Source: a virus
Direction: 5' to 3' (one strand)
Length of the DNA: 36,958 nt
IMG/VR virus record: IMGVR_UViG_3300037487_000889
Span: 1 to 36,958 of that record
Made by a program: the position numbers and the translations under genes
Notes under the pieces: model-generated
The model's input: the letters and a program-made list of their open reading frames with translations, nothing else
The model's database searches: none
What the model was told of the DNA's origin: nothing
Shown here: piece by piece, positions 1 to 36,958 of the stretch
Layout: the number at the start of each line of letters is the position of its first letter
How positions within the stretch are numbered: the first letter of the stretch is position 1

Positions 1-127
1 CTGCACTTCCTTGTGGAAGTGTTGTAGTAGTTCCAACTTGGATAGTAGCTGCCTGACCCGGTGTTCCGGGAGCTCCACCAATTCCATAGGGGGAACCGTA
101 AACTGTTACGTATATTAATTCGTCCAT
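1..127 (-). CDS. Collagen-like tail fibre protein, N-terminal part only (runs off the left edge)
   Basis: Only the first 42 codons are in the window. The N-terminus reads MDELIYVTVYGSPYGIGGAP, followed by Gly-X-Y-type residues and an ATIQVGTTTT segment, a pattern common near the start of phage tail-fibre and adhesin proteins with collagen-like linkers. The short VxVYxxPYG segment resembles VVLYTAPYG at the start of the neighbouring fibre (start at 3035), which suggests a shared docking peptide (inference). The ATG at 125-127 lies 10 nt after the stop of that fibre gene. There is no clear Shine-Dalgarno sequence, and a late-promoter motif sits only 7 nt upstream. Function is inferred from composition and neighbourhood; the receptor-binding part is outside the window. 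Confidence 0.75.
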   Translation of the reverse strand, partial: MDELIYVTVYGSPYGIGGAPGTPGQAATIQVGTTTTLPQGSA

Positions 128-134
128 TTTATAA

Positions 135-142
135 TATTTATA
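135..142 (-). promoter_or_regulatory. T4-type late promoter motif TATAAATA
   Basis: This is an exact match to the T4 late promoter core recognised by gp55-loaded RNA polymerase. It contains the TAA stop (138-140) of the upstream fibre gene and ends 7 nt before the ATG at 127. With T4 spacing the transcript would begin about 2 nt before the start codon. The motif is seen directly; promoter activity is inferred. Confidence 0.6.
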
Positions 143-3035
143 TAGCTACCACAGCCATTCCAGAACCAGAACCTGAAGCAAATGTCAAACCTTCAGAACT
201 TATACTAACATTTCTTCCAAACCAACTGGTTGTTCCAGCTCCCGTATTATTAAACACAAAGATTACGTTTGTACTATGGTTACTCAAAATACTATTTACA
301 GTTGCTGTTTTTCCTGACAAAGAACCAGTTATAATTTCATTTGCAGTAAATCCTATAGTATTTATTCCTATTTGTGTAGTTCCTCTAAATCCTGTTATAG
401 ATGAAACTATTCCACTACTAAATCCTGTAATATTTTCATTTAACAAAAAACCAGAATTTGTAGAAACACTTAAACATTTTGTATCAGATCCTGTTACATT
501 TCCATGCGTCACAACTCTTCTTGACTGACCTATAAAAATATCTGATCTTACTGATGTAGACAAATTTGCAGTTTGCAATCCGTTAAATATTGTATTGTCT
601 GAAACATGAACATTATCAATATAACCATTCCATCCCAAAAGTGTTGCTCCCTGTCCTGATACAACGATTGCCGATTCCGCACCTCCAGCTGGCTGTTGTG
701 TTCCAGATGTTCTAGTTCCATCTATATTATTATTTTTGCAGATAACAGATTTTTTTACAGGACGACAATACAAAGCACTACCATCGTATGAATTAAAAAT
801 TTTATTTCCTTGAAAAATTACACTATTTGCTAGTATATTGCTACCGGAATGTATCACGATTCCACCAACATTGCTGCATGTATTGTTTGAAAAATTAATA
901 GTATTAAACAATGCTTGACATATTCCAGCAGCAGAGGAGCCAGCTCCTATATGTGCTGCACCTTGTGGATAATTTTTTCCAGCCTGAATTACATTTCCTT
1001 CAATAATAACATCTATGTCTTCACCGGCATAACCACGATTTATTAAAGAAAGCCACATTCTTCTGTCAGTATCCCCAGCCGTTCTTGTTTGATTTTCATT
1101 GGCGTATTCCATTACATTATTGGAAATATTAATTATTCCACCTTGAGCGGTAGTAAAACCTAGAGAATCAAATTGTCCACCAATATTGACAAATACACCA
1201 GTTGTGTTGGTATTTGGTATATTGCTAGTTCGCATATAATTATTTTGAATATTAAGATTTGTGCCTTTCAAGAAACCAACATATATCAAACCTGTATTTT
1301 CTCCAATAATTTGACAACCATCGATTGTTATTTTGTCGCCTGAAATATTAAATCCACCATCAACAAAACAATTCACAAATTTAATATATTCTGCACCTAA
1401 ATGGGTGTCAACAGCTCCAATTATATTTGATGAATCTGTAATTCTTAAAGCTGACATTCCATTAAATGTTATATTCCTGTTAACAATACCTAAAGATGGA
1501 TAATAACGACCACTACCACTAAGATAAGTTGGAACGGTTCCCATTGTAATTGCGTGGCGTGCTGCAGTGTAATAACCACCATTTACTAAAATATTTTGGC
1601 TGTTATATATGGTAAGCCCATAATCTAAACCATATTGTGCCCCACCAACATCTTCAGTATAGCAATTATTGACATATACATTATCACACTGTCCTAAATT
1701 TAATGCTTCTGCTGAACAATTTGTTACTTTTACATTTTCAATCGCCGCATCTTTTAGATATCTTAATTCTATTCCAATATCATAACTTCCTGCTATACCT
1801 TGACCAATAATACCTAAATTTTTAACACTTCCATTTGAATAATTTAAAACTTTATATAAAGATAAACCAGATAAAGAATAATTATCATAAAAAGTTCCTT
1901 GAATTACAGCACCAGTAGTTCCATCTATTAGACCTATTCTTCTTATTTCACCTTTATTTGGTGGATAATCTGTTATATATAAATTCCAAGCAGTATTTCC
2001 AGTAACCCAAACCATGTCACCCACTGACAATCCGTGTGGTGTTGCAAAATTTAATGTTCTACTTCCTTCAGATATACCAGAGACTAAATTTGGTAACAAA
2101 CTCCAAGTAATACCAGATACTGAATTTTTTAATACTGGTATTTGTGTACCCCAACAAGAACCTGCACGACCATCGATCATTGATAAACTTGGACCATCAC
2201 CAAAAATAGAAATATCTTTTGGAATTGTAAGAGTCGCATTAACTTTGTAAGTTCCTGCCGGAAAATAAATATTTTGGTAACCAGAATTCAAAGCATTTTG
2301 AATTGCTGTTGTATCATTTGCAACACCATTTCCAAGTGCACCATATTCTTTTACTGAAACAGAATAATTTATTAGTGCGCCAGTTATAGATCCTGTCTGA
2401 CCATTTACACTATAAACTATATTGTTTGCCTGTATTCTACCGTTTATTTGAGCGGTTCCACCAGATGGTGTTATTAACAAATTTCCAGTAGAAGAAACGT
2501 CCAGATCAACATAATTTGTAAGACCAATTGGAATATTATATCCAAGTCTTACATTTTTTCCAGTGCTATGATTTACAAATAATGCTGAAGTGGTGTTTGA
2601 AGTTCTGTTAATATTAAAATTAATATTATATGTTCCACCACGATAATCTATGGCTCTTATTCTATTATTGGGGGATTCTACGTTTAGTAATGTGGCTTCA
2701 CCAACTATAACAGATTGTGATGACACTGCTAAACTGTTTATTGAAGAAATATCAAACAAATTGCTGGTAATTATTTGTTGAGAACTTATATATGTAGTTG
2801 TACCTGCACCAATTAAAGTTATTCCATTAGTGCTTATTCCAGATAAAAAGTTTTGTAAACCAGTAAAATTTTGTGAATTGTTTGTAACAGCTAGATTTGT
2901 TATTACTCCAGTCTGACCATTTACAGACGTTACTGGTCCAGTTGGCCCTACGGGGCCTTGAATTCCCTGCGGACCCTGTAGACCATACGGTGCGGTATAA
3001 AGTACTACGTTTGGTATTTTATTGGAGCTAGACAT
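138..3035 (-). CDS. Tail fibre/tailspike with collagen-like stalk and pectate-lyase-type beta-helix
   Basis: This 965-residue protein is a probable receptor-binding or glycan-degrading virion fibre. Residues 18-35 are collagen-like Gly-X-Y triplets (GLQGPQGIQGPVGPTGP). Two SVNGQTG segments follow, near residues 37 and 209, a repeat common in phage fibres. From about residue 228, VKEYGALGNGVANDTTAIQ and then FPAGTYKV are the classic entry to the pectate_lyase_3 right-handed beta-helix fold. After it come hundreds of residues of N-rich beta-helix rungs (NNVYVNNCYTE, INISNNVMEY, NFSNNTCSN). The C-terminus is glycine/serine-rich. No catalytic residues can be assigned with confidence, so it could bind or cleave polysaccharide. 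It lies 1 nt downstream of the 131-residue ORF and is probably cotranscribed from the late motif at 3478-3484. Confidence 0.9.
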   Translation of the reverse strand: MSSSNKIPNVVLYTAPYGLQGPQGIQGPVGPTGPVTSVNGQTGVITNLAVTNNSQNFTGLQNFLSGISTNGITLIGAGTTTYISSQQIITSNLFDISSINSLAVSSQSVIVGEATLLNVESPNNRIRAIDYRGGTYNINFNINRTSNTTSALFVNHSTGKNVRLGYNIPIGLTNYVDLDVSSTGNLLITPSGGTAQINGRIQANNIVYSVNGQTGSITGALINYSVSVKEYGALGNGVANDTTAIQNALNSGYQNIYFPAGTYKVNATLTIPKDISIFGDGPSLSMIDGRAGSCWGTQIPVLKNSVSGITWSLLPNLVSGISEGSRTLNFATPHGLSVGDMVWVTGNTAWNLYITDYPPNKGEIRRIGLIDGTTGAVIQGTFYDNYSLSGLSLYKVLNYSNGSVKNLGIIGQGIAGSYDIGIELRYLKDAAIENVKVTNCSAEALNLGQCDNVYVNNCYTEDVGGAQYGLDYGLTIYNSQNILVNGGYYTAARHAITMGTVPTYLSGSGRYYPSLGIVNRNITFNGMSALRITDSSNIIGAVDTHLGAEYIKFVNCFVDGGFNISGDKITIDGCQIIGENTGLIYVGFLKGTNLNIQNNYMRTSNIPNTNTTGVFVNIGGQFDSLGFTTAQGGIINISNNVMEYANENQTRTAGDTDRRMWLSLINRGYAGEDIDVIIEGNVIQAGKNYPQGAAHIGAGSSAAGICQALFNTINFSNNTCSNVGGIVIHSGSNILANSVIFQGNKIFNSYDGSALYCRPVKKSVICKNNNIDGTRTSGTQQPAGGAESAIVVSGQGATLLGWNGYIDNVHVSDNTIFNGLQTANLSTSVRSDIFIGQSRRVVTHGNVTGSDTKCLSVSTNSGFLLNENITGFSSGIVSSITGFRGTTQIGINTIGFTANEIITGSLSGKTATVNSILSNHSTNVIFVFNNTGAGTTSWFGRNVSISSEGLTFASGSGSGMAVVAI

Positions 3036-3036
3036 G

Positions 3037-3432
3037 TTAATTTTCTGTTACTTGCAATAGACTGTTGATGGATCCCCTCAAAAGTGTAACAATTCCACCG
3101 TTGTTTGGATACTGCATTTGAATATCATAGAACACGGGAACATAGTCTGGGAATTGGTTTGTATAGTTTGAGCCTATTGTCACATAAATTAAACCACCCG
3201 TGCCAGTAACGGCCAAACCACCTGTAACACCATCTGGCGGTGTAAACAGAGTACCAGCCGTGACTCCTTGAACGTATTTTACAATTTCGTTGCCCGGATA
3301 GTAAGATTTTCTTACTTCCATGGTCAATGTTACGCCAGTCAAATTATATGCACCGCCAGTAGGACCAGAAACTCCCATGGCCCATGTTACGGTGTCACCT
3401 TTTACTATAGTAGGATTATATGAGTCTGCCAT
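3037..3432 (-). CDS. Hypothetical virion-associated protein upstream of the fibre (131 aa)
   Basis: The product is not assigned to a named family. It starts MADSYNPTIVKGDTVTW and is rich in beta-prone, Gly/Thr/Val residues (YNLTGVTLTMEVRKSYY, GGLIYVTIGSNYTNQ). The layout resembles small immunoglobulin-like or BppU-N-like baseplate/fibre accessory domains, where a KGDT segment leads into an extended beta-sandwich. That resemblance is an impression from pattern and is unproven. The start is well supported: GGAG lies 5 nt before the ATG. It is the first gene after a late-promoter motif and directly precedes the large fibre, so a fibre-attachment or baseplate role is the best guess. Confidence 0.55.
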   Translation of the reverse strand: MADSYNPTIVKGDTVTWAMGVSGPTGGAYNLTGVTLTMEVRKSYYPGNEIVKYVQGVTAGTLFTPPDGVTGGLAVTGTGGLIYVTIGSNYTNQFPDYVPVFYDIQMQYPNNGGIVTLLRGSINSLLQVTEN

Positions 3433-3441
3433 CTGGTCTCC

Positions 3442-3474
3442 AAAAAATAATAGCCTTTATTAGAGGCTATTATT
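3442..3474 (-). terminator. Intrinsic terminator after the replication/GT2 unit (may double as a leader hairpin)
   Basis: A perfect 11-bp inverted repeat (AATAATAGCCT at 3446-3456, AGGCTATTATT at 3464-3474, 7-nt loop) is followed on the minus strand by a run of six T residues. It lies 23 nt beyond the stop of the GT2 gene, as expected for the end of the 45-44-62-regA-GT2 transcript. It also lies just downstream of a CTAAATA late motif, so late transcripts would begin inside or at the edge of the hairpin. Confidence 0.7.
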
Positions 3475-3477
3475 AAG

Positions 3478-3484
3478 TATTTAG
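3478..3484 (-). promoter_or_regulatory. Late promoter motif CTAAATA for the fibre module
   Basis: The motif CTAAATACTTAATAATAG resembles the T4 late consensus extended downstream (TATAAATACTATT). It is 45 nt upstream of the 131-residue ORF, whose own ribosome-binding site (GGAG) lies after the hairpin. The same CTAAATA core precedes the major capsid gene, which supports it as a local variant of the late motif. Confidence 0.55.
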
Positions 3485-3497
3485 GTCTTTTTAAAAA

Positions 3498-4715
3498 TTA
3501 AAGAGTTACTGCAATTTTTTTAGGATCTACGTCCAAAGTTGTCTTATTTGTATTTTTAGCAACCTTTTCAGCCCAATCCTTTTGTTGCTTTGCAACCTCG
3601 TCTTGGAACTTCTGGTATGCTTGCATGTAAATTTTGTAATTATTTTCAACTCTGGCTCTATGTTCTGGTGGAAGATGGGGCTCAGATAGAAGTTTTTGAC
3701 AAGCTCCCAATCCAACTTGCGGCCTTCCTGCATAGAATGCTGTTGTGCCAATTTCATCATAAATTCCCCAAAGATAATTTGCATTATCAACGAATAGAAT
3801 GTCATTCTGTGGGATTGGGATGCTTAACCCCAATGATGCTACTAGGAATGCATTTTTTGGTCTTTCATACTTTCTATAGATGCATGAAAGATGATAAAGA
3901 GGTTCTACTCGGTTCGGGGCAGTTTCAAATGCCATCATGAATGCATCAGCAATAAGTTCTACGGGCTTCCCCAAGAACTCTCTGCACATTCCTACGCGCA
4001 TCCACGAAAAGAATACCTCTTCATGCCAGCCACCCTGCTTAATCCTCTTCATGTACTCTTCTTCGGCAATGGCAAACATTCTCGCGTCGAATGCCGACTG
4101 TGCTGCATAGAATTGCTTGCGAGGCTGGTTTTGATCCTTGTCCAAGTAGCCCTTTAGGATATAATAATCCTTTGTATACTTTTCAATGTCATTTGACACG
4201 GATCTTGAACGACAACCCTCTGTACGAACTTCCCAAGCATAATCGCCCTCAAGCTTTTGCACATTCATCGGTTGTTCGCAAATTGCATATTCATGTAATG
4301 GCTCTTCATACCACCATTTTTTCTTTGCTAGATTGAACAATTGTGCTCGCAACCACTTGAACTCTCCACGCTTGATCTGTACAACATAACCATCAAGATT
4401 ATCATCAAACTTATCTACTGGAAGAATGCCTGTGATAAAATCGTCAGCATCAATCATCATCGCCCATTTGGTCTTACCTAAGCACAGTTCAAGAGCCTTG
4501 GAGCGATTGGTTCCGAAATCAGACCATTCATGGTCATGAATTTCTCCGGGAATACCCTTATCATCAAAAAACTTTTTGATAATTTCCTTGGTATTATCAG
4601 TCGATCCAGTATCACAGATCACATAATAATCAATAAATGGTGCGCATGAAGCCAAGCATCTTTCGATGTTTGGAGCCTCGTTTTTGACGATCATACTTAA
4701 AGTTAAATTGTACAT
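3498..4715 (-). CDS. GT2 family glycosyltransferase with C-terminal TPR-like helices
   Basis: The predicted enzyme is a cytoplasmic GT-A fold glycosyltransferase. LSMIVKNEAPNIERCL, CDTGSTDNT (residues 34-42) and the metal/nucleotide-sugar motif DADD (residues 89-92) are diagnostic of GT2. The second half (from about residue 170: YYILKGYLDKD, FDARMFAIAEEEYMKRI, PLYHLSCIYRKYERPKNAFL) is helical and reads like tetratricopeptide repeats, a known combination in bacterial and phage GT2 proteins. ATGs occur at 4721 and 4715. The second is chosen because AAGG is then spaced 6 nt upstream, whereas it abuts the first. The gene follows regA by only a few nucleotides and is followed by a terminator, so it looks like the last gene of the early replication unit. 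Acceptor unknown. Confidence 0.85.
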   Translation of the reverse strand: MYNLTLSMIVKNEAPNIERCLASCAPFIDYYVICDTGSTDNTKEIIKKFFDDKGIPGEIHDHEWSDFGTNRSKALELCLGKTKWAMMIDADDFITGILPVDKFDDNLDGYVVQIKRGEFKWLRAQLFNLAKKKWWYEEPLHEYAICEQPMNVQKLEGDYAWEVRTEGCRSRSVSNDIEKYTKDYYILKGYLDKDQNQPRKQFYAAQSAFDARMFAIAEEEYMKRIKQGGWHEEVFFSWMRVGMCREFLGKPVELIADAFMMAFETAPNRVEPLYHLSCIYRKYERPKNAFLVASLGLSIPIPQNDILFVDNANYLWGIYDEIGTTAFYAGRPQVGLGACQKLLSEPHLPPEHRARVENNYKIYMQAYQKFQDEVAKQQKDWAEKVAKNTNKTTLDVDPKKIAVTL

Positions 4716-4723
4716 TGTCATCC

Positions 4724-5149
4724 TTATGAATTAAAAAACTTACGAAGAGAACCGGGATTAAACTTTGGAATCAAATCCCAGTTATCCCGTTCATTATATT
4801 TAATGATTTTTAAACCAGATATGGGCATTTGGTTTACAATCTTTTGTTTGTCAACTATTTCCAGCAGTTCCCATTCTTCCAGCAACTTTATGATAGCATT
4901 TCTTCTTTTCAAATCTTCTTCAGAGACATTAGACGGAAGACCATCCAATGCAAAAAGTTCTTTAAAATGCGCTACAATATAAGTTTCATTTTTATGAATA
5001 AGATGGCAGGATTGATATAAAATATTTTTTCCTTTTGGAGAAACACCAATACGGCTAAGTGTTTCTCTTACCACCATAAAATCTTCTGGATCAAATAATT
5101 TTATATGAACGCCAATATTATTAAAAATTTTATCTGAAATTTCGGACAT
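4724..5149 (-). CDS. regA: RegA translational repressor
   Basis: RegA binds translation initiation regions of early phage mRNAs and represses their translation. Compared with T4 RegA from memory, the conserved blocks are clear: PEDFMVVRETLSRIG (residues 21-35, T4 PEDFLKVKETLTRMG), LYQSCHLIHKNETYIVAHFKE (44-64, T4 LYQSCHILQKKGLYYIVHFKE) and the C-terminal DNWDLIPKF (T4 HEWKLVPKY). It has 141 residues against 122 in T4, with an N-terminal extension of roughly 12 residues. It follows gene 62, as in T4. The start has a good GAGG 5 nt upstream. In T4 the next gene is DNA polymerase 43; here it is a glycosyltransferase. Confidence 0.95.
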   Translation of the reverse strand: MSEISDKIFNNIGVHIKLFDPEDFMVVRETLSRIGVSPKGKNILYQSCHLIHKNETYIVAHFKELFALDGLPSNVSEEDLKRRNAIIKLLEEWELLEIVDKQKIVNQMPISGLKIIKYNERDNWDLIPKFNPGSLRKFFNS

Positions 5150-5155
5150 ACTGCC

Positions 5156-5545
5156 TCACTCTTTATTATTAGTTCCACCCTTATATAAAGAAAGCTTTAA
5201 CTTTTCTATATCACTGGGTCCAAGTATATTTAGGACTTCTTGAGCCTTGGCATCTGTATATCCAAAAACCTCTTTGATTATGGCAATATTTTCCTCAGTA
5301 GACTTTTTTAACCAAGAAGAATAACGCTTCTTTTTTCTAATTGACATCCTGTAAAAATCAAACTGCATCTTTTTATCAGCCCACCAATGACAGTTGATTT
5401 CATTTGCATGCAATAAAGTATCAGGAAAAAATGAAAGGCATTTGTTTACAATAAATGGTGGATATGCTTTTTCTGCCTTTTCGTCTTGGTCCAACAAAGG
5501 CTTCTTATCGTAGTTAATGCTATTCAAAAAGTCTTTTAGTTCCAT
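5156..5545 (-). CDS. 62: Clamp loader small subunit (gp62-like, shortened)
   Basis: With gp44 this forms the complex that loads the gp45 sliding clamp at primer-template junctions. The central block, YPPFIVNKCLSFFPDTLLHA to MSIRKKKRYSSWLKK, matches the T4 gp62 pattern [21 protein letters not shown] to VPRGKRYGKWAKL. At 129 residues it is shorter than T4 gp62 (187). The order 45-44-62-regA is as in T4. The ATG overlaps the gene 44 stop by one base (TAATG), implying translational coupling that would help set subunit stoichiometry. Confidence 0.88.
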   Translation of the reverse strand: MELKDFLNSINYDKKPLLDQDEKAEKAYPPFIVNKCLSFFPDTLLHANEINCHWWADKKMQFDFYRMSIRKKKRYSSWLKKSTEENIAIIKEVFGYTDAKAQEVLNILGPSDIEKLKLSLYKGGTNNKE

Positions 5546-6486
5546 TAAGCAAACTCACAATCCATCATTAACTGCACAACCATAGCCATGCTATTAATCT
5601 CTTGATCTGCTGCAAATGAAGCCTTGTACTGGTATTCTGCAATGATTAAAATTGCTTGAGGAATTGAATTTGGTTTCAGTGCAGTATATAGCTCTGTGTA
5701 CAGACGTTTAAAAAACTCTGCTGTATTCAAATCAATATTTTGTACGATCCACTTTCGGCAGGAAGTAAAATCCTTTTGCTTCATAAAGCCAAGCAGTTCC
5801 TTATAAGATTCACTACTGCCCTGCGAAAGAATACCAACATCAATCTTACCACTTACAGAATACTTTTGCAGTTCATTGATAATTCTACGTATATCTGGAA
5901 AATGCTTCTTTACTAGGTTTACCAAAACACCTTTGTCATAAGAAACCTTTTCCTTTTCCAAAATCTGCTCAATACGCTTTAGAATCAACAAGGCAACTTG
6001 AGCCTTTTCTTGACTTGGCACCGTAAAATCAATGCCAGTGCATCTTGAGTGCAAAGGATCAATTACACGGCTTTTATAATTACATGTCAAGACAAATCTG
6101 CAACCATCTGCAAACTCCTCTATGGCTCCACGCAATCCAGTTTGAATTCCCTGAGTAGCATAATCAAACTCATCTAGGATAATTACCTTGCCATTACCAC
6201 TCAAAGACATGGTTGATGCATATTGGCGAATTTTAGTTCGCAATGTATCAATACCATTTTCCTCTGAGCAGTTTATGAGAATGGATTCCATTCCCAAATC
6301 ATTGGCTAGAGCCTTGGCAACTGTAGTCTTTCCAGTTCCAGCCTTTCCGTAAAACATCATGTTTGGCAGTTTTCTTTCCTTTACCATTCCATTAAAAATG
6401 GTAGAAAGATCAACTGGCAATATACAATCTGACATGGTTTTGGGACGATACTTTTCGACCCAAAGTAGATTAGTCACATCGGTCAC
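5545..6486 (-). CDS. 44: Clamp loader large subunit, AAA+ ATPase (gp44)
   Basis: This is the ATPase that opens and loads the gp45 clamp together with gp62. Visible motifs are LWVEKYRPKTMSDCILP near the N-terminus (T4 ILEQKYRPSTIDECILP), Walker A GKAGTGKTT (residues 47-55), Walker B VIILDEFD (101-108) and the SRC motif carrying the arginine finger (R148). Length is 313 residues against 319 in T4. The start codon is GTG at 6484-6486, preceded by GGGG about 6 nt upstream overlapping the end of gene 45. No in-frame ATG occurs before the conserved LWVEKYRP block, so GTG is needed. Confidence 0.96.
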   Translation of the reverse strand: MTDVTNLLWVEKYRPKTMSDCILPVDLSTIFNGMVKERKLPNMMFYGKAGTGKTTVAKALANDLGMESILINCSEENGIDTLRTKIRQYASTMSLSGNGKVIILDEFDYATQGIQTGLRGAIEEFADGCRFVLTCNYKSRVIDPLHSRCTGIDFTVPSQEKAQVALLILKRIEQILEKEKVSYDKGVLVNLVKKHFPDIRRIINELQKYSVSGKIDVGILSQGSSESYKELLGFMKQKDFTSCRKWIVQNIDLNTAEFFKRLYTELYTALKPNSIPQAILIIAEYQYKASFAADQEINSMAMVVQLMMDCEFA

Positions 6487-6488
6487 GA

Positions 6489-7160
6489 TTAACCCCGCTT
6501 AATTGCAATATAGTATGAAAGATTCTGGCTTTGATGAGTAAATCTAGAAATAATGTTTTTAGTTAGTTCAACCTTGTAAGATCCCGGCAAAAACTTGATT
6601 TCCGAGACATTAAACGTTCCTTCGTAATCAGGTCCATCATAGTTCTCATCAATCAAAACAGAGAAACTGTTAGAAGTATCGTTTTTTGCATCATCAACAG
6701 TAATCTTAAGAACACCGTTTTCTCCAACAATCTTAAGATCACTGACCTGAAGAATACTAGATGCCTTTAGAATCTCATTTAGATTGTGCTCATCCAAATC
6801 AAAACTAATAATGATCTCTGGCATTTCCAGTTCTCTAGTTGGAACAGTCAAAAGAGATGGTTCAGAGTAGTAATATCTAACTGAGGACTTTCCATTTGAA
6901 ATGTCCACATGGGTATCACAAAACTCCAAATCGGGATTGGGGAACATGCTTACCACACCCAAAAACTTATTCAAGTCCCAAATTGGAACATCCGTGTCAA
7001 ACTCTTCTTGGATTGTTGCTTCAACATATATATTCTTTCCACCAGAAATAGTCCGGAGATTGTTTCCCGGCTTGATCAAGATGTTTGAATTGATGGAAGA
7101 AAAGTTCTTTAAAATTGCGAGTGTTTCTTTTGATAGTCTCATTTTAGTCACAGTTGTCAT
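6489..7160 (-). CDS. 45: DNA polymerase sliding clamp (gp45)
   Basis: This is the processivity clamp for the phage DNA polymerase. In T4 it is also the mobile coactivator that activates late transcription through gp55/gp33. MRLSKETLAILKNFSSINSNILIKPGN, DVPIWDLNKFLGVVSMF and the FDLDEHNLNEILKASSILQV segment match the layout of T4-type clamps, and the length (223 residues) is close to T4 (228). The start has a strong AAAGGA Shine-Dalgarno sequence. A second ATG six codons downstream (MRLSKE) is possible but lacks one. It is followed closely by gene 44. Confidence 0.95.
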   Translation of the reverse strand: MTTVTKMRLSKETLAILKNFSSINSNILIKPGNNLRTISGGKNIYVEATIQEEFDTDVPIWDLNKFLGVVSMFPNPDLEFCDTHVDISNGKSSVRYYYSEPSLLTVPTRELEMPEIIISFDLDEHNLNEILKASSILQVSDLKIVGENGVLKITVDDAKNDTSNSFSVLIDENYDGPDYEGTFNVSEIKFLPGSYKVELTKNIISRFTHQSQNLSYYIAIKRG

Positions 7161-7177
7161 ATATTTCCTTTTGTAAA

Positions 7178-7336
7178 TTATTCTTCGTCTTTATTTTTAC
7201 GATACATCATATCCTGAACTTGCTGCTTATGTTCGTGTCTAGATCCGCGTTTGTTTCTCACCTGTTGTTTTTTGCTAAATCCAGATGGCTTATTCTTGCG
7301 ACGATTAGTAAACTTTTCAAAGCTTTCTTCGTTCAT
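7178..7336 (-). CDS. Small basic protein (52 aa) at the rpbA/45.x position
   Basis: I found this ORF by reading the minus strand between gene 45 and the 94-residue ORF. It begins MNEESFEKFTNRRKNKPSGF and ends MMYRKNKDEE. It is strongly basic and polar, with many Lys, Arg and Gln, and lacks hydrophobic stretches. In T4 the corresponding slot between 46 and 45 holds 45.2 and rpbA, the latter encoding an RNA-polymerase-binding protein of 129 residues. This ORF is too short to be a full RpbA, and no family is assigned. Support comes from a well-formed sigma70-like promoter ending 9 nt before the ATG and from tight spacing to gene 45. It may bind nucleic acid (inference from charge only). Confidence 0.6.
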   Translation of the reverse strand: MNEESFEKFTNRRKNKPSGFSKKQQVRNKRGSRHEHKQQVQDMMYRKNKDEE

Positions 7337-7345
7337 GACTCTTCA

Positions 7346-7373
7346 ATTATAACTCCATTAAAACAGAAATCAA
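7346..7373 (-). promoter_or_regulatory. Sigma70-like promoter for the 45-44-62-regA unit
   Basis: The -35 TTGATT (complement of 7368-7373), a 16-bp spacer and the -10 TATAAT (complement of 7346-7351) are visible. The expected start of transcription is 2-4 nt before the ATG of the 52-residue ORF, so the leader would be extremely short. The -35 overlaps the stop codon region of the 94-residue ORF. Confidence 0.65.
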
Positions 7374-7654
7374 GTTGCAATCCACTGAGAACCATTTATG
7401 TCGGTAAACCACACATATGAAATACCATCTGATGAAGTCCACACTTGTCCTTCTTTTGGATTGATTGGTGGATTTTCAGAAATAGTGTTTTCGGTAATCC
7501 CAACAAAAAACCAATTTTTTGGTGTTTGGATTGGGCTTTTCTCAGTTTGTTGAGAACATTGATATAATTTTCCCTGATGTGTAACTACATCACCCTTTAT
7601 ATAGTTAAAGGGTTTTCCGTTGACATCCTTAGTTTGAAATTTTCCTCTAAACAT
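7370..7654 (-). CDS. Fibre-like small protein with carbohydrate-binding-type pattern (94 aa)
   Basis: Residues 17-52 (NYIKGDVVTHQGKLYQC, then NWFFVG) follow the pattern of small carbohydrate-binding modules of the chitin-binding CBM5/12 type (W/Y..G..V.Y.G..Y.A...W). The C-terminal half (PPINPKEGQVWTSSDG, then YVWFTD and QWI) matches a short domain frequently seen at the ends of phage fibre and neck proteins. Neither assignment is verified. It sits inside the early recombination/replication region, yet it is preceded by a CTAAATA late motif and has no Shine-Dalgarno sequence. That suggests a late virion protein embedded in an early operon. The ATG lies 10 nt after the gene 46 stop. Confidence 0.65.
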   Translation of the reverse strand: MFRGKFQTKDVNGKPFNYIKGDVVTHQGKLYQCSQQTEKSPIQTPKNWFFVGITENTISENPPINPKEGQVWTSSDGISYVWFTDINGSQWIAT

Positions 7655-7661
7655 TTAAAAA

Positions 7662-7668
7662 TATTTAG
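7662..7668 (-). promoter_or_regulatory. Late promoter motif CTAAATA overlapping the gene 46 stop codon
   Basis: CTAAATATT on the minus strand contains the TAA stop of gene 46 (7665-7667) and ends 7 nt before the ATG of the 94-residue ORF. This spacing equals that of the TATAAATA motif before the fibre at position 127. Promoter activity is inferred from the recurring pattern. Confidence 0.5.
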
Positions 7669-9386
7669 ACTTGAACTTTCATCTTTGAAAAATTATTTTT
7701 CTTTTCAAAATGCATCTGCTGGTCAAATTTATCTATTAGCTGATCTGCCTTGTGGCTAATGATGTATATAGAACACTTATTCTTCATTTTATTTAGAAGC
7801 TTCAAGAATGATTCAGTTCCGGCAGAATCCAACGATGAATCCAAGATCTCGTCAAAGATCAATAGATTGCAGTTAAGGCTGTTTTTCATCTTGGCTACTT
7901 CTCGCCAAGTCAGCAATATGGCCAGATCGATACGCTGCTTTTCTCCCTCAGAGAAAGAGGAATATGAGAATTCATCTCTATATCTTGATTTAATTGTTTC
8001 TTTAAATTCTTCGTTGATGTTAAAGTCAACATAGAGATTAAGTTTTGAGAGGAACTTATTGACGAGTCCATTGATGATGGGAACATAATGCTTAATAATG
8101 CGGCTCTTGAGGCCACCATCTTTGAGTATATCGTAAACCACATCGTGATGAATTTGTTCATTAATTAAATTCTGCACTTTCTTTGATAATTCATCTTTTT
8201 CAGATTCAGACTTTTGTAGACTTTCTTCTAATGAAGAAATGTTGCTAGATGCTTGCTTTTCTTTCTTTTCTTTTTGCAAACGCTTTACGTTTTCTTCCCC
8301 ATTGCCAATTCTATAATCAATTCCCATGATATCATCACGAATGCTATCCATGGTAACGTTAAAAGATTTAAAATCCTCTTGGGCATTATAAAGTTTTTGA
8401 TTCTTTTCTTTTGCAATCTTTATTGCTTTTTGGCATTCTAAAAGTTTTATCTCTTTATCAGAGATATGTTTTTCTTTTTGATCTATGGGTAGATTTTGAC
8501 CACAGCAACTGCATATAGCAGATGTTTTTAAAGATTGAATCTCTTCTTTCAATGTAGATTCAAGAACCTCTGCCTTGGTTAGCATTACTGGAACATCTTT
8601 TAAAGAATCTATGATTTTCTTTTGTTTTTTTACTTCTTCGTTTACTTTTTCAAGTTGCTTTGTATGCTCGGCTCGTTCAGATTTACTGAGTTTGATGTTT
8701 TGCTCAAAAGATTCAATTTTTTCATCAATTGCCTTTATGTCATCGGCATTGTGATTCTTTACCTGTTGAATAAAACTTTTTTGTGCTTTGATCTTTTCAT
8801 GTGCAATTTTAAGAAATGATTCTTTTTCTACAATATCCACCTTTAATGAACCCAACTGTCCTTTGACATATTGATTCATGTCTGCCAATACATCAAGATC
8901 CAACAAGCCTTCAATAATTTTTCTTCTTTCGGCAGGGGTTAACTGCATGAAAGGTATAAAATTTGATTTACCGAGAATTACTACTTGTTTAAATGCGGCA
9001 TAATCAAATCCCAAGATTTGTTCTTCAAACATTTCTTGGTAGTCTTTTGACTTTGCATTTTGGTCAATCATCTCCCCGTCTTTGTAAATTTCAAAAAACT
9101 TCGGACTCAACCCCCGTTTTACTGTGTATAAAACATTAGATCTTTTAAATTCTATTTCCACTACACAGTGTTTGGCATTTACGCTATTGACTAATTGGGG
9201 AATGTTAATTGGTCTAAACGGTTTACCGAATAAACCAAAGCAAAGGGAATCCAAAAGAGCAAAGGACTTGCCATGACCATTGGTTCCTGTTACGAGAGTA
9301 ATTTTGTTGGTATTTAATTTTATTTCAGTAAAATTTGTACCAAACGAACCAAAGTTTTTAAACTTGACAGAGATAAATTCTATCAT
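7665..9386 (-). CDS. 46: Recombination endonuclease subunit, SbcC/Rad50-like ATPase (gp46)
   Basis: With gp47 this forms the Mre11/Rad50-type complex that resects DNA ends for recombination-dependent replication. Motifs in order are Walker A GTNGHGKS (residues 34-41), long coiled-coil arms flanking a zinc hook with CSCC (C292-C295), the ABC signature SFSEGEKQR (477-485), Walker B NLLIFDE (507-513) and a D-loop SSLD. Length is 573 residues against 560 in T4. It overlaps the gene 47 stop (ATGA), indicating coupling, and is part of the 55-47-46 unit. Confidence 0.97.
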   Translation of the reverse strand: MIEFISVKFKNFGSFGTNFTEIKLNTNKITLVTGTNGHGKSFALLDSLCFGLFGKPFRPINIPQLVNSVNAKHCVVEIEFKRSNVLYTVKRGLSPKFFEIYKDGEMIDQNAKSKDYQEMFEEQILGFDYAAFKQVVILGKSNFIPFMQLTPAERRKIIEGLLDLDVLADMNQYVKGQLGSLKVDIVEKESFLKIAHEKIKAQKSFIQQVKNHNADDIKAIDEKIESFEQNIKLSKSERAEHTKQLEKVNEEVKKQKKIIDSLKDVPVMLTKAEVLESTLKEEIQSLKTSAICSCCGQNLPIDQKEKHISDKEIKLLECQKAIKIAKEKNQKLYNAQEDFKSFNVTMDSIRDDIMGIDYRIGNGEENVKRLQKEKKEKQASSNISSLEESLQKSESEKDELSKKVQNLINEQIHHDVVYDILKDGGLKSRIIKHYVPIINGLVNKFLSKLNLYVDFNINEEFKETIKSRYRDEFSYSSFSEGEKQRIDLAILLTWREVAKMKNSLNCNLLIFDEILDSSLDSAGTESFLKLLNKMKNKCSIYIISHKADQLIDKFDQQMHFEKKNNFSKMKVQV

Positions 9387-10429
9387 TCTTCTTCCTTAGA
9401 CAGTGCGCTATTATACGCTGCATTTATGATAGAAGCAAGTGTGGTTTTGTCGATGGATTTGTCGGTAACCGTTTCTATCTCTTCATGCAGCAACTGTAAA
9501 GTGTCTTTATGAATGTCTACTGCAACAAGTTCCGGATTTGATGACACCTCTTCCGAAACAACCAATTCAGCAACACCCACTTCATAAAATTTATCAATGT
9601 ATTTTTCAAATATGGGTTGCTTGGTTTTGCTTTTTATGAATACCTTTACGTGCTTATCTTTAAATTGTTCGTAATCTAATTTTTCCGTAGATTCTTCATA
9701 ATAGTCAAGCGTATAGAATAGGCGTTCTGTATTCTGTACAAATTCAAGAGTGCGGTTCTGGAAATCAAAGACATGGAAGCCCTTTTCTTCCCAAACATCC
9801 GAAAAAGCCATTTGGTATTGCGTTCCGAGATAATGAATGCTATCCCTACTAGACTTAATATGATAATGCCCAGTAAGAACAAATTCAAACTTGTTGAAGT
9901 GCTTAGAGTCATATCCTTGCTCCACGGAGACACCACGAATGCTTTGAAATCCACATAACTCCAAATGACCAAGCAAAACAGTACAAGTCGTGTTTTGAAG
10001 GAATTCAGCAGCTGCTGATTCATTTTCTGGGTTAACCCAAGGTAGCAACGCGACACATCCTGTTGTAAGTTGGATTTCAGTTGGTTCAGAGTAAACTGAC
10101 CAATTTGGATAGTGTGTAACAAGTTCATTAAGAGAATTTACCTTATTAGTATTCTTGTAATAAGTGTCATGGTTTCCACAAATTATTATACACTTAATTC
10201 CCATTTCCATCAAGGGATTTAAAAATCTTTCCTGAACTTGATTTAATGTTTTAAAATTGATATATTTGCGCCTATCAAATAAGTCGCCCAGATGGAATAT
10301 GGTTTTAATATTGTTTTCCTTTAGATAAGGAAACAATTGTTTTTCAAAAAAAGATAGAAAGTATTCAAGCATAATGGGTGAATCATTCTTGTACCCAAAA
10401 TGCGTGTCATTTAAAATTACTGCTTTCAT
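9383..10429 (-). CDS. 47: Recombination endonuclease subunit, SbcD/Mre11-like nuclease (gp47)
   Basis: This is the calcineurin-like phosphoesterase partner of gp46. The metal-binding motifs are intact: NDTH (D8, H10), LGDLFDRR (D49), CGNHD (N86, H87), the later LLGHLE and LTGHYH. Length is 348 residues, close to T4 gp47 (339). Both the start and the end of the gene overlap neighbours by four bases (ATGA with gene 55 upstream and gene 46 downstream), so the three genes appear to be one translationally coupled unit. Confidence 0.97.
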   Translation of the reverse strand: MKAVILNDTHFGYKNDSPIMLEYFLSFFEKQLFPYLKENNIKTIFHLGDLFDRRKYINFKTLNQVQERFLNPLMEMGIKCIIICGNHDTYYKNTNKVNSLNELVTHYPNWSVYSEPTEIQLTTGCVALLPWVNPENESAAAEFLQNTTCTVLLGHLELCGFQSIRGVSVEQGYDSKHFNKFEFVLTGHYHIKSSRDSIHYLGTQYQMAFSDVWEEKGFHVFDFQNRTLEFVQNTERLFYTLDYYEESTEKLDYEQFKDKHVKVFIKSKTKQPIFEKYIDKFYEVGVAELVVSEEVSSNPELVAVDIHKDTLQLLHEEIETVTDKSIDKTTLASIINAAYNSALSKEEE

Positions 10430-10992
10430 ATATCAAATGCGTCTTTTTTGACTTTCTTTTTTCTTTTGGTTTTCTTTGGAGCACACATATCTTCAAACCG
10501 CTCCATGTCAAGATCTGTTAGACCAAAAAAGTCTCTACGACCAACATCTATTCCTGCGTAGGTTTCATTAAACCAGTTATGGAAGTCTTTGTTGTTTTGT
10601 TGCTCTGCAAACTTGTACTGAACAAATTTTTCTTTCTTTTCCTTGTTTATGATACGAACAAAAGAAAACCAGCATATTTGGGTTAAATAACCAAATGGGC
10701 TGGTTGAAAGCTTTGGATCAAAATTGTCAATATAAGTTATGCAGTTTAAAACTCCATCAGAAACCATTTCTTCTCTATATGGATAGTTTGCAAAATTTGG
10801 TCTGTATGAAAGTCTAGTTGCTATCTTTAGAATGCATTCACCTATGTAATCTGGTAGTTTTGGTTTTTTTCTACCAGCATCTTCAGCTTCTTTGCATTTC
10901 TTTTTATATTCAACCAAAGCTTCATATAGAGCTTGATTATTCACATAATCAGCATCTGATGGTTTGGATTTCTTTTTCTTTGGTTTTTTCAC
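10426..10992 (-). CDS. 55: Late-transcription sigma factor (gp55)
   Basis: gp55 is the minimal sigma factor that lets host RNA polymerase read TATAAATA-type late promoters. The block DYVNNQALYEALVEYK, RPNFANYPYREEMVSDG, FDPKLSTSPFGYLTQICW and FVRIINKEKKEK aligns with T4 gp55 ([56 protein letters not shown]). It has 188 residues against 185 in T4, with Lys-rich N- and C-terminal tails. The start is GTG at 10990-10992. An in-frame stop lies only 12 nt upstream and no ATG precedes the conserved region, so GTG is the only plausible common start. It has no visible Shine-Dalgarno sequence and sits 6 nt after a -10 element. Its predicted targets are the late motifs listed here. Confidence 0.93.
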   Translation of the reverse strand: MKKPKKKKSKPSDADYVNNQALYEALVEYKKKCKEAEDAGRKKPKLPDYIGECILKIATRLSYRPNFANYPYREEMVSDGVLNCITYIDNFDPKLSTSPFGYLTQICWFSFVRIINKEKKEKFVQYKFAEQQNNKDFHNWFNETYAGIDVGRRDFFGLTDLDMERFEDMCAPKKTKRKKKVKKDAFDI

Positions 10993-10998
10993 AGTGGT

Positions 10999-11026
10999 AT
11001 TATATCATTTATTTTTTAAAAAGCAA
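10999..11026 (-). promoter_or_regulatory. Sigma70-like promoter for the 55-47-46 unit
   Basis: The -35 TTGCTT (complement of 11021-11026), a 16-bp spacer and a perfect -10 TATAAT (complement of 10999-11004) are visible. The -35 overlaps the end of the dehydratase gene. The -10 ends 6 nt before the GTG start, which predicts a leaderless or nearly leaderless gene 55 mRNA. Confidence 0.6.
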
Positions 11027-11996
11027 ATTTATTTAATTTATTTAACCAATATGAAACCATCTCTTCCATCATAGAATCAAATGAAATCTTGGGTTGCCAT
11101 TTTAACTCTGTTTTTGCTTTACTTGAATCACCAAGCAAATAATGAAGTTCTTCTGGTCTCATATATTTTTTATCTGTTTCTAGATATTTTTTATAATCTA
11201 AATCCAAATAAGTAAATACTTTTTCTACCATGTTTAATACCGTTCTTGTTTGGCCAGTAGCTAGCACATATGTTTCTGGCTTTTCTTTTTGCAACATCAA
11301 CCACATACCCTCAACATAATCTTTTGCGTGGCCCCAATCTCTTTTTGCTTCTAAATTTCCAAGCACCAACCTATCAGATAACCCTAATTTTATTTTTGCT
11401 GCTTCTAAAGCAACTTTATTTGTTACAAAGTTTATACCTCTTCTTGGTGATTCATGATTAAATAAAATTCCAGAACAAGCAAAAATACCATAAGATTCTG
11501 AATAATTTCTACACAATGTGTGTGCATATAATTTTGCGCAACCATATGGACTTACTGGTATCATTGGAGTTGTTTCTCTTTGATACCCATCAGAATCTTT
11601 TGAGTTACCAAACATTTCAGAAGTTCCAGCGTGATATATCTTGCTATGTGGTGAAAAACGTCTAACTGCTTCTAATACCGTTAGAGTTCCATTTCCATTT
11701 ACTTCCAACGTATAATGAGGCAAATCAAATGAAATTTGCACATGTGATTGCGCAGCTAAATGGTATATTTCATCTGGGTTACTTTTTTGTATGACACTTT
11801 GTATGCTTAGTGGATCTGTTAAATCTGCATAACACATTTCTATATCATTTTTAATATGATCTATTCTTGTCGTTTGAGATTCGGGAACAGAATTTCTTCT
11901 TATTGTACCGTAAATTTTATAATTTTTATTTAATAAAAATTCTGCAAGATATGATGCATCCTGTCCATTTGCACCGATTATTAAAGCTTTTTTCAT
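11016..11996 (-). CDS. gmd: GDP-mannose 4,6-dehydratase
   Basis: The enzyme converts GDP-mannose to GDP-4-keto-6-deoxy-mannose, the precursor of GDP-fucose, GDP-rhamnose and related sugars. Visible features are the Rossmann motif GANGQDAS (residues 8-15, family GxTGQDGS), AAQSHVQISFDLP, the catalytic set T125/E127 in AGTSEMFG with Y151 and K155 (PYGCAKLYAHT), and the family signature FNHESPRRGINFVT. These are specific for Gmd rather than generic epimerases. At 326 residues it is at the short end for the family. It is the last gene of the cassette, its start overlaps the preceding stop (ATGA), and it abuts the gene 55 promoter. A GT11 fucosyltransferase in the same cassette would use a product of this pathway. 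Confidence 0.94.
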   Translation of the reverse strand: MKKALIIGANGQDASYLAEFLLNKNYKIYGTIRRNSVPESQTTRIDHIKNDIEMCYADLTDPLSIQSVIQKSNPDEIYHLAAQSHVQISFDLPHYTLEVNGNGTLTVLEAVRRFSPHSKIYHAGTSEMFGNSKDSDGYQRETTPMIPVSPYGCAKLYAHTLCRNYSESYGIFACSGILFNHESPRRGINFVTNKVALEAAKIKLGLSDRLVLGNLEAKRDWGHAKDYVEGMWLMLQKEKPETYVLATGQTRTVLNMVEKVFTYLDLDYKKYLETDKKYMRPEELHYLLGDSSKAKTELKWQPKISFDSMMEEMVSYWLNKLNKFAF

Positions 11997-12895
11997 TTGT
12001 TTTTAATCCATTCTAAAACATCAATTTCGGGTTGCCAATTTAATATTTCTCTGGCTTTAAATATATTTGCATTTGTATGCCTACATTCTAGTGGCCTTTG
12101 TGGTAGAAAAGTATGTTTTGCTGTATTTGGTTGAATTGTGTGTGCAATATCATTTATAGAATAACTCTTTCCCGTTCCAATATTAATTGTCTCGCCGTAA
12201 AGAGATTTATTTAAATTGCAGGCTTTATAGTTTGCCTTTATAACATCCAATACATGTACAAAATCTCTTGTTTGCTCACCATCCCCAACTATTGTAAGAT
12301 TTTCTTTATTTAAATTTTGTTTTTCAAAAATTCCAATAACTGGAGCATATTGTCCTTTTGAAGGATTTCTTGGACCATATACATTAAAATATCGTAAACA
12401 AACTGTTTCTAAACCATACATCAAACCATAAAGCTTACAACATTGTTCTGCATGAAGCTTACTTAAAGAATATGGATTCAAACAATCTGAATTCATATTT
12501 TCGTTTTGCTGTCCAGCATTTGATCCATATATTGCAGATGTGCTAGATAAAATTAATTTTTTTACTTTGTGTTTTTTACAAAGATCTAGCATTGTTATAG
12601 TTCCCATCATATTACTTTCAAATGCTTTACTGGGATCATTTATACAGTTGGTTATTCTTGCTTCTGCTGCAAAATGTAGTACAAAATCTGGAAGATGTTT
12701 TTTAAAAACATCTGAACACATGGTGTAATCATTTACGTTATAATGATAATATTTTGCTGCGTGATTATAATAAAAAGAATCGTGTGCGTCCGATGACAGG
12801 TCATCAATAACACATACTTCGTGGCCTTTATTTACTAAGTAATCAACAGCATTTGAACCTATAAACCCACAACCCCCTGTAACCAAATATTTCAT
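11993..12895 (-). CDS. NAD-dependent sugar epimerase/dehydratase, UDP-hexose 4-epimerase type
   Basis: This is an extended short-chain dehydrogenase acting on a nucleotide sugar. It shows TGGCGFIGS (residues 6-14), the IDDLSS segment that follows beta-2 in GalE-like enzymes, HFAAEARI, the catalytic SST (118-120) and YSLSK (Y142, K146), RYFNVYGPRNP and GDGEQTRDFVHV. The pattern is closest to UDP-glucose/UDP-N-acetylglucosamine 4-epimerases and dTDP-glucose dehydratase relatives. The exact substrate cannot be read. Length is 300 residues. It overlaps both neighbours by four bases (ATGA), indicating tight coupling in the cassette. Confidence 0.88.
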   Translation of the reverse strand: MKYLVTGGCGFIGSNAVDYLVNKGHEVCVIDDLSSDAHDSFYYNHAAKYYHYNVNDYTMCSDVFKKHLPDFVLHFAAEARITNCINDPSKAFESNMMGTITMLDLCKKHKVKKLILSSTSAIYGSNAGQQNENMNSDCLNPYSLSKLHAEQCCKLYGLMYGLETVCLRYFNVYGPRNPSKGQYAPVIGIFEKQNLNKENLTIVGDGEQTRDFVHVLDVIKANYKACNLNKSLYGETINIGTGKSYSINDIAHTIQPNTAKHTFLPQRPLECRHTNANIFKAREILNWQPEIDVLEWIKNK

Positions 12896-13983
12896 TGCGT
12901 AGCTTCTTCTAAAATTTTTATTATTTTTTCCATGTTAATATCAATACTCAATTCATTTTCAAATCTATTTTTTGAATTTATTGATCTTTCACTATAATAA
13001 TTTTTATTAAATTGAAGTTTTTTCATTTCTTCAGCATATTCTTCTTCATTTAAACAGACCACACCACCATCCCCAATTGTTTCTATATGTCCCATATTGG
13101 GTGATATGTGGGATATAACTGGCAATCCATACGACATTCCTTCCGCAATAGCCTGTCCATATGTTTCTCCATCTGCCCTTCCATGAGCATATACATCCAA
13201 AGTTCTTAAAAAATTATTTAAATTTAATGTATTTGAAGAATGATCAACAAAAAATACATTTTTTAAATTTAAATTTTTTGCTTGAATTTTGTATTTGTTG
13301 CCACCACCCATAATGACAAAAGCTGTGTTATCATTTTCTATCTTACTATAAGCCATTAAAGGAATAGGAGAAAAAATATTGTCATCATTTCTTTGATGCA
13401 TTCCAAAAATAAATTTATTATTTAAATTAAATTTAATTTTAAAATTTTCACCGGGCTCTGCTTTATGTTCCGTAAAAAGATAAACAACTTCAGATTTAGA
13501 TTTATCACCCCCAGCATTTAACCAAGATGATTCTTGAAATTTTGAAATGTGTATATATTTTTTAACGTTTTCTTTTATTTCTGCCATTCCAGCTAAAGTT
13601 ATAAAAGCAACTTCCGGTATATCGTTTATTTTATAAAATGGATATTCGGGGTGGCCAGCTCTTGCTGATAAGACTAAATCATATTTTTTAGAATTAAATA
13701 TTTCCCAAAAATCAGTTTCAACCCATTCATGTGTTTCTGTCTGAAGATTTTTTGCTTTTACATTAATTTTTTTTAAATTTATGTTATTATCTATCATATA
13801 TTGTTTTCTATCGGGATCTGTATCAGGATGAACCCAATTGGATCCAATATATGGTGCACTATCTGTGTATAGATAGTCTATTTCAAATTTATTTTTAGGT
13901 AAATTGGCAACAACCGTTTGAAACCATTTTTCTGTTCCACCGGCTGAAAGACCACCAAATTTAATTGATGCAATTTTTATCAT
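12892..13983 (-). CDS. GT4-like (GT-B fold) glycosyltransferase
   Basis: This 363-residue predicted retaining glycosyltransferase has a Gly-rich N-terminal loop (FGGLSAGGTEKWFQTVVANL). Its C-terminal nucleotide-sugar-binding domain contains FVIMGGGNKY, LDVYAHGRADGETYGQAIAEGMSYGLPVISH (the E-x7-E region of GT4 enzymes, in two parts) and IGDGGVVCLNEEEY. It is cytoplasmic by sequence, with no membrane segment. The donor and acceptor are unknown. Start and stop overlap the neighbours (TAATG upstream, ATGA downstream). Confidence 0.85.
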   Translation of the reverse strand: MIKIASIKFGGLSAGGTEKWFQTVVANLPKNKFEIDYLYTDSAPYIGSNWVHPDTDPDRKQYMIDNNINLKKINVKAKNLQTETHEWVETDFWEIFNSKKYDLVLSARAGHPEYPFYKINDIPEVAFITLAGMAEIKENVKKYIHISKFQESSWLNAGGDKSKSEVVYLFTEHKAEPGENFKIKFNLNNKFIFGMHQRNDDNIFSPIPLMAYSKIENDNTAFVIMGGGNKYKIQAKNLNLKNVFFVDHSSNTLNLNNFLRTLDVYAHGRADGETYGQAIAEGMSYGLPVISHISPNMGHIETIGDGGVVCLNEEEYAEEMKKLQFNKNYYSERSINSKNRFENELSIDINMEKIIKILEEATQ

Positions 13984-14591
13984 TATTTTTTCTTAAAAAG
14001 AATATCTTGTTGTAATAATTTTCCATTCCAGTGAAGATTATCTACAACACCTACTAGTGCATATCCAATAATATCCAAGTACTCTATAACTTCTGCTTGA
14101 GATGGTGCTCCTATATTATATCCCGAAACATCGGTTTCGGCAACAATAAGTTTTATTGTTTTTAGTGTATTGGAGCTACCCTTTAATATATCAAGTTCAC
14201 TACCTTGTGTATCAAGTTTAATAAAATCAAAATTAATATTTGGTTGAACTTCTGATAAAAGCAAATCAAGAGTTGTGGTTTCGACTTCTTCTTTTATTAT
14301 ATTGTCGTCAGAATAATGTTTTGTATTTTCTCGGTATAAAGAATTTCCTGTACAAATTAAATTTTCTTTAGTTTTATAAAAAATTTTTTTACCTTTTGTA
14401 TTTGACAAACAAGAGATAACCGAATTTGCATTTTTTTGTTTTAATACATATTCGCAATCTTTATTTGCTTCAATACTAAACACATAAACATCTGGTTTGA
14501 TGTTTTTTATAACATCTACATATTCGCCTATAAAAGCACCAACATCTAAAACATTTTTAACATCGTAATCGTAAATATATTTTTTTAACAT
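13983..14591 (-). CDS. FkbM family methyltransferase (first of three)
   Basis: This is an S-adenosylmethionine-dependent O-methyltransferase of the FkbM type, often found in glycan clusters where it methylates sugar hydroxyls. It shows the SAM-binding motif VLDVGAFIGEY (residues 15-25), FSIEANKDC (motif II acid), EVETTTLDLLL and the family hallmark FIKLDTQGSELDILKGS. Length is 202 residues. The hallmark segment resembles that of the FkbM enzyme at 18865-19488 (FINMDVQGYELEVLKGS), so two of the three may be paralogues. GGAA lies upstream of the ATG. Confidence 0.9.
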   Translation of the reverse strand: MLKKYIYDYDVKNVLDVGAFIGEYVDVIKNIKPDVYVFSIEANKDCEYVLKQKNANSVISCLSNTKGKKIFYKTKENLICTGNSLYRENTKHYSDDNIIKEEVETTTLDLLLSEVQPNINFDFIKLDTQGSELDILKGSSNTLKTIKLIVAETDVSGYNIGAPSQAEVIEYLDIIGYALVGVVDNLHWNGKLLQQDILFKKK

Positions 14592-14594
14592 TTT

Positions 14595-15581
14595 TTATTT
14601 CCAGTAAGAATATATTCCTTTTTCAACCTCGTAAAAATCCCATTTTTTTTGAATTTTATTTGGTTGTTTTGTTGCCCATTCCCACATTTTTGTTAAACCA
14701 TTTTTTAAATTTGTTTTATCTTCATATAAAAGTATATCTTGAGATTTTTTCCAAGTTGACCACGCATACTTTACTTCATGTCTTTCTTCAAGATAGGTTT
14801 TACTTCCATAACCCATAACTTCTAAAAGAATATCTGCTGCTTCGTTTATAGAATACTCTTGTATTCCTCCTAGATTTATTATTTGTTTTGATGCTATTGG
14901 GCTGGTTCCTGCTAACCACAATGGATTTAAACAATCGTCAATATAGCTAAAAGCTCGTTTTTGATCACCCGTTCCATATATTGTTATGGGTTTACCATTT
15001 AAATTTTGATACATCCAAATTCCCAAAACATTTCGGTATTTATCCCAAATATTTTGATTTTTTCCATAAACATTGTGTGGTCTTATTATACACCAATCTA
15101 ATCCATGTTGGACTCCGGCTATTTCAATGTCCTGCTCACATGAGGCTTTTGCTATACCATAAGGATCAATAGGATTTCTTGGTAAGGTTTCGTCAAATGG
15201 TGGTATAGAATCACCATAAACTGCCATCGATGATGTAAAAACTAATCTTTTTACATTATGATTAATACAATTATTAACAATGTTAGCTGTAGATAATAGA
15301 TTATTTTTGTAATTGAATTTACGAATAAATGGACTAAGACCTTCAGCTGCATAGGCAGCAAAATGATAAACTAATTCAGGTTTAGTTTCTTTAAAAATTT
15401 TATCAATCTTTTCGTCTAAACAATCATATTGAAAAAATTTAATTCTAGGATCAATATTTTCTTTATATCCCCCACTCAAATCGTCTATACCTATTACGTT
15501 TATTTTGTTATTTTGTTCTAATAACCAAGAAGAAAATCTTGAACCAATGAGACCGGCCACACCTGTTACTAATATATTCAT
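14595..15581 (-). CDS. NAD-dependent nucleotide-sugar epimerase/dehydratase
   Basis: This extended SDR enzyme shows NILVTGVAGLIGS at the N-terminus, GIDDLSGGY, VYHFAAYAAEG, the catalytic TSSMAVYG and YGIAK, RPHNVYGKNQ and GTGDQKRAFSYIDD, all matching the GalE/UDP-sugar epimerase class. The substrate is not determinable. The open frame extends 13 codons further upstream to a non-ATG codon. The ATG at 15579-15581 is preferred because it follows AGGAA by a normal spacing, lies one base after the upstream stop and begins directly with the Rossmann strand. The resulting protein has 328 residues. Confidence 0.87.
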   Translation of the reverse strand: MNILVTGVAGLIGSRFSSWLLEQNNKINVIGIDDLSGGYKENIDPRIKFFQYDCLDEKIDKIFKETKPELVYHFAAYAAEGLSPFIRKFNYKNNLLSTANIVNNCINHNVKRLVFTSSMAVYGDSIPPFDETLPRNPIDPYGIAKASCEQDIEIAGVQHGLDWCIIRPHNVYGKNQNIWDKYRNVLGIWMYQNLNGKPITIYGTGDQKRAFSYIDDCLNPLWLAGTSPIASKQIINLGGIQEYSINEAADILLEVMGYGSKTYLEERHEVKYAWSTWKKSQDILLYEDKTNLKNGLTKMWEWATKQPNKIQKKWDFYEVEKGIYSYWK

Positions 15582-15582
15582 T

Positions 15583-16338
15583 TTAAATTTCCTGTATATT
15601 ATCTCTATACCATTTTTCACATGGATATAGATTTAAATTTTTATATTCATCATTCATGCAAACAGTATAATCAAATCTACCCCGATAGCCATTTTCATTT
15701 TTATAATATTTTTTATTAAATAGCCACGCTCTATTAAATGCAGAATATTTTCCATTTACTTTTTTAATATTTTGTAAATTGTAGTCCGATGTATCAACAA
15801 CATTTAAAACAGAATCTAAATTAAAATTTGCTATGGGTTTATTATAATGTTGTTCCCATCTCCATAACCAATCACCATCTTCTTCACCTATACCTATTAA
15901 ATGTTCATCAAAATAGCCAATATCATTAATATCATTTCTATTTACACAAAAATGAGAAAAACTATTATTTATAGTAAATGAGCTGGGGTTTGATGCAATT
16001 ATATTTTCAATGTCCTTAAAAAATTTGTCTGAAATAACTATATCATCATTTAAAAGTAAAATATAATCTGAACTACTATAATTTATACAAGTATTCCACA
16101 TGAATGAACATCCACGAAAAAATGGAGATACTATTGGATAGGTTTGATTTAATGAACTTATAATTTGTAATATATTTTTTTTATATTCTTTATTAAAAGT
16201 TTCTTTGTGTTGGCCATTTATAAAAATTATTTTTTCTGTATCTGGTTTTAATTGATTTATATTAGAAATTAAAGGTAAAAAATAATTTTTATATCTATTT
16301 AAAAAAGTACATACGCAAATTGTATAATTTTTATTCAC
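15583..16338 (-). CDS. GT2-like glycosyltransferase (251 aa)
   Basis: The N-terminal YTICVCTFLNRYKNY, the central YILLLNDDIVISDKFF (the GT-A DxD-type site, here NDD) and the acceptor-side GEEDGDWLWRWE motif (GT2 ED motif) support a GT-A glycosyltransferase. It is short and probably soluble. The start is GTG at 16336-16338, overlapping the upstream gene by 8 bases, with GGAAAA about 10 nt upstream. No alternative ATG exists before the conserved strand. Donor and acceptor are unknown. Confidence 0.8.
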   Translation of the reverse strand: MNKNYTICVCTFLNRYKNYFLPLISNINQLKPDTEKIIFINGQHKETFNKEYKKNILQIISSLNQTYPIVSPFFRGCSFMWNTCINYSSSDYILLLNDDIVISDKFFKDIENIIASNPSSFTINNSFSHFCVNRNDINDIGYFDEHLIGIGEEDGDWLWRWEQHYNKPIANFNLDSVLNVVDTSDYNLQNIKKVNGKYSAFNRAWLFNKKYYKNENGYRGRFDYTVCMNDEYKNLNLYPCEKWYRDNIQEI

Positions 16339-17257
16339 GTGGCTGTTTTCCTGTTTTTTCTAAAAATTTATTATACAATTGTGGAATATGCCATATTTGC
16401 AAATTTTCAAAATATTCAACACCATGTTCATCAAACATTTTATATATTGCTGGCAATAAATCTTTTCTTACAAAATACTTTTCCTCCCAGTTTAAATCAT
16501 TATTTGGTAAATTTGGTATAGGTATATTTTGAATCCATTCAATTGGCATTTTTTGTAAACCTACATTTTCATCCATCAAAGTAATGCTGTAAGTAGAATT
16601 TATACTACTGGCATTTTCTTTTCCACGAACTACTAATTCACAACATTTATACCAACATTGTTTTAGCTGAAAAGTATTCCATAATGAAAATTGATAATGC
16701 AAAACAGCACCATATTCTGAAGGAAGATGCATCCAAGTATTTGCATTGCTCCCCGGAGTTCTTCCAACTGTGTGTGAAGAAATACCATCCCAAGAATAAG
16801 ATAATTCTGGAGAATCACAAATTATAAAATCTTTCCAATTATTGCTCCACGGGGTATTGTCATGCCTGAAATGATCATAGCTTTTCCACAAAGCCAACCA
16901 CTGCATTGCCAATTTTTGTCCGGGTTTTAATTCTGATATTATTTGCCTTGCATTACTTAAAAAATTGGTAGTAAATGTTTCATCGGCATCTAACATTATA
17001 AAATGAGTGCCACCAATTTCTCTTCCTTTTTGAAGAAGAATATCTCTGTGTGTTTTTGAAACACTCCATTCTTTTGGTTTAAGTTCAGAATTTAAACTTA
17101 ATACAGTTACTCCAGCATTTTTTAAGATGTTTGCTGAATTGTCTGTTGAATTATCGTCCAATGCAATTATTGCATCGCTTACTGGCTTAACATTTGACAA
17201 AAATGTTGGAAGAATCCATTCTTCATTTTTAAACGGCAATAAAGTTACTATTTTCAT
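16331..17257 (-). CDS. GT2 family glycosyltransferase (308 aa)
   Basis: MKIVTLLPFKNEEWILPTFL, ALDDNSTDNSANIL and FIMLDADETFT are the three N-terminal hallmarks of GT2 enzymes (nucleotide-binding strand, DDxSTD and DxD). The C-terminal half is rich in Trp and aromatic residues (WLALWKSYDHFRHD, HYQFSLWNTFQLKQCWYKCC), typical of acceptor-binding regions. No Shine-Dalgarno sequence is evident, but the gene overlaps the upstream GT2 gene by 29 bases, so it is probably translated by coupling. Confidence 0.87.
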   Translation of the reverse strand: MKIVTLLPFKNEEWILPTFLSNVKPVSDAIIALDDNSTDNSANILKNAGVTVLSLNSELKPKEWSVSKTHRDILLQKGREIGGTHFIMLDADETFTTNFLSNARQIISELKPGQKLAMQWLALWKSYDHFRHDNTPWSNNWKDFIICDSPELSYSWDGISSHTVGRTPGSNANTWMHLPSEYGAVLHYQFSLWNTFQLKQCWYKCCELVVRGKENASSINSTYSITLMDENVGLQKMPIEWIQNIPIPNLPNNDLNWEEKYFVRKDLLPAIYKMFDEHGVEYFENLQIWHIPQLYNKFLEKTGKQPRE

Positions 17258-18041
17258 TTTTTAATTTTGGTAAAAAAGTTTTTACATTAATTTTATTATT
17301 ATCAATTGATATGCTATCAATAGTATATTTTTTAGCATCTTCAATGTATTGTGGTTCAAGAATATTCAACCCATATCTAAGTTCTATAACAGTTCTTTCT
17401 AAAGGTTGTTTACTATTTGGTTTTGTGCTGGCACCCAATCCTTCATTTAAATAAAAACCAAGAATTTCTGGTATATGCAATCCTTTTCCATTAAATGCTA
17501 GTCTGAGAGCTAAATCAAAATCTGCACCAGAAACCAATTGTTCATCAAAAATTCCACTTTTTTGTAAAGCTGTTTTTCTAAACATAAAAAATGGCCCAAG
17601 TATCATACCTTTTGTTAAAAGATCTTCTTTTCCGCTTTCGTCTACCAAATACCCATATGTGGCTTTAAAAGCTGGTACTACAATGTAATTTCCGTAACAA
17701 AAATCAACATCCGGATTATTGTCCAGTGTTTTTGCCATCAACTCTATTGAATTTGGCGTTCTTAAATCATCAACGTTCCAAATACATAGGTATTCACCCT
17801 TTGCTTTATTTATACACCTATTCATAGAAACACCAATCGGATCAACTTTATCTACAACTATATGATTTACATTATCGTAACTGTATGATCTAACTAGTTG
17901 CTTTTCTTCTTCTGATGGCTCATTATGATCCAAAACAATTTCTAATTGATTAAAATACGTTTGGTTTGGTAATTCATCTAAAAAAGTTTTTAAATATTTT
18001 CCCATTTTATAACATGGAGTTATTGTACTTACTTTATACAT
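17229..18041 (-). CDS. GT2 family glycosyltransferase (270 aa)
   Basis: VSTITPCYKMGKYLKTFLDE, LEIVLDHNEPSEEE, AKGEYLCIWNVDDLRTPNSIEL (D-x-D site as NVDD) and the downstream GADFDLALRLAFNGK (catalytic-base region, normally ED) identify a GT2 enzyme. The middle segment LGPFFMFRKTALQKSGIFDE is typical of polysaccharide GT2 proteins. The start overlaps the upstream epimerase by 8 bases and the end overlaps the next GT2 by 29 bases. Confidence 0.9.
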   Translation of the reverse strand: MYKVSTITPCYKMGKYLKTFLDELPNQTYFNQLEIVLDHNEPSEEEKQLVRSYSYDNVNHIVVDKVDPIGVSMNRCINKAKGEYLCIWNVDDLRTPNSIELMAKTLDNNPDVDFCYGNYIVVPAFKATYGYLVDESGKEDLLTKGMILGPFFMFRKTALQKSGIFDEQLVSGADFDLALRLAFNGKGLHIPEILGFYLNEGLGASTKPNSKQPLERTVIELRYGLNILEPQYIEDAKKYTIDSISIDNNKINVKTFLPKLKNENSNFIAV

Positions 18042-18861
18042 TTTTATAATACTCCACTACTTTAGTAATTCCATCTTTTAATGATGTTTTGGGTTTCCAA
18101 TATTTTAAAATATTTTTATTTGGATCATTTTTTAAATTTTTTTGAACTTCATCTTTTTCTTTATTTGGAAAAATATCACAGGGTATTAATTCTTTTATAA
18201 TTTCTGCTACGTTTAAAATACTTACCCATTCAAAACTTGAAATATGATATTCTTCTTTTTTATTTAACTGTTCATATATTAATGACATTTGCCACAGACA
18301 TTCACAGCAATCTTCTGCGTATAAAAACTGTCTTTCTTCTGTGCCATCGGTCAGCATATCAATTTTTTTATTCTTTAATGCCTTTAAAATAAAATCTGTA
18401 ATTGCATGTGATTTTTCTAAGTCTTTTTCAATACCATAAACATTCCAAAAACGAACAACTAGACCTTCCAAGGCTTTTGTATAGAATTCTCCAATTCGTT
18501 TTAAAGTGCCATAAGAAGAATACTCCATTGCGGACATCTGAGATGATGCAAATAAAAATGGTTTTTTATATTTTTTAATGGAGCTAAACACAACATCCAT
18601 AATTTTACTATTGTTGTTTATGAATTCAAATGTATTTTGATATTGTTTTAGATAACGAGAACCACCAACATCAAAAGCCAAAAAATATACAAAATCACAT
18701 GTTTGTACTTCTACATCAAGAAGTTTATTATTATTGATTCTTAAATCTTGTTCGTAAGAATTTAAAATATCAAATTCTACAACTTCATGATTTTTACTTT
18801 TTAAAAACTGAACTAAATGATGTCCGATTTGACCAGAAGATCCTAATATTAAATATTTCAT
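18034..18861 (-). CDS. NAD(P)-dependent epimerase/reductase-like protein (275 aa)
   Basis: This divergent extended SDR has YLILGSSGQIGHHLVQFL at the N-terminus, YFLAFDVGGSRYL, a short catalytic SS (ASSQMS), YGTLK (Tyr-x3-Lys), VVRFWNVYG and GTEERQFLYAEDCCE. The AFDVGGS segment and the helix that follows are faintly like GDP-fucose synthase, which has AAKVGGI at that place. That enzyme is otherwise missing from the cassette although Gmd and a GT11 enzyme are present. This is speculation; any SDR activity on a nucleotide sugar would fit. Confidence 0.78.
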   Translation of the reverse strand: MKYLILGSSGQIGHHLVQFLKSKNHEVVEFDILNSYEQDLRINNNKLLDVEVQTCDFVYFLAFDVGGSRYLKQYQNTFEFINNNSKIMDVVFSSIKKYKKPFLFASSQMSAMEYSSYGTLKRIGEFYTKALEGLVVRFWNVYGIEKDLEKSHAITDFILKALKNKKIDMLTDGTEERQFLYAEDCCECLWQMSLIYEQLNKKEEYHISSFEWVSILNVAEIIKELIPCDIFPNKEKDEVQKNLKNDPNKNILKYWKPKTSLKDGITKVVEYYKNV

Positions 18862-18864
18862 TTT

Positions 18865-19488
18865 TTACTTCTTTGAATAAAATGCATCACCCCAACCATA
18901 CTCAGTCGGTGCAGTAAACAATCTTTTAAAACCAAATTGATTTAAGAAAGAATCAAGATCATCGGCTAAAACACAATTTTCATATAAATGTTCAAAATTA
19001 ATTTCTGTCATAATATGATCTACTAATTTTAATGTATTATGTGAACCTTTTAATACTTCAAGTTCATACCCTTGAACATCCATATTAATAAAATTGTAAA
19101 CATTCAAATTTACATTTTTTTCTTGTACATAATTGTCAAGTGTATTTTGATTTATTATTTTTTCTGATTCAAATTTGATGTGTGGATAATAATCTAAATG
19201 TTTTTGTGGTTTTAACAGAGAACAAGACATGGCTTGGTTAGCTGTTTCACAGTACATTGTTTTTGTACATTGTTCTGGTCCTAAAGCTACATTTTCTAAA
19301 ACTACATCAGTAGCAGAATCAAATTTATAAGTAAGTATTTTATATGAGTCTGGATGTGGTTCAAACAATATAGAAGGTATTTGTAATGCTCTATATACTG
19401 CTACCTCTTGGCCATGATGAGCGCCAATGTGCAAAGCACCATTAATTTTAAATCCACTGTTTATTATTTCGTATAAATTCATCAACAT
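18865..19488 (-). CDS. FkbM family methyltransferase (second of three)
   Basis: This SAM-dependent methyltransferase shows GALHIGAHHGQEVAVY (SAM-binding loop), SILFEPHPDSY (motif II acid), ENVALGPEQ and the FkbM hallmark FINMDVQGYELEVLKGSHNT. Length is 207 residues. ATGs occur at 19488 and 19482. The first is chosen because GAGG lies 8 nt upstream. It is probably an O-methyltransferase acting on a sugar of the product glycan; the substrate is unknown. Confidence 0.88.
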   Translation of the reverse strand: MLMNLYEIINSGFKINGALHIGAHHGQEVAVYRALQIPSILFEPHPDSYKILTYKFDSATDVVLENVALGPEQCTKTMYCETANQAMSCSLLKPQKHLDYYPHIKFESEKIINQNTLDNYVQEKNVNLNVYNFINMDVQGYELEVLKGSHNTLKLVDHIMTEINFEHLYENCVLADDLDSFLNQFGFKRLFTAPTEYGWGDAFYSKK

Positions 19489-19498
19489 ATAAAAATCC

Positions 19499-20122
19499 TC
19501 AAACTCTTGCTAAAATCATACCCCAAGCATCGCTATTTACATTTCTTTGATTTTCTATTACGGCGAGCAATTGTTCATAATTTAAAAATGTTTCTGGCAA
19601 CATTTTAGGATTGTAATCTCTACAACCATCATAAGAAACATTAAATTTAGAATAATTTAAATTTTTTAAATGGTTTAATACAGGCATAGAAACTGGATGA
19701 AACCATTCGTTAGCCCATTCAAACTGAATAGAAGTATTATATTGGTTTGTCATTCCAAAAATAGCTTTGTCTTCATAACCCTCAACATCTAATTTAATAT
19801 GATCAAAAATTCCATACTCTTCTACCAATTTATCTATTGTAGTCGTTTCAACTTCAATATAATTATTTGAATAATAACCATTAAATCTTCCAGAAGTTAG
19901 CCAGTTTTTATTTAAAGAAGAAACTGTGTCTGCTACAGCTAAATAAAAATTTAATTTATCTCCATAATTGTTTGATACTGCAATGTTTTTCCATATTACA
20001 TTTAAATCATCAAACGGGTTTTTTAATTGTAGATTTGCTTCTATTGCTACAACAAAATCATTTTTATCACAATAGGTTTTTATAAATCCACCGTTATTCG
20101 AACCAATATCTAAAATTTTCAT
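19499..20122 (-). CDS. FkbM family methyltransferase (third of three)
   Basis: KILDIGSNNGGFIKTY (SAM-binding loop), FVVAIEANLQ, NIAVSNNYGDKLNFY, EVETTTIDKLVEEYG and HIKLDVEGYEDKAIFG give the FkbM pattern. Length is 207 residues. It is more diverged from the other two in the C-terminal half. The translation start region AAAGGAAATATATGA is identical over 15 bases to that of gene 45. The ATG overlaps the upstream stop (ATGA). Confidence 0.88.
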   Translation of the reverse strand: MKILDIGSNNGGFIKTYCDKNDFVVAIEANLQLKNPFDDLNVIWKNIAVSNNYGDKLNFYLAVADTVSSLNKNWLTSGRFNGYYSNNYIEVETTTIDKLVEEYGIFDHIKLDVEGYEDKAIFGMTNQYNTSIQFEWANEWFHPVSMPVLNHLKNLNYSKFNVSYDGCRDYNPKMLPETFLNYEQLLAVIENQRNVNSDAWGMILARV

Positions 20123-20940
20123 ATATTTCCTTTAATATAATTAATATATTCATTTGCTTGTTTTTTTAATGTCAAATTATTTAGTATATATTCACGTGGT
20201 TTGTATGTGGATACTTTATTGTAAAATAATTCAAACTCATTTATACTATTGGATATGTAACCGCAGGTTTCCTCAAAATATGGAACGGACGTTGCCGGAA
20301 CCGCTACACCATAATCGTCCCATTCGTTTTTGTTAATGACAAAACATGGTTTATCCATAGATAAAATTTCTTGATATGCAATTCCTTGTGATTCTGTTTT
20401 TGTAAGAAGGACAACGCATTTAGAATAGTTTATTTTTTCTATAAACTCTTCTTCAGTATATTCACCATAAACCAATGTCGTATAAGATATTTTAAGTTGA
20501 TCAAAATAAGAAAATACTTCTTGAAGACTTTCTTTTTTATTTTTGCAATATATTAAAACATCATATTTTGGTGCATAATTAAAGTTGCAAAACTTTTTTG
20601 TATCTATTCCTACCGGCCACACATATATTTCTTTATTTTGAGTTAAAGAAAATGTTTTATACAAATCATAAACCCATTTACATGGAACATTAAATTTTTT
20701 ATATTTGGTCCAAACAAATGGCATTTCTGTAGGCAATACTGAAATATTTGGTCCAATAAACGCATTGTCCGGACAATCAAAAATATGTTTACATTGTGAC
20801 TGTAATACACCATTCAATTCACATATTTCATTAGGAACAACTTCTATATTTAATTCTTTTAAACCAGCAATAAGATTAGTAGTAACTTTTCCCGGACCAT
20901 TGTTGTTAGATGAAACAGAATAATGTAAACCTACTTTCAT
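20119..20940 (-). CDS. GT-B fold glycosyltransferase, GT4-like (273 aa)
   Basis: The N-terminal KVGLHYSVSSNNNGPGKVTTNLIAGL is a Gly-rich GT-B loop. IYVWPVGIDTKKFCNF and TKTESQGIAYQEILSMDKPCFV match the donor-binding region of GT4 enzymes (PxGID and the ESQG..x..E segment). It is shorter than typical GT4 proteins, mainly in the N-terminal domain. The frame is open upstream to a TTG, but the ATG at 20938-20940 is preferred because it overlaps the preceding stop (ATGA) as in its neighbours and leads straight into the first strand. Confidence 0.8.
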   Translation of the reverse strand: MKVGLHYSVSSNNNGPGKVTTNLIAGLKELNIEVVPNEICELNGVLQSQCKHIFDCPDNAFIGPNISVLPTEMPFVWTKYKKFNVPCKWVYDLYKTFSLTQNKEIYVWPVGIDTKKFCNFNYAPKYDVLIYCKNKKESLQEVFSYFDQLKISYTTLVYGEYTEEEFIEKINYSKCVVLLTKTESQGIAYQEILSMDKPCFVINKNEWDDYGVAVPATSVPYFEETCGYISNSINEFELFYNKVSTYKPREYILNNLTLKKQANEYINYIKGNI

Positions 20941-21725
20941 ATTACAACCCAACCTTTACAATAAACATCACTCCAGTTTTTTGGCATGTCTGGACCGTTG
21001 CCAAACCATTGTGATGGAGCTATAATTTTTTTGCTTTCGGAGAGCCATGCCCCCCACCAACTAAATGAACTGTTGGCAATAATATGATAATCACACATAG
21101 ACATTAAACACATATCAATATATTTATTATTGGTTTCTGGGAATACCATTTTTCTTTTTAATGGTTCAAAAATGGTTTGTGCTTTTGCCACATCATCACT
21201 AAAAATCATAAGCAACACATCATCTGGTAAAAGATCAAGAGCACTATTATAATAATCAATATTATATACGGGATGATTTTGTTGTTGATTTACATAATCT
21301 CCCAATCTTATATGCAATGATATTACACGATCTTTGGTAATGGCTCTAATATTTTCTGCTTGTTCTTTTATTTCATTTCTGAATGAAAATTGTTTTAGTA
21401 AATGTGGTCTGTAATCTACAAAATATTTTTCTGTTTGAAAATAACCAACAATATCTGAATGATCAGGAATACCAAACAATCCGGGGTTATATCCAAATTT
21501 TGGTTCAGCAATTCTATATTTTATTGGCTGTCCTTCAGAATTTTCTGCTTCCAGTTTGTCAAAAGCTTCGGTTAAGCAAAAATGTTCATACTCATTTTCG
21601 GATTTATTATTATATGGGACACCATATCTGTATTTTGCAGTTTTAGCTATACCAAATAAAGCAGCATATTGAAACATTTGATTTCCAAATCTGCCGTATC
21701 TTCCTATATTTGAATATGTAATCAT
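20937..21725 (-). CDS. GT11 family fucosyltransferase (alpha-1,2-fucosyltransferase-like)
   Basis: It transfers fucose, usually in alpha-1,2 linkage, from GDP-fucose. Diagnostic GT11 motifs are GRFGNQMFQYA (residues 11-21 of this start), ISLHIRLGDY (the HxRxGD motif) and IIANSSFSWWGAWLS. Length is about 262 residues, slightly below the usual 270-300. Two ATGs exist. The one at 21725 is chosen because it overlaps the upstream stop (ATGA) and matches the family N-terminus. An upstream ATG at 21752 would add nine residues. The enzyme connects to the Gmd at the other end of the cassette through GDP-deoxyhexose supply. Confidence 0.92.
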   Translation of the reverse strand: MITYSNIGRYGRFGNQMFQYAALFGIAKTAKYRYGVPYNNKSENEYEHFCLTEAFDKLEAENSEGQPIKYRIAEPKFGYNPGLFGIPDHSDIVGYFQTEKYFVDYRPHLLKQFSFRNEIKEQAENIRAITKDRVISLHIRLGDYVNQQQNHPVYNIDYYNSALDLLPDDVLLMIFSDDVAKAQTIFEPLKRKMVFPETNNKYIDMCLMSMCDYHIIANSSFSWWGAWLSESKKIIAPSQWFGNGPDMPKNWSDVYCKGWVVI

Positions 21726-22339
21726 GGTAATTCTATTGGAGTTTCGGTCCATATTTTATTTCTTGGACAATTTTGATAAAAATAAGGTTGTGCAGTACCA
21801 TATACATTAAAATTATTTTGAAGTTTTGCATAAACTACATCACAGTGTCTATTTCCTAATGCATCATAAAGATAAGTTTTGGCTTTAATTGCACATTCTT
21901 CTTTATATTTTTTTGATACATATAAAATTGCATGTGCCGATGTTACATTTTTTATTCTATAGTGTATTCCTTCTTTTACAGCATTTGCTGGAGAAGATAA
22001 TAAACTCATTTGAGCCCTAATTGGGTCTGCTGCCCAGTTACTGTATCCAAGGTACAATGCGTCAATATTTGGTGTCAAATCTATAATAGTATTATAGTAT
22101 TGAGATTCATGTACGTCATCTTCTAGAATTAAAATAGGTTCATCATTTAAATTATCATTTAAAACATTTATTTGAGATAACGCACAACCTTCAATATGAT
22201 CTCCAGTTTCTACACCATCATAAAAACACCAATTTTTAAAATTTAAACGTTCAGCCAATTCTTTAAAATTGTTTCTTCGTTCAATTGATTTTTTTAAACT
22301 TATACAAACAATTTTTGTATTTTGTAAATCAATCTGCAT
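21722..22339 (-). CDS. GT25-like glycosyltransferase (LPS biosynthesis type)
   Basis: IVCISLKKSIERRNNFKELAERL at the N-terminus and ILILEDDVHESQ (the EDD metal site) are the GT25 pattern seen in lipooligosaccharide galactosyltransferases. ALYLGYSNWA and the later AHAILYVSKKYKEE also follow that family. Length is 205 residues. The start lies 11 bases inside the upstream gene. Donor sugar is not determinable. Confidence 0.85.
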   Translation of the reverse strand: MQIDLQNTKIVCISLKKSIERRNNFKELAERLNFKNWCFYDGVETGDHIEGCALSQINVLNDNLNDEPILILEDDVHESQYYNTIIDLTPNIDALYLGYSNWAADPIRAQMSLLSSPANAVKEGIHYRIKNVTSAHAILYVSKKYKEECAIKAKTYLYDALGNRHCDVVYAKLQNNFNVYGTAQPYFYQNCPRNKIWTETPIELP

Positions 22340-22970
22340 AGTTAAATGGACTTGCTGGAGTGCTTCCCCACAGTTGTGTACAATACGGTTTAAATGCTCC
22401 GGTATATTGCAATCCCGTATAGTGTTGTGGAATAAAATAATGACTTGGATATATTGAAATATTGTTGTATCTTGTTTCGTGTATGGTTTTAGTCAAGAAT
22501 ACTGGTCCAACAGTTTTCCATGCTGTTAAATTTCCTTCCCAAAGACTGAATCCATCAAGAGCGTGCAATCTTTCTACCAAAGAATTTATTAATTCATTGT
22601 TTGGTGTTGCTGCAAGATAACCAGCAGCCACTAAATTTCCACGCAACCATTCATTTTCATAACAACTGAATGCATCATTTTCCAAGATATAATCATCTAA
22701 TGGTCTTAATGCAGTGCAATCAGCATCAAGAAAAAATCCTCCAAACTTTTGGAGAATTTCATAACGTGCAATATCGCACTTGCCATTCCATTCAGGCATG
22801 GCATCATATTGTGATTGATTATAAAGACCATTTGGAAAATGTTCCTTTAATGTTTCATCTGTCCAAAACATGTGAAGCCATGAAGGGTTTTTATCTTTCC
22901 AAGTTTGTATTTGTTCTAACGGTGGTTTTTTGGGTCCTACCCAAAGTTGGTGTAAAATTTTTGGAATCAT
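22329..22970 (-). CDS. GT32-like glycosyltransferase with DXD motif (Och1-type)
   Basis: MIPKILHQLWVGPKKPP and KCDIARYEILQKFGGFFLDADCTALRPLDD (read in two parts) are the hallmarks of the Gly_transf_sug/GT32 family: IPKIIHQ, the R-Y-x-x-L-x-x-x-GG helix and the DxD site (DAD). Length is 213 residues. This is the first gene of the 15-gene glycan cassette. The ATG lies about 8 nt from the predicted transcription start of the minus-strand promoter at 22985-23012, with GTGAG as a weak ribosome-binding site. Confidence 0.92.
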   Translation of the reverse strand: MIPKILHQLWVGPKKPPLEQIQTWKDKNPSWLHMFWTDETLKEHFPNGLYNQSQYDAMPEWNGKCDIARYEILQKFGGFFLDADCTALRPLDDYILENDAFSCYENEWLRGNLVAAGYLAATPNNELINSLVERLHALDGFSLWEGNLTAWKTVGPVFLTKTIHETRYNNISIYPSHYFIPQHYTGLQYTGAFKPYCTQLWGSTPASPFNYAD

Positions 22971-22984
22971 AAGATCTCACAGCT

Positions 22985-23012
22985 ATTATAAAGTATCAAA
23001 AACTAAAGTCAA
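22985..23012 (-). promoter_or_regulatory. Sigma70-like promoter for the glycan cassette
   Basis: The -35 TTGACT (complement of 23007-23012), a 16-bp spacer and the -10 TATAAT (complement of 22985-22990) are visible. It is the only promoter-like sequence I see ahead of the 15 cassette genes, which overlap or nearly abut throughout. It mirrors the uvsY promoter on the other strand. Confidence 0.7.
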
Positions 23013-23048
23013 ATATATTTATTTGACTATTACTAAAGATACTTTATA
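22987..23048. repeat. Nested inverted repeat formed by two back-to-back promoters
   Basis: The outer arms are TATAAAGTATC (22987-22997) and GATACTTTATA (23038-23048), perfect over 11 bp. The inner arms are AGTCAAATA (23007-23015) and TATTTGACT (23020-23028), perfect over 9 bp with a 4-nt loop. The arms coincide with the -10 and -35 regions of the divergent promoters, so the symmetry may be promoter duplication by inversion. It could also be the operator of a dimeric regulator or a cruciform. Confidence 0.8.
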
Positions 23049-23050
23049 TT
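23023..23050 (+). promoter_or_regulatory. Sigma70-like promoter for uvsY
   Basis: The -35 TTGACT (23023-23028), a 16-bp spacer and the -10 TATATT (23045-23050) are visible. The predicted start is near 23057, only about 6 nt before the uvsY ATG at 23063. The spacer ends with GATACTT just as in the divergent cassette promoter. Confidence 0.62.
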
Positions 23051-23062
23051 ACATCTCAAAAG

Positions 23063-23500
23063 ATGAATCTAGAGAACCTTAAAGAACTTATTACTAAAGA
23101 CTCTCAAATAGACTCTACTGAGTTAGGTATAGAGTCTCTTAAGATACCTCAAATACACGGAAAGTATCTTAATATTTTGACAGATCTTAAACTACTTTTG
23201 GCAAAACAACAAAATGACTTTGCCATCCATAAACTCCGTAGGTGGAAAATTTACACTGGAAAAGCTTCACAAGAAGAATTAGAAGAATGGAAAGAAGAAC
23301 CATTTGATCTAGGAATTCTTAAAACCGATGTTGATAAATTTATGGATGCAGATCCAAAACTTATTGAGTTAAAATCAAAAATTGTTCTCAATGAAGTAAA
23401 AGTAAAAATGGTAGAAGAATTTTTAAAAGCACTTAATAATAGAAATTTTACCATCAAGTCTGCTATTGATTGGCAAAAAATGATGAATGGCATCGTATAA
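23063..23500 (+). CDS. uvsY: UvsY recombination mediator
   Basis: UvsY loads the UvsX recombinase on gp32-coated single-stranded DNA during recombination-dependent replication. The N-terminus MNLENLKELITKDSQIDSTE corresponds to T4 MRLEDLQEELKKDVFIDSTK. HGKYLNILTDLKLLLAKQQNDF, then KLRRWKIYTGKAS, aligns with T4 YSKWLNKHSSIKKEM, then KARLDYYSGRGD. Length is 145 residues against 137 in T4. The ATG has only a weak ribosome-binding site. It is directly followed by uvsW, the same pair as in T4 though in the opposite relative order. Confidence 0.9.
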   Translation: MNLENLKELITKDSQIDSTELGIESLKIPQIHGKYLNILTDLKLLLAKQQNDFAIHKLRRWKIYTGKASQEELEEWKEEPFDLGILKTDVDKFMDADPKLIELKSKIVLNEVKVKMVEEFLKALNNRNFTIKSAIDWQKMMNGIV

Positions 23501-23503
23501 ATA
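23496..23503 (+). promoter_or_regulatory. Late promoter motif TATAAATA overlapping the uvsY stop codon
   Basis: This exact T4 late core contains the uvsY TAA stop (23498-23500) and ends 4 nt before the uvsW GTG. In T4 uvsW is a late gene, which makes a late promoter here credible. However, a transcript with T4 spacing would start at about the start codon itself. Confidence 0.5.
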
Positions 23504-23507
23504 TTGA

Positions 23508-25004
23508 GTGGATATAGATGTTGAATCTATTGATGAAGTAAGATACTATGTAAAGACAGAAAAGGGATTAAAACAAGAACTGAGAGATTACTTCTCATTC
23601 ATGGTCCCCGGAGCCCAATATATGCCTATGTTCAAGCGTAGGCTATGGGACGGAAAAATTCGTCTATACGATATACTTTCATCAACACTTCCAAGAGGTC
23701 TTAAGACATATCTTGAAAAGTTTTCCACAGATCGTGGCTACACCCTAAACATAAAAGAAACCAAAAATCCTTTATGCATCACGGACAAACAACTTCAGGT
23801 TTTTTACGAATCCTTGAAGGTTTCGGTTCGCAAACAGGCAGTGCAGATGCACGACCACCAAAAACAGGGTATCTTGCATGCATTGAACAATCATCGTTCG
23901 GTGCTAATATCACCAACTGGCTCCGGAAAAAGTCTTATTATATACGTCTTGGTTCGGTATCTGCAAAAGGTTATACCTACAGATCGCAAAATTTTAATTT
24001 TGGTTCCAACGGTCGGTCTAGTAAATCAAATGGAGTCTGACTTTTTTGATTACTCTGGACAAGACAAATCTTGGTCATGCAAAAAATACATACACAAGAT
24101 TACTGCTGGAGTTGAAAAAGAAACTAAACAACAGATAGTAGTTTCTACATGGCAATCAATTTACAAATTGCCAAAGCAATGGTTTGATCAATTTGATGCA
24201 GTATTCTTTGATGAATGTCATCAAGCAAAAGCCGAATCAATAAATTTTATTGGACAAAAGCTTTCAAAGGCTTGGTTTAGAATCGGCACAACGGGGACAT
24301 TACAACAAACACAAGCGCATAGATTGAGCATTGAGGGTATACTCGGTCCAGCTGTACAATTTATACACACAAAAAACCTAATGAATAAAGGTTTATTGGC
24401 AAAACTTGGTATAGATTGTTTAATTCTTAAATATAGTGACGAAGAAAAACAATTGTTGAAAAAACAAAAGTATGTTGATGAAATAAAATGGATCGTCACA
24501 AATGAAAAACGAAACGAATTCATCAAACAACTCGCGCTTCGAACCAAAGGGAATACCCTTATCCTCTTTAATTACGTCGAAACACATGGAAAACCGCTCG
24601 CAGCTCTCTTGGAAGCAGCGGGAACGGATAGAAAAATTTATCTTATACATGGAAAGACAGAAGCGGATGCAAGAGAAAATATCAGAAGAATCATTGACAA
24701 AGAAAAAGATGCAATCCTTGTTGCGTCCTTTGGTACTACTTCTGCTGGTATCAATATCGTCAATCTTGATAATATCATATTTGCTTCTCCTACTAAATCG
24801 GTAATAAGATTATTGCAAAGCATTGGTCGTGGTTTGCGAGTTTCTGAAAGAAAAAAGACATTAAAGGTTTATGATATTGTAGATGATCTTTCTTGGAAAT
24901 CTCATAAGAACCATGTATTAAAACACTTTGAAGAACGATTGAAAATATACAAGAAAGAAAAATTTGATTTTAAAATATGTTCAATGAGTTTTAACGACCT
25001 TTGA
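23508..25004 (+). CDS. uvsW: UvsW DNA/RNA helicase
   Basis: This superfamily 2 helicase unwinds R-loops and regresses forks, shutting off origin-dependent replication in favour of recombination-dependent replication. The N-terminal KQELRDYFSFMVPGA to RLWDGKIRLYD matches T4 (HELRDFFSFEADGY to GNWDGRIRLLD). Motifs are a Q-like HDHQKQGI (residues 115-122), Walker A SPTGSGKS (135-142), Walker B DECH (235-238), GTTGTL (260-265) and motif VI QSIGRGLR (437-444). Length is 498 residues against 503 in T4. The start is GTG, with no visible Shine-Dalgarno sequence. It is supported by N-terminal similarity (MDIDVESIDEVR against T4 MDIKVHFHDFSHVR). Confidence 0.95.
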   Translation: MDIDVESIDEVRYYVKTEKGLKQELRDYFSFMVPGAQYMPMFKRRLWDGKIRLYDILSSTLPRGLKTYLEKFSTDRGYTLNIKETKNPLCITDKQLQVFYESLKVSVRKQAVQMHDHQKQGILHALNNHRSVLISPTGSGKSLIIYVLVRYLQKVIPTDRKILILVPTVGLVNQMESDFFDYSGQDKSWSCKKYIHKITAGVEKETKQQIVVSTWQSIYKLPKQWFDQFDAVFFDECHQAKAESINFIGQKLSKAWFRIGTTGTLQQTQAHRLSIEGILGPAVQFIHTKNLMNKGLLAKLGIDCLILKYSDEEKQLLKKQKYVDEIKWIVTNEKRNEFIKQLALRTKGNTLILFNYVETHGKPLAALLEAAGTDRKIYLIHGKTEADARENIRRIIDKEKDAILVASFGTTSAGINIVNLDNIIFASPTKSVIRLLQSIGRGLRVSERKKTLKVYDIVDDLSWKSHKNHVLKHFEERLKIYKKEKFDFKICSMSFNDL

Positions 25005-25006
25005 AA

Positions 25007-25014
25007 GATAAATA
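25007..25014 (+). promoter_or_regulatory. Late promoter motif GATAAATA
   Basis: This matches the relaxed NATAAATA late core and is followed by TTATGG. It ends 21 nt before the ATG at 25036, leaving room for the strong GGGAGG ribosome-binding site. This is a conventional leadered arrangement and marks the downstream gene as late. Confidence 0.6.
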
Positions 25015-25035
25015 TTATGGAAGGGAGGACATAAT

Positions 25036-25698
25036 ATGTCCGACACACTTCCTGAGAATGAATTCTCGGGCGCATTGCGAATTGTAAAGCTTACCTCCGG
25101 AGAAGAATTAATTGGAATGGTAAGCGAATCTGCGCCAGATAAAATAAACATAAAACTACCAGCTCTTTTAGAAAATTACTATACAAGAGGGCAAAAAAAT
25201 GAAATGGTAGAATATGTAAAACTTACAAATTATTTGTTAAATGTCAAAGGTTATGAAGTTAATCTTCCAAGATCTGTAATTGTTTATATTGGTATCCCGG
25301 CCACGGAATTGGAGAAAATGTACGAAGTATATTTTATGGCTATGCAATCCGATTCAAAAACAATTATAAGTTCTGGACCAGAAGATGAAATTGGTTCTGA
25401 AAATGGTTTGCAACTTTTGAATGATTTATTCAATAATCCAGATTTTGTAAATTTTGTAAATGATCTTATTGACAATTTTGAAGGTGTAGAAATATTAGAT
25501 GATTCTGATGATGAAGAGTGGGACGATATAGTTGCAGAATCGCCTATAAGCCCTCCGGAGGAAAAACCGTCCGAAGATGCTCCTAAGAAGAAGAAACGCA
25601 AGGCGATGAAGCCTGAAACGAATAAGCTACCTTATAAACCGGAAGCCAACCCAAATACTCCAGAGGGTTGGTCAGACAATCCACTAGACTACATTTAA
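25036..25698 (+). CDS. Sm-like-fold phage protein with acidic and basic C-terminal tail (220 aa)
   Basis: Residues 13-43 (ALRIVKLTSGEELIGMVSES, then INIKLPALLE) follow the Sm1 pattern of Sm/LSm/Hfq proteins, where a strand and the G-E-E-L-I-G turn lead to further strands. NLPRSVIVYIGIPA (residues 76-89) could be the Sm2-like strand pair. After a helical region comes an acidic stretch (residues 151-164, ILDDSDDEEWDD) and a basic cluster KKKKRK (184-189). Nothing more specific is recognised. The gene has a late-type promoter and a strong ribosome-binding site. It converges on the tube-like gene, the two stop codons overlapping. It may bind RNA or be a virion or assembly factor. Confidence 0.7.
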   Translation: MSDTLPENEFSGALRIVKLTSGEELIGMVSESAPDKINIKLPALLENYYTRGQKNEMVEYVKLTNYLLNVKGYEVNLPRSVIVYIGIPATELEKMYEVYFMAMQSDSKTIISSGPEDEIGSENGLQLLNDLFNNPDFVNFVNDLIDNFEGVEILDDSDDEEWDDIVAESPISPPEEKPSEDAPKKKKRKAMKPETNKLPYKPEANPNTPEGWSDNPLDYI

Positions 25699-26237
25699 AC
25701 TTGATTTTTTAAATTTGATGGAACTGGATCTTGTTGGTCACCGGTCCAAAGATCAAAATATGAATATTTAAATGTGCAATTTGTTTTTTGAATTATTGCA
25801 TCAGCACTATCTGCTTGAAACTGCATGCCATTTAATTTTACTGGAATAATATAATTAAATTTTGCTCTTAAAATTTCACAGTTTGTTGTAGGATCATATA
25901 AAAACAAATTTGCTTCATGGTGCCAAGATTGATACAGAGCATTGTGTTCCGTATCATTTTTGATATTTGTAATATTGCGAATCCAAGAATAAATGCTCAT
26001 CCAGTTTGTCAAATCCGAATCAACAATAAATTCAACATTTAAAGTTTCAAAATTTGCTACCATAGTTGGTACTGGGATTGTTGTACCGAGTGTTGTTGGT
26101 TGTGGTTGATCTGGAACAGAAATACCCGGAAGATTTGCTCTTTGACACATAAGTTCCATCTGTTTGGTCCCACGACCAAATACCAGACGAAAATAACTGT
26201 TATACATCGGGTTAGTGTTTGATGAACATAAACTCAT
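25695..26237 (-). CDS. Tail-tube-fold virion protein (gp19-like family, 180 aa)
   Basis: YNSYFRLVFGRGTKQMELMCQRANLPGISV and then VANFETLNVEFIVDSDLTNWMSIYSWI (each read in parts) resemble T4-type tube-fold proteins, in which a strand-loop region (RANLPG) is followed by a FIVDxxLxNWxxIxxW segment. This form is seen in T4-like environmental phages as a structural protein near gene 23. It differs from the two adjacent gp19 copies at 32428-33495, so it may be a tail-terminator or baseplate-tube protein (gp3-, gp48- or gp54-like) rather than the main tube. The ATG lies 5 nt after a CATAAATA motif and has no Shine-Dalgarno sequence. Confidence 0.7.
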   Translation of the reverse strand: MSLCSSNTNPMYNSYFRLVFGRGTKQMELMCQRANLPGISVPDQPQPTTLGTTIPVPTMVANFETLNVEFIVDSDLTNWMSIYSWIRNITNIKNDTEHNALYQSWHHEANLFLYDPTTNCEILRAKFNYIIPVKLNGMQFQADSADAIIQKTNCTFKYSYFDLWTGDQQDPVPSNLKNQV

Positions 26238-26242
26238 AGAAA

Positions 26243-26250
26243 TATTTATG
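26243..26250 (-). promoter_or_regulatory. Late promoter motif CATAAATA
   Basis: This relaxed late core (NATAAATA) lies between the T-tract of the gene 23 terminator and the tube-like gene, ending 5 nt before its ATG. With T4 spacing, transcription would begin at the A of the start codon. Confidence 0.5.
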
Positions 26251-26286
26251 GTAAAACAAAAACCTCCCGATTACTCGGGAGGTTTT
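26251..26286 (-). terminator. Strong intrinsic terminator after the major capsid gene
   Basis: The 12-bp stem is AAAACCTCCCGA with TCGGGAGGTTTT (4-nt loop), GC-rich at the apex, and is followed on the minus strand by TTTGTTTTAC. It lies 35 bp beyond the gene 23 stop. It would insulate the very abundant gene 23 mRNA from the downstream tube-like gene, which has its own late motif. Confidence 0.9.
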
Positions 26287-26321
26287 CGAAGGTTTTATAC
26301 TTTCCTTGGTTAGACCATCAA

Positions 26322-27743
26322 TTAGATGGTGTTGCCGTGGAGGTTTTGTACCGATGTGAGGCGGTAGTATTGGTTCAAGCCGCTTGTGAGGGTTTCGCCA
26401 TCTGGAACACCCGAGCTGTTGAGCACGAATGGGTTGGCGACGACGCCGTAACGGGTCTTGAATGCGATACGTGGTTGGAAAGTGTTTGGATCAACTGCAC
26501 GTACCATTTGTAGCGGAACGTATGGGCAGTAGAACAATCCAGCATCGTATGGCGACTCACCCTTATAGCCAGCAACGAAGAAGTTGTAACCAACTGGGCT
26601 ATATGGATCGATGTAGACGCGAATCTTGCCACTGAGGATACCAGCGAAGGTGCTTTGTGTGTCATCAACGTTGAGTTGAGGAGCGATTGCTGGGCTGAGG
26701 CTCATGAAGCCAGACATGGCGAGGGCTGCTGCGGTATCGCTATCGCAGATGATGAAGTTACCCTTACCACGGCGGGTTTCCTTGGCGATTTGATTGCATT
26801 CACGTTCGATTTGGAAGCTGAGGCCACGGAAGCGTTCAGCAGACCAACGACCGTCAGAATCTTGGTCAAGATCGTATACACCACCACCGCTTGCAGATCC
26901 GCTGAGATCTGGTTGTTGCGAACCGTTCTTAGAAACGAAGTAGATTGTCTTGACGATTTCACGGTTGATTTCGGCAAGAATTTCGGTGCTGAGAAGATTA
27001 GCGAGTTCAGCTTCAGCGTCTAGACCGTGAACAGCCTTAAGGTCTTGAGCCAATTCGACTGTGTAGTTGCTGCTTAGAGCGCGTGTACGAGCTTGAACAG
27101 CAACGCGGTCGATTGTGAAGGACATTTGGTTCCATGTAGCATATGGAGCGGTGGAACCGATACCTTCACCTTGAGATGTTAGGATACCACGAACTGTGTT
27201 GATCGATGTACCACGGAAAACCGAGTTGGTCATACCGGCTGTGTAGTTCCAGCCAGCTGATAGACCCTTAGAAGCAGCAAAGGCTGCTGGCAAGGTCCAA
27301 CCTGAACCACCGTAAGATGCTTGTGGCTCTTGGAAGTTAGCTTCGGTGTAGTTTGAAGCACCGTAAGAAGAACCTTGGTTACCAGCGAACGAATAGTTCG
27401 AACGCATGGCAAAGATGAGGCCGGTTGGGGCGGTCATTGGTTGAACGCCGCAAATGTCATAGGCCATCAAGTTTGGCATGGCGCGACGAACCAACGAGAT
27501 GAGTACTGGGTCATAACCAGAGACTCTTGTTGTGTTCGTGTAGTCCATAGGCATTCCGAGGTTGCCGGATGACATGTCTTCTGTGAGGTGTTGGCTACGA
27601 AGAGCTTGTTCTTGGTTCTCCAAAAGAACTGCAGTAACTTTCTTACGGTAGTCATCTTGGATAGAAGGAAGAGCATCGTGACCAAGCACTGGCTCCCACT
27701 TCTCGGTTAATACGTCATATGGTGTGTTGTCTGCGAATTGCAT
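26322..27743 (-). CDS. 23: Major capsid protein (gp23)
   Basis: This is the shell-forming HK97-fold protein. The block SLVRRAMPNLMAYDICGVQPMTAPTGLIFAMRSNY (read in parts) is nearly identical in pattern to T4 (MVRRAIPNLIAFDICGVQPMNSPTGQVFALRAVY). Length is 473 residues against 521 in T4. A T4-type prohead-protease site (I/L-x-E) occurs as HLTE at residues 52-55, close to the processing position of T4 gp23 (after residue 65). Cleavage there by gp21 is an inference. The coding sequence is visibly richer in G and C than the glycan genes, as often seen for highly expressed phage genes. It is preceded by a CTAAATA late motif and GGAG, and followed by a strong terminator. Confidence 0.98.
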   Translation of the reverse strand: MQFADNTPYDVLTEKWEPVLGHDALPSIQDDYRKKVTAVLLENQEQALRSQHLTEDMSSGNLGMPMDYTNTTRVSGYDPVLISLVRRAMPNLMAYDICGVQPMTAPTGLIFAMRSNYSFAGNQGSSYGASNYTEANFQEPQASYGGSGWTLPAAFAASKGLSAGWNYTAGMTNSVFRGTSINTVRGILTSQGEGIGSTAPYATWNQMSFTIDRVAVQARTRALSSNYTVELAQDLKAVHGLDAEAELANLLSTEILAEINREIVKTIYFVSKNGSQQPDLSGSASGGGVYDLDQDSDGRWSAERFRGLSFQIERECNQIAKETRRGKGNFIICDSDTAAALAMSGFMSLSPAIAPQLNVDDTQSTFAGILSGKIRVYIDPYSPVGYNFFVAGYKGESPYDAGLFYCPYVPLQMVRAVDPNTFQPRIAFKTRYGVVANPFVLNSSGVPDGETLTSGLNQYYRLTSVQNLHGNTI

Positions 27744-27770
27744 TTTTTAGTTATCTCCTGTGAGTAAAAT

Positions 27771-27777
27771 TATTTAG
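27771..27777 (-). promoter_or_regulatory. Late promoter motif CTAAATA for gene 23
   Basis: CTAAATAATTTTAC shares the 13-mer TAAATAATTTTAC with the gene 22 promoter. Both motifs end exactly 27 nt before their start codons. The predicted leader of about 22 nt carries GGAG. This is the best-supported example of the CTAAATA variant. Confidence 0.75.
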
Positions 27778-27790
27778 TAAAAATTGTTTT

Positions 27791-28837
27791 TTAGACTTTC
27801 TTGTTTAGTCTACCCAAGGCTCCAACATAACCTTCTACTAAAGTTGTTGGATTACCCTTGACTGTTGAAAAAGTTTGCTCTGGCTCTGGTGTGCGTGTTG
27901 GAGCAGAAACTCTTGCTGTGTTGATGTAATTTTCCTTGATGGCAACTAGCTTACTGCGGTACTCTTCTGTGTCACCAAAAGAAACGTTTTCCATCAAATT
28001 TTGAAGTTTAGAAATTTGTGTGTCAGCCAAATCTTTGGTTTCGGCTACAAAAATTCCAGCACATTCTGTCAATTCAATTTGCTTGCGAAGAGCAATATTG
28101 GTGTTGAAAGATTCGTTTAGCTTTTCTTCAAGTTGACGGTTTTGTGAATATAGCTCATCAAGAACGTTGTACTTCTCGTTTGGAACATCAATGTAGTGGT
28201 TCTCAAAGAGGTTCTTTAGACCAGTGATGAAGTTTTCTGCAATTTGTGTTTTGATGCCTTGTTCAACAGAAACAGCATTTTCTGTCATCCATTCTTCAAC
28301 AACGTAGTCTAGATAATCGTCAACCTTCTCAACGAGAGATTCGGTGACATTATCAAGATATGTCTTTACGTTGCCATCGACATCTTCAACGATTGCGGCG
28401 ACTGTGCGCTCAACGCGATCTGTGACTGCAGCTTCAAAAATTCCTTCAAGCTTTGCAACCAAATCTTCGGATGCATTATCCTCACCCAAGAGTGAAATTA
28501 AAGCTGAACGGAATTGTGCGCGGGTTTGCTCTTCGACTTCCTCAACGTCTGAATCTGGCTCAGGTGTTGATTCTTCCATTTCCTCTTCGGCTTCCTCATC
28601 CTCTTCTTCAACCTGTGGTTGAACAGGAGCAGAAGTCTTCATGGCCATTCCAGCCATGCTGTTAGGGACTACTGGGGCACCAACTGGGGTTGTTGCTGGC
28701 ATACCAGAAACTATAGGAGCTGGTGTTACCGAGCTTTTACCTGTAGCATCATAATCTGGCTTTCCATCAGAAATAGCACCAAGGCCCATGGCTTCGGCGG
28801 CAGCTTCAGAAATTGTGTATTTTTTGTTGTTTTTCAT
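27791..28837 (-). CDS. 22: Prohead scaffold/core protein (gp22)
   Basis: This internal scaffold directs shell assembly and is later degraded by gp21. The conserved core is VEKVDDYLDYVVEEWMTENA, then SVEQGIKTQIAENFITGLKNL and YIDVPNEKYNVLDEL, characteristic of T4-type gp22. Before it are a Pro/Ala/Met-rich linker (residues 35-75) and a very acidic tract (EEEDEEAEEEMEE), consistent with a scaffold. At 348 residues it is longer than T4 gp22 (269), mainly through this N-terminal part. The frame opens with a TTG two codons earlier; the ATG at 28835-28837 is chosen because AAGGA is upstream at suitable distance. Confidence 0.93.
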   Translation of the reverse strand: MKNNKKYTISEAAAEAMGLGAISDGKPDYDATGKSSVTPAPIVSGMPATTPVGAPVVPNSMAGMAMKTSAPVQPQVEEEDEEAEEEMEESTPEPDSDVEEVEEQTRAQFRSALISLLGEDNASEDLVAKLEGIFEAAVTDRVERTVAAIVEDVDGNVKTYLDNVTESLVEKVDDYLDYVVEEWMTENAVSVEQGIKTQIAENFITGLKNLFENHYIDVPNEKYNVLDELYSQNRQLEEKLNESFNTNIALRKQIELTECAGIFVAETKDLADTQISKLQNLMENVSFGDTEEYRSKLVAIKENYINTARVSAPTRTPEPEQTFSTVKGNPTTLVEGYVGALGRLNKKV

Positions 28838-28864
28838 AATCAAAGGATCCTTAAATTGTAAAAT

Positions 28865-28872
28865 TATTTATA
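28865..28872 (-). promoter_or_regulatory. Late promoter motif TATAAATA for gene 22
   Basis: This exact T4 late core extends as TATAAATAATTTTAC and shares TAAATAATTTTAC with the gene 23 promoter. It ends 27 nt before the ATG and precedes AAGGA. It lies in the 47-bp gap after the unknown Gly/Ala-rich gene. Confidence 0.75.
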
Positions 28873-28884
28873 TTAAATTGTTTC

Positions 28885-29646
28885 TCAAGGAATCAATCCT
28901 TGTTGTTTTGCTTTTTTTCTGACCTCATTGGCTTTCATTTGTTTTGCCAATCTTTCAGTTTCGGCATCATAATCTGCTTGTTGTCTTTCTTGTGGGCTTA
29001 TAATCTTACTTGGTTTCTTTTCTGGAATTACAAATTTTGTCCAAGGAGATCCGGCCCCCTGAGCCGCCAGCTCCATCTGGCTTTGTCCAATTTTTCCTAA
29101 TTGAGCTTCAACCCAAGTTTTACCAGAAAGTTCTTCTGCTTGTTTTCCAAGGCTAGCAACACCACGGGAAGCATACTTTAGTGCAGAACCACCAACTTTT
29201 CCTAAAATTCCTGTTTTATCAAGAGCGCCTGCTGCTCCTTTTAGTAAGCCAGCTCCTTTTTTTCCTAAAGCTCCTGCAGCAGCACCAGCACCCATTGCTC
29301 CGGCTGCACCCAATAATTTTAGAAATGGGCTAGTTTCATCTTGGTCTTCTTCTTTTTGTTTTTGCTCATCAGAGTCGCCAACCAAGATTTCACCAAAATT
29401 TGGTGAGTCTTCTTTATTTTTTAATCTGGGTTGACCGCTACCCTCACCACCACCAAACCCAGACATTTCTTTTTTGGCTTCTTCTTTAGTTCGTTTTTCT
29501 CCAGTTGAAAGCCATGAAATTGGATCATACCATTCCTCATACAGTTTTTTATCTTTAAAAACTGAATCTTGTGGATTTGTTTCGATCTTGTTTTCTATCA
29601 TTAAAACAAGATAATTTTTGGTATCGGATGGAAATTTGTATGTCAT
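28885..29646 (-). CDS. Unknown head-module protein with Gly/Ala-rich hydrophobic segment (253 aa)
   Basis: No family is recognised. The N-terminal 55 residues (YKFPSDTKNYLVLMIENK, then YEEWYDPISWLSTGEKR) look folded. Residues 61-108 are polar and charged. Residues 109-167 form a Gly/Ala-rich, weakly amphipathic stretch (LLGAAGAMGAGAAAGALGKK, then GAGLLKGAAGAL and GGSALKYASRGVASLGK). The C-terminus is charged and helical (ERQQADYDAETERLAKQMK). Position between protease gene 21 and scaffold gene 22, with four-base overlap to gene 21 (ATGA), suggests a core or internal head protein, possibly packaged and ejected. Membrane activity of the Gly/Ala segment is only a possibility. Confidence 0.75.
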   Translation of the reverse strand: MTYKFPSDTKNYLVLMIENKIETNPQDSVFKDKKLYEEWYDPISWLSTGEKRTKEEAKKEMSGFGGGEGSGQPRLKNKEDSPNFGEILVGDSDEQKQKEEDQDETSPFLKLLGAAGAMGAGAAAGALGKKGAGLLKGAAGALDKTGILGKVGGSALKYASRGVASLGKQAEELSGKTWVEAQLGKIGQSQMELAAQGAGSPWTKFVIPEKKPSKIISPQERQQADYDAETERLAKQMKANEVRKKAKQQGLIP

Positions 29647-30290
29647 GAAAGTTTCTTAAAAAATTCTTCAAATATCTTTACGATATTTTTGTTTAGATCT
29701 TTCTTTGAAGAAGACTTAATTAGTCTTACAGCATTATCGCGGTCTCTTTCGGTCCAAATGCCATTTTCGAAGATCCATTCTCTTCCTTCCATGATGCCAT
29801 TTACGAAAGCATTTGGGGCAGAAGGATCTGCTACGATGTCAATTGCAGCCAACATGAAATCTTCTTGAACTTCTTGATACCCATTGCGAGACTTCAATGA
29901 TCCCATACCACGGGTAGAGACTCCCAATTGAGCACCTTCATCGATTAGGTTTTTTACGATACGACCCATTGGGGTATCTAAAACTTTAGCCTTACCGTAA
30001 ACATTATTTCCGTCTTCATGAAGATCCTTGACAATGTGAGAAACGCGGTCAAGGTTTACAGTTGGTCCTGTTGGGTGGTTTAATTCACCAAGAGCACGGC
30101 CCTTATTTACGTATTCATTGATATACCGGCCAGTTTCTTTAGCCAAAATATTCTTTGGATAAATTCTTCCGTTGCGGTTTTTTTGTTCGGCTTGCATGAA
30201 AATGCCTTCGATGAAATAATGTTTTTCACCGTTGCCGACATTTTCTTTAATATACTTAATGTCTTCAGTTAGTTCTGTTATTAGTTTCAT
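29643..30290 (-). CDS. 21: Prohead core protease (gp21)
   Basis: This serine protease matures the prohead by cleaving scaffold and capsid proteins. EGIFMQAEQKNRNGRIYPK, ALGELNHPTGPTVNLDRVSH (catalytic His, H72) and GAQLGVSTRGMGS (catalytic Ser, S125), with DIVADPSAPNAFVNG after it, are the U9/gp21 signature. Length is 215 residues against 212 in T4. Its start is overlapped by the small gp67-like ORF (26 nt) and its end overlaps the next gene by four bases. Confidence 0.96.
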   Translation of the reverse strand: MKLITELTEDIKYIKENVGNGEKHYFIEGIFMQAEQKNRNGRIYPKNILAKETGRYINEYVNKGRALGELNHPTGPTVNLDRVSHIVKDLHEDGNNVYGKAKVLDTPMGRIVKNLIDEGAQLGVSTRGMGSLKSRNGYQEVQEDFMLAAIDIVADPSAPNAFVNGIMEGREWIFENGIWTERDRDNAVRLIKSSSKKDLNKNIVKIFEEFFKKLS

Positions 30291-30444
30291 TGGTTGGTCT
30301 CATTAGGTTTTGAGCGACTGTCTTGTATTGCTCTTGCAACTTGCTGGCAACCTTTGTGTAAAGTGTGCGAGAAGCGGTTTCCTTAAAAGAAACTGCATTC
30401 TCTTCAATAGCACTTTTAATCATTTCGCGAACGTTGTTTTTCAT
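30265..30444 (-). CDS. Small prohead core protein, gp67-like (59 aa)
   Basis: This ORF was found by reading between genes 21 and the gp68-like gene. It begins MKNNVREMIKSAIEENAVSF and continues KETASRTLYTKVASKLQEQY, then KTVAQNLMRPTNE. The helix pattern (IKxxI...A...F, then L..K...A.N) resembles the N-terminal half of T4 gp67 (LIEAIKSNDLVAARKLFAEA, then LIKEEKIAIARNF), which lies between genes 20 and 21 in T4. The acidic tail of T4 gp67 is missing. It overlaps the upstream stop by ATGA and the start of gene 21 by 26 nt, so it is embedded in a coupled series. Confidence 0.72.
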   Translation of the reverse strand: MKNNVREMIKSAIEENAVSFKETASRTLYTKVASKLQEQYKTVAQNLMRPTNETNNRTN

Positions 30445-30854
30445 AGTATTCCTTTTGCTGATTTTGAAAATTCAATGTGTTGTTTGAAACTTGTTGAATT
30501 TTTAAAAATATCTTTGGCCATTTTTAATCTGTTATTGGGATTTAATTGCTCAAACAATTTTTTGATGTTTTCAACATCAGATTCACTAATATTTATAACA
30601 GTATCGTCTTCAAATTTATATTTTCCGGGTTTGAAGTGTTCCATGAATGTTACTAAAACTGGTATTCCACTTTGGTATGGCGTAATTTTTTCTGAAAATA
30701 ACAATCTTTCTTTTAAAGAAACTGAAGTTTCATTTATTGCAGCATTAAGTTTTAAAGACAAAGAATGAATAATATTATCTTTAAAGTAATCTTCGTCTTC
30801 ACGAATCATACCATTTATACCGTTTTTAAGTAAAATTTTGGTAACGTTTTCCAT
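30441..30854 (-). CDS. Putative prohead core protein at the gp68 position (137 aa)
   Basis: The protein is mainly helical. LNAAINETSVSLKERLLFSE near the middle resembles the core helix of the small gp67-like protein beside it (IEENAVSFKETASRTLY). YQSGIPVLVTFMEHFKPG and NRLKMAKDIFKNSTSFKQHIEF complete the C-terminal half. I do not recognise the family directly. Assignment to the T4 gp68 slot rests on order (20-68/67-21), size (137 against 141 residues in T4) and helical character. GGAG precedes the ATG, and the end overlaps the next ORF by ATGA. Confidence 0.6.
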   Translation of the reverse strand: MENVTKILLKNGINGMIREDEDYFKDNIIHSLSLKLNAAINETSVSLKERLLFSEKITPYQSGIPVLVTFMEHFKPGKYKFEDDTVINISESDVENIKKLFEQLNPNNRLKMAKDIFKNSTSFKQHIEFSKSAKGIL

Positions 30855-30865
30855 TATTGCTCCGC

Positions 30866-32419
30866 TTATTCTTCAGGTCCCATTTGAGCCTGTTGTTGTG
30901 CCATCAAAGCCATTTGTTCGGCTTGCATTCTTTCTCTGTCTACTTCCATCTCTTTATCAATAGTCCGTACATCTTCGTCTGTTTGACGAAGAATATTTTT
31001 TCTGATAAATGCACTGGAAAAATATTTTCCAACGTAAGGATCTACAATAGAAATCATTTTCAATCTTTCAGCTAAAATTTCTGCTTCTTTAAGATCCCAG
31101 AAATAATTATCTGTATTGTATATAAAATTTATGTCAACTTTTAGTTGTTGCCAATCTTCCTCGGTCATTACACCCTTGAGAAGCAACTGAACGCGAAGAA
31201 TGTCCATGAATAACTTTGAGAAGTGGTGTCTTAGACGCTCAATAAACTTATAGAATTTTACTTCTTCTCTGGTTATTTCGACAGATCTTCCCATATTAAA
31301 CCCTGTCGATTCAGCTGTTAGACGACTTATTGGAACGTTCAAAGAATTATAAAGCTTTTTCTTGAAGTAATCAACGTCTTCAATTTGCGACATGGCCTGA
31401 CCACTTGGAAGAGTTGTAATTTCTGTTCCACGTGAACCTTCTCTTCTGGGCAACCAGTAATCTTCCAAAACTGAAAGATGGTTTCTTTCATCACGTACTT
31501 CACCCGTTGCTTGATTATAGATGAGTTTGTTTCTAAATCTACTCATCATATCGCGCATATACTGTTCGGCTTTTTGTTTTGGAAGCTGTCCTACGTCAAC
31601 GTAGAACACTCTGCGTTCAGGTGCGCGTGCAATACGGTAAACTAGAAGAGAATCTTCTAGTTGTCGAAGCATGTTTAATGGTCTAATTGCTTTGTGCAAA
31701 TAACCCAAAACACGTTTTGTATTAAGATCGATGACACCAGATGGGACATAAACAACGCTATCTGTAGATAGTTTAAGTCCACCCGGCCCGGTCATAATAA
31801 AAGTTTCTTTATCGTTATTGGTGTAAAGATAATACTCTTCAATATCATTAATCAATGAAATTGACTGACCGTTTAGCTGTTCAGTTTCTTTTTTAATTTT
31901 TCTTACTTTTTTGATCTTCATCGGATCAATCGGAACCAATTCTTTGATTCCTTCTGTTGGAAGATCCTTGTCAATAACAATATTGTAATATACCTTTGAA
32001 TCAATATACCATCTTCTAAAAACTTCATATGATTTGTTGTTGAAGTCTAGAAGATTAATTACTCTGTCAAATTCTCGGTAAATTTTATTTTTAATTACAT
32101 CGGATACAGGTAAATTTGAAAGATCAAGCTTTACTGGCTTTCTATCTGTTCCCGGAACAATTGAAGCATTGATAATTTCATCAATAGCATTATCAACTTC
32201 TGGGTATATTGACATGTTTCTGTACTGAACTACCGATGCATTTTCATCTCGCATAGCAGATGAATAGTCCAGCGCAGTGCCAAAAAATCCTCCGGCTTCT
32301 ACTGTTACTGTGCCATCATAAACTTCAGGCGCAGTAAAAGATTGCAGGTTTTTTTCTAATTTTTCCTGCTTGGTGGTTCTTTTTTTACCAAATTCGAATC
32401 CGAAGGCTTCTATTTCCAT
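30866..32419 (-). CDS. 20: Portal protein (gp20)
   Basis: This dodecameric portal is the site of assembly initiation and DNA packaging. Strong matches to T4 gp20 include YPEVDNAIDEIINASIV, FRRWYIDSKVYYNIVID, YLHKAIRPLNMLRQLEDSLL, VYRIARAPERRVFYVDVGQL, LEDYWLPRREGSRGTEITTLP and LKEAEILAERLKM. Length is 517 residues against 524 in T4. A Gln/Met-rich C-terminus (MALMAQQQAQMGPEE) replaces the acidic T4 tail. GAGG lies upstream of the ATG. Confidence 0.98.
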   Translation of the reverse strand: MEIEAFGFEFGKKRTTKQEKLEKNLQSFTAPEVYDGTVTVEAGGFFGTALDYSSAMRDENASVVQYRNMSIYPEVDNAIDEIINASIVPGTDRKPVKLDLSNLPVSDVIKNKIYREFDRVINLLDFNNKSYEVFRRWYIDSKVYYNIVIDKDLPTEGIKELVPIDPMKIKKVRKIKKETEQLNGQSISLINDIEEYYLYTNNDKETFIMTGPGGLKLSTDSVVYVPSGVIDLNTKRVLGYLHKAIRPLNMLRQLEDSLLVYRIARAPERRVFYVDVGQLPKQKAEQYMRDMMSRFRNKLIYNQATGEVRDERNHLSVLEDYWLPRREGSRGTEITTLPSGQAMSQIEDVDYFKKKLYNSLNVPISRLTAESTGFNMGRSVEITREEVKFYKFIERLRHHFSKLFMDILRVQLLLKGVMTEEDWQQLKVDINFIYNTDNYFWDLKEAEILAERLKMISIVDPYVGKYFSSAFIRKNILRQTDEDVRTIDKEMEVDRERMQAEQMALMAQQQAQMGPEE

Positions 32420-32427
32420 TTATTTCC

Positions 32428-32964
32428 TCACGTGTTTCTTGATGTAATATTTTTGATTTCAATATAATCGTAAACAATAATTACATTGAATGAATTGAGT
32501 GTGTTAGGCTGCAACATATTTAGTGACAATTGAGAAACAGATGCTGGCCAGCAACCTTGCAAAACAAATTCCTTTAAAGGATTTGATTCATCACCATTGA
32601 TGTCTAGATGTTTAATTTTCCAGTTATAGGCTTTATAATCCCGCCCATCACTAATGTCAAAAGATTCATTTGTTTCGTGATTGTTTATATCATTATGCCA
32701 ATTTTGAAACATTTGCCATAAATTGTTTTGCTGTCCGGTATCATCAAGAACAGTAAAAGCCCAGTTTCCATAATCTCTTTCACCCGGATAATGATACTTT
32801 CTTCCAAAATAATCATACGTAAGAGTTTTTGTGGTTAATTGAGGTATGATTGTAGATCTGACGTGAAATCTTGTGAATCTACCGCCTGTTGGCACAGTTC
32901 CTTCTATTAAAAATCTATTTCCACGGGTTCCACCTAAGAAGTTTGTTTTGAATTCATTTAACAT
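32428..32964 (-). CDS. 19: Tail tube protein (gp19), copy 2
   Basis: The protein forms hexameric rings of the inner tail tube. FKTNFLGGTRGNRFLIEGTV, FTRFHVRSTIIPQL, YHYPGERDYGNWAFTVLDD and LKEFVLQGCWPASVSQLSLN follow the T4 gp19 layout (IEIKGLWPTNVGELQLDW). Length is 178 residues against 163 in T4. It follows another gp19 directly (the upstream TAA is immediately followed by ATG) and is clearly paralogous to it: GGTRGNRF/GGTRSNRF, CWPASVSQLSLN/CWPSVVGEINLN. Which copy is the major tube subunit is unclear. Confidence 0.93.
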   Translation of the reverse strand: MLNEFKTNFLGGTRGNRFLIEGTVPTGGRFTRFHVRSTIIPQLTTKTLTYDYFGRKYHYPGERDYGNWAFTVLDDTGQQNNLWQMFQNWHNDINNHETNESFDISDGRDYKAYNWKIKHLDINGDESNPLKEFVLQGCWPASVSQLSLNMLQPNTLNSFNVIIVYDYIEIKNITSRNT

Positions 32965-33495
32965 TTAGACTCCCCATATCTTTATGTTGTCAAATGTCAG
33001 TGTTACGCTAAAAGCAACAAAGTTGCTTTCTCCCATGTTTAGATTAATTTCTCCGACAACGCTTGGCCAGCATTTATAAAGGCTGATTCTTCTAATTGGA
33101 TCTTCACCGTTTACATCAAGATGTTGAATTTCCCATGTAGTCTGATAACGACTATATGAAAAGTCATTTCCCGTAACTTTGTGCGTATAGTTACCATCCA
33201 TCAATTCTTTCCATTTTTGAAAAGCCGACCACAAATTTTGTGTATTACCATCGTCGTATATTCCAACAACCCATGGACTATATTGACGGTCTCCTGCAAA
33301 GTTAACAAGTCTTCCTCTATACGGAACGCTTATTGAATTGATTTGAACAACAGGCAAAGAAGCGGAAATAATTTTAAATGTAGCATCATTAATGTTTACG
33401 CTGACACCTTGAGGCCAAACAGGTCTAACACGGAATCTGTTTGACCTTGTACCTCCGTTAAAATTATCTTTGAAAACGCTTATTGAGTTGTTCAT
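32965..33495 (-). CDS. 19: Tail tube protein (gp19), copy 1
   Basis: FKDNFNGGTRSNRFRVRPVW, FKIISASLPVVQI, VNFAGDRQYSPWVVGIYDDG and RISLYKCWPSVVGEINLNMG give the gp19 tube pattern. The central GDRQYSPWVVGIYDD is close to T4 gp19 GDRTFDDWTVTVMND. Length is 176 residues. It is coupled to the sheath gene (TAATG) and to the second tube copy downstream. This copy is the closer one to T4 gp19 in the GDR/WPxxVGE motifs, so it is the better candidate for the main tube. Confidence 0.95.
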   Translation of the reverse strand: MNNSISVFKDNFNGGTRSNRFRVRPVWPQGVSVNINDATFKIISASLPVVQINSISVPYRGRLVNFAGDRQYSPWVVGIYDDGNTQNLWSAFQKWKELMDGNYTHKVTGNDFSYSRYQTTWEIQHLDVNGEDPIRRISLYKCWPSVVGEINLNMGESNFVAFSVTLTFDNIKIWGV

Positions 33496-34778
33496 TATTG
33501 TGTGTAGGTAACGCTAATTACAAAACTATCTGTTGTTAGTATTGGTTTAACTACAACTTCAACATTTAGTGTTGAAGAATTATCTGTGTTGTTTGAACTG
33601 TCACATATAATTTGTGTTTCTGCTGTATCAATAAATGGAGCATAAGGATCAAGTGCTGTCTGTATCTCAGAAATCACTTGATTACGTGTAGTTTGATTAT
33701 TGATATCAAAGACGTACTTCAATGCAATTGTGTTGACATCTTTTGTAAGGTTTACACGCATTCTGGCTGGACCAACTCTGTCATTTACTCCAATTGCACT
33801 ATTTGCTGTGGCACCAACCAAGTCTGCCCCCAAGAACTTAGGATTGTAGTTTACGAAGAAGTTGGCTCTATTTGTGCGAAGGGTATTTTTCAAAGACCCA
33901 GCCCAGTCAATTGGATTTACAACATTTCCATTTATTACGGTTGCTCTGTCCAGACCAGCAACAGTCAAATAACTTTCATTTCTATTTTTTGCTCTTGCAA
34001 AGAATCCAGCTACATCATTTGTAGCTTGGATGGTATAGGTTATTTTTGTATTTTCTTGAACGGAACTGGTATCCAAATTTGTAAGAGTCTTGATACCACA
34101 TACGTTGAATACTCTTCCGGCTACAGTTACACCAGTAGTATAAGCAGAATTTCCGAACAAAGTCGCAAAATTTCCTAGAGTATATCCGCTACCAGTTATA
34201 CCATCTGCTCCGGGAATAGTTGGATAAATTCCCATTGTGTACGGTTGATCTATAAACCAAGAAGCTACATTGGAATTAAAAAATGGGTCAACCATCAAAT
34301 CAAAATAATTTCCAGTATCTTCTGTGTAATCAGAGAATCCTAATTGACTGCCTGCAACAACAAGAGTTCCGCCGTATGCAAGATAGTTTATTGCATGTAA
34401 GAATTGCGTTCCCGCTGCTTTGGGAGAAAGTTGAGTATCAATCGCATTAAAGAATCCATATGTTCCACCAGCACCTGTGGCAGAAACTAAGCATGCAGTG
34501 ATACCATCTAGTTGGTTTAAATCACCGACTAAATCATAAGGATTTGTGTATACGATATATTTGTCTGTTGTTGCGCCTTTGGGAGTTGTATATCTTGTAG
34601 ATCTTGAATATACTAACCATCCAAACAATCCACCCGGATCGTTGTTTGCTGCACCGTTTATTCCAGTAAAAGAGGGGGCAACATAAGCCGTACCCAATTT
34701 CATGGCTGTTAAAAAAGGAAAATTTAAATTTTCTTTTGTATATTGACTTGAGTTTACGAAAGAGCTGAGTGATGCCAT
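33495..34778 (-). CDS. 18: Tail sheath protein (gp18), compact form
   Basis: This is the contractile sheath subunit. The C-terminal domain carries the family features: GLDRATVINGNVVNPIDW, NDRVGPARMRVNLTKDVNTI, LKYVFDINNQTTRNQVISEI and a terminal beta-strand region ending VVVKPILTTDSFVISVTYTQ, needed for inter-subunit strand exchange. At 427 residues it is much shorter than T4 gp18 (659), so peripheral domains are probably missing. It sits between genes 17 and 19 as in T4, with a TATAAATA late motif and AAGGGA upstream. Confidence 0.93.
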   Translation of the reverse strand: MASLSSFVNSSQYTKENLNFPFLTAMKLGTAYVAPSFTGINGAANNDPGGLFGWLVYSRSTRYTTPKGATTDKYIVYTNPYDLVGDLNQLDGITACLVSATGAGGTYGFFNAIDTQLSPKAAGTQFLHAINYLAYGGTLVVAGSQLGFSDYTEDTGNYFDLMVDPFFNSNVASWFIDQPYTMGIYPTIPGADGITGSGYTLGNFATLFGNSAYTTGVTVAGRVFNVCGIKTLTNLDTSSVQENTKITYTIQATNDVAGFFARAKNRNESYLTVAGLDRATVINGNVVNPIDWAGSLKNTLRTNRANFFVNYNPKFLGADLVGATANSAIGVNDRVGPARMRVNLTKDVNTIALKYVFDINNQTTRNQVISEIQTALDPYAPFIDTAETQIICDSSNNTDNSSTLNVEVVVKPILTTDSFVISVTYTQ

Positions 34779-34799
34779 TTTATCCCTTTTTATATCAAA

Positions 34800-34807
34800 T
34801 ATTTATA
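34800..34807 (-). promoter_or_regulatory. Late promoter motif TATAAATA for gene 18
   Basis: This exact T4 late core sits in the gap between the gene 17 stop and gene 18, 21 nt before the ATG, leaving a leader of about 16 nt with AAGGGA. It probably serves the sheath, both tube genes and the portal, since no other promoter-like motif is seen before gene 22. Confidence 0.75.
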
Positions 34808-34810
34808 ATT

Positions 34811-36466
34811 TTATGTTGGATACCAAATAACGCCATCTTGCACAAATTCTTCATCATCATCTTCTTTTTGATCATTCATCGTTATTAAAATATTATCATC
34901 TTCAGGTTTTTGGGCATCTTCATAATTAAATTTGGCACTTTCAATCAAATCTGCATAATATTCTTGTCTGCTTAGCCAAGCAAAAAACACCAAAGTCATG
35001 ACCATATCATCATTATGGCCCTCTTCTGCTTTGTATGTGTTAGATCTAGAAACGAATGTTGTCAGTTCTGTTATGATTCTTTCATCATTTAATAAAATTT
35101 TATCTTCTTCTATTAGTCTTTTAAGAATTGCACAACCCAATTTTTTAGTTTGTGCGGTGGTTCTGAGACCCATTTCACTTTTTCCTTGGGCAAATCCCTG
35201 AGATAAAATTTGTCCTTTTCTGCCCATTATGCGTGTCATTAGCAAATTTTCATATTCCAAGTCATTATAAAGTATAGAAGAAACTTGGCCACCTATATCA
35301 TTTGTTTCAACTAAAACATAAGCATTGTTATATTTTTCTCCTACTTTTTTGATAACATTTGGAAAGTTAAATGGACTTACAGCATTATTTCTATAAGATG
35401 CAACTATTTTATATGGTGCAGATGTACCGTCTATTACTGTAAAAGCAGAATAGTCCGATCCTTGACCTCTACAAACGTCAGCTTGCAAAAAGTAAATTTT
35501 ATCTTTTTCTGGTTGATTGAATATTCTAAGACCTTCTGAATCTTCTTCCAGAGGTTGTTCTGGAGCTAAAACATTTAATTTTGATGAAGATATTAAAGTA
35601 TTTGATGAACCTAAAAAGCTGCAACCATATTCTTGTTCAAATTGATCCGGACTGGTATTGGCTATTTGTTCATCTGCCCATGCATCGTCTCTTAATTTTG
35701 GATTTCCCGGACTTATCGGTGTATCTCTCCAACTAACGTCAACTGGAATAAATTTATTTTTTAACTTATGTCCTTCTTGACGATTAGCATCAACCCAAAG
35801 TTTATGAAAATGGTTCATTCCATTCGGTGTAGATACAATTACAAGTTTTGTTGTAGTACCAGCTGAAATGGTTGGATATGTCGCTGTATAGAATTCTTCA
35901 GCTACATGGCTTGGTAAGAAGGCGTACTCGTCAAGCAGCAATAGATTATAAGAGCCACCACGGATCGCTGTAGACGATGTAGCATCACACATGACTCTAG
36001 ACCCGTTTTCCAGCTTAAAGCTCGTCTTATTCCATTCTACAACTCCTTGTTGTAAAAAATGTGGTAAATTTTCATATGCAAGTTGAAGTTTGGAAAAAAG
36101 TTCTTCTTTTGCGGTCTTTAACCGGTTTGCCAAAATTGCTACATTAACACTTTGGTTAAAAGTTATGTAATGGCAAATGTAGCTAGTCACACATGTGGAT
36201 TTACCGCACTGACGGGGCCACTTTGAGATTGTAAATCTATTCTGGTGGATTGCGTTTACAAATTTTTGCTGATATGGATACAGATTAAAAGACACAACTC
36301 CTTTATCAAGTGTTTTTACTTTTACGTATTTTTCACAAAAGTAAACTGGATTGTTTGCACACTTAATGTATTCTTCTAACTGTTCTTTTGTATACTGTAA
36401 CTCTACTCCCGGTAACTTTAGATTGGGGTTATTCCGGTAGCCTTGGTTGGTGTTTTTGTTCATCAT
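34811..36466 (-). CDS. 17: Terminase large subunit (gp17)
   Basis: This DNA-packaging motor ATPase and headful nuclease shows Walker A WPRQCGKST (residues 83-91), Walker B LLLLDE (175-180), coupling motif VIVSTP (209-214) and a RuvC/RNase H-like nuclease with D330 (LQADVCRGQGSDY), E387 (LVETNDIGGQ) and GHNDDMVM (483-490). All catalytic positions are intact. Length is 551 residues against 610 in T4. Two adjacent ATGs are possible; the first has GGAAG upstream. The start overlaps gene 16 by 38 nt. The C-terminus is acidic (KEDDDEEFVQDG). Confidence 0.98.
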   Translation of the reverse strand: MMNKNTNQGYRNNPNLKLPGVELQYTKEQLEEYIKCANNPVYFCEKYVKVKTLDKGVVSFNLYPYQQKFVNAIHQNRFTISKWPRQCGKSTCVTSYICHYITFNQSVNVAILANRLKTAKEELFSKLQLAYENLPHFLQQGVVEWNKTSFKLENGSRVMCDATSSTAIRGGSYNLLLLDEYAFLPSHVAEEFYTATYPTISAGTTTKLVIVSTPNGMNHFHKLWVDANRQEGHKLKNKFIPVDVSWRDTPISPGNPKLRDDAWADEQIANTSPDQFEQEYGCSFLGSSNTLISSSKLNVLAPEQPLEEDSEGLRIFNQPEKDKIYFLQADVCRGQGSDYSAFTVIDGTSAPYKIVASYRNNAVSPFNFPNVIKKVGEKYNNAYVLVETNDIGGQVSSILYNDLEYENLLMTRIMGRKGQILSQGFAQGKSEMGLRTTAQTKKLGCAILKRLIEEDKILLNDERIITELTTFVSRSNTYKAEEGHNDDMVMTLVFFAWLSRQEYYADLIESAKFNYEDAQKPEDDNILITMNDQKEDDDEEFVQDGVIWYPT

Positions 36467-36893
36467 TTATCACTTCCGCTTCCACAACATCTTTGTTGGT
36501 GCTTCTTTCTTTATTTAAAAAGTTTTGTAAATCTTTTGTAGATCCAACAAATAAAGAATTATTTGTTTGTTTTACTTCCACTTTTGAGCCAGTTGTATCT
36601 TTAGCTTTTTTGTGTACGTCCAAAACATTGTTGTTTAGTTCTGCCATGGTTTTTAATAATATCGCAACAACTTCAAAAGCTCTTGGACTATCAGACTGAG
36701 TTGCAACTTTAAGAGCACTCTCCAAAGCAACGTTTCCTGTACCAATCAAATCTTTTATATTTGATTGTACCAATTCATAATCTTTTTGAAAATTTGCGGA
36801 ATCAAATGTTCCACCGTGCAAATTTTGTTTTGGCTCCGGTGCTTCATTTAATGGCACGGAGAACAACTTGGCTAAATTTTTATTTACATTCAT
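36429..36893 (-). CDS. 16: Terminase small subunit (gp16)
   Basis: It regulates DNA recognition and the gp17 motor. The central helices DYELVQSNIKDLIGTGN, then DSPRAFEVVAILLKTMAELN and NNVLDVHKKAKD, and the downstream NNSLFVGSTKDLQNFL match T4 gp16 (DYGVVRRNMHFQQQ, then [31 protein letters not shown] and ATVFMGSPTELMD). Length is 154 residues against 164 in T4. The start lacks a strong ribosome-binding site. It overlaps gene 17 at its end. Confidence 0.92.
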   Translation of the reverse strand: MNVNKNLAKLFSVPLNEAPEPKQNLHGGTFDSANFQKDYELVQSNIKDLIGTGNVALESALKVATQSDSPRAFEVVAILLKTMAELNNNVLDVHKKAKDTTGSKVEVKQTNNSLFVGSTKDLQNFLNKERSTNKDVVEAEVINDEQKHQPRLPE

Positions 36894-36896
36894 ATG

Positions 36897-36958
36897 TTAA
36901 TCAAGATCAATAATATTATTTGGGCTACTATCAATTGTTGTAGCTCCCGTAACAGCTC
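36897..36958 (-). CDS. C-terminal end of an upstream ORF (runs off the right edge)
   Basis: The last 19 codons of a frame (AVTGATTIDSSPNNIIDLD) end with TAA 3 nt before the gene 16 start. The composition is typical of a phage protein tail, and the spacing is like that of its neighbours. Another frame is also open across most of this short stretch, so the call is tentative. The T4 gene at this place is 15 (tail terminator), but this fragment is too short to assign. Confidence 0.5.
   Translation of the reverse strand, partial: AVTGATTIDSSPNNIIDLD

Follow-up and report, generated by a model that had tools for sequence, protein, structure and literature searches.

A small fibre-type gene at the gp46-gp45 junction of T4-like phages and a candidate class of leaderless late genes

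ORF94, a 94-aa reading frame lodged between gp46 and the gp45 unit of a T4-like phage, is probably a small tail-fibre or baseplate part of the virion, used in assembly, expressed late from a leaderless or near-leaderless mRNA, and translated from a start codon devoid of a Shine-Dalgarno (SD) sequence. The window analysed, a stretch of 36,958 nt, is a metagenomic contig of such a phage. With slightly less assurance, we favour the notion that a T4-like lineage of phages of aquatic bacteria, HTVC008M included, has a large share of its late genes leaderless, ORF94 being nearly silent early and switched on late. In the mechanism proposed, the RNA polymerase carrying gp55 would transcribe ORF94 late from an octamer overlapping the gp46 stop codon, a promoter so placed that transcription would start on or next to the AUG, 0-4 nt before the ATG of ORF94 (2 nt in the window). 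Ribosomes would start at the 5' AUG of the resulting leaderless or near-leaderless mRNA with no help from an SD. In early read-through mRNA the same SD-less start would be used poorly, and the late promoter, by turning the start codon into an mRNA 5' end, would switch the gene on. The two modules of the protein, one with a CBM5/12 fold and one of fibre type, would serve protein-protein assembly rather than chitin binding. The elements of the locus are the following.

6489..7160, minus strand: gp45, sliding clamp (phrog_223, E 1.1e-69)
7178..7336, minus strand: orf52, conserved small basic ORF of 52 aa, between ORF94 and gp45
7346..7373, minus strand: TTGATT-16-TATAAT, putative early promoter of sigma70 type driving orf52 and the 45 unit
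7370..7654, minus strand: ORF94, two-module fibre-type small protein (ORF, homologues, Pfam, dN/dS)
7373..7486, minus strand: fibre module, codons 57-94, PPxxPxxGQxWxSxxGxxYxWxxDxxxxQW, recurring in large phage ORFs
7490..7654, minus strand: CBM5/12-fold module, codons 1-55 (AlphaFold2 model, structural alignment)
7655..7656, minus strand: predicted 2-nt leader, +1 at about 7656 (from the T4 -13 to -6 rule)
7662..7669, minus strand: octamer TCTAAATA, putative late promoter; it overlaps the stop codon of gp46 (7665-7667) and is conserved in 40/40 and 13/13 loci
7665..9386, minus strand: gp46, SbcC-like (phrog_77, E 5.4e-144)
10426..10992, minus strand: gp55, late sigma factor (phrog_234, E 4e-52)

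Along the minus strand genes are arranged in the order gp55, gp47, gp46, ORF94, orf52, gp45, gp44, gp62, regA and a glycosyltransferase gene, followed by tail genes. The 94-aa ORF described in an earlier note on this DNA is found, with the peptide patterns quoted there, at 7370-7654 of this strand, between gp46 and orf52-gp45. ORF94 occupies the gp46-orf52 junction in 34 of 51 gp45-bearing loci from IMG/VR, and orf52 accompanies gp45 in all 51 (in L043 it is split into two pieces). Pfam and PHROG hold no match to orf52, which also shows no similarity to T4 gp45.2 (E 2.5). Pairwise comparison of 18 ORF94 sequences yielded dN/dS values of up to 0.55 (median 0.29) in the 98 of 153 pairs with usable synonymous divergence, which speaks for purifying selection. 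Being kept at its site in many loci, and given this median value, ORF94 is evidently a real gene. A profile search identified ORF94 homologues in 13 of 13 records, the window included, and in four of these (G005, G007, G008 and G009) a homologue lies away from the gp46-gp45 junction. Matches obtained by searching cultured phages with the whole protein (tblastn) were partial, none covering 80%. Visual inspection spoke against a start codon further downstream, the initial MF(R/K)G being kept in most members; L029 and L046 differ at this point. In L043 small shifts within 3504-3980 break both the ORF94 start (by 1 nt) and orf52, probably because of an assembly error, and the locus was retained in the counts despite these defects.

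The CTAAATA heptamer that had been noticed in front of ORF94 is present at 7662-7668, minus strand. Such heptamers are not enriched in the window (8 found versus 10.2 expected by chance), and the one at ORF94 is significant because of its position and conservation, not of the count. The octamer [T/G][A/C]TAAATA is found at the gp46 stop in all 40 distinct loci in which ORF94 adjoins gp46, which are to be regarded as one orthologous site, not as 40 independent cases. The distance from octamer to ATG is 7 nt in 25 loci, 6 in eight, 5 in three, 9 in two and 8 in one, and thus falls between 5 and 9 nt in 39 of the 40; in the last, a frameshifted ORF94 copy, it is 12 nt. None of the 40 carries GGAG, GAGG or AGGA at -16 to -4 of ORF94. 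In L032 an AGGA abuts the ATG, too close to count as an SD.

Passages of PMC1524935 place the T4 late octamer, TATAAATA, at -13 to -6, and give CTAAATA as the Aeh1 version. By this rule, the spacing observed in 39 of 40 loci predicts an ORF94 leader of 0-4 nt, 2 nt in the window. The sequence features of a T4-type late promoter (gp55/gp33/gp45) are found here: the octamer lies upstream of ORF94, and both gp55 and gp45 are encoded in the window. In T4, gp45 is an activator of late transcription. The same octamer precedes known late genes of the window, gp18, gp22 and gp23, and is followed there, as in T4, by a leader and an SD. Unlike these T4-type cases, ORF94 and 53 genes of three relatives have the motif 4-8 nt before the start, nearly always with no SD. 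Examples of the two arrangements in the window are the following.

25695-26237, minus strand: tail-tube-like gene, 180 aa (phrog_45, E 3e-28)
26243..26250, minus strand: leaderless-type late octamer CATAAATA, 5 nt before the tail-tube-like gene
27771..27778, minus strand: classical late octamer ACTAAATA, 27 nt before gp23, with SD

The octamer is kept, as read by eye, also in 13 of 13 loci which have gp46 and lack ORF94 at this place. Hence it is not strictly a property of ORF94, and may serve orf52 and gp45 too. The suggestion in the earlier note that ORF94 has its own late promoter, uncoupling it from the early operon, therefore needs to be amended: comparative evidence supports a late promoter setting ORF94 apart, and the word "own" is only partly right. 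One may go further, and suppose that late transcription from the octamer serves orf52-gp45-gp44-gp62-regA, ensuring clamp supply, and that ORF94 is a passenger inserted behind it. We regard this as possible, though improbable. It would account for the 13 ORF94-less loci, in which the octamer lies upstream of the conserved early promoter. It does not fit with L074 and L077, in which ORF94 has a different N-terminus and the octamer is found 5 nt from the new ATG, nor with homologues which moved elsewhere. Thirteen rows were not next to gp46; L087 and L088 were dropped, being fibre proteins with modules and not ORF94 orthologues, leaving 11 full-length homologues placed away from gp46. Five of these (L083, L084, L085, L086 and L141) keep an octamer of their own 6-8 nt before the ATG. 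The other six (L070, L079, L080, L089, L140 and L142) reside in gene runs headed by an octamer, located 12-29 nt before an upstream gene. Against a background in which a late motif is found within 40 nt of 115 of 554 genes (at 4-9 nt for 57 of 554), the five copies are informative and the six are weak evidence. The relocated copies do not prove a role in the virion, as no PHROG matches their neighbours (about 320, 430 and 1000 aa). When neighbours were scanned against PHROG and Pfam, hardly anything emerged beyond RCC1 repeats, phrog_527 and related, and a virion structural PHROG in L059. No late motif is found at the gp46 end of T4, Syn9, S-SKS1 and HTVC008M, the latter differing in this from the window.

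The preferred reading, in which ORF94 is a late virion component, draws on the composition of the protein. The N-terminal module scores just above the cut-off of Pfam CBM_5_12 (26.9 versus 26.2 bits, over 20 residues), and 20 of 22 members match this family at E 0.1. The AlphaFold2 model of ORF94 is mostly beta (pLDDT 84.8, pTM 0.54). According to VIA-align, residues 1-55 superpose on chitinase C with a Z of 7.4 (rmsd 1.4 over 46 residues), a value below 8 that is modest and may reflect a common small fold. Residues 137-184 of the cyanophage A-1(L) tail fibre 8kec_a match with Z 7.0 (rmsd 1.1 over 45 residues), and further structural matches are the phage Milano baseplate 8fqc (Z 4.9), the phage 7-7-1 tail fibre 9rkv (Z 4.5) and the baseplate of the Anabaena contractile injection system 7b5h (Z 4.3). 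Foldseek retrieved no match to ORF94 from the PDB at E 0.001 or better, and 19 at this threshold among predicted viral proteins, many in long phage proteins. The CBM5/12 resemblance anticipated in the earlier note is thus borne out at the level of the predicted fold, and extends to the core aromatic residues shared with 2RTS, 1WVV and 1ED7, Y18 and W48 being kept in 22 of 22 members.

The same cannot be said of carbohydrate binding. Passages of PMC8449059 report that CBM5 domains bind chitin via a consecutive aromatic pair, and that they have two core aromatics in common. Aligned through 2RTS, the chitin-binding pair falls on positions 35-36 of ORF94, where 0 of 22 members have an aromatic residue; at position 46, the counterpart of a third surface aromatic, 2 of 22 have one. 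The missing pair sets ORF94 apart from known CBM5/12 domains, and solved structures of fibres and baseplates contain similar domains. Moreover, as stated in a section of PMC10966104, a carbohydrate-binding module in the neck fibre of phage A-1(L) showed no host binding. Judged from its residues, sugar binding by ORF94 is unsupported. A glycan-binding tip is a possible role, and the fold and the Pfam match are in line with it; the initial proposal of a virion-displayed, glycan-binding adhesin of CBM5/12 type nonetheless looks doubtful in the light of the positions above. From its 279 residues, chain a of 8kec is presumably A-1(L) gp33, the joint domain of which (Leu111-Gln215) binds baseplate wedges, again according to part of PMC10966104. 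If so, residues 137-184 would lie in the baseplate-binding joint domain. The A-1(L) fibre is trimeric and has a stem, whereas ORF94 is stemless.

The fibre-like nature attributed to ORF94 from the start finds its support in the C-terminal module. The module resides within frames of 650-742 aa in six of the 13 searched records. In the profile search, in which the best 80 of 211 relatives were kept, it was found in 43 distant loci, always inside ORFs of 193-1603 aa, five of which end at a contig or locus edge. Ten of 10 large module proteins scanned match tail or tail-fibre PHROGs, seven of them also outside the module. Both modules are in tandem, as in ORF94, in L088, L090, L095 and L097, again among the best 80 of 211. 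The L059 counterpart at this gp46 site has the module pair fused to collagen-type repeats, and it is mainly through these repeats that L059 matches tail-fibre PHROGs. Taken alone, ORF94 of the window matches phrog_3304 weakly (E 0.023); among members the best match to fibre PHROGs is 3.1e-4, and 15 of 22 match at E 0.1. The last 38 residues of ORF94 are akin to the tail-fibre module of PHROGs 3304 and 9729. In contrast to the proteins hosting the latter (193-1603 aa among the best 80 of 211), ORF94 is free-standing, 94 aa long, and module for half of its length. ORF94 is likely a small fibre or baseplate part, and may be either of the two things put forward in the earlier note, a decoration protein or a fibre tip.

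Immediately after ORF94 comes the element that would drive the 45 unit early. The -35 box of the orf52 promoter overlaps the ORF94 stop codon, and TTGnnn-16/17-TATAAT, or a near form of it, is conserved in 46 of 49 distinct loci, compared with a mean of 0.9 and a maximum of 4 in mononucleotide shuffles. Within 3300-11100 of the window sigma70-like matches are no commoner than in shuffles (32 versus 28.2), so that the promoter call rests on conservation. We infer that the conserved element is the early promoter of the 45 unit, and that ORF94 is a late cassette set between two early units, flanked by a late and an early promoter. In the 46 loci the -10 of this early-type element (7346-7336, minus strand) ends 6-9 nt before the orf52 ATG, and the early orf52 mRNA may therefore be leaderless too. 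In L016 and L041 the interval from gp46 to orf52, or the place just before orf52, is taken by other large genes, one of those in L016 being rich in collagen-type repeats, and orf52 still retains the early-type promoter. The junction of gp46 and gp45 apparently accepts other genes. L041 and L059 are one contig.

It could be argued that ORF94 is itself early, and translated by coupling to gp46: the gp46 stop is tightly spaced to the ORF94 ATG, and the scan of the minus strand lists no terminator between the two genes. This strikes us as unlikely. SD-like words are missing upstream of ORF94 in 40 of 40 loci, the 45 unit has an early-type promoter of its own after ORF94, the five relocated homologues keep the late octamer away from gp46, and the C-terminal module is one of fibres.

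Whether late transcripts start as close to the gene in other members of the lineage was judged from the spacing between [AC]TAAATA and the next ATG, surveyed in the window, in the large relatives G001-G003, and in cultured T4, Syn9, S-SKS1 and HTVC008M. A simple ORF caller was used, taking the nearest in-frame ATG, a bias shared by controls and reference phages. Late motifs peak about 5 nt before the ATG in G001-G003 and in the Pelagibacter phage HTVC008M, also T4-like. Genes at 4-8 nt number 19 in G001, 16 in G002, 18 in G003 and 11 in HTVC008M (10 at exactly 5 nt); the window has three, one of which is the GTG of uvsW. T4, Syn9 and S-SKS1 differ in having none, and their peak falls within 19-33 nt. 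With 14 permuted hexamers the 4-8 nt bin averaged 0.2-2.1 genes, and never exceeded 7. That the peak is a by-product of TAA stops lying near the next ATG is highly improbable, for although the octamer does overlap the TAA stop of gp46, the permuted hexamers, TAATAA included, give no peak, and neither do T4, Syn9 and S-SKS1 at 4-8 nt. Thirteen ATGs of HTVC008M follow the motif at 5 nt, and 12 of them are annotated as CDS starts. Among these genes at least six are structural or act on DNA ends, and examples are those for head completion, tail completion, baseplate wedge, tape measure and DNA end protector proteins. HTVC008M is not among the best 60 of 84 records matched by the ORF94 search.

Genes with the motif at 4-9 nt have few SD-like words (window 0/3, G001 1/20, G002 0/16, G003 1/18, HTVC008M 1/11). 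The corresponding figures are 4/4, 8/8, 10/12, 14/19 and 6/6 for genes with the motif at 14-33 nt, and 14/35, 43/137, 58/144, 44/138 and 88/168 for all other genes. For the 14-33 nt class of reference phages they are 20/21 in T4 and 7/20 in Syn9. As late genes with leaders often lack an SD-like word in Syn9 too, SD absence proves nothing by itself. The pattern [AC]TAAATA-5-ATG is carried by 15 of 15 further records with ORF94 homologues (94 occurrences, versus 12 for the reversed control), and has 0 occurrences in three phage contigs sharing only the fibre module. Pattern and reversed control score 4 and 0 in T4, 2 and 2 in both S-SKS1 and Syn9, 2 and 1 in S-PM2, 1 and 1 in Aeh1, 3 and 0 in S-CRM01; none of the cases in T4, Syn9 and S-SKS1 was counted as a gene start in the spacing survey. 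By the T4 rule, a 5-nt spacing sets +1 on the A of the ATG. The simplest reading of the 4-8 nt class is that it corresponds to leaderless late mRNAs, that of ORF94 among them.

The novelty plausibly resides in this leaderless geometry, which would be common to many genes of the phage lineage of ORF94. If so, many late genes of this T4-like group are read with neither leader nor SD, unlike those of T4, and a simple rule holds for late promoters of the group, to be sought about 5 nt before the ATG. The switch would be a clean one: a start codon that works badly within an early transcript would work well once it stands at the end of a late transcript. Small unannotated ORFs like ORF94 could then be assigned by sequence alone to the late, probably virion, class. 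Among the matches listed in the literature search, the coverage of which left out subscription journals and preprints, no title points to late genes of T4-like phages being leaderless. In passages of PMC9004378 and PMC7892664, the term leaderless is mentioned only in a gene-finder reference, and a remark in PMC5312081 has it that phage transcripts are often leaderless. According to a passage of PMC7029224, attempts to predict late promoters in pelagimyophage genomes did not succeed.

A few other sites of the window deserve mention. On the minus strand, at 3430-3485, a hairpin resembling a terminator, T run included, comes immediately after the late octamer CCTAAATA, and an SD and a 131-aa gene come next; the hairpin was seen by eye and is absent from the output of the promoter/terminator scan. 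Here a putative late promoter would stand just before an early terminator, and G001 and G002 have a similar order. At 127-142, minus strand, TATAAATA lies 7 nt before an ATG at 127, which opens an ORF running off the left end of the window. This truncated frame appears to be another leaderless-type late gene. On the plus strand, at 23496-23521, TATAAATA directly precedes the start of uvsW, with a GTG 4 nt away and an ATG further on, and sites like this one are found in G002 and G003 before a gene of similar size.

Follow-up and report, generated by a model that had tools for sequence, protein, structure and literature searches.

A predicted three-promoter hub between uvsY and a glycan gene cassette in an uncultured clade of T4-like phages

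The region studied here separates two divergent gene blocks in a viral contig of 36,958 nucleotides (IMG/VR record IMGVR_UViG_3300037487_000889), which was analysed at its full length and is called the window below. To the right, on the plus strand, are uvsY (23063-23500; PHROG 231, E 2.5e-39), a gene for a uvsW-like helicase (23508-25004; PHROG helicase families) and a gene with a match to a 'methylamine utilization' PHROG (25036-25698). To the left, on the minus strand, a glycan cassette (11016-22970) contains glycosyltransferases, FkbM methyltransferases, epimerases and a GDP-mannose dehydratase according to Pfam. After the cassette come gp55, gp47, gp46, gp45 and gp44, among them homologues of the late sigma factor gp55 (10426-10992, minus strand; 52.6% identity over 116 amino acids to S-SSM7 gp55) and of the sliding clamp gp45 (6489-7160, minus strand; S-SSM7 similarity and Pfam). 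The assignment of gp55, gp47, gp45 and gp44 is based on similarity to S-SSM7, and that of gp46 on Pfam SMC/AAA matches together with its position. Both gp55 and gp45 are present in the window and in relatives G001-G003. Promoter-like hexamer pairs were seen by eye just upstream of gp55 in the window (10993-11040, minus strand) and in the same three relatives; gp55 probably has its own early promoter, and the leftward promoter near uvsY was rejected as its sole source because of these pairs.

In the cultured phages compared (S-SSM7, S-SKS1, DSL-LC02, DSL-LC03, Mosig, HTVC008M, ACP17, P-SSM2, Sf-FS3 and S-BM3), uvsY is co-directional with its upstream neighbour, and in most of them the two genes overlap or nearly abut. 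The co-directional order in S-SSM7 is gp23, gp3, uvsY, uvsW, the methylamine-type gene, gp55, gp47, gp46, gp45 and gp44. Compared to this order, the uvsY-uvsW block of the clade is inverted relative to its neighbours and the glycan cassette lies between uvsY and gp55, so that a divergent intergenic region comes with the arrangement. The first cassette gene (22329-22970 in the window) varies among relatives and encodes a glycosyltransferase with a sugar-binding region, a protein of the MIIDLREIPVVWINLD type or one of the MSKLIIKFPTRNRP type. Despite this variation, the intergenic promoter region and the leader length are nearly constant, as if cassettes were exchanged at this border.

An earlier note on this DNA had described a pair of back-to-back sigma70-like promoters between the glycan cassette and uvsY, and the sequence is exactly as it was described. 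The leftward promoter (TTGACT-16-TATAAT, 11 of 12 consensus matches) has its -35 box TTGACT at 23007-23012 and its -10 box TATAAT at 22985-22990, both on the minus strand, and the rightward promoter of uvsY (TTGACT-16-TATATT, 10 of 12 matches) has its -35 box TTGACT at 23023-23028 and its -10 box TATATT at 23045-23050 on the plus strand. Both 16-bp spacers end in GATACTT, and the two -35 boxes within 22985-23050 are 10 bp apart. Both directions show TTGACA-like and TATAAT-like hexamers at the separation of 16-18 bp used here to define a sigma70-type promoter, and this spacing is retained in relatives. With transcripts of sigma70-type promoters beginning about 7 nt beyond the -10 box, the rightward early start is expected near 23057 and the leftward one near 22978, approximately 8 nt before the ATG at 22970; the sequence GTGAG at 22976-22980 on the minus strand (TGTGAGG in most relatives) probably serves the first cassette gene for ribosome binding. 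When both promoters were required to reach at least 10 of 12 matches with up to 12 bp between the -35 boxes, Markov-shuffled versions of the window contained a mean of 0.12 such pairs, and at least one was found in 10% of the shuffles. A pair of this quality is therefore modestly unlikely by itself, and conservation is the main evidence. An early promoter starting TTGACAGTCAAG, immediately followed by the -35 core in inverted orientation, is also conserved and recurs across the clade (G001 64695, minus; G003 10567, plus; G010 55614, minus; G004 8377, plus; G011 7764, plus).

Relatives were collected by UvsY/UvsW protein similarity and the motif was not used in their selection. With a threshold of at least 60% identity in UvsY, and with duplicate upstream stretches and one locus truncated at its edge set aside, 80 distinct relatives remained. 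All 80 contain GTCAA-n1-3-TATTTA[GT]-n0-1-TTGAC upstream of uvsY and thereby retain both -35 boxes and the centre, with 8, 9 or 10 bp between the boxes; because these phages share ancestry, such counts are not counts of independent events. A -10-like hexamer was found at 16-bp spacing on the left in 78 of the 80 and at 16-17 bp on the right in 79. The hexamer scores are flattered, as each is the highest over four spacings in a region rich in A+T, and the uniform spacing is the better evidence. Exact forms of the conserved core, which is GTCAAATATATTTATTTGAC in the window (23008-23027), occur in 114 of 2.9 million viral contigs in IMG/VR (the 20-bp core in 67 and a 19-bp core in 47). The core lies 30-72 bp upstream of uvsY in 113 of these contigs, the exception being L165, where no uvsY was seen. 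It is absent from UvsY relatives less than 47% identical, many of which have a rightward TTGAC-type promoter before uvsY, and a DNA similarity search of the region against cultured phages gave no match. The divergent promoter region is real and deeply conserved.

The same 20 bp contain a further element that the earlier note had missed, a T4-type late box ATAAATA read leftward (23022-23016, minus strand). Its complement TATTTA is invariant in all 80 relatives and either abuts the rightward -35 box or lies 1 bp from it, whereas the adjoining 1-3 bases vary. TATTTA has a direction, and its leftward reading corresponds to [AC]TAAATA, the late-promoter motif of the clade. This motif emerged from a count of k-mers upstream of genes in the window and three long relatives (137, 136 and 117 kb) that involved no prior choice of motif: ATAAATA was observed 43 times upstream of genes compared to 5.7 expected and 18 in reversed orientation, and CTAAATA 21 times compared to 2.9 expected and 6 reversed. 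Words containing TTGAC were also prominent in this count. In the window, late boxes precede gp23, gp22, uvsW, a terminase gene and other late-type genes. A 7-bp A+T-rich motif is easily met by chance, and the weight of the box near uvsY lies in its conservation in 80 of 80 relatives, all of them related phages.

Published late motifs agree with the box of the clade (PMC2984593, PMC1524935, PMC2988020). The late motif of S-PM2 is NATAAATA (PMC2984593), and that of Aeh1 is CTAAATA and starts at -12 (PMC1524935). The window resembles these systems and T4 (TATAAATA) in having an [AC]TAAATA box of the NATAAATA/CTAAATA kind, in encoding both gp55 and gp45, and in carrying such boxes before capsid and tail genes. 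The clade differs from T4 in having A or C at -12, as do S-PM2 and Aeh1, and its start sites are predicted ones. Given that the motif is enriched and conserved and that gp55 and gp45 are encoded, the core probably contains a leftward T4-type late promoter, whose start would be expected near 23010 with a leader of approximately 40 nt. A rightward late box serving uvsY was rejected, as the interval from the core to uvsY lacks one in all 80 relatives. In addition, of 40 distinct uvsY/uvsW junctions, 39 have an [AC]TAAATA that overlaps the stop codon of uvsY immediately ahead of uvsW (ATAAATA at 23495-23501, plus strand, in the window); transcription from it would begin at the start codon of uvsW or just before it, which may leave the uvsW message with almost no leader.

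It might be argued that the region holds two ordinary divergent early promoters only, and that TATTTA is an A+T-rich, UP-like stretch shared by them rather than part of a late promoter. Pairs of this plain kind do exist in the clade: the divergent early pairs at G001 101805-101864 (GTCAA-TTAA-TTGAC) and G003 53049-53107 (GTCAA-TAG-TTGAC) leave only 3-4 bp between their -35 boxes and contain no late box there. However, an UP-like stretch would account poorly for a TATTTA that is invariant in 80 of 80 relatives always within 1 bp of the rightward -35 box and that is oriented relative to genes genome-wide, and we regard this explanation as unlikely.

The earlier note had also drawn attention to the symmetry of the region. 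An inverted repeat is indeed present (22984-23051), with 32-nt arms at 22984-23015 and 23020-23051 that are 75% complementary and separated by a 4-nt gap, and no palindrome of 24 matches in 32 with matching inner 5-mers was obtained in 10 Markov shuffles of the window. The note had attributed this symmetry to inverted duplication or to a symmetric regulatory site, and comparison with relatives supports neither. An origin of the repeat from a single promoter duplicated in inverted orientation is suggested by the likeness of the window's arms over GATACTTTATA, with 16 of 25 positions shared between the left and right promoters, but 11% of cross-contig pairs reach the same value. Across relatives, the likeness of left and right promoters within a contig is no higher than the cross-contig level (12.2 compared to 11.8 of 25 positions; permutation p = 0.10), and the arms do not co-vary. 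The outer-arm match is nearly private to the window, and a duplication is almost certainly not the origin of the symmetry.

A dimeric regulator of phage or host origin, binding GTCAAATA-TATT-TATTTGAC and controlling both promoters jointly, would be compatible with the commonest form of the core, a perfect palindrome with invariant 8-bp arms, and with two rare forms (L285 and L235) that are symmetric using other bases. Nevertheless, the bases immediately inward of the -35 boxes are symmetric in 48 and asymmetric in 32 of the 80 distinct relatives, the spacing of the arms shifts by 1-2 bp, and the conserved centre TATTTA has a direction. With the arms not co-varying, the dyad symmetry of an operator for such a regulator is not what has been preserved; given the asymmetric cases and the 8-10 bp between the -35 boxes, strict symmetry is not the conserved property. 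Among the core-bearing contigs of IMG/VR, no second location of the exact core was found, and there is thus no sign of a regulon. Joint control by a dimeric regulator therefore appears very unlikely, and differential timing, with early transcription in both directions and late transcription leftward only, is a better account than the single regulator that the note had envisaged for the glycan and recombination genes. The symmetry is, as judged from these comparisons, mostly an incidental by-product: the inner palindrome arises because back-to-back -35 boxes flank an A+T-rich late box, and the outer-arm symmetry, which is not found in relatives, is a coincidence of one genome, that of the window. 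No other good copy of the outer GATACTT arms, as would be seen for a repeated phage motif, occurs within the window.

The combination of a late box and an early promoter facing away from each other is not restricted to the uvsY site. In the three long relatives, 15 of 71 strict early promoters have an outward-facing late box 0-11 bp upstream of TTGAC and none has one at 12-33 bp; since some of the 15 are orthologous, they represent fewer independent loci, about seven or eight as counted by eye. Similarly, 11 clade genomes together contain TATTTAK-n0-4-TTGAC 30 times, compared to 2 for the reversed control, with the uvsY site itself contributing about one match per genome. The pattern is not enriched in nine cultured relatives, where it occurs once compared to 11 for the reversed control. 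It was previously reported that T4-like phages without MotA (RB49, S-PM2 and Syn9) have overlapping early and late promoters, and the presence of both on one gene was proposed to substitute for MotA control in RB49 and S-PM2 (PMC2984593). The clade is similar in that a single gene unit is served by both early sigma70-type and late NATAAATA-type boxes, a combination proposed to stand in for middle mode. It differs in that two early promoters pointing outwards enclose the late box, which stands back to back with one of them, whereas in the reported cases both promoters are described upstream of the same gene, and also in the nearly fixed 8-10 bp between the -35 boxes. No paper on back-to-back early/late phage promoters like this unit was found in a literature search. 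The arrangement is a variant of the known T4-type overlapping early/late control.

Taken together, these features point to a compact three-promoter hub in this uncultured T4-like clade, with an early rightward promoter for uvsY and an early and a late leftward promoter for the glycan cassette, at which late leftward and early rightward initiation would exclude each other; we consider this model, built from sequence comparison, likely. In the early phase of infection, the sigma70 polymerase of the host would read uvsY to the right and the glycan cassette to the left. The earlier note had argued that polymerases could not easily occupy both sites and that the two units may be mutually exclusive; overlapping early footprints are indeed to be expected, and initiation would thus probably proceed in one direction at a time, although the exclusion itself is something we infer. 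Once gp55 and gp45 are made, the late polymerase would start leftward near 23010, a position within the -35 box of the leftward early promoter. The activated late complex of T4 carries the gp45 clamp at its upstream end, and the clamp lengthens the footprint by 13 bp (PMC2988020). In the hub, the upstream end of such a complex would cover the -35 box of the rightward early promoter, and late leftward and early rightward initiation should therefore exclude each other. The ribosome-binding site would lie at the end of a leftward early leader only about 8 nt long, so that translation may be more efficient from the late transcript. A more far-reaching version, which we put forward tentatively and consider rather unlikely, is that the core acts as a directional switch: gp55-RNA polymerase and the gp45 clamp on the late box would physically shut the rightward early promoter, so that new uvsY transcription stops as late surface-glycan transcription begins, and the back-to-back late/early units at several divergent loci of the clade would substitute for a middle-mode regulator.

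The location of the hub raises the alternative that it is a replication origin like T4 oriF, ori(uvsY), at which the promoters make primer RNA. An origin of the oriF type would combine a promoter with an A+T-rich unwinding element. In T4, oriF is found at the promoter of uvsY, active origins sit at transcription strand switches, and UvsW, made from a late promoter, unwinds R-loops (PMC3016281). The clade is similar in that the promoter region upstream of uvsY is at a strand switch and uvsW has its own conserved late box, and it differs in the early-type promoter of its uvsY. GC skew was rejected as a sign of an origin, since the cumulative curves of G001 and G002, the two longest relatives, show no extreme there (the G003 contig ends at the site), and the conserved bases are explained without an origin. 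An origin at this site seems very unlikely, and the three-promoter hub is the reading followed here.

Cyanophage-type T4 relatives lack MotA and AsiA, and the timing of their middle genes is an open question (PMC2984593); for the related pelagimyophages, attempts to predict middle and late promoters are reported to have failed (PMC7029224). The present analysis provides a simple promoter grammar from an uncultured clade, with TTGAC for early and [AC]TAAATA for late promoters, often placed back to back within 0-11 bp. One site of this grammar is conserved in every close relative examined and yields precise predictions of start sites. At this site, approximately 90 bases probably time both a block of sugar-coat genes and a recombination gene, and the hub marks the border between variable glycan genes and the conserved genome.
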